Made by a program: the position numbers and the translations under genes. A stretch of 26,926 nt of DNA from a virus. The DNA lies in IMG/VR virus record IMGVR_UViG_3300046170_000370, positions 1 to 26,926 of that record. The stretch is one strand, 5' to 3'. How positions within the stretch are numbered: position 1 is the stretch's first letter; each line of letters opens with the position of its first letter. The notes under the pieces are model-generated. The model had not been told where the DNA came from, searched no databases, and was given only the letters and a program-made list of their open reading frames with translations. Below, one piece after another: positions 1-26,926 of this stretch.

Positions 1-1
1 A

Positions 2-1627
2 GCATACAATAACAATGGCTACACCTTGGGTTCTAATGGGTCACCATTTAACGCCAATGGTGTTGATTACGTCTCATGGACATTCCGCAAGGCCAAGAAC
101 TTTTTCGACATTGTGACATACACGGGTGATGGCGTAGCGGGGCGTGAGATACCCCACAACCTTGGCGTTGAGCCGGGGATGATTATAGTTAAGCATACAA
201 GTTCAACCAGCAACTGGTATGTTTATCACCGAAGCCTCACAAGTGCTAACTATGGATTAGCATGTTAAACAAGGTCGATGCAGAGGTTTTATGGGGCGGG
301 GGAAGTGTAAATAGTGATACCTTTAGTTTTGACCATCAAAATAGTTCAGATTCAACCTACGTCGCCTACCTATTCGCCCACGATGACTCCGATGAGTCGA
401 TTATTAAGTGTGGTTCGTTTATGCCTCCCAACCCGACCGCGCCAACCGAGGTTGGAGTTGTTGACTTGGGATGGGAGCCTCAATGGCTTTTGATTAAGAA
501 CGCAGATTTTACAAGTAACTGGTTTGTCTACGATACCATGCGGGGCATTGGTGCTACTGACACCGCTCAAGCGTTAAGGCCCAACACGGACCAAGCAGAA
601 TCGCCGCAAGGAACGTCGGACTACCCTATACGGATCACCTCTACCGGGTTTGAGATTAGCTCCGCTACTTACGCTGGTGATTCTATGGGAAATGAAAAAT
701 TCATCTACATGGCTATTCGCAGGCCCACCAAGCCAGCGGAGGAGTTTGAGCCAGAGGAGTTGTTTGCGGCTCTACCGAACACATTCGCAGACGGAGATCC
801 CGGCTTTAAGACCGGATTCCCGGTAGACATGGCTATCAGTGCTGACGTTTCCATGGGCGGCAACAAAGACATTGCATCCCGTCTCACCGGAACAAAAAGG
901 CTGGAAACAAACACAAACAACCCAGAGGGAAATCAGACTTATAACAAGTGGGACTACATGGACGGATTCATGTCGGGATCGAACGGGGCCGTTTATGGCT
1001 GGCTGTGGAGGCGCGCCCCCCGGCTTCATGGATGTTGTTTGTTATGAGGGTACTGGGGCGAATGCAACGATTAGCCACAATTTAGGCGTTACTCCAGAAC
1101 TAATGCTTCATAAATCCAGAACCGGTGGATCAGATTGGATAGTGCATACGCCATCTATTATTGCGGCAGATAGTTTCTTGAGATTAAACCGCAACGACCT
1201 CCTTTTGCCAAACAGCAACCAAGGATATACAAACACTTCAGCGCCAACAGACACGACATTTACTGTCGGTAATTATAAACTCAGTATGGGTGGTCAGACT
1301 TATGTCGCCTACCTCTTTGCCACCGTCCCCGGCATATCAAAGGTGGGGAGCTATACGGGGAATGGTTCAGAGGTCGAGGTGGACTGCGGCTTTACCAACG
1401 GCGCTCGCTGGTTGCTTATCAAGCGTACTGATGCGGATGGTGATTGGTATTTTACGAGCAACCCGGGCGCTTTCACGACCCTTTCAAAGCTGAACACTAC
1501 GGGACGCCCCAGCCAACTATCAGGTCCACCTACAACGACGTACCTTCTGGATTCAGGGTTGCCTCAACGGTCAGCAGGCGACCTTTGCGTTGACGGCGCT
1601 GAATACATCTTTTACGCAATAGCATAG
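2..1627 (+). CDS. Tail fibre / receptor-binding protein with repeated DUF7483-like modules (5' partial, frame disrupted)
   Basis: Probably a tail fibre or other adsorption protein. The gene is open from the left edge, so its N-terminus is missing. It is made of repeated modules of the kind seen in marine phage fibres (annotated, from memory, as DUF7483): each has a FFDIVTYTG/GFMDVVCYEG strand, an HNLGV-P-(G/E)-M/L turn, a (W)xxIK/VK strand and a YVAYLFA or YVSWTF strand, recurring about every 100 residues. The coding frame is base 2 up to about 260, then the frame of base 262 up to about 1016, then the frame of base 2 again to TAG at 1627. Joining these gives continuous modules (SANYGL+MLNKVDAE; WRRAP+GFMDVV). 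The first junction looks like one missing base, the second like one extra C in a run of six (1016-1021). The changes cancel. A rightward gene follows after 11 bases. Family assignment is by motif resemblance. Confidence 0.7.
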
Positions 1628-1638
1628 GACTATCAACT

Positions 1639-2205
1639 ATGAGCAATTACAGAGTACGAGAAACCGGAGGCGTTCATACCCAAGGCGAGATTCGCCGAAT
1701 GAACCCTAACGTCTCACTGCCACGGGTCTGGACAGATGCCACATGTGATGGGCTGGGTGTTGATCCGGTTCTTGAGGGTGAGCGCCCAGAGGCTGGTGAG
1801 TATGAGGTAGTGGTGAAAGACGCCGTCACTCAGGTGAATGGTAACTGGACGCAGGCCTATAAGACCGCGCCTATGTTCACCGCCACAGAGGATGCCACAG
1901 TAGATGAGCAGATAGCTGAGTACGAGGCTAACAAGCTCCAGAAGCGCCGTGAGGGCATGTCAGCGACCAACGAGAGCCTCAGACTACAGCTAGATCAAAT
2001 AGGCGTATACGGCGTTATGAGCGCGGCTGTGGCCACCTTAGATGCCAAGGCCGAATACGAGGGTGTAGATGTCACGCCCTACGCCATTCACTGGGGCTAT
2101 GCCACAACCATCAACCGGCTTGATGAGTGGGTGATTGAGGTTGCAGAGGCGGCTGGCATTACTGACGAACAGCTTGATGACTTATTTGAGGCGGCGGGGA
2201 CGTAG
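1639..2205 (+). CDS. Conserved phage protein next to the tail fibre, possible fibre accessory protein
   Basis: A 188-residue soluble protein. The N-terminus (MSNYRVRETG, TQGEIRR, LPRVW) resembles small proteins that follow tail-fibre genes in marine phages and supply short structural or assembly functions; I do not know an assigned activity. The middle (about residues 90-125) is charged and helical, and the C-terminus (DEWVIEVAEAAGITDEQLDDLF) is an acidic helix pair. The ATG at 1639 is preceded by AGGA eight bases upstream and starts 11 bases after the fibre stop, so the two are probably cotranscribed and cotranslated. It ends one base before the ATG of the lipoprotein gene. A tail-fibre chaperone role is inferred only from position. 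Confidence 0.6.
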   Translation: MSNYRVRETGGVHTQGEIRRMNPNVSLPRVWTDATCDGLGVDPVLEGERPEAGEYEVVVKDAVTQVNGNWTQAYKTAPMFTATEDATVDEQIAEYEANKLQKRREGMSATNESLRLQLDQIGVYGVMSAAVATLDAKAEYEGVDVTPYAIHWGYATTINRLDEWVIEVAEAAGITDEQLDDLFEAAGT

Positions 2206-2206
2206 C

Positions 2207-2371
2207 ATGAGATTACTTTTAGCGGCTTTACTTGTGGCTGTATCTGGATGCACATCACTAGAAGAAAGGCAGGCTCACGTGCAAGGCCAGATTGATATTG
2301 TAAGGAGTCAGGCAAATGCAACAACAGATCCAAAAAGAAGCAGATTCAAAACTTGCGATTGCAGAAGCTAA
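2207..2371 (+). CDS. Small predicted lipoprotein
   Basis: A 54-residue protein beginning MRLLLAALLVAVSGCTS: a short positive start, a hydrophobic core and a lipobox (VSGC), so Cys15 is the likely lipidated residue after signal-peptidase II cleavage. The ATG is one base after the preceding stop, with only a weak ribosome site, so coupled translation is likely. The last 56 bases overlap the next gene in another frame and the C-terminal residues (DPKRSRFKTCDCRS) look like out-of-frame sequence. An alternative is that this is the N-terminus of the next protein, separated by one extra base near 2310: the join SQANA+QQQIQKEADSK would give one alanine-rich helical lipoprotein. It could also be an outer-membrane spanin, but no partner is visible. 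Confidence 0.5.
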   Translation: MRLLLAALLVAVSGCTSLEERQAHVQGQIDIVRSQANATTDPKRSRFKTCDCRS

Positions 2372-3092
2372 CGCAAAGGTGGCGCTGTATGAAGCTCTTG
2401 CTGATGTTGCCAGAACCAATCCGGAGCAGGCTAGTGCGGTGGTCGTTGCAATGGCAGTTCAGGGAGTTGGTCAAGAAAAAGAAGATAGTGATACTCGCAT
2501 AGTTCCCTTGCAACCCCTTCAAAATGAAACGCTGGAGTACGCTCGTGTATTTGCGGCTCCATTGATGAATGCAACAACAGCAGTCGCAACCGCTTACATC
2601 AACGCTGATGTGGCAAAGCGGCAGTCGGATAACGCGGCAAGGGTACAGGTGACAGATGCTCTCCAAGATTCAAGAATTGTTGAGGCGGTTGCGGAAGTGG
2701 GTATTGCGGCGGCTGAGACGAGTGGACTGTTTGTTAGCGGTGATAACTACGCGCTTAGTGATTCTGCAAGCATCTCTCAAGATCAGGCTTCTACTGTGGC
2801 GGAGACAACGACAACTACGGAAACAACTACGAGTAGTGAAATAACTGATAGCTACAACACAGAGAATGCAGACTCATATAACGATCAGTCTGATAACACT
2901 GATAACTCTTATGTGACCTATGGCGATAAGCAGATGACGTTGGAAAGTCTGCTGGCATTTCTTTCTGAAAGCGGAGAGCCGTACTCATTTACTGTAGGAG
3001 AGGAAACCTACACAGACACTACTGAAGAGGAAGAGAATGCAGGCTTGAACTGCGTCCCTACCTTTGATGGCTTTGTCTGCACTGGAGAATAA
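2316..3092 (+). CDS. Alanine-rich helical protein with Thr/Ser/Asp-rich linker, virion region
   Basis: A 258-residue protein. Residues 1-130 are alanine-rich and probably helical (AIAEANAKVALYEALADVA, AVVVAMAVQG). Residues about 160-205 are a low-complexity stretch of Thr, Ser, Glu, Asp and Asn, including TTTTTETTTSS. A compact C-terminal piece holds two cysteines (NCVPTFDGFVCTGE). The start is supported by AAGGAG eight bases upstream, although this site lies within the preceding lipoprotein gene. It sits in the rightward virion operon between fibre and ejection-protein genes. Function is unknown; the helical part followed by a flexible linker would suit a minor structural protein. It might be the main body of the lipoprotein encoded just upstream if the overlap hides a frameshift. 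Confidence 0.6.
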   Translation: MQQQIQKEADSKLAIAEANAKVALYEALADVARTNPEQASAVVVAMAVQGVGQEKEDSDTRIVPLQPLQNETLEYARVFAAPLMNATTAVATAYINADVAKRQSDNAARVQVTDALQDSRIVEAVAEVGIAAAETSGLFVSGDNYALSDSASISQDQASTVAETTTTTETTTSSEITDSYNTENADSYNDQSDNTDNSYVTYGDKQMTLESLLAFLSESGEPYSFTVGEETYTDTTEEEENAGLNCVPTFDGFVCTGE

Positions 3093-3093
3093 T

Positions 3094-3756
3094 ATGTCGG
3101 CTGACTACGACACTAGCACTCCCGGCATACAGGGAATTGAAGAAGTGCATGGCGCTACTGTTCTGGATGATGGCTCTATATATTTTGCTCCAAATGAGCT
3201 TTATGAAGAGCGCCAGAACAGAGACTTTACTTACAGGTCAGGGATAGATCCTATCGACTTTGCTGGTTACGTCAGAAGAAATGGCGTTAACGGCAATCAA
3301 TCTCATGCTGGAAACATTCTTAATGACATGCTTTTGGAGTGGGATAAAGGCAACACAAATAGCTACGGTAACTATACAGCCAGACTGCTGACCTCAGATA
3401 TGTTTGATGAGGCCACACAGCTAGCCGACATGATGGGTTCTCTTTATATGGATGGCCATAGTAAAGAGCAGATATATCAAATGATCGGCTTGGGCAATGG
3501 CGTAGCTGGTGCTTACAACTTAGGTGAGAATTACAGGCCGAGCTTTGGGCCTCACGATACGGCTGAGAATTACACGCCAAGCTTTGGACCTACCCAGATG
3601 AACATGAGGAATGCTGATCCTCAAGGGTCTGGAATGTTTAATATGATTTCGCCTGTATCTATTGGCTATCAGCCTGCTACTGGCGCAGAAGGAATGCTTA
3701 CAAACTTTGTTTCTAACAACCGTCGATCTTTGATTAACAGCTTACTTCAAGGTTAG
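3094..3756 (+). CDS. Hypothetical virion-region protein
   Basis: A 220-residue protein that I do not recognise. I chose the ATG at 3094 rather than an in-frame ATG at 3064 because GGAG stands eight bases before 3094 and because 3064 lies inside the preceding gene. There is no signal peptide or membrane segment. Around residues 150-170 a short near-repeat occurs, GENYRPSFGP then AENYTPSFGP. The central region (SDMFDEATQLADMMGSLYMDG) is helical and rich in methionine. The C-terminus is rich in Asn, Met and Gly, as in many phage structural proteins. It lies in a tight operon, two bases after the previous stop and nine before the next start. A minor virion or tail-associated role is inferred from position only. 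Confidence 0.6.
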   Translation: MSADYDTSTPGIQGIEEVHGATVLDDGSIYFAPNELYEERQNRDFTYRSGIDPIDFAGYVRRNGVNGNQSHAGNILNDMLLEWDKGNTNSYGNYTARLLTSDMFDEATQLADMMGSLYMDGHSKEQIYQMIGLGNGVAGAYNLGENYRPSFGPHDTAENYTPSFGPTQMNMRNADPQGSGMFNMISPVSIGYQPATGAEGMLTNFVSNNRRSLINSLLQG

Positions 3757-3765
3757 GCATTAGCA

Positions 3766-6093
3766 ATGAGTGACCAAAACAATTATTGGGTAATTACCAG
3801 CAGGGCTAAGGGGGATGCTAGCAACCCTTTTGGCGGCAGTGCCACAGCCAATCAAACCTCTCAACTTGTTCAGATGACAGAGGATCAGATACGTAAGGAG
3901 TATCAAGATTCTGGTCAGCTACAAGATCATTTTGGTTCCTTTGATAGTTACATGACTTACATTGGTGAGTCGCAGGATTGGGTTCAGTCTGCTGAATGGA
4001 TGATGGCAAACCCTGAGTACGAAAAAGGTGAAAGAGAGTGGCTTTATAATAACAGAGAAGATGTCATGTACCGTCCCGGCGAAAGGGACGAACTGCAAAA
4101 CAAAATCCAGACAGATATATCCCTCGCAAGGCAAAACGCCTATGCGCTCTGGCTAAATGAGGGCGCTGAGCTAATGGATAAGTGGGGTCTTAACCGCACT
4201 ATCTATAACGATGATGGCGACAAATTTAAGTGGACAGGCTCTGGATACCAGAAGACCTACAAGGTAGATGATCACGCTGGCGTTGGCGATTACATAAAGA
4301 CGGCTATAGTAACCGGTGCGGCGCTCGCGGCAACCCCTGCATTAGCTAGTGCATTAGGCGGGATTGGCGGTGCGGCCTTGCCTGCTGGTTTAGCTGGCCC
4401 TTCTGCCCCATTGATTGGCGGCAAACTTGCTACAGGGTTAGCGGCTGGGGCAACAAGCGCGGCTAGTCAGGGGCTTCTTACCGGGAGCATAGATCCGAAG
4501 TCTGTTCTTACCAGTGCTGTTATGGCTGGTATTAATCCCGGCGGGTATGTGGCTGATAACTATGTCCCGTGGAGAAAAACCGATTTCTTCACAGGAGACA
4601 AGAGCTGGGCCTTTGGTGGCGCTCCCCCTTCTAGCTTCATGGGTGGCTTAGTCAGCGGCACTGTTAATGATCTAGTCTCTAACGGAATCATGAACGGCGA
4701 GATTGATCTGCAAGGCTCTTTAGAAAAGGGGCTGATATCTGGCGGCCTTAACTCTTTCAAAAATGCCTATGATGAGTACAGACTAAACAGCGAGGAGAAC
4801 CTTGCTGACGAATATCAATTCAACAATCCCGATGCGACTAGGGAGGAAGCATTAGCTTGGGCTAACTCTCCAATAAATGCAGACCGCCTAAACAAAACAG
4901 ACTTGGGCGCACTGATTGGCGAAAATGGCCTGCTCAATTTTGTTCCTCAGCTCGATACATCAGGAATCCGAAATACCTTTGACTTTATTGGCAATGGGGT
5001 AGATGGCCTGCTAAACGGCTTTGAGCTGGGTGACTACAGCACTATGGGGCTAATCAACAACCCTGTTGTTAATGGCGCGACTAGCTTACTAGGCAACTTG
5101 CTCCCCAGTGGATCAGGCGAGCCAAGCGACGATTTTCAAGCTCAGTGGGATCAGTTTAGTCAGGAGTGGTATGACAACAACAGCGGCAATTCTGATTTAA
5201 TTGACAGCAACGGCAACCCAACCGTGGCTGGCGCAATAGATAAGAATCAGTATGTGACAACTAAGATCGACAACTATGATGCGTTTTACTATTCAAACTC
5301 TGGTGGCCTAAATGAAAACTATAGTTGGTCGCCCAATCCAAGGGGTGAGTCAGAGGTATGGGGGACGCTGGATGGCATAGATGGCACATACTCAACAGGC
5401 GGCGTACCGATCTCGCCGATGATAGGCGCGGGCAACTCAACCATTAGCCCCATTCTGGATGCTGATGGCAACGTAACAAAGCCTTTGAACTTTGGCCCTG
5501 AGTTTACTGCCCCTGACTATGTTCAGCCCGGTTATTCAACAAACACCGTACTGTCATCAAACAATGATGCGGCGCTTAGAAACTACGGACTGATTAGCCT
5601 TGTTCAAGATTTAACTGGTGATGATGACAAAAACGCCAGTAGCAACAGCAATGCCAGCAGTAATACAACAGACCTTAATGCGGGCGAAACCGCTGTCAGC
5701 AAAGATGAGACGCTAGCCGGTGCTGATCCTAATGCAGGCGAAACCGTTGTCAGCACGGGGGAGACGCTAACTGATAGCCAAACCGTTGTTAGTTCAACTG
5801 ATGAGCTGGCAGGCGCTAGTAGCACTGATGAGCTGGCAAGCGGTAGTAGCGCGGTATTGCCGGGAACACCAACTGGAGGCAGGGGCGGGGCGCTCACAGA
5901 TTGGACGGATCTATATGGCTATACAAAGATATCGCCTTACAAAAAAGCAAGGTTGAAGGTTTTGGCTGGGATGCTTTCAGGCATTCCCGGTGTGTCAATG
6001 GGTTCACTAGCTCTTAATTTTGGTAGTGAGAAAGATCCTTATCAGAAGATCGGCAGGGCGGTTTGGGATTTTGGACAGGAGCGAAACGCATGA
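3766..6093 (+). CDS. Large virion protein with glycine/alanine-rich hydrophobic segment, possible DNA-ejection protein
   Basis: A 775-residue protein. Residues 1-170 are polar with several W and Y (EWMMANPEYEKGEREW). Residues about 175-265 form a long Gly/Ala-rich hydrophobic stretch (AALAATPALASALGGIGG and similar) that could insert in a membrane, as in phage proteins ejected with the DNA. Residues about 270-630 are Asn/Gly-rich; about 635-705 contain imperfect Ser/Thr repeats. The C-terminus ends with a conserved-looking segment (KISPYKKARLKVLAGML). The stop overlaps the start of the tail tubular A gene as ATGA, so translation is probably coupled. No enzymatic motif was seen. Its place directly before tail tubular proteins suggests a structural or ejection function, but homology was not tested. 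Confidence 0.6.
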   Translation: MSDQNNYWVITSRAKGDASNPFGGSATANQTSQLVQMTEDQIRKEYQDSGQLQDHFGSFDSYMTYIGESQDWVQSAEWMMANPEYEKGEREWLYNNREDVMYRPGERDELQNKIQTDISLARQNAYALWLNEGAELMDKWGLNRTIYNDDGDKFKWTGSGYQKTYKVDDHAGVGDYIKTAIVTGAALAATPALASALGGIGGAALPAGLAGPSAPLIGGKLATGLAAGATSAASQGLLTGSIDPKSVLTSAVMAGINPGGYVADNYVPWRKTDFFTGDKSWAFGGAPPSSFMGGLVSGTVNDLVSNGIMNGEIDLQGSLEKGLISGGLNSFKNAYDEYRLNSEENLADEYQFNNPDATREEALAWANSPINADRLNKTDLGALIGENGLLNFVPQLDTSGIRNTFDFIGNGVDGLLNGFELGDYSTMGLINNPVVNGATSLLGNLLPSGSGEPSDDFQAQWDQFSQEWYDNNSGNSDLIDSNGNPTVAGAIDKNQYVTTKIDNYDAFYYSNSGGLNENYSWSPNPRGESEVWGTLDGIDGTYSTGGVPISPMIGAGNSTISPILDADGNVTKPLNFGPEFTAPDYVQPGYSTNTVLSSNNDAALRNYGLISLVQDLTGDDDKNASSNSNASSNTTDLNAGETAVSKDETLAGADPNAGETVVSTGETLTDSQTVVSSTDELAGASSTDELASGSSAVLPGTPTGGRGGALTDWTDLYGYTKISPYKKARLKVLAGMLSGIPGVSMGSLALNFGSEKDPYQKIGRAVWDFGQERNA
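5677..5846 (+). repeat. Imperfect tandem repeats inside the large virion gene
   Basis: The coding sequence repeats units reading (N/L)NAGET(A/V)VS followed by xGETL or KDETL, then STDELA(G/S) twice. The two longest units begin near 5677 and 5731 and share most bases. The repeats make a flexible Ser/Thr/Glu-rich linker before the C-terminal domain and could vary in number between related phages by slippage. Confidence 0.6.
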
Positions 6094-6917
6094 ACTACCT
6101 TGAAATGATTAATGAAGTATTGGTTCGCATGAGGGAGATAGAGATAACTCCTGAGCAGGGCGTACTAAGCAAGGATCTAGACCCCCAGCAGAAGATGGTA
6201 TGCAAGCTGGTTAATGACGCCCGTAACTTTGTAATGCGAGCGCATACTTGGAATGCATTCAGAACTGTATGGATACTTGATCTTGCTCATGGCGTTAACC
6301 GTTACAACCTGAGAGGTGGCACAGAGCAGTCAACTATCAGCTTTATTCGCTACGACGATGGCCCCCTTATTCAAGAAGTGAACATGCACGAAATATCTAG
6401 CAGGCCGTCACGACAGGGTAGGCCCCTGTGGTTTGCTCCCGGCTGGGTCAATCTAGGAGATGCCAGCCCTATCGTTGTGAAGTCATCGGAATATAACGAA
6501 AGTGAGTATGGTTCGTTTGCTGGGTATGGGCAGGGAGACGAGGTCATTAGACCCTTTAACGAAAAGTGCGTACAGATAGAGGTATGGCCTGTTCCTGACA
6601 ACTCTTATGGCGGCACTGGTGATGTCTATAAATACACTGAAGCTCAGTTTGGATTAGGGCAATGGGGTCAAAAGGGATCTCAGCTATTTGCTTATGGATA
6701 TTCACAGCCTTCTCCTTTGTATGCTGATGAGGATCTAATGATTGTGCCTGATGATCCTGTCATGCACTTTGCCTTGGCTTATGCCATTTCAGAAAGAGGT
6801 GAGGCTGGAGGCGCTACTGCACAGCAGGGGTTTGCCTTGGCTAAGCAATATTTGTCTGACGCTATATCGTGGGACGTTAACAACAGTCGTGGCGAATATA
6901 TCTGGGAAGCCGTGTAA
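6090..6917 (+). CDS. Tail tubular protein A (T7 gp11-like)
   Basis: A 275-residue protein that probably forms the dodecameric ring joining portal and nozzle in the short tail. The start MNYLEMINEVLVRMREIEI and the following VNDARNFVMRAHTWNAFR match the usual beginning of gp11-type gatekeeper proteins (short helix, acidic loop, then a long helix with a tryptophan). The C-terminal helical part (FALAYAISERGEA...AKQYLSDAI) also fits this family. The ATG at 6090 overlaps the preceding stop (ATGA), with GGAG upstream; in-frame codons further upstream lie inside the neighbour. The stop overlaps the next start (TAATG). Length is slightly above the roughly 200 residues of T7 gp11, with the extra in a Gly/Tyr-rich insertion (SEYGSFAGYGQGD) that recurs in style in the next protein. 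Confidence 0.75.
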   Translation: MNYLEMINEVLVRMREIEITPEQGVLSKDLDPQQKMVCKLVNDARNFVMRAHTWNAFRTVWILDLAHGVNRYNLRGGTEQSTISFIRYDDGPLIQEVNMHEISSRPSRQGRPLWFAPGWVNLGDASPIVVKSSEYNESEYGSFAGYGQGDEVIRPFNEKCVQIEVWPVPDNSYGGTGDVYKYTEAQFGLGQWGQKGSQLFAYGYSQPSPLYADEDLMIVPDDPVMHFALAYAISERGEAGGATAQQGFALAKQYLSDAISWDVNNSRGEYIWEAV

Positions 6918-8878
6918 TGCAGTTGCAACAGTTAAGCATTCAAGGGCCGGGATCTCAGGGCTTAAACTCTGAGGTAAGCCCGTTTCAGCAGAGCATAGAG
7001 TTTGCTCTTAAGGCTGACAATGCTGTGATTGATAGGGTAGGCAGGCTTGCCGCACGAGAGGCTTTTGCTGATTATGTGTGGGAGAACAACTTTTACCTTG
7101 ATCCAGAAGAAGATTACGACATCGTGCGGATGGAAACCGTTATGCACGATCAAGAACAGCCTCCTGAAGTCACGCCGCTTGAGCCGTCTAAATATAATAT
7201 GTCCGAATACTGCACTGCGGAATATGCAGGCTTAAACCTTGAGGACTCAGACTGCGCTCCCAACAGAGAGAATGCTTACCGTTTTGTAGAGCAGGCACAG
7301 GGAAGTCAATACGGCATAGGCCAATATGGCTTTGATGAGTACAACGGTTCATCAGTTGCTACTGGTTTTGATGATCACACTGTTGTTGGCATTGCTGGTA
7401 TTTATAAGATGGAGCAAGCATATAGCTCTGAATACAACCGCCCTCAGTCAGAGTATGGAGTAATGGAGTACAGCCAAGAGCTGGACTTTACTGTAAAGAG
7501 TTACGCCTACTACATAGTCTTTCAGATTAAAAAGGGAAGGCTAGAAAAGCTGGGCCTGTGGGAGCCAAAGAACGGACTTACTGATTGCCAGCTTGTCCCA
7601 TTTATGGACAGCATATTCCTGTTTAGCAAAGGCGAGCCGCCCATAGCTTTCTATAAGGGGTCTTCTGCTTTCCTGTCCAGCCATCCTAATTACAAGCCAC
7701 CAAGAGATGGTGACAGAGGTGTCGATGAGAATGGAGTTCCGATCGGACTTAACGTCATTGCTCCAGAGCTTAACGGAGATGTTGCTTGTGCCGCCTATGG
7801 TCGCCTTTGGGTTAGTGGTGTTAACGGCAATTATGATGTCATTTATTACTCTGATCTTCTTGTGCCTTATCAGTGGTATGACGGCTCTATTGATTCCTCT
7901 GAGGAAAAGCCAGAGGGTGAAGACCCCTTCAACTCAGGCGGCATCATTGATGTCAGAGAGTACTGGCCTACAGGTAACGACAAGATTCAGGGCATAGCCG
8001 CACACAATGGCTTCCTGATTATCTTTGGTCGGCACTCAATCCTTATCTACTCTGGCGCACAGGGAGATCCTGCTGGCGAGAATGGTTTAAAGCTAGAGGA
8101 CGCTATCAGGGATGTGGGACTCGTTAACCAAGACGCTATGTGCAACATTGGCTCTGACCATCTTTTTGTTGATCCTTTGGGGGTACGCTCCCTTGGTCGA
8201 GTAATACAAGAGAAGTCTGTTCCTATAGCAGAGCCATCACTGAATGTCGCTACAGTAATCAGGGAGCAGATAGCAGAGAACAGGGATACTGTCAGGCTTC
8301 ATCACTTTATATCTAAGTCTCTGGTTGCTTGCTTGTTCCCCTTTGACAGAGAGGCATATGTCTTTCAGCTTGGTCAGCCTTCTGCTACTGGTGGACTGAA
8401 GGCAACCTTTTGGTCTGGTTGTGATTGGTATGACGGCTGTGCTGTTAGGTCGGACTACAAGACTAGAGAGCTTTTGGGTGGCATGGACAGTCGTGGTGTC
8501 ACGATGTATGACGGTTACGATCAGCCTGTAGCATACACCTTAAGCTATGAATCTACTGTTTTGTTAAGCGGCGACAATCTGATGACTACTATGGTTCCAA
8601 AGTCTGTGCTGTATAGCTTTCACCATGACCGCAACACTACCAACCATGAAGACATTGATTTGTATTCACGCTGGGGGTTTGGCACTGAAGAGATGCCTTA
8701 CATGGCTAAGTGTCACATGGCTAAGAAGAACGTCGCTAGCAACTTCACTACTTGCAAGGTCAACATGGCTGGGTCGGGCGACATGTTAAGAATAGGGTTT
8801 GATGTACCTGTTAATAGCCATCCATTTTCAATGCAACAGATTTCTATTAATACGCACTCTGGGCGTAGAACAGTTTAA
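6917..8878 (+). CDS. Tail tubular protein B (T7 gp12-like nozzle)
   Basis: A 653-residue protein expected to form the tail nozzle below tail tubular protein A. Family features: an N-terminal segment naming the tail path (LNSEVSPFQQSIEFALKADN then VIDRVGRLAAREAFADYVW), a propeller-like body with many short beta strands, and segments such as WVSGVNGNYDVIYYSDLL, IQGIAAHNGFLIIFGRHSI and GVRSLGRVIQEKSVPIAEP that are characteristic of podoviral nozzle proteins. The insertion at residues about 85-180 is Tyr/Glu-rich (SEYCTAEYAG, GIGQYGFDEYNG, QSEYGVMEYS), similar to that in the preceding gene, perhaps a paired contact surface. Start is by TAATG overlap with the preceding gene. Next gene begins after AAGGAG. 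T7 gp12 is about 790 residues, so this is a somewhat short version. Confidence 0.75.
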   Translation: MQLQQLSIQGPGSQGLNSEVSPFQQSIEFALKADNAVIDRVGRLAAREAFADYVWENNFYLDPEEDYDIVRMETVMHDQEQPPEVTPLEPSKYNMSEYCTAEYAGLNLEDSDCAPNRENAYRFVEQAQGSQYGIGQYGFDEYNGSSVATGFDDHTVVGIAGIYKMEQAYSSEYNRPQSEYGVMEYSQELDFTVKSYAYYIVFQIKKGRLEKLGLWEPKNGLTDCQLVPFMDSIFLFSKGEPPIAFYKGSSAFLSSHPNYKPPRDGDRGVDENGVPIGLNVIAPELNGDVACAAYGRLWVSGVNGNYDVIYYSDLLVPYQWYDGSIDSSEEKPEGEDPFNSGGIIDVREYWPTGNDKIQGIAAHNGFLIIFGRHSILIYSGAQGDPAGENGLKLEDAIRDVGLVNQDAMCNIGSDHLFVDPLGVRSLGRVIQEKSVPIAEPSLNVATVIREQIAENRDTVRLHHFISKSLVACLFPFDREAYVFQLGQPSATGGLKATFWSGCDWYDGCAVRSDYKTRELLGGMDSRGVTMYDGYDQPVAYTLSYESTVLLSGDNLMTTMVPKSVLYSFHHDRNTTNHEDIDLYSRWGFGTEEMPYMAKCHMAKKNVASNFTTCKVNMAGSGDMLRIGFDVPVNSHPFSMQQISINTHSGRRTV

Positions 8879-8889
8879 GGAGAAGACTG

Positions 8890-9729
8890 ATGGAGGAAGA
8901 CGAATTTGACCCCACCGCAGGAATTTTAACAGGCATAACCAGCGCGGCCGCAGTAGCGGGGGGTATAAATCAGGCCAATAATTTGGCTGATTACGGTAAA
9001 ACTTTTAACAAAAGTCTAAGGGCTTTTGGTAATACGCTTGCCGACAACAGTGCATTCAAGGGCTATGGCGTAACCAGTAGTTTAGGTAATACAACTATAA
9101 GCCCCAATGGCTCTGTCAATCTTGGTGTTGGTCAGAACAGCTTGATGAATAATTACGCCAAGCAAGCAATGGCTAACTCTCAGAATATGTACAACCAAGC
9201 CATGCAAGATCCTGCGGCAAGACAGCAGGACATTTACAACCAGATCATGGCGGCACAAAACCCCCAGCTAAATGCTATGCAAGCACAACAGCAGGCTAGA
9301 GAGCAGGCTATGGGAAGGGGAGGCGTTAGAGGATCTCAGTTTGGTGGCACAGCAGAAGATGCGGCCATGGCTAGGGCAAGGGTACAGGGTAGCAATGAGG
9401 CCGCTCTGGGAGCGCGTCAGTCCGCTATGAGTGAGCTTTCTCAGATGGGTCAAATGGCTGGACAGATGGGCCAGCTAGGACAGCAGGCTTATCAGACTAG
9501 CTTCTTGCCAATGCAACAGCAGATGCAGTTGATGGAATTAGCTGGTGCTGATGCAGACAGAGCGCAGACAGGTCAGCTTACGGGTCAGGGCTATCTTGCT
9601 CAGCTTGGATTGGGTGGCGCACAGGTTGATGTTAATGCACAGAAGGCATCGACTGAGCTTAAGGGGAATATTATTAACTCTATCCTTGGTAACGCAGGCG
9701 GTCTTTGGAAATCAATCTTTGGAGGATAA
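8890..9729 (+). CDS. Internal virion / ejection protein, Gln-Met-rich
   Basis: A 279-residue protein directly after the nozzle gene, the position of T7 gp14-type ejection proteins. The N-terminus has a short hydrophobic segment (ILTGITSAAAVAGGI). Residues about 90-240 are very rich in Gln, Met, Ala and Gly (MYNQAMQDPAARQQD, QMGQMAGQMGQLGQQAY), suggesting an extended helical or membrane-associating chain, and the C-terminus is an amphipathic piece (NIINSILGNAGGLWKSIFGG). AAGGAG stands before the ATG at 8890. Such composition is common in marine podoviral internal proteins, but there is no sequence-level identity I can verify. It overlaps nothing and is followed five bases later by the next virion gene. 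Confidence 0.65.
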   Translation: MEEDEFDPTAGILTGITSAAAVAGGINQANNLADYGKTFNKSLRAFGNTLADNSAFKGYGVTSSLGNTTISPNGSVNLGVGQNSLMNNYAKQAMANSQNMYNQAMQDPAARQQDIYNQIMAAQNPQLNAMQAQQQAREQAMGRGGVRGSQFGGTAEDAAMARARVQGSNEAALGARQSAMSELSQMGQMAGQMGQLGQQAYQTSFLPMQQQMQLMELAGADADRAQTGQLTGQGYLAQLGLGGAQVDVNAQKASTELKGNIINSILGNAGGLWKSIFGG

Positions 9730-9734
9730 GTAAG

Positions 9735-11222
9735 ATGGCGGGAAAAGATGAGTCAGCAAGACTCCAAGGAATGCTCAGCGAGATAGCCGGGACGGTTGGC
9801 GAGATGGGTGCTGGCCGTGATTGGGGAGCTAATGCAATTCGCCAGATTGCTCGCCCTGATAATCAGGCTATGTTTCGTGGTGAGGAGTTTGGTTTAGACA
9901 ACTCTGCAAACCTAATGAAGATGGGGCAGTGGGCAGAGCGTAATGGCTTTGACGATCAGGCCGCTAGGTATTTATCGCTAGGCTCAACTTTTCAGGAGGC
10001 AGAGCAAAAGAAGTTGTACGGCGATCAGGTTGCTAAAGGCGGCATCAAGATGCGCGCTATTAAAAATCAGATTGCTGACATAAACAGCAAGATAGAACAG
10101 GTGGGCGATCCCACTGATCCTGGCTTTTCTGCTCCCGGTCTTATTGTTGCTAGGGATAACCTTAAAAACCAGCTTAACACTGTGATTAGCGAGATTAATG
10201 CCGCAGGAGAGGAAAGCCGTTATGGCGTTGCTGATGCTGGCACAACAGCGTATCAGAAGTTAATCACCGCAGACCTTGCTAAAGCTAAAGCGGCAATAGA
10301 AATGCAAACGGCTGATGAGGAATTGGCCGCTCTCAGGGCAGAAAGAAATGCTCGGCTAGCTAAAGGCACTCGTGCAACGCCGGACACGCTCAGATATCTG
10401 ACTGAAGACCAGTGGGATTCATACGCCAGGTCTTACGCATCAGCGATAACCAATCAAGACCGGATTGACGTTAACGAAAGATTTGGCGCTATTAACGAGA
10501 GCAATGAAGCAAATGTACTGAAGGGTCTGGATGCTGGTGCTAAAGCTGGCGTGACTATGGTTGCTTCTAGGTTCTCGCAAATAGGTGAGGGCAAGGGCGG
10601 TTCGATTACTCTTGGCGATTTGTTTGCTAATTCATTCATTGGCAAGTTTCTGAATTGGGATAAGAACGCAGATCCTGAAGCTCGCATATTTGACTCGGCT
10701 ACTAATGATTTCTTTGAGCAGATCAATTCTGATTCGGAGCTGGCTAAGGCCAACAATGAAGCTATTGCGGCAAGGCTCATGCTTAACCCTGATTATGCTG
10801 AGGCAGACCTTCCCACTAAAAGGCAGATGGAGACAGAGGCATTCATTAACTACTACAGAGAAACCTATCCAGAGTTTGCGAGAGCCTACGCCAAGGACAA
10901 AGCTGAGCTAACAGAAAGGGCTAAAGGCTTAGAGGTTGAGGCAAAAGACGCGGCGGCTGGCTGGCTTCCAGGCTACGACCCTAATGGAGATGGTGCTAGA
11001 AAGTTTAATGTCTGGTTTGAAAGTGCTAGAGCGACAGACCCTGAGCTTACTTATGCAGAAGCCTATGAAATGTGGGAAGAGAAGTATCGGTCATCTGTAG
11101 CTGAGCCGCCTAGACCGGAGCCTGCTGGCGCTCCAGATATGAACAAGGCCGGGAGGCAGATCGCTAAGCCAGAGCCTAGTGAGCTTACTAAGACTAGGTT
11201 TAGTAACAGGGCCGGACGTTAA
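9735..11222 (+). CDS. Internal virion protein, helical (T7 gp15 position)
   Basis: A 495-residue, mostly helical and charged protein with no signal or membrane segment. Start MAGKDESARLQGMLSEIAG is preceded by GGAGG nine bases upstream, which I prefer to an in-frame ATG at 9705 that lies inside the previous gene. Helices with heptad-like character occur at about 95-125 (GGIKMRAIKNQIADINSKIEQ) and 165-220. The C-terminus is Pro/Arg-rich (VAEPPRPEPAGAPD). By order (tail tubular A, B, small ejection protein, this, giant ejection protein) it corresponds to the middle ejection protein of T7-type virions. No catalytic motif seen. A 45-base gap without hairpins separates it from the next gene. Confidence 0.6.
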   Translation: MAGKDESARLQGMLSEIAGTVGEMGAGRDWGANAIRQIARPDNQAMFRGEEFGLDNSANLMKMGQWAERNGFDDQAARYLSLGSTFQEAEQKKLYGDQVAKGGIKMRAIKNQIADINSKIEQVGDPTDPGFSAPGLIVARDNLKNQLNTVISEINAAGEESRYGVADAGTTAYQKLITADLAKAKAAIEMQTADEELAALRAERNARLAKGTRATPDTLRYLTEDQWDSYARSYASAITNQDRIDVNERFGAINESNEANVLKGLDAGAKAGVTMVASRFSQIGEGKGGSITLGDLFANSFIGKFLNWDKNADPEARIFDSATNDFFEQINSDSELAKANNEAIAARLMLNPDYAEADLPTKRQMETEAFINYYRETYPEFARAYAKDKAELTERAKGLEVEAKDAAAGWLPGYDPNGDGARKFNVWFESARATDPELTYAEAYEMWEEKYRSSVAEPPRPEPAGAPDMNKAGRQIAKPEPSELTKTRFSNRAGR

Positions 11223-11267
11223 AAAATAATCACAAAGCCAAACCACATTTCACCAAGGTAAAAGTAG

Positions 11268-14200
11268 ATGGCAGACAGCCCCACAATTGAACGGCGTACA
11301 ACATCGGCAGAAGCGGCAACTGTTGATCCAATCATGCGTGAGCCTGTGGTCTTGTGGATGGTTGAAGACGTTGTTGGCCTCGATCCTAATGAGGCCGCTC
11401 CTCATATTAGATCATCTCTTGATGCCATTATGGGGGCTGAAAGCTCTGGAGGTCGTAATACTACCGGAGTTGCTAACAAGAACACTGGCAACCGCGCCCT
11501 TGGCAACTATCAATGGTTCCCTGTTCCCTTTAAGGAAGACCTAGAGGCGCTTGATATCTACCTCAGAAAAGCCGCTGGTGTAGAAAAGAAAGATTGGACT
11601 ACCCCTGATTGGATTGCTGAAGCTATAGAGCATAGAGATCCTAGAAAGCTGTCAGATCATAAGCAGGATCTGGTACAGATGGCTCGTATTACTAGGCTTG
11701 CTAAGAATGATGACATCGCAAAGATGTGGATGGGCGACATCCCTGCTCTGCGTGACTTCTATGCTATCAAGCACCACACCCAAGGCTATGAGGATGAGGC
11801 AACACTTAGGCAGATGGATAGGTATATGCCTTTGCCTGACGATTATTCTCCAATAGCAGAACCGCCTGAGCTAGAACAATACGCTGATTTAAACAGCCCT
11901 GAGAAACCTCCTAGCAATCCTGCTATAGAGCTGGGCAGACTAAACATTGAAGACTATGACCCTGAACCAACCCCTCTTGGTGCTAGTGACTTTGACTTTG
12001 ATAGGGCAAACAGGGGGATGCTGTCAGAAATTACTGATCTGCCCACTAGACGGAGTGGCGCTGAGATTCTTAGAGAGGCAACTGTTCCACAACGTGGCGG
12101 TAGGATACCGGAGATAACAGTACCGCAACGGGCTGGCAGGATTCCTATGGTTGCCCCTACCCAGCGGAGCGGTAGGTTTCCAGAAGTATCTGTAGAGGCT
12201 AGGCGCAGGAGTGGAGCAGAGATACTACAAGAACAGCAGGCTATATCTTCAAGGGTTGACCCTACTCTGCCGTCAGTTCCCCCAAGGGGTCAGGCAGAGC
12301 CAAGACTAGAATCAGAGCTAGCCGCCGCACAGATGGCTACACAGAATGGTCGGTTTGCAGACGCGGTTGTTACACAGCAGAGGGTAGATGAGACACCCCC
12401 TATTGCGCCAGAGGCATCACAGGTAGCAAGCGTTCCAGCTACCAGCCTTGGTAGCCTAGAGATTGATGACGAGCCGATAGTGGCAGAGGTTCCTGCTACC
12501 AAGATAGAAGATCTTACCTTTGACGAGAACTTTGAACGCAAGCCGATCCCTGCGGCAAAGGAAGATATAAGGGAGCAGTTGCTGGCAAGTATGCCAGACC
12601 CAGAAACCAGAGAAGACAGGCTGAATGCCATCAGAGACTCGTTGCCTGACCCTTATATTCCAGAGGGCTATGAGCCTACCAGTAGCGCGGCACGGAAGAT
12701 TAGGCGGGGCGTTGACACTATCGCCATGGGCGCGTCCCTTGGTACGTATGACGAGATTGCTGGCTTTCTTGCAAAGGCAGGGATTAATGGCGCTGATGGC
12801 TCTTATGAAGAAACAGTCAATAGGATCAGGCAGAACGTAGCAGATCAAAGGGCTGTATCGCCCAGAATAGCTTTGCTTCAGGAGTTGGGCGGCGGCTTAT
12901 TTACTGCCGGTGGAATTACTAGGAGCTTAATGAAGCAGGGCGTAGGCGCTGGGAAGGCAGGCTTTACTGAGGGCGCACTCACTGGCTTTGCTTATGGTGA
13001 CAATCCAGACGAAAGGCTGGGCGGGGCTTTGGGGCTGGGCGCTGTTGGTGGAACTCTTGGCGGTGCTATTGGCTGGGCTACTAACAGGTCTAGGAAGATA
13101 GACAGGGCCACCATTGAGGGCGCTCGCATACCTGATGACGATGTACTAGACAGTGAAATTGCGCGCCTATCAGAAAAAGCCATGCGAGAAGCTGAGGAAG
13201 CTGGTCAGTATGATTGGGTAAGGGCTGGCCCTGGTGGTCTATACCAGCAAAAGCAATTCTCTTATTTAGAAGAGGCTCCTTATCAGGCGTCTAATAGAAC
13301 GCAACGCCCAAAAGTATTGCGCCCAAAGCTAGACAAGGATGGCAACCCTAGCATCATGCCTAGCGGCAAGGCTGAGTGGGAGATGCAGGATCTCACATGG
13401 CGTAACGCCAAGACCGCAGGCCAGTTCTTTGATGGTGTGAAGTTTGGACTAAGAAACTTCTACGATCAGAAGCTAACCCCTGCATCAGATTATGTAATGA
13501 GGGAGGTGGCTCCAAGGGTTGGCGCTATCTTCCAGCGATACAGTGAGAGTGCATTAAGAAACAACACCATTGCCTTTAAGACTGTGATGGAGCCTATGGA
13601 AAAGCTCATCAAGTCTATGGATGAAGACAAGATGCTGAAGGCTATGGTGATGGATTACACCAACATGAAGCACCTTCAGTGGTGGAATCGGGAAGTGGCT
13701 AAGGTAAGGGCCGCACCTACTGTCCAGTTAAAAGGGCCGGGTGAGCAGACAATCACCACCCTTGAGGATCTGCTTGAGTACATCGCTAGGAACTATGGCA
13801 ATGAGCAAACTATAGCTTTCAAGCGTTATCTAGATTGGAATAAAGGGATTAAGGCCGACCATGTACAGCGGTTGTCAGGTGTTGATGAGTTTAACAATGA
13901 CGTAGCGCACCATATCCACACCCGCAAGATGCGGAAGAACCCAGACGAAGAGCCTAAAAACATTCTTGAGGAGCTTGATAGGTTCAAGGATGATGCGAAA
14001 GAATCAAGAACCCGCTTGTCAATGGTAGATGATCTTAGCAATGGTCAGCCGGTAGACAAGGTAGATCAATATTTCAACCCGCTTCTAACTGATTTCAGGC
14101 GCACATCTAATTACGAAGTGCTTAACCAGATGTCTCGGCTGTTTAACTTAAAGAAGCCGGGGAGAGATCTTGATTTCCAGCCCACCGACTTGTTTGATGA

Positions 14201-15452
14201 TTTGTATAGGACGCTGATAACCAGAGGCATTGCCCCTCAGCAGGCCAAGAAAGCGGTGAATGCCATGAAGGATGACTTCATTGGTCAGAGCGAGACACCT
14301 AACGACTGGTTGCAGTTCTTTAATAGCTGGGGCTATGCAGGCTCACTGGCTGGGCCTAAGTCTGCTCTCCTTAACTTGCATGACATACCTATGGCGGCTG
14401 TGCTGTATGGGAAAAGTAGCTTTAAGGGGCTGTTTAAGGAGATGGGCTACAAGGTCAGCGACAAGGGTATTGTCCAGCGCGTAGGCGAATTCCAAAACTA
14501 CGTTAATGAGCAGATGTCCCTTGGCTCACGGGATTTGGCTAAGCAATTGGCTGACACATCTAGAAAGGGTACTGACATTTTAATGAAAGCCTCTGGGTTT
14601 AGCTGGCTGGACGAGGTTGGCAAGCAAAAGATTACCCAGATGATTATCCAAGACGCGGTAGACAATGTAGATAGCTTGTCCGCTCGTTGGGGTTTCTATT
14701 TTTCTAGGTCAGAGCTTGACCAAATTGCTAAGCAGATCAGGAAGCATGGCACTGACGTTGGTAGCTATACAGGCCGTGGCAGAGACTTGATGGAAGAGCT
14801 GTTCTTTGCTGGGCTAGGTCAACAGCAGTTGATCTCTAGTGCAGGCCGTCCGCTGGCGTGGTCACGCAATCCTAACCTCAGATTTATGTGGGCATTGCGC
14901 GGCTTTGCCATGAAGCAGTTGGCACTGGCTCAAAGAAACATCATCGACAACATTGCTCAAGGTAACAAAGAAGCCGCATGGGAGTACATGAAGCGCTACG
15001 CCTTGTTCTCTGCCGGAGCATTTGGTCTGCTCAATGAAGGTAGGCAGTGGATGTGGGGTGATGGTGAGTTTACTGCGGGCGGTATCTTGATGGGGATGGC
15101 TGATCAGATTGTATCTACAGCAAGCATCAACACTATCGGCCTTAATGACTACCAGTGGGGCAAGATGATGGAGGAAGGGGTGGCTGTCACTTTGGTTAAA
15201 TCGGTTGAGCCGCTGTTGACTAGCGTACCTAGAAACAATTTGATGGATGTAGTTCAGGCGCTAGATGGTGAGTTCAAGAATAACGATAGCCTTAACGCAG
15301 GCCAAAGACTTCTACTTCCGCCCTCTCAGTTCCCGCTGATTAAGCAATGGAGCAATGCCGTTGAGAATGTTGAGGAGGACTTTGATATAGCCCCTGACCC
15401 AATGGCGCAGTTCAATAGGGTGTATCTACAGCAGGAGAAAGTAGATGGCTAA
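11268..15452 (+). CDS. Giant internal virion / ejection protein with N-terminal transglycosylase-like domain
   Basis: A 1394-residue protein, by position the counterpart of T7 gp16, which enters the cell and opens the peptidoglycan for DNA passage. Residues 50-90 resemble a lytic transglycosylase core: AIMGAESSGGRN (catalytic Glu likely E58) and GNRALGNYQWF, the usual Glu-Ser-Ser-Gly-Gly and Gly-x-Tyr-Gln arrangement. Residues about 260-325 contain tandem Pro/Arg/Gly repeats, and a Gly-rich hydrophobic stretch lies at about 580-610 (GGALGLGAVGGTLGGAIGW). The C-terminal 450 residues are helical; FMWALRGFAMKQLALAQRNI resembles a domain of large phage polyvalent proteins. CAAGGT precedes the ATG. 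The stop lies eight bases inside the following gene. With no separate lysozyme in the window, this may be the only peptidoglycan-cleaving activity encoded here. The transglycosylase call rests on motifs. Confidence 0.7.
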   Translation: MADSPTIERRTTSAEAATVDPIMREPVVLWMVEDVVGLDPNEAAPHIRSSLDAIMGAESSGGRNTTGVANKNTGNRALGNYQWFPVPFKEDLEALDIYLRKAAGVEKKDWTTPDWIAEAIEHRDPRKLSDHKQDLVQMARITRLAKNDDIAKMWMGDIPALRDFYAIKHHTQGYEDEATLRQMDRYMPLPDDYSPIAEPPELEQYADLNSPEKPPSNPAIELGRLNIEDYDPEPTPLGASDFDFDRANRGMLSEITDLPTRRSGAEILREATVPQRGGRIPEITVPQRAGRIPMVAPTQRSGRFPEVSVEARRRSGAEILQEQQAISSRVDPTLPSVPPRGQAEPRLESELAAAQMATQNGRFADAVVTQQRVDETPPIAPEASQVASVPATSLGSLEIDDEPIVAEVPATKIEDLTFDENFERKPIPAAKEDIREQLLASMPDPETREDRLNAIRDSLPDPYIPEGYEPTSSAARKIRRGVDTIAMGASLGTYDEIAGFLAKAGINGADGSYEETVNRIRQNVADQRAVSPRIALLQELGGGLFTAGGITRSLMKQGVGAGKAGFTEGALTGFAYGDNPDERLGGALGLGAVGGTLGGAIGWATNRSRKIDRATIEGARIPDDDVLDSEIARLSEKAMREAEEAGQYDWVRAGPGGLYQQKQFSYLEEAPYQASNRTQRPKVLRPKLDKDGNPSIMPSGKAEWEMQDLTWRNAKTAGQFFDGVKFGLRNFYDQKLTPASDYVMREVAPRVGAIFQRYSESALRNNTIAFKTVMEPMEKLIKSMDEDKMLKAMVMDYTNMKHLQWWNREVAKVRAAPTVQLKGPGEQTITTLEDLLEYIARNYGNEQTIAFKRYLDWNKGIKADHVQRLSGVDEFNNDVAHHIHTRKMRKNPDEEPKNILEELDRFKDDAKESRTRLSMVDDLSNGQPVDKVDQYFNPLLTDFRRTSNYEVLNQMSRLFNLKKPGRDLDFQPTDLFDDLYRTLITRGIAPQQAKKAVNAMKDDFIGQSETPNDWLQFFNSWGYAGSLAGPKSALLNLHDIPMAAVLYGKSSFKGLFKEMGYKVSDKGIVQRVGEFQNYVNEQMSLGSRDLAKQLADTSRKGTDILMKASGFSWLDEVGKQKITQMIIQDAVDNVDSLSARWGFYFSRSELDQIAKQIRKHGTDVGSYTGRGRDLMEELFFAGLGQQQLISSAGRPLAWSRNPNLRFMWALRGFAMKQLALAQRNIIDNIAQGNKEAAWEYMKRYALFSAGAFGLLNEGRQWMWGDGEFTAGGILMGMADQIVSTASINTIGLNDYQWGKMMEEGVAVTLVKSVEPLLTSVPRNNLMDVVQALDGEFKNNDSLNAGQRLLLPPSQFPLIKQWSNAVENVEEDFDIAPDPMAQFNRVYLQQEKVDG
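12048..12240 (+). repeat. Tandem peptide-coding repeats in the giant ejection protein
   Basis: Codes for units of about 14 residues with pattern (V)PQRxGRIPE(I/V): VPQRGGRIPEI, VPQRAGRIPMV, TQRSGRFPEV, flanked on both sides by RRSGAEIL(R/Q)E. These form a basic, proline-rich linker between the transglycosylase-like domain and the rest of the protein. The paired flanks suggest internal duplication. Confidence 0.65.
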
Positions 15453-15666
15453 GCTATTTTTCTTTGAAGGTCGTAACACTGGTATCTATGCTGAGTCTGC
15501 CGCCGCCGCTAGAGCTAAGTGCAAGCGGGGATGTGGCAAGCTGGTTAAGACTCTAAACAAAACCCCACCTAAGAGTGGGGCATGGGATAGAACTAGGAAG
15601 GATGGAAAGTCCCCCGCCAAATCCTCAGTAGGAAAAGGCAGGGGCTATGGGCCTAAGAGGAAGTAG
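15445..15666 (+). CDS. Small basic protein ending the late operon
   Basis: A 73-residue, strongly basic protein (MAKLFFFEGRNTG ... GKGRGYGPKRK) with two cysteines (KCKRGCGK). It overlaps the ejection-protein stop by eight bases and has GGAG seven bases before the ATG, so it is coupled to that gene. The Lys/Arg/Gly-rich tail suggests nucleic-acid binding; I do not recognise a family. It is the last rightward late gene and touches, without a gap, the end of a leftward gene. A hairpin with T-run on the opposite strand lies within it. Confidence 0.55.
   Translation: MAKLFFFEGRNTGIYAESAAAARAKCKRGCGKLVKTLNKTPPKSGAWDRTRKDGKSPAKSSVGKGRGYGPKRK
15559..15580 (-). terminator. Rho-independent terminator of the leftward early operon, inside the last late gene
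   Basis: Read on the minus strand: CCCCAC, loop TCTTAG, GTGGGG, then TTTTGTTT. The six-base stem is perfect and GC-rich and is followed at once by a T-tract. It lies about 90-100 bases beyond the last leftward gene (stop at 15667), so it would end that transcript after crossing the convergence point. On the plus strand it is not followed by Ts. Confidence 0.65.
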
Positions 15667-15870
15667 TTAGTGCATATCTACCAGACTAACTGCATTCTCT
15701 ATATACCCATTGAGTGCTTCATCTCCAATTTCATGGGTCAGCTTTATCTCCACTATCCTAAGTGCGTTAGCTAGCTTAAGCTCATGACGTATTCTTTCTA
15801 GCCATTCAGCAATAGACTCTTCGCTACCGTTGGCGAGTGCTTTCTCAATATCAATTAAATGCTGTTCCAT
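15667..15870 (-). CDS. Small acidic helical protein
   Basis: A 67-residue protein starting MEQHLIDIEKALANGSEES. AAAGGAG is placed eight bases before this ATG, so I prefer it to an in-frame ATG 13 codons upstream. It is acidic and mostly helical (SIAEWLERIRHELKLANALR). No family recognised. Last gene of the leftward early operon; its stop codon abuts the stop of the rightward operon. It starts one base after the stop of the upstream 52-residue gene. Confidence 0.6.
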   Translation of the reverse strand: MEQHLIDIEKALANGSEESIAEWLERIRHELKLANALRIVEIKLTHEIGDEALNGYIENAVSLVDMH

Positions 15871-15871
15871 T

Positions 15872-16030
15872 TTACTGCTCCTTTCTATATCCCTGTGAAT
15901 AAAGCTCAATCAATTCCACCAGCTCAGCCGGTGGGGTTTTATCTTTGGGGTGTTCAATGATAACGGCGAATATAATCTTGCCGTCTTCGTCGCCAAACCA
16001 CCATGTCTTGTCTGTCCATCCTTCAATCAT
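15872..16030 (-). CDS. Small acidic protein, 52 residues
   Basis: Begins MIEGWTDKTWWFGDEDGKII and ends YSQGYRKEQ. The ATG overlaps the stop of the upstream nuclease gene as TAATG, a common coupling arrangement, and its stop TAA is one base before the next ATG, with the next gene's ribosome site (AAAGGAG) inside its last codons. The tight fit on both sides supports it as a real gene. Function unknown. It is unusually rich in tryptophan at its start. Confidence 0.6.
   Translation of the reverse strand: MIEGWTDKTWWFGDEDGKIIFAVIIEHPKDKTPPAELVELIELYSQGYRKEQ
15916..15943 (+). terminator. Possible terminator of the rightward late operon, inside a leftward gene
   Basis: On the plus strand CCACC (15916-15920), a nine-base loop and GGTGG (15930-15934) are followed by GGTTTTATCTTT. 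The stem is only five bases, so this is weaker than its counterpart at 15559-15580. It lies about 250 bases beyond the last late gene. Confidence 0.4.
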
Positions 16031-16554
16031 TAGCTAGCCACCGCCATATGTTTTTGTATGTGAAGACGCCATAGCTTTTCGATTGGGTCTAGCTGTTCTG
16101 CGTCAACCACATATCGTTCGCCATATCCAAAGTCATGTCTGTATGCTTTCTCAAAGAACGTCTTTCTGCTGATACATCCGTGTAGCTTGAAGGTTCTGGG
16201 GTCACTTTTTGATTGCCCATAGGCAACAGCGATGTTTGCTGTGAACTTATCTGGTGAGTCAAAGATGAGGGGGCCGTCTTCTTTACAAGAACACTTCACA
16301 TCAATGGAGTACTCACCAAGCCAGAAATCTATCTGTCCATCTGAAAGGACATTCACCACAGGAGGGGGTAGGTCAAACAAGCGGGCAAACAGAAACTCTG
16401 CCTTGAAGCCCCTTATGTTGTTCTCTGTCCTGCTAGCCATACCTTTTTCATCAGCAAGCCTGGGTGTTATTCCCTGTAACTCGCACAGCTTCACAGTGTC
16501 AGCGCCCATAAGCTCTGCATCGTGATTGTCTTTGGCTGTGAGCGTAAAGAACAT
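16030..16554 (-). CDS. Putative PD-(D/E)XK-type nuclease
   Basis: A 174-residue protein with the layout of a small restriction-like nuclease: an acidic residue in a helix (GFKAEFLFARLF, E53), then an Asp (GQIDFW, D76), then a strand ending Asp-x-Lys (YSIDVKCS, D85 and K87). In the PD-(D/E)XK fold these residues bind metal and cleave DNA. The place among recombination and replication genes fits a resolvase, exonuclease or nicking role. The ATG immediately follows the stop of the HNH gene with a one-base overlap; its stop overlaps the next gene (TAATG). It is motif-based; a non-nuclease member of the fold is possible. Confidence 0.55.
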   Translation of the reverse strand: MFFTLTAKDNHDAELMGADTVKLCELQGITPRLADEKGMASRTENNIRGFKAEFLFARLFDLPPPVVNVLSDGQIDFWLGEYSIDVKCSCKEDGPLIFDSPDKFTANIAVAYGQSKSDPRTFKLHGCISRKTFFEKAYRHDFGYGERYVVDAEQLDPIEKLWRLHIQKHMAVAS

Positions 16555-16937
16555 CAGTTGTAGCTCACTATGTCGTAGTCTGGATCGGCCTCAGCCTTAC
16601 GGAACTCAGTCCGGTAGTGGTCACTGATCTCTTTACGGAGGAGCTTGTTGGTTTTGAGGGTGGCGTTGGCTTTCTCGCGCAGGATGTCCATGTGACCCTG
16701 TCCGTATAGCTTGGTCAGCCAATCAGTGAAGGCGACAGGGTTGGAGCCGAACCACTGGTGGTGATAGCGGCAGAGGGTTACGGCGTTGTCCATGCTCCAG
16801 CGCACAGACTTCTTGGCTCGTCCATATATATGAGCGCAGTCAGTCCCTTCATTAAAGCAGTACTGACAGCGGTGCTGGTCGCGGTGACGAACAGACTTGC
16901 TGAACCAGTTATCGCAGGCTTCACGCTTCACAGCCAT
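16554..16937 (-). CDS. HNH / NinG (Rap)-like endonuclease
   Basis: A 127-residue zinc-binding protein. The pattern is CDNWFSKSVRHRD, then CQYC (C24, C27), CAHIYGR (C34, H36), SVRW-MDNAVTLC--HH (N51, C56, H59, H60). This matches NinG/Rap and related HNH recombination nucleases, which cut branched DNA or stimulate recombination; the CDxxFS...R start is typical of NinG. The C-terminal half is basic and helical. It is located next to a PD-(D/E)XK-type gene and the NinB-neighbourhood gene, as in lambdoid nin regions. Ten bases overlap the upstream small membrane-protein gene. A homing endonuclease is less likely because the gene is in a tight operon. Confidence 0.65.
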   Translation of the reverse strand: MAVKREACDNWFSKSVRHRDQHRCQYCFNEGTDCAHIYGRAKKSVRWSMDNAVTLCRYHHQWFGSNPVAFTDWLTKLYGQGHMDILREKANATLKTNKLLRKEISDHYRTEFRKAEADPDYDIVSYN

Positions 16938-17053
16938 GTGTACACCTCCAAAAAGACAGTCATCGCTATGACCGCCACAAGAGCCATCAGGGCCTCGTTC
17001 TCTTTAGCCATAGTCAGGTACTCCCTTAGTACTTTTGTTCTAGGACGGGGCAT
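16928..17053 (-). CDS. Small single-pass membrane protein, 41 residues
   Basis: Begins MPRPRTKVLREYL and contains one hydrophobic helix near the C-terminus (ALMALVAVIAMTVFLEVYTW), so it is probably an inner-membrane protein with a basic cytoplasmic N-terminus. AGGAG lies seven bases before this ATG; an internal start at MAKENEAL would keep the membrane segment. It overlaps the following HNH gene by ten bases. Such small early membrane proteins in phages can be holin-like, exclusion-related or of unknown role; nothing here decides. Confidence 0.5.
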   Translation of the reverse strand: MPRPRTKVLREYLTMAKENEALMALVAVIAMTVFLEVYTWL

Positions 17054-17100
17054 TGATGAACTCCTGAGAGGGGATGGGAACCAGTACCCCGGTGTTGCGA

Positions 17101-17460
17101 TTAACTGCATCCACTAAGATGTCCATTGATTCTGATAGTTGCTGCTGTATCTAGCAGGCTACTGCGCTCTACCTTGAAGTAGCTGGTGATGATTGGCTTG
17201 TATAAGAGTTCCTTAATGGAATGCTCTGACCAGGGTATCTCCAAGTCGGGCTTGAAGGGGTGGCTAATCTCAAACCCTGCATCATTCAAGGCGCTAGCCA
17301 TGTTCCTAAACAACAGGTGAAGCGCATTATTTTGTCGGTATGTCCTATCCATTTTCTGGATGGTGTACACCCGATCAATCCTTTGCTCGACCTGATCCTC
17401 AATGTAAGCAATGAAAAACTTAGCCGTGTTGCTGTCTTTCACTGTCCATGTCTGGCTCAT
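17101..17460 (-). CDS. Conserved phage recombination-module protein (NinB-neighbourhood type), C-terminus frame disrupted
   Basis: A protein of 119 residues as read. The segment RTYRQNNALHLLFRNMASAL, then KPDLEIPWSEHSIKELLYKP, is typical of a phage family found beside NinB/NinG-like genes in recombination modules; its activity is not known to me. The present end (ATIRINGHLSGCS) does not look like that family. In the +1 frame the minus strand reads QQLSESMDILVDAVNRNTGV then LVPIPSQEFINAPS, stop at 17040; this resembles the expected end. One extra base near 17135-17150 (minus strand ATACAGC) would explain the break. GGAGG lies just before the ATG at 17460. The last 41 bases of the upstream gene overlap its start. 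Confidence 0.6.
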   Translation of the reverse strand: MSQTWTVKDSNTAKFFIAYIEDQVEQRIDRVYTIQKMDRTYRQNNALHLLFRNMASALNDAGFEISHPFKPDLEIPWSEHSIKELLYKPIITSYFKVERSSLLDTAATIRINGHLSGCS

Positions 17461-17713
17461 GTGTCCTCCAAGCTCTTGTTAACCACTGCTTACGCCACGT
17501 TAGGTTCTCGTACACGGCATGTCCTGATACACCTATCTCGTTCTTTGGCTGAAACAAAACCACGATAACGTCATTCTGCTGGCCCATAACGATGGCCTGC
17601 CTCGCCCTACTGGTAGGCCATTCAAAGCGCGCCTCTACATCTTTGATGGTGAATCTTCTTGGGAAGGCCGCGAGGATTTTGTTGATGTCTTCTAAAGCCG
17701 TACCATTAGACAT
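17420..17713 (-). CDS. Small protein with possible winged-helix DNA-binding region
   Basis: A 97-residue protein beginning MSNGTALEDINKILAAFP. Residues 19-45 (RRFTIKDVEARFEWPTSRARQAI) look like a helix-turn-helix or winged-helix segment, followed by two strands (VIVVLFQP). It might regulate or support replication initiation; there is no recognised family. GGAGG nine bases before the ATG supports this start over an upstream in-frame ATG. The C-terminal 41 bases overlap the following gene; it overlaps the short ORF upstream by eight bases. It is in the leftward early operon next to a helicase-loader-like gene. Confidence 0.5.
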   Translation of the reverse strand: MSNGTALEDINKILAAFPRRFTIKDVEARFEWPTSRARQAIVMGQQNDVIVVLFQPKNEIGVSGHAVYENLTWRKQWLTRAWRTHEPDMDSERQQHG

Positions 17714-17795
17714 CGCCCCACACCTCCCGCAACTTGTATGCCTGCGGGATAGCTTCTGGTGTGCGAGTTCGTTTGGCTTCACGGTTGACGGTCAT
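17706..17795 (-). CDS. Very short ORF between loader-like and winged-helix genes
   Basis: Codes for 29 residues (MTVNREAKRTRTPEAIPQAY...). Evidence is modest: it fills the only gap in the operon, ends eight bases into the next gene (GATGTCTAA), and the Arg/Lys-rich composition looks protein-like. The ribosome site is poor (GAGG 11 bases before ATG). An upstream alternative start does not exist in this frame. Could be noncoding. Confidence 0.35.
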   Translation of the reverse strand: MTVNREAKRTRTPEAIPQAYKLREVWGDV

Positions 17796-17838
17796 TAGGT
17801 ATTCGTCCTCTTTCTCATGGTGATCTACGACTTCTGTG

Positions 17839-18168
17839 CTAGGTCACGGGCAAAGCCTGACCCCAGAATTTTGGAATCCAGTATCTCCACGCATCAGCTA
17901 TATGGGGCGGGCAGTCGGTAGTTAATTCTTTAGGGGCTGGCGCTTTGGCTTGGGTGTGCTGGCGCTCTTCTGCCAGCATCTCCAATATCTCAGGCGGTTT
18001 AGGTGCGAACTTCCCTATCTGGAAATAGTTTTTTAGGACGGCCTGCCACTGCACTGAGGTATAACTATTAGAGCGTATGATGCTCTGCCATACCTGTAGC
18101 TGTTGCTTGTCTAGCACCTTTCCGTAAAAGCTAAAGCAGTATTTAAGGGCGAACATTACATCGCCCAT
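17839..18168 (-). CDS. Helicase-loader-like (G39P-type) replication protein
   Basis: A 109-residue protein. The N-terminal helices VMFALKYCFSFYGKVLDKQQLQVWQS... and VQWQAVLKNYFQIGKFAPKPPEI resemble phage helicase loader/inhibitor proteins of the G39P type: a tyrosine-phenylalanine helix, a tryptophan helix, and a closing (F)xPxPxEI motif. Such proteins bring host or phage DnaB to the origin. There is no phage helicase in this window, so host DnaB would be the partner. I chose the ATG at 18168, four bases after the stop of the upstream gene, over GTG 18183, which lies inside that gene; a GGAG stands right against the ATG, so re-initiation is likely. Low-level similarity only. Confidence 0.45.
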   Translation of the reverse strand: MGDVMFALKYCFSFYGKVLDKQQLQVWQSIIRSNSYTSVQWQAVLKNYFQIGKFAPKPPEILEMLAEERQHTQAKAPAPKELTTDCPPHIADAWRYWIPKFWGQALPVT

Positions 18169-18172
18169 CTCC

Positions 18173-18349
18173 TTACTCTGCACGTTCTATTGCATTCGTA
18201 AGTATGTGTTCAAGATCTAGCAACTGCCCGTATTCTACTTGGCCTGATGTCAGGTCAGAAGATGAGCTGGTTGAATTGACTTTGGCAAGCCGCTCTTGAA
18301 CTAAGAGTAGAAGGTGAAATTCTTGGGTCGAGTCAGTGTGAATTGTCAC
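18173..18349 (-). CDS. First leftward early gene, small GTG-start protein
   Basis: A 58-residue protein, MTIHTDSTQEFHLLLLVQER ... EHILTNAIERAE, read from GTG at 18349. GGAGG is placed ten bases before the GTG and there is no other good start. It is the first gene after the divergent control region and its stop leads into the next gene (TAAGGAG-ATG). The position is where a Cro-like or early regulator would sit, but no helix-turn-helix is visible. Function unknown. Confidence 0.5.
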   Translation of the reverse strand: MTIHTDSTQEFHLLLLVQERLAKVNSTSSSSDLTSGQVEYGQLLDLEHILTNAIERAE

Positions 18350-18426
18350 GTTAAATATGCCTCCTGTTACGCTTGCTTACAGCTTACTCTACCTCGGTAA
18401 TAAGCACAAGAGGAATACTGTATGTC

Positions 18427-18476
18427 TGTATACTATTGCTACGCGTCGTTGTAGCGTAGTATTTTGATGCTATGTA
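18427..18476. promoter_or_regulatory. Divergent promoter/operator of the lysis-lysogeny switch
   Basis: An inverted repeat CTACGC-N9-GCGTAG (18439-18459), with a wider dyad TACTA...TAGTA around it, is a good operator candidate for the adjacent Xre protein. A rightward promoter candidate has -35 TTGTAG (18449-18454), spacer 16, and -10 TATGTA (18471-18476), 25 bases before the repressor ATG; the -35 box lies within the repeat. A leftward -10, TATACA (minus strand 18432-18427), has only a weak -35 at GCTACA. Shared binding would let the repressor act on both directions. Confidence 0.55.
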
Positions 18477-18501
18477 ACATTTGTCAAACGAGGATTCACC
18501 C

Positions 18502-18834
18502 ATGAACTACGGCTCGCACTTTCAGCTAAACCTGGATCAATATATGAAGCGCGAGAACATATCGCACAACTCCATCGCAAAAAAGACAGGCGTATCTCAG
18601 AAAACGGTATGGTCTGTTGCAAGCGGGAGGTCAACCCCCACCTTGAACACGGCTCAGATAGTAGCTGATGCAGTAGGCGTTGACGCTAGGGTTTTGCTTG
18701 GCAGTCAATTGACTACAGAACAGGTGGGAAGGTCACAGCGAATAGGTAGAATGCTGGATCAAATCATTGTGCTAAACAATGAGCAGATTGCTACACTAAA
18801 CGGAGTCTTAAAGGCTTTTACTAGCACAGAATAG
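18502..18834 (+). CDS. Xre-family helix-turn-helix repressor
   Basis: A 110-residue protein with a helix-turn-helix domain at about residues 12-62: LDQYMKRENISHNSIAKKTG, VSQKTVWSVASGRSTPTLNT, AQIVADAVGV. Xre-type regulators bind operator dyads as dimers. The C-terminal 40 residues (ERIGRMLDQIIVLNNEQIATLNGVLKAF-like helix) may serve dimerisation; there is no LexA-like protease domain, so RecA-driven self-cleavage is not expected. GAGG lies eight bases before ATG 18502. It faces the leftward early operon across the control region and is followed by a strong terminator. It could be the CI-type repressor or the Cro-type regulator; lacking other candidates I favour repressor. Confidence 0.75.
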   Translation: MNYGSHFQLNLDQYMKRENISHNSIAKKTGVSQKTVWSVASGRSTPTLNTAQIVADAVGVDARVLLGSQLTTEQVGRSQRIGRMLDQIIVLNNEQIATLNGVLKAFTSTE

Positions 18835-18853
18835 CTTGCAATAGCATCATACT

Positions 18854-18887
18854 GCCTGTTAGCATTACGTTAACGGGCTATTTTTTT
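18854..18887 (+). terminator. Rho-independent terminator after the repressor gene
   Basis: GCCTGTTA (18854-18861), nine-base loop, TAACGGGC (18871-18878), then TATTTTTTT. The stem is eight pairs with one G-T. The same GGGC can instead pair with GCCC at 18888-18891 around the T-run, a weak alternative fold. The next ATG follows 23 bases after the T-run. Confidence 0.8.
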
Positions 18888-18910
18888 GCCCATTGTTAGG
18901 ACAAGAAGGA

Positions 18911-19573
18911 ATGAATGCAAAAGCAAACATAGATATACCGCCTGAGATTATTGAAAGGCTCAAGGCGGTAGGCGAGACATCAGCCACTGCGCTGTGGGAT
19001 TGCCACGGTAACTGGATCATTAAGCACAAGGCGCTGGAGAAGATTGCCACCAACGCTGGCATTACTTATTCCGACTGCACCGTGTACCCGCCACAACCTG
19101 GACAGGAACACTTTGCCGTTAGCCTGATCGGTCACCTCGGTGATCGCAGTGAGTGGAGCATTGGCGAGGCATCTCCTAAGAACTCTAAGAATAACTACTA
19201 CTTTGCAATGGCTGAGAAGCGCGCCAAAGACAGGGTGATTCTTAAGTTGCTGGGCCTGCACGCCTACATCTACAGCGAAGAAGAAGCTGATGAGTTTAAA
19301 GAGGCGGCCCCGTCTGGCGATGACTTCTTGCTAGAGCATTCCAATGCTGTGCGCGAGAACATCGAAGATGTGTACCGAATCAAAGAGTGTATCGCTAACG
19401 ATGACATGGAAGGTGCGGCTGGCTACTACGCCGACATGACTCGTGAGGTACAGGTCGCACTGTGGAAAGCCCCCAGTAAGGGTGGTGTATGGACAACCGA
19501 AGAACGCAGGCTAATGTCTGCTGACGGTGAGCTTGCCAAGTTAATTGCCAAGATGAAGAAGGAGAAAGCATGA
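18911..19573 (+). CDS. Putative single-strand annealing recombinase (Rad52/ERF-like)
   Basis: A 220-residue protein. Residues 30-130 contain a pattern found in phage single-strand-annealing proteins of the Rad52/ERF group: a WIIKHKALEKIA strand-helix, a GDRSEWSIGEAS segment, and NNYYFAMAEKRAKDRVILKL followed by (H)AYIYSEEEAD. The helix with MAEKRAxDRxxLKLxG and Ser-Glu-Glu-(E)-A-D is the most diagnostic. The protein would coat and anneal ssDNA in phage recombination and late replication. ATG 18911 is preceded by AGGA at a good distance. Its stop overlaps the next start (GCATGA), so it is coupled to the SSB-tail gene. Related hypotheticals often lie beside SSB-like genes, as here. Confidence 0.55.
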   Translation: MNAKANIDIPPEIIERLKAVGETSATALWDCHGNWIIKHKALEKIATNAGITYSDCTVYPPQPGQEHFAVSLIGHLGDRSEWSIGEASPKNSKNNYYFAMAEKRAKDRVILKLLGLHAYIYSEEEADEFKEAAPSGDDFLLEHSNAVRENIEDVYRIKECIANDDMEGAAGYYADMTREVQVALWKAPSKGGVWTTEERRLMSADGELAKLIAKMKKEKA

Positions 19574-19902
19574 GCGATGATCGCAAACCACTACCGGAGA
19601 CAGGGTTCCGGTGCTATCCGGCTAAGCCTGAGAAGATAACGTGCAACATGGTTATCTTGATTGACGAAATGATTAGTTGGTTGACAGCGGAACGAGCAAG
19701 ACGGAGCCAACATAAAGAAAGACGGCAAGGTCAGGACATCATTACGTCTGACCATGGCAGAAACCACCAAGCAGGACGCCAAGACTATCTCACTCTTTCG
19801 TACGATGACTTTGAACCCAGCAATAAAGGCGGTGGGCATCAACAATCAAGCAATAACGTCACCCCTATGCCACCTGTAGGTGATGGAGACATTCCTTTCT
19901 GA
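19570..19902 (+). CDS. SSB-tail protein, frame probably disrupted three times
   Basis: A 110-residue reading with C-terminal tail PPVGDGDIPF, the hallmark acidic tip with which SSB proteins bind partner enzymes, preceded by Gln/Ser/Gly linker. The upstream part, residues about 38-72 (AERARRSQHKERRQGQDI), is atypical. If single missing Gs are assumed at about 19680 (TGG), 19700 (AAG) and 19783 (AAG), the sequence runs EMISW-VDSGTSK-DGANIKKDGKV... TKQDAK-DYLTLSYDDFEPS, a much more protein-like strand pattern. Three such losses return to the starting frame. Start is coupled to the preceding recombinase by ATGA. Function: single-strand binding or an SSB mimic. The frameshift reading is my inference. 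Confidence 0.5.
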   Translation: MSDDRKPLPETGFRCYPAKPEKITCNMVILIDEMISWLTAERARRSQHKERRQGQDIITSDHGRNHQAGRQDYLTLSYDDFEPSNKGGGHQQSSNNVTPMPPVGDGDIPF

Positions 19903-19928
19903 TCACTCACTCCTCAAGAGTGGACTTT

Positions 19929-19965
19929 AGGGGGGTTCGGTCGAGTCGGCCCCTCTCTTTTTATT
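19929..19965 (+). terminator. Possible terminator after the recombinase-SSB pair
   Basis: AGGGG (19929-19933) can pair with CCCCT (19950-19954), followed by CTCTTTTTATT. The loop of 16 bases is large and the stem short, so this is only plausible. It precedes the DUF4224-like gene by 15 bases. Confidence 0.4.
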
Positions 19966-19980
19966 AACCAGAGGTAAACC

Positions 19981-20187
19981 ATGAGTATTAAAGATAGTTT
20001 TATTCCATATGATGAACTGCTTGAACTCTTTGGGGTTCAGCGGGTCAATGCGCTGTTTCGATGCTTGAAGCAAAACAACATTAGCTTTATTTTAGACAAG
20101 CGTAACAAGCCATTAGTGTTGCGTAGCGCATTGGAAGGAACCGCTAGTGACCAGCCAGAGCAAGAGGAAACAGTCGTCTTTACCTAG
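19981..20187 (+). CDS. DUF4224-like protein adjacent to integrase
   Basis: A 68-residue protein, MSIKDSFIPYDELLELFGVQRVNALFRCLK, then NNISFILDKRNKPLVLRSAL. This is the pattern of small phage proteins (DUF4224 type) that lie just before integrase genes: a start helix, a helix-turn-helix-like segment, then a strand ending (P)LVxR. They may act as excisionase-like or regulatory partners; no activity is proven. AGAGGT precedes the ATG. Its last 41 bases overlap the integrase gene, implying coupled expression. Confidence 0.65.
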   Translation: MSIKDSFIPYDELLELFGVQRVNALFRCLKQNNISFILDKRNKPLVLRSALEGTASDQPEQEETVVFT

Positions 20188-21172
20188 GTATGTTAGCCGT
20201 GACCCACGTTATGGTGTTGTCTATCGCCCTTATTTAGGCAGGGCTAATGGGCAGATCAAGTGGGGCAAGCGGGTTAAGCTCGCATCTCATGGCGCATCTG
20301 ACTCTGAGATCTGGAAAGCCTACGAAGAATTAAAGGGCATTGAAGTACAGCCCTACACAATTAGCTGGCTTTTTTTTAAATACTTTGCGAGCAATAAGTT
20401 TAAGAAGAAAGCGCCTCGCACCCAGCAAGACTACAAGAACTACGCCAAGGCTATTGCCAACCGTGATGTTGGCGGCAAGTTGTTTGGCTCCCTGCCTCTC
20501 GCATCTGTTAAACGTGTCAGTATCCGCACCTATCTAGATACTGCATCTGCTCCTGTTCAAGCTAATCGGCAGATCACCTTCCTAAGTACAGCATGGAACT
20601 GGTTGGCTGAGTTTGATGAAAGCCTGCCTGCTAATCCAGCGCATCGCATCTCAAAGAATGAGGAATCCCCCAGGGATTTATATATTTCTGATGATGTGTA
20701 CCTCAAAGCCCGATCGCTAGCACCTGATTGGCTAGGCATTGCAATGGAGCTTGCTTACTGGTGTCGGGCCAGAAGGGGGGAGGTATTAGCCTTTACCTAT
20801 GATGACTATCAGGATGGTGGTTTGCATGTTCAACGCACAAAGAAATCTCAATCAGAGATCACCGTGTCTCAGCGTGTCACTGAACTAGTGGAGCAGAGCC
20901 TGCATCTCCCTCGCTCAGAGGGCTGTAATCACATCGTGAGAAACGCAAAGGGTCAGCCGGTAACTGAGTCCGGGTTTAATTCAGCGTGGCGTAGGCTTGC
21001 AACCAGGATGGGTGAGGATCACTTTCATTACCATGATTTGAAAGCTAAGGGCGTGTCAGATATGGAGGGTGAGCAGTGGGCAGGGCATCGTAGCAAGAAA
21101 GCGTTGGCTGTGTACCAGCGCAAGGCGCGGCGCATCTCCCCTGATTACGGTTCTCCTGTTACCTCACGATAA
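20147..21172 (+). CDS. int: Tyrosine-type site-specific integrase
   Basis: A 341-residue tyrosine recombinase for integration and excision. The N-terminal part (residues 1-60) should bind arm sites; residues about 75-165 are the core-binding SAM-like domain (TQQDYKNYAKAIANRDVG); the catalytic domain follows. Catalytic residues: R209 in CRARRGE, K232/K233 in the beta-hairpin, H296 in HDLK, H314 in AGH, and nucleophile Y323 in AVY. The position usually occupied by the second arginine is K299 (HDLKAKGVSD). Start is GTG 20147 inside the preceding gene; no better start exists before TISWLFF, and the protein would otherwise lack its arm domain. A tRNA-like core and arm-like repeats follow directly, as expected of an attP region. 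Confidence 0.85.
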   Translation: MTSQSKRKQSSLPRYVSRDPRYGVVYRPYLGRANGQIKWGKRVKLASHGASDSEIWKAYEELKGIEVQPYTISWLFFKYFASNKFKKKAPRTQQDYKNYAKAIANRDVGGKLFGSLPLASVKRVSIRTYLDTASAPVQANRQITFLSTAWNWLAEFDESLPANPAHRISKNEESPRDLYISDDVYLKARSLAPDWLGIAMELAYWCRARRGEVLAFTYDDYQDGGLHVQRTKKSQSEITVSQRVTELVEQSLHLPRSEGCNHIVRNAKGQPVTESGFNSAWRRLATRMGEDHFHYHDLKAKGVSDMEGEQWAGHRSKKALAVYQRKARRISPDYGSPVTSR

Positions 21173-21347
21173 GCTGAGAGTGGCGCGGAATGCAGGAGTC
21201 GAACCTGCGACCTTCGGTTTCGTAGTCAGGTGTTGATGTCTGTAAACCCGCGTGTTTACTGCATCTCCAGCAGGGCAGTGAGGTAACAAGCACAAAAGTA
21301 ATTAGTGTTAGGCCGCAGTAATACTGGGTTAAGGGGTATGAGGTAAC
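21158..21347. repeat. Arm-like repeats flanking the attachment core
   Basis: Three copies of a (G)TGAGGTAAC motif: inverted at 21158-21167 (GTTACCTCAC, at the end of int), direct at 21278-21287 (GTGAGGTAAC), and direct at 21339-21347 (TGAGGTAAC). They lie on both sides of the tRNA-like core, spaced about 110 and 60 bases. This arrangement suits arm-type binding sites for the integrase N-terminal domain. A partial fourth (TTTTACCTTA, about 21354) is doubtful. Confidence 0.6.
21181..21225 (-). other. attP: attP core resembling the 3' half of a tRNA gene, probably tRNA-Arg(ACG)
   Basis: On the minus strand these 45 bases read as the 3' part of a tRNA: anticodon loop CTACGAA (anticodon ACG), 3' anticodon stem ACCGA, variable AGGTC, T-stem GCAGG / CCTGC with loop TTCGACT, acceptor ATTCCGC, then G and CCA. 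The 5' half is missing: the sequence before the anticodon loop neither pairs nor shows a D arm, so this is not a functional tRNA gene. Phages often integrate into the 3' end of tRNA genes and carry this part so that the host gene is restored. It starts nine bases after the int stop. Anticodon identity depends on the match extending to the loop. Confidence 0.8.
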
Positions 21348-21402
21348 GGCTGTTTTACCTTAAAGGTGCTGGCATTTCGCTCCCGGGGGCCAGCTAACCC
21401 GG

Positions 21403-21440
21403 CAAAAGACCTGACCTACACACGGAGGCGATAGGTCAGG
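21403..21440 (-). terminator. Rho-independent terminator of the leftward ParB-like gene
   Basis: On the minus strand: CCTGACCTA (complement of 21432-21440), a 13-base loop, TAGGTCAGG (21410-21418), then TCTTTTGCC. The nine-pair stem is perfect. It lies 18 bases beyond the stop at 21458. The other strand lacks a T-run. It shields the attachment region from leftward transcripts. Confidence 0.8.
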
Positions 21441-21457
21441 CTGGCGAGGGTATGTTA

Positions 21458-22354
21458 TCAGTTAGATACACCAAAGCCGCCGTCTGATTTAATCCGGCGC
21501 TTGAACCCTGTCCAAGTTTTGATGTTCTCTCTTTCGTGCATTACATCCCATGCCAGATTAAAAGCATTGAGCATGGATTCTTTTGCATCTGCGTGGCGAC
21601 CAGTTGTGCCGCCCACTCCAGTTTCTTGCTGAGCCTGCCTTAGTTTCTGGCAGTAGCCAACCGCCCAGCCAGCCGCAATATGCGGAGCGGGATGGGCAAG
21701 CGGGTCAGCTAGGTATCCAAACAGATCAAGCGTTAGCTTGCTGTCGTTCTGATTCCACTGGAAGAAAATGTAATACAACAATGAGACCGGAACAGCCCCC
21801 TGGCATCCTTTGTAGGCTTTGTTGATTAGCCCTTTGTAGGCTTCCCATGTGGTTTTTATGTCCGGTTGATGACTTGCAACCCAATCAAAGATTGCGCCAT
21901 CTGACTCATTGAAAGCACCAGCGTGGGCATAGGGGTTGCCAGTGCCGCGCATCTCCAATGTCTTTTCGTATCGCCATAGCATCTTTGCTGTTACGTTTAA
22001 GACCGAAGGGTCGGGCCACTCTTGAATCACCATGATGTCTTTAAGGTCGCGGGTCTTACCTTGATCTATGAACTGAAACATCTCAGTGTTAATGCCTCGG
22101 CAAACCCAGATTCTTTGTGGTTTATCGGATAGCTGAATGGCATAGAGCCTGTGCTGTCCGTCTATCACCCTGCCTTTGGTGTCAATCTTAATTGTCTCAC
22201 CGGTGTCGGGATGCCAGTTGCCCGCCTTCATATCCTGAGCATATCGCTTCACGAATGATTGCGTTGCACCCCTGTTAACAAAGGATGCGGCTGTGTTTTC
22301 CAGCATCTCCCCTGCTTGCTTTGGGCTGATTGTTTCCGCTTTAAATGAAAGCAT
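21458..22354 (-). CDS. ParB/sulfiredoxin-like domain protein
   Basis: A 298-residue protein. GRVIDGQHRLYAI (residues 61-73) is the signature of the ParB/Srx superfamily (Asp-Gly-x-His-Arg), whose members bind nucleotides or DNA; phage homologues are often labelled ParB-like nuclease. Residues 35-60 (FVKRYAQDMKAGNWHPDTGE) precede it as usual, and the remaining 200 residues are helical with several Trp. Nuclease activity is not established. GGAG lies eight bases before the ATG at 22354; an upstream in-frame ATG has no such site. It is the last gene of the leftward cassette, followed by a strong terminator, and lies next to the attachment site. It could modulate phage DNA or host transcription. 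Confidence 0.65.
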   Translation of the reverse strand: MLSFKAETISPKQAGEMLENTAASFVNRGATQSFVKRYAQDMKAGNWHPDTGETIKIDTKGRVIDGQHRLYAIQLSDKPQRIWVCRGINTEMFQFIDQGKTRDLKDIMVIQEWPDPSVLNVTAKMLWRYEKTLEMRGTGNPYAHAGAFNESDGAIFDWVASHQPDIKTTWEAYKGLINKAYKGCQGAVPVSLLYYIFFQWNQNDSKLTLDLFGYLADPLAHPAPHIAAGWAVGYCQKLRQAQQETGVGGTTGRHADAKESMLNAFNLAWDVMHERENIKTWTGFKRRIKSDGGFGVSN

Positions 22355-22449
22355 AATTGCTTCTCCGTATTGCGGCCTGCGGCTATTGCCTGTGGCCTGT
22401 TGCAACCTAAAGGCTGGTTGCCCACCATCTCTGCGTATGCAGAAATTCT

Positions 22450-22719
22450 TTACGCCATTTCCCTCAGCGTGTTCACAACCTGGGATTTCTTTTCCTGCAT
22501 CTCCGCACGTTCTAAGCCGTTCTTAACTATGATGCTGGCTCGGACATTGGCCTGATACATGGCCCAGTTTTTAAAAGCACAGCGCCGGAGTGTGTCTTTG
22601 CAATCAATCCTGTTATTAACTTTTAGGCGTTGCTCCATCTCTCGGGCGTGTCTTGCATAGTAGGCGGCACGATCCCTGATTAACTGGTGTGCCATCTGCA
22701 TCTCCGTTAGTGCGTCCAT
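22450..22719 (-). CDS. Small helical protein
   Basis: An 89-residue protein starting MDALTEMQMAHQLIRDRAA. It is basic and almost entirely helical (YARHAREMEQRLKVNNRI, AMYQANVRASIIVKNGLERA), with two cysteines. AAAGGAG lies eight bases before this ATG, so I prefer it to ATG 18 bases upstream. No family recognised. A hairpin with T-run lies between it and the zinc-ribbon gene upstream, so it may be expressed at a lower or separate level. Confidence 0.55.
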   Translation of the reverse strand: MDALTEMQMAHQLIRDRAAYYARHAREMEQRLKVNNRIDCKDTLRRCAFKNWAMYQANVRASIIVKNGLERAEMQEKKSQVVNTLREMA

Positions 22720-22741
22720 TGCATCTACTCCTTTCAAAAGT

Positions 22742-22766
22742 AAAACCCCCAGCTAAATAGGGGTGG
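22742..22766 (-). terminator. Possible intra-operon terminator/attenuator
   Basis: On the minus strand CCCC (complement of 22760-22763), loop TATTTAGCT, GGGG (22746-22750), then GTTTTACTTTTG. The stem is short but GC-only. It lies between the zinc-ribbon gene stop (22768) and the ribosome site of the next leftward gene. Confidence 0.5.
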
Positions 22767-22767
22767 G

Positions 22768-22935
22768 TTAGGCGCGGTCCTCGCAATCGATGCACACGCC
22801 GTCATCGTTGATAAATCCAGTTTCTTCTACCTCTCCGCACTCATCGCACTGGTTGAACCCATGCGGAATGTCGTCAGCACTGGGGCAGTGGGGGTGATGC
22901 GAGTTAACGCGCCCGCAATCGCCGCACATCTTCAC
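22768..22935 (-). CDS. Small zinc-ribbon protein
   Basis: A 55-residue protein, MKMCGDCGRVN ... QCDECGEVEE ... VCIDCED, containing three CxxC pairs plus His residues (NSHHPHC), so it should bind one or two zinc ions. GTG 22935 overlaps the preceding stop as GTGA and has GGAGG seven bases upstream; the ATG two codons later is a weaker choice because of spacing. Acidic overall. Small zinc ribbons in phage early regions are often regulators or adapters of host enzymes; nothing more specific can be said. Confidence 0.6.
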   Translation of the reverse strand: MKMCGDCGRVNSHHPHCPSADDIPHGFNQCDECGEVEETGFINDDGVCIDCEDRA

Positions 22936-23129
22936 GCCGCTACCTCCGCATCATCTCGCCGCTGTTCCAGTGTCTCTGCCTCTCCAATAATCTTCTGGCG
23001 GCAGGCTTCGGTAATGTCGCAGGGCAGTAACAGGGTGGGGAAACCACGCAACCAAAGTTGCGCGGCGTGGATTGAATCTGCTCGGTCATCTGCTGAAAGG
23101 TCGGCCCACTCTCTGAAATTAATTTGCAT
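22932..23129 (-). CDS. Small hypothetical protein
   Basis: A 65-residue protein, MQINFREWADLSADDRADSI ... EAETLEQRRDDAEVAA. GGAGG lies nine bases before the ATG and its stop overlaps the GTG of the next gene (GTGA). The acidic helical composition looks real, unlike the overlapping frame which reads as Pro/Cys/Arg-rich. No family recognised. It may be a small acidic regulator or inhibitor. Confidence 0.55.
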   Translation of the reverse strand: MQINFREWADLSADDRADSIHAAQLWLRGFPTLLLPCDITEACRQKIIGEAETLEQRRDDAEVAA

Positions 23130-23308
23130 GGTCGGCCACCTCCGTTTCTGTGTGGTGAAAGCGTGATGTGTTCGGCGTACCGGTAAAGCTGGTCACTGGG
23201 TATGCGGTGAGAGTCACGCCAGCAAACAAACGCACCGTCTGATTGCTCGCTCATCTCGCCGCCGCAGATATCGCAAAGGCATACGACTTTCGTGCTAGTG
23301 CTGGACAC
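22940..23308 (-). CDS. Small zinc-binding protein, 3' end uncertain
   Basis: From GTG 23308 the reading is MSSTSTKVVCLCDICGGEM ... GAFVCWRDSHRIP ... QLYRYAEHI. The CLCDIC...C(W)RDSH arrangement suggests a zinc finger. A run GAGGGGG precedes the GTG and the start overlaps the stop of the upstream frame. In this frame the ORF runs on to 22940, but after about 23150 it lies on top of the 65-residue gene and reads like noncoding sequence. In the +1 frame the sequence HHTETEVADHAN ends with TAA just inside that gene, a better coupling arrangement, so a one-base change near 23150 may have altered the end. The true product is probably about 60 residues. Confidence 0.4.
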   Translation of the reverse strand: MSSTSTKVVCLCDICGGEMSEQSDGAFVCWRDSHRIPSDQLYRYAEHITLSPHRNGGGRPCKLISESGPTFQQMTEQIQSTPRNFGCVVSPPCYCPATLPKPAARRLLERQRHWNSGEMMRR

Positions 23309-23624
23309 GGCTATCCCCCTCGGCGTAGGCCATAGAGTTAAGCAGGGTTTGTGTGCATCTAGCCGCAACACGGTATTGATGCCGGTGATTACGTAATACA
23401 GCTCGCGCGCTGTCATGCGGTAGTTTGTGATATCCATCTCGCCGCCGCTCTCGTTGCAGTAGCGGCACAGCTTATAACCGCCGTAGCTGTGGTCGATAAC
23501 GTAACGCTCTGGTATTGAGCGCCAGCGGCCTTCCTCATCTTTGCGGTATGTTTCCGCATCTCCGAAAATGGTGCGGTTTAGGTAGTCAACTTGTGCCTTG
23601 GCACATTGTCTTGGTGATTCTCAT
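23295..23624 (-). pseudogene. Probable zinc-finger gene with broken frame
   Basis: ATG 23624 overlaps the preceding stop (TAATG), then reads MRITKTM and stops after 12 codons. In the +1 frame the sequence continues as a convincing protein: CAKAQVDYLNRTIFGDAETY, EGRWRSIPERYVIDHSYGG, YKLCRYCNESGGE, then MDITNYRMTARELYYVITG. After LRLDAHK a second frame gives TLLNSMAYAEGDSRVQH and a stop at 23295. One extra base near 23605 and one missing A near 23345 (AAACCC) would unite these. An ATG at 23437 inside it could start a shorter protein. CxxC (CRYC) hints at zinc binding. Confidence is in a disrupted gene, not in the exact sites. Confidence 0.4.
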
Positions 23625-23746
23625 TAGAAGCCCCCCGTACAAATTACAAGCAGGGTGGTGGTGTTGGCTTCAAAGGTTATGCCGCGCTCCACTAGTCCAG
23701 CGCAAACCTGAGTCATTGATTCGATATCTTCACAGCGTATTTTCAT
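23624..23746 (-). CDS. Very small protein, 40 residues
   Basis: MKIRCEDIESMTQVCAGLVE ... TTTLLVICTGGF. AAAAGGAG lies eight bases before the ATG. The last codon overlaps the next ATG (TAATG). It has three cysteines and a hydrophobic end, but no clear membrane segment. No function can be assigned. Typical of densely packed early phage cassettes. Confidence 0.5.
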   Translation of the reverse strand: MKIRCEDIESMTQVCAGLVERGITFEANTTTLLVICTGGF

Positions 23747-23772
23747 TTCTTCATCTCCTTTTGAAAGATAGT

Positions 23773-23793
23773 GCCTGTTTTGAGGGGACAGGC
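23773..23793 (-). other. Leader hairpin upstream of the 40-residue gene
   Basis: GCCTGT (23773-23778) and ACAGGC (23788-23793) form a perfect six-pair stem with a nine-base loop. The hairpin lies about 20 bases upstream of the AAAAGGAG site. It follows a 12-codon ORF that begins with ATGA overlap at 23850. It could stabilise the mRNA end or insulate translation. Confidence 0.35.
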
Positions 23794-23846
23794 GGCCCAC
23801 CACGGATTAGCTTACGTAATCAATACCAGTGAACGAAATTCAGCAC

Positions 23847-24029
23847 TCATGATCGCACCCCCTTTGTTTGCAGTTCTTGGATCTGCTCAACTGCCGAGAT
23901 GTAATCTTTTCTTAGGTTGTGAAGTTCATACCTGAGTTCGCGGTTTTCTTCTGAGAGGCGAACGTACTCCGCCGTGATCTTCTCGTCTCGGCGCTGTTCC
24001 CATGTCTTTGCTCTAATGACTGCTGTCAT
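23847..24029 (-). CDS. Small coiled-coil protein, first gene of the leftward cassette
   Basis: A 60-residue protein, MTAVIRAKTWEQRRDEKITA then EYVRLSEENRELRYELHNLR and VEQIQELQ. Leucines and other hydrophobic residues recur in heptads from about residue 22 to 55, so it should form a coiled coil, perhaps a dimer with a basic N-terminus. GGAG lies eight bases before the ATG. It is the nearest gene to the large noncoding control region and is expected to be made early. A DNA-binding basic-zipper-like regulator is possible but unproven. Confidence 0.5.
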   Translation of the reverse strand: MTAVIRAKTWEQRRDEKITAEYVRLSEENRELRYELHNLRKDYISAVEQIQELQTKGVRS

Positions 24030-24074
24030 GATGTATCTCCGTGGTTAGAATTTATCGGGCAGGCTTTTGACCTA

Positions 24075-24095
24075 ACGAGTGAAACGAGTTCACTC
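24075..24095. repeat. Copy 1 of a 21-base hairpin repeat
   Basis: Identical over 21 bases to 24293-24313. Each copy holds GAGTGAA, a five-base loop ACGAG, and TTCACTC, a perfect seven-pair inverted repeat. Copy 1 lies 46 bases upstream of the leftward coiled-coil gene. Confidence 0.8.
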
Positions 24096-24292
24096 CGTCC
24101 GATGAACCTAGTATCTCAAATTACTTAGCACGATACTATGAATTATTACCACCCTGTTAGACCGTGTTACCCTATCAATAGGGGGGCTTATACCGTTTCG
24201 GTCTAGCACGAAATGCCTACCCTCGCCCTAATTACTGGGGTTGAATACAGACGGGATACAGGGTTCCCGTCGTGAGTCTTGGTACAACCCTG

Positions 24293-24313
24293 ACGAGTGA
24301 AACGAGTTCACTC
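24293..24313. repeat. Copy 2 of the 21-base hairpin repeat
   Basis: Identical to 24075-24095, 218 bases away and in the same orientation. The surrounding bases differ, so the identity is confined to the hairpin, as expected for a protein-binding or structured site rather than a recent large duplication. Confidence 0.8.
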
Positions 24314-24370
24314 AAGCCGGAGCATCCACCGTCATAAAGAGTGCAGTTATCAGGGCTTGCCCGCGCCTAT

Positions 24371-24441
24371 GTTAGTAACCACTAACCTGTTGGCGGCTCA
24401 GTGGTAAATCATTTTCCGATGGTAGGTTAGTAACCACTAAC
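24371..24441. repeat. Twin 16-base palindromes
   Basis: GTTAGTAACCACTAAC occurs at 24371-24386 and again at 24426-24441, 55 bases start to start (about five helical turns). Each is GTTAGT-AACC-ACTAAC, a perfect six-base dyad. Two dyads on the same face of the DNA suggest an operator pair for a dimeric repressor with looping or cooperativity, or origin iterons. Confidence 0.75.
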
Positions 24442-24508
24442 ATGGTCGTGGCTGGATAGCGTTAATAGTATTGGGTGGTTCCCGTCTCCACTCCCGCGTT
24501 TACCCAGC

Positions 24509-24549
24509 ACGGAGGTTTAAGGTTGCGCCGATGGCGCAGTTTTCTCCGT
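24509..24549 (+). other. Nested inverted repeats, possible terminator or structured RNA
   Basis: Outer arms ACGGAG (24509-24514) and CTCCGT (24544-24549) enclose an inner hairpin TGCGCC-GAT-GGCGCA (24524-24538) followed by GTTTTCT. The inner hairpin plus T-run could stop rightward transcription, although no rightward gene lies upstream; a small RNA or a protein/DNA recognition structure is possible. Confidence 0.4.
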
Positions 24550-24837
24550 CCTCGATCCTGCGGATCTGCGGTGAGCAGTCCAAACCGTACATCCACCAGC
24601 GTGGTTCCACCGGGGGGAGGGGGTGCATCGGCATCCCAGGCTGGAGGTGCCACCCAGATTTACTAGAGGTAAATTTCAGAAAAAAAAGGGAGGATACGTA
24701 GGTATTTAGTAATTAGGTGTTGGGGGATACTACGATTTTGCGGGGTTAGCGGGGAAGTTCCTGCGCTAAGTGTTCAGCGTACACCCCCTTGTCAAGTTTC
24801 CGCAAGTCTTTTTCGTAAAAAACTAGCACAATACCCC

Positions 24838-24866
24838 TTGCTTCGACTCTTATTCCTAATTACTAT
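24838..24866 (+). promoter_or_regulatory. Candidate promoter for the packaging operon
   Basis: -35 TTGCTT (24838-24843), spacer 17, -10 TACTAT (24861-24866), followed about 30 bases later by the first gene. An overlapping alternative is TTCGAC / TATATG. Matches are moderate to the sigma-70 consensus. No phage-type polymerase promoter was recognised. Confidence 0.45.
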
Positions 24867-24896
24867 ATGCATATCAAAATCAGGACTGCTGTATCC

Positions 24897-25133
24897 ATGT
24901 CTAGCACAGGTATGCTTGAAAAGAAGAGAATGCATCACGACCTTGTTGCTGGGGATGTGGAGCGTTTTCTAGCTGAGGGCGGTCAGATTACCCAGGTTAA
25001 TGAGCGGACTCCTGAGCAGGCTGACTGTGATTACTTCTTTGCTGGTGAGAAGAGGCAAAAGCATAGCCGCAGGATATCCCGCGAGTATGTGAGAGCCGCC
25101 AAAAAGAAGAAGCTGACCTTCAAAACCCTGTAG
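24897..25133 (+). CDS. Small basic protein before terminase genes
   Basis: A 78-residue protein from ATG 24897 (MSSTGMLEKKRMHHDLVAGD); an in-frame ATG at 24867 overlaps the promoter -10. The core GDVERFLAEGGQITQVNERT resembles short phage proteins with a (F)LxxGGxIxxV turn; the C-terminus is strongly basic (EYVRAAKKKKLTFKTL), so nucleic-acid binding is likely. AGGA lies 11 bases before the ATG. It precedes the small terminase by eight bases and is probably cotranscribed. A regulator of packaging or an early late-gene activator is only a guess. Confidence 0.5.
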   Translation: MSSTGMLEKKRMHHDLVAGDVERFLAEGGQITQVNERTPEQADCDYFFAGEKRQKHSRRISREYVRAAKKKKLTFKTL

Positions 25134-25141
25134 GGGGTTAT

Positions 25142-25537
25142 ATGGCTGACTTAGACGAAAAAGCCGCCGCCCATAAAGCTAAGCGTGAGGCGCGGAAAGC
25201 CAAGACCAAGGCCGGTCTAACTCATAATGACCTGAAAGCCCTGCCGGTTATGTCCCGCCGTAAGCAGACAGAGCGCCTGCATGAGCTAAAGGCTCAATTC
25301 CTATCTAACAAGAAACTCGGCCCCCTGGTTGAGAAGATGTTTGATATTGCAATGAACGATGAGCATGACGGTCAGATGCAAGCCATGAAGATGATTGCTG
25401 ACAAAATCCTGCCCACACAGTCCTTTTCTGCTGAATCTAAGAAATCCTCCGCAGTGCAAATCAACATATCTGGCCTACAAGTATCAGCTATAGAAGAAAA
25501 AGATATAAGCAAAGACGAGCCGGTGAGCATTCAGTAA
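25142..25537 (+). CDS. terS: Terminase small subunit
   Basis: A 131-residue protein directly before the large terminase, which is the main evidence. The N-terminus is basic and helical (AHKAKREARKAKTKAGLTHN), suited to DNA binding; the middle (LGPLVEKMFDIAMNDEHDGQ, MQAMKMIADKILPTQSF) is the part commonly conserved in podoviral small terminases. The tail is Lys/Glu-rich. It recognises the packaging site and presents DNA to the large subunit. AGGGGG precedes the ATG. It ends one base before the next gene. Confidence 0.7.
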   Translation: MADLDEKAAAHKAKREARKAKTKAGLTHNDLKALPVMSRRKQTERLHELKAQFLSNKKLGPLVEKMFDIAMNDEHDGQMQAMKMIADKILPTQSFSAESKKSSAVQINISGLQVSAIEEKDISKDEPVSIQ

Positions 25538-25538
25538 T

Positions 25539-26741
25539 ATGGCCTCATTAGACCTATCACTATTACCTTGGCAACAGACCGTAATGGAGTCTGATGCTCG
25601 TTTTAAGGTGGTAGCCGCTGGTCGCCGTACCGGTAAGTCCTACCTAGCCGCTATTTCTCTCATCCTAAAAGCCTTAGATGGGGAAGAAGGGAAGGTGTTT
25701 TATGTCGCGCCCACACAGGGGCAGGCACGGGACATCATGTGGCACACCATTTTTGACATAGCTGGTGAGATTATTGAGCGTAGCCATGTCAACAACCTAG
25801 AAATCACCCTAGCTGGTGGCAACACTATCTTCCTAAAGGGTGCTGACAGGCCCGACACCCTCCGTGGTGTCTCTCTTAAATACTTGGTTTTAGATGAGTA
25901 CGCATTCTGCAAGCCAGATGTATTCGACAACATCCTAAGACCCGCCTTAGCTGACAAGCAGGGTGACCTTTTAGCTATTGGAACACCTGAAGGCCGCAAC
26001 CACTTCTATGATATGTACATGGGTGCAGGCACATGGGATGGCTGGGAAGCCTTCCACTACACCTCATTTGATAACCCATTAGTTCCTAAGTCAGAGATTG
26101 AGCATGCAAGGCAGACCTTGCCGTCTTATGCCTTCCATCAAGAGTTTATGGCTAGCTTTGACGCCAGAACTGGATCGCTTTTTGACCCTGATAACTTCAT
26201 TTACCACGAAAAAGCCAATGAACCTGGAGATCACTATATCTCTATTGACTTGGCTGGCTTTAAACAACAGGGGCAGAGGAAGGCTAAGAAGCGTGATAAC
26301 TCCGCTATTGCCATCACTAAGGTCGCCCCATCAGGTAAGTGGTATGTAGAAGACATTATCTACGGTCAATGGTCACTGGATGAAACGTGCCAAAAGATAT
26401 TCGACGCAGTAGAAAAGTACAGACCCATAAAGGTAGGCATGGAAAGGGGTATTGCTCAACAAGCAGTCATGTCTCCTATGTCAGACCTGATGAGAAGGCG
26501 TGGACGATTGTTCCGCGTGGAACTCCTTACCCACGGCAACCAGAAAAAGGAAGACAGGATTGCGTGGGCGCTAGCGGGGCGCTTTGAGAACGGCATGATC
26601 TCTTTGAAAAAAGGAGATTGGAATGAGCGGTTTGTTGATGAGGCGTCAAATTTCCCCTCCACACTTGTCCATGATGACCTGATTGATGCCCTTGCATATT
26701 GCGACCAGATTGCACCAGATCGCTTACCTGGATGGCATTGA
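25539..26741 (+). CDS. terL: Terminase large subunit, ATPase and nuclease
   Basis: A 400-residue packaging motor. ATPase domain: Walker A GRRTGKS (28-34), Walker B YLVLDE (115-120), coupling motif GTPEG (148-152). Nuclease domain of RNase H type: D237 in SIDLAG, E302 in GMERG, and D379/D380 with D383 in HDDLIDAL. All main residues are present. The C-terminal tail after YCDQIA (PDRLPGWH) looks wrong: a near-duplicate of ten bases (26705-26714 and 26715-26724) shifts the frame, and removing one copy would give YCDQIAYLDGIELDDEWEPL, ending eight bases into the portal gene, as in typical phage operons. The conserved core is unaffected. The start follows the small subunit by one base. Confidence 0.92.
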   Translation: MASLDLSLLPWQQTVMESDARFKVVAAGRRTGKSYLAAISLILKALDGEEGKVFYVAPTQGQARDIMWHTIFDIAGEIIERSHVNNLEITLAGGNTIFLKGADRPDTLRGVSLKYLVLDEYAFCKPDVFDNILRPALADKQGDLLAIGTPEGRNHFYDMYMGAGTWDGWEAFHYTSFDNPLVPKSEIEHARQTLPSYAFHQEFMASFDARTGSLFDPDNFIYHEKANEPGDHYISIDLAGFKQQGQRKAKKRDNSAIAITKVAPSGKWYVEDIIYGQWSLDETCQKIFDAVEKYRPIKVGMERGIAQQAVMSPMSDLMRRRGRLFRVELLTHGNQKKEDRIAWALAGRFENGMISLKKGDWNERFVDEASNFPSTLVHDDLIDALAYCDQIAPDRLPGWH

Positions 26742-26796
26742 GCTAGATGATGAGTGGGAGCCCTTAGAAGACGCCGTGAGGATTTTAAATGGCTAA
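26686..26796 (+). pseudogene. Out-of-frame original C-terminus of the large terminase
   Basis: In a frame other than terL, IAYLDGIELDDEWEPLEDAV continues to TAA at 26796, overlapping the portal ATG by eight bases. Acidic, tryptophan and WEPL(D/E) endings are usual in this kind of terminase. Either it is the displaced tail of terL, or a separate 36-residue gene from ATG 26686. The first is more likely because the frame joins smoothly to YCDQIA when the ten-base near-repeat is collapsed. Confidence 0.55.
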
Positions 26797-26926
26797 ACTT
26801 GATAGCAAAGAACCTATTCTAGAACACCTTGGTGTAGAGCATGGCCTTGCAGAGTGGATGGAGGGCCTTCTTCAAGAGTGGAGATGGCACTATGAAGCCA
26901 ACTATGCTGACAAGCACGAAGAGTAC
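26789..26926 (+). CDS. Portal protein, 5' part only
   Basis: Open from ATG 26789 to the window edge, 46 codons: MAKLDSKEPILEHLGVEHGL then EWMEGLLQEWRWHYEANYAD. A helix rich in Trp and Glu followed by HYEANY...KHEEY is how podoviral portal proteins of marine phages begin, and position after terL fits. GAGG lies eight bases upstream of the ATG. The remaining roughly 500 residues are outside the window, so the assignment rests mainly on gene order. Confidence 0.6.
   Translation, partial: MAKLDSKEPILEHLGVEHGLAEWMEGLLQEWRWHYEANYADKHEEY

Follow-up and report, generated by a model that had tools for sequence, protein, structure and literature searches.

A predicted attP formed by the 3′ half of tRNA-Arg(ACG) in a phage probably infecting Luminiphilus-type marine bacteria

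The 45 bases that lie 8 bp beyond an integrase gene (int, whose stop codon ends at 21172) in the stretch of viral DNA analysed here (26,926 nucleotides, called the window) are very probably the core of the attachment site (attP) by which a temperate tailed phage would integrate into marine bacteria of the Luminiphilus type (Halieaceae, OM60/NOR5 clade). What is observed is the core itself, its identity with the ends of host tRNA genes, the repeats arranged around it, the int gene and phage DNA to either side (Table 1). An uncultivated phage group is in this way assigned, with probability rather than certainty, to Luminiphilus/Halieaceae, which are abundant coastal bacteria, and the predicted integration site is given exactly and can be tested by PCR.

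Table 1. Positions of the attP components and neighbouring genes in the window
Feature	Position	Strand	Basis
HTH_3 (cI/Cro-type) candidate repressor, 117 aa	18481..18834	+	PF01381
68-aa protein, candidate excisionase/directionality factor, overlaps int start	19981..20187	+	Position
int, tyrosine recombinase, 341 aa	20147..21172	+	PF00589, PHROG 1
Putative arm-type site 1, TGAGGTAAC, within last codons of int	21158..21166	-	Repeat count; kept in G002
attP core, 3′ half of tRNA-Arg(ACG)	21181..21225	-	45/45 identity with tRNA genes in 14 Halieaceae genomes
Anticodon loop CTACGAA, probable 7-bp overlap region	21219..21225	-	Phage/host identity stops at 5′ edge
Putative arm-type site 2, TGAGGTAAC	21279..21287	+	Repeat count; kept in G002
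Putative arm-type site 3, TGAGGTAAC	21339..21347	+	Repeat count; G002 comparison
First phage gene past attP, PHROG 5931 (unknown function)	21458..22405	-	Same place in G002

A 3′ half-tRNA and its counterpart in Halieaceae

Read on the minus strand, the 45-nt core (CTACGAA-ACCGA-AGGTC-GCAGG-TTCGACT-CCTGC-ATTCCGC-G-CCA) covers tRNA positions 32-76, with ACG as anticodon and the CCA encoded. It comprises the anticodon loop, the 3′ anticodon strand, the variable loop, an unbroken T arm with a perfect stem of 5 bp, the 3′ acceptor strand, the discriminator G and the CCA. The original prediction was that these bases are the 3′ half of a tRNA, probably tRNA-Arg(ACG), for which the matching 5′ half is missing, and both points were borne out. 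The core matches the ends of host genes at 45/45 positions in 14 genomes, and the 5′ half of the host tRNA is not present in the window, where its best ungapped match reaches 18/32 bases. A complete tRNA or tmRNA at the core is ruled out by this missing half together with ARAGORN, which called neither in the window, and Rfam, which gave no match there at gathering thresholds.

The host gene was sought by scanning the GTDB collection of species genomes (~85,000, bacterial and archaeal) for the exact 45-mer, the search that the original prediction had proposed. It occurred in 14 genomes, every one labelled Halieaceae or Luminiphilus, and in all 14 it formed the 3′ end of a complete 77-nt tRNA-Arg(ACG) as called by ARAGORN. 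Since the exact 45-mer was confined in this collection to that one group, and was always the end of a full tRNA-Arg(ACG) gene, the core is, on this distribution, a tRNA fragment and its match is not due to chance. A core allele changed at one base was found in five further Halieaceae genomes.

In each of the 14 hosts, identity with the phage runs from the last base of the CCA to the first base of the anticodon loop. Because identity stops at the 5′ edge of the loop, and because a crossover centred on the anticodon is a recognised subsite for tRNA-targeting integrases (PMC4383910), the anticodon loop is probably the overlap region of strand exchange. A search that tolerated up to 3 mismatches gave a single copy of the core in every one of the 14 genomes, so that the target, which had been predicted in general terms, can now be named: it appears to be the single-copy and presumably essential tRNA-Arg(ACG) gene of Luminiphilus/Halieaceae, integration itself being a prediction. 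The host loci apparently resemble unoccupied attB sites, because no integrase-like gene was seen downstream of the CCA among the ORFs listed for loci with readable flanks (translations judged by eye; the flanks of two loci stop at or near the CCA). The two cores of one genome (G093) were considered as an attL/attR pair and rejected, as they belong to two complete tRNAs on separate contigs. Separately, base 1 of one Halieaceae contig (VMDB01000048.1) falls precisely on the CCA end of tRNA-Arg(ACG). An assembly would branch at that point if the site were occupied, although chance may account for the position.

From the tRNA match, the phage probably infects Luminiphilus/Halieaceae. Since tRNA genes are conserved and the host claim rests on this match, a species-level assignment is impossible. 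A search of the open-access literature for work on Luminiphilus or Halieaceae phages found none.

Arm-type repeats, neighbouring genes and related phages

The 9-bp motif TGAGGTAAC is present in three copies in the window, where 0.16 would be expected, and all three lie within 190 bp around the core; none of 100 shuffled controls reached three copies. The copy at int is inverted and the two beyond the core are direct. Arm-type integrase sites are laid out in this inverted-core-direct order, and the repeats can be read as such sites, to which the integrase would bind.

The product of int matches PF00589 (1.1e-7, above the gathering score) and the PHROG 1 integrase (1.3e-33), and its residues R209, K232, H296, H314 and Y323, invariant in three relatives, are probably catalytic. 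The integrases of this clade read HDLK or HDIK at window positions 21031-21045 (int residues 295-299), placing a Lys at the position of the second catalytic Arg, where HxxR is usual in tyrosine recombinases. The 68-aa candidate excisionase had no match in Pfam; a similar ORF of 76 aa overlaps int in one relative (L063). The candidate repressor, upstream of int, matches PF01381 (2.8e-6, above the gathering score), and similar ORFs occur in G003, L061 and L063. Farther away, a 1394-aa protein (11268-15452) matched nothing in Pfam or PHROG and has a relative of 30-40% identity in G003.

A further motif, GCATCTCC, is concentrated in this region. Its 10 plus-strand copies all fall within 5.6 kb around int and attP (17976-23556), and 2 minus-strand copies lie elsewhere, against 1.0 expected on both strands of the window. 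Counted in the genome orientation of the window (plus/minus), it occurs 8/0 times in G003, 3/0 in G002 (L024) and 1/1 in L063, with none in L061 or L062. Since the copies are found in genes of both directions as well as between genes, codon use does not explain them, and on this pattern GCATCTCC is a strand-specific DNA motif.

IMG/VR contains one record that nearly duplicates the window (G001, 38.4 kb) and five further phage records that show the layout in part or whole. Their integrases are 74% (G002), 45% (G003) and about 45% (L061-L063) identical to that of the window, and each of the five carries, in one copy, only a tRNA-Arg(ACG) 3′ half and no full tRNA. The core of G003 is the identical 45-mer, around which the sequence differs from that of the window except for a TCAG that follows the core in both. 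The T stem reads ATAGG/CCTAT in G002 and AGAGG/CCTCT in L061, L062 and L063, so that the cores represent three tRNA alleles in which the T-stem changes are compensated. All T-stem pair cells (100%) are paired and 2/5 pairs are changed on both sides, as compared with 45-60% pairing in slid controls; with 4 distinct rows only, this covariation is supportive but comes from a small sample and is not a strong statistic. When the host 5′ half was joined in silico to a phage core, all three junctions were called tRNA-Arg(ACG) by ARAGORN. Hosts carrying the ATAGG and AGAGG alleles were not found among 140 genomes of the family, 392 of the order and 369 of the class, the latter two sets being even samples.

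The arm motifs differ among the records, with TGAGGTAAC in the window and G002, TGGGAGTGA in G003 and GTGGGATAA in L062 and L063. Despite this the order inverted-core-direct is constant, and the first far-side site stands 87-98 bp from the core start across these records. Between the window and G002 the arm repeats are retained, sites 2 and 3 being spaced 60 bp apart in both, while the surrounding DNA has diverged to about 70%. On the simplest reading of these comparisons, the core would track the host gene, and the arms the integrase. One could go further and suppose that attP is modular within one phage clade, the core being swapped or re-selected with the host species and the arms changing with the integrase in a fixed layout; we put this forward tentatively, as a possibility that is rather doubtful at present. 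If it were true, the core allele would be a readable record of host switches. The separate variation of core and arm parts seen in the related records could help to trace host changes.

The window and G001 are identical over bases 1-22749 and mosaic thereafter, with identity past 22750 of about 90% near 23 kb, about 100% to 25 kb and 74-77% over the terminase region, possibly as a result of strain recombination or of an assembly effect. At megablast sensitivity, the region 15000-26926 of the window had no DNA relatives among 50,697 sequenced phages.

Predicted integration and competing readings

In the mechanism that we propose, the arm sites to either side of the core would be occupied by the tyrosine integrase, and the core would recombine with the single tRNA-Arg(ACG) gene of the host (attB), strand exchange most likely taking place in the anticodon loop. 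The host promoter and 5′ half would thereby be joined to the identical phage-borne 3′ half, which would restore the tRNA, and the original host 3′ half would be moved to the other end of the prophage. After insertion, int would lie just past the 3′ end of the tRNA and convergent with it. Integrase binding, the position of the crossover, restoration of the tRNA in vivo and lysogeny are all deduced here from sequence.

Searches with the integrase and the terminase found no related prophage in 140 Halieaceae genomes, and thus no homologous prophage at another site, which would have argued against the predicted target. The integrase matches were of 26-28% identity only and lay beside tRNA-Lys, tRNA-Arg(CCG) or tRNA-Val; the best terminase match (44% over 213 aa, in G125) was on a short contig in which no attP was seen. 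Because all these matches are distant, they provide no integrated example by which the site could be supported or contradicted. The absence of prophages of this clade from the 140 genomes could also mean that the site works for integration but that the phage forms no stable lysogens. Lysogeny is indeed not to be assumed, because T7-like cyanophages, which share the layout of int followed by half a tRNA-Leu gene, integrate only transiently (PMC8776855). Those cyanophages, however, have no repressor homologue (PMC8776855), whereas here a cI/Cro-type HTH candidate repressor is encoded upstream of int and retained by relatives, which makes lysogeny more likely; moreover, most of the Halieaceae genomes searched are incomplete MAGs, and such assemblies often lack prophages. 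We therefore regard the lack of stable lysogens as unlikely, though deserving of consideration.

The original prediction also stated that the contig runs through attP with no junction to host DNA, so that the phage was sampled as a free or circular genome. The crossing is supported: attP has phage genes to either side, int, attP and the next gene follow one another as in G002, and the other records with the site cross it as well. The free state is well supported by the phage genes flanking attP, but circularity could be demonstrated only for a sibling, G003. The ends of that record (L025/L026) carry direct repeats of 136 bp within one gene, with one mismatch (99.3% identity), and its map closes at about 37.8 kb with attP inside. 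Judged from these ends, G003 is probably a complete genome and represents a non-integrated form that is either circular or terminally redundant; it is listed as linear in IMG/VR, probably owing to the mismatch. Exact end repeats were absent from the window, a 26.9-kb fragment, and from G001. The window by itself shows no more than that the molecule sampled differed from an ordinary single prophage.

A double prophage in tandem has an attP between its copies, as is established for lambda dilysogens. The contig could derive from such a lysogen or be chimeric, as the mosaic that follows 22.7 kb of exact identity with G001 makes assembly effects possible, and in either case the crossing of attP would be no proof of a free genome. 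This is very improbable, since other records have the core in their interior and the map of G003 can be closed with attP within it; an artefact at attP is unlikely because the PHROG 5931 gene is found at the same place in G002. Sequence cannot show that the integrase functions, and the core might then be left over from an earlier integration, or be a piece of tRNA that was captured, and be out of use. Against this, for which we see very little chance, stand the 45/45 identity to host genes, the intact int, the compensated T-stem alleles of relatives and the arm repeats kept amid divergence. Finally, the intact T arm and CCA could suggest a complete or split phage tRNA serving translation, but a window that lacks the 5′ half, an ARAGORN call and an Rfam match, and sister phages that likewise carry only the 3′ half, leave this next to no probability.

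Comparison with known tRNA-targeting elements

Known phage integrases, for example those of Escherichia phage Fostie and Salmonella phage ST64B, are alike in being tyrosine integrases and align over 88-91% of the query, at an identity of about 30-32% only. In mycobacteriophages of the Fionnbharth type, a core of ~10 bp, from which the tRNA is not rebuilt, is combined with a whole phage tRNA, and lysogeny is tRNA-dependent (PMC10865867). The phage described here resembles them in its tyrosine integrase, in a predicted attB that overlaps a presumably essential tRNA gene and in putative arm sites around the core (PMC10865867). It differs in that its core is of 45 bp and that no tRNA gene, of the same isotype or otherwise, lies within the window, the tRNA rather being expected to be restored at the junction; tRNA-dependent lysogeny of this type is excluded by the length of the core.

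A likeness is also found in the T7-like cyanophages P-SSP7 and S-TIP37, in which attP lies downstream of int and is identical to part of the host tRNA-Leu gene (PMC8776855). The position of attP, its identity with a host tRNA gene and the existence of allele groups among relatives are shared (PMC8776855). The cyanophages use tRNA-Leu, lack a repressor homologue and form no stable lysogens (PMC8776855), whereas this phage is predicted to use tRNA-Arg and encodes an HTH_3 protein as its candidate repressor. Marine phage contigs had their hosts named in 2013 from an integrase and an exact tRNA match of 39-46 bp, the authors cautioning that the tRNA match alone gives a broad assignment only (Mizuno et al., PMC3861242). 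Theirs matched tRNA-Leu of SAR11 and cyanobacteria and ours matches tRNA-Arg(ACG) of Halieaceae; beyond that work, putative arm sites and allele variants are mapped here, and the match stays within one family in the collection scanned.

More generally, tRNA genes are used by 30-50% of integrative islands, and the Islander set includes 2083 islands with anticodon-centred sites (PMC4383910). The present site shows what characterises the attP of a tRNA-targeting tyrosine integrase, namely an adjacent int, a tRNA fragment identical to that of the host, a tRNA that is rebuilt at the in-silico junction and putative arm sites. It resembles the class A sites of Islander (Williams 2002) in that the 3′ part of a tRNA gene, from anticodon loop to CCA, lies by int, attB is single-copy and the tRNA is expected to be restored; it shows no categorical difference from them, the distinction being a new host group in which no integrated example was found. 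This kind of attP is thus ordinary and already well understood; the novelty lies in assigning it to this host and in the small group of phages concerned.
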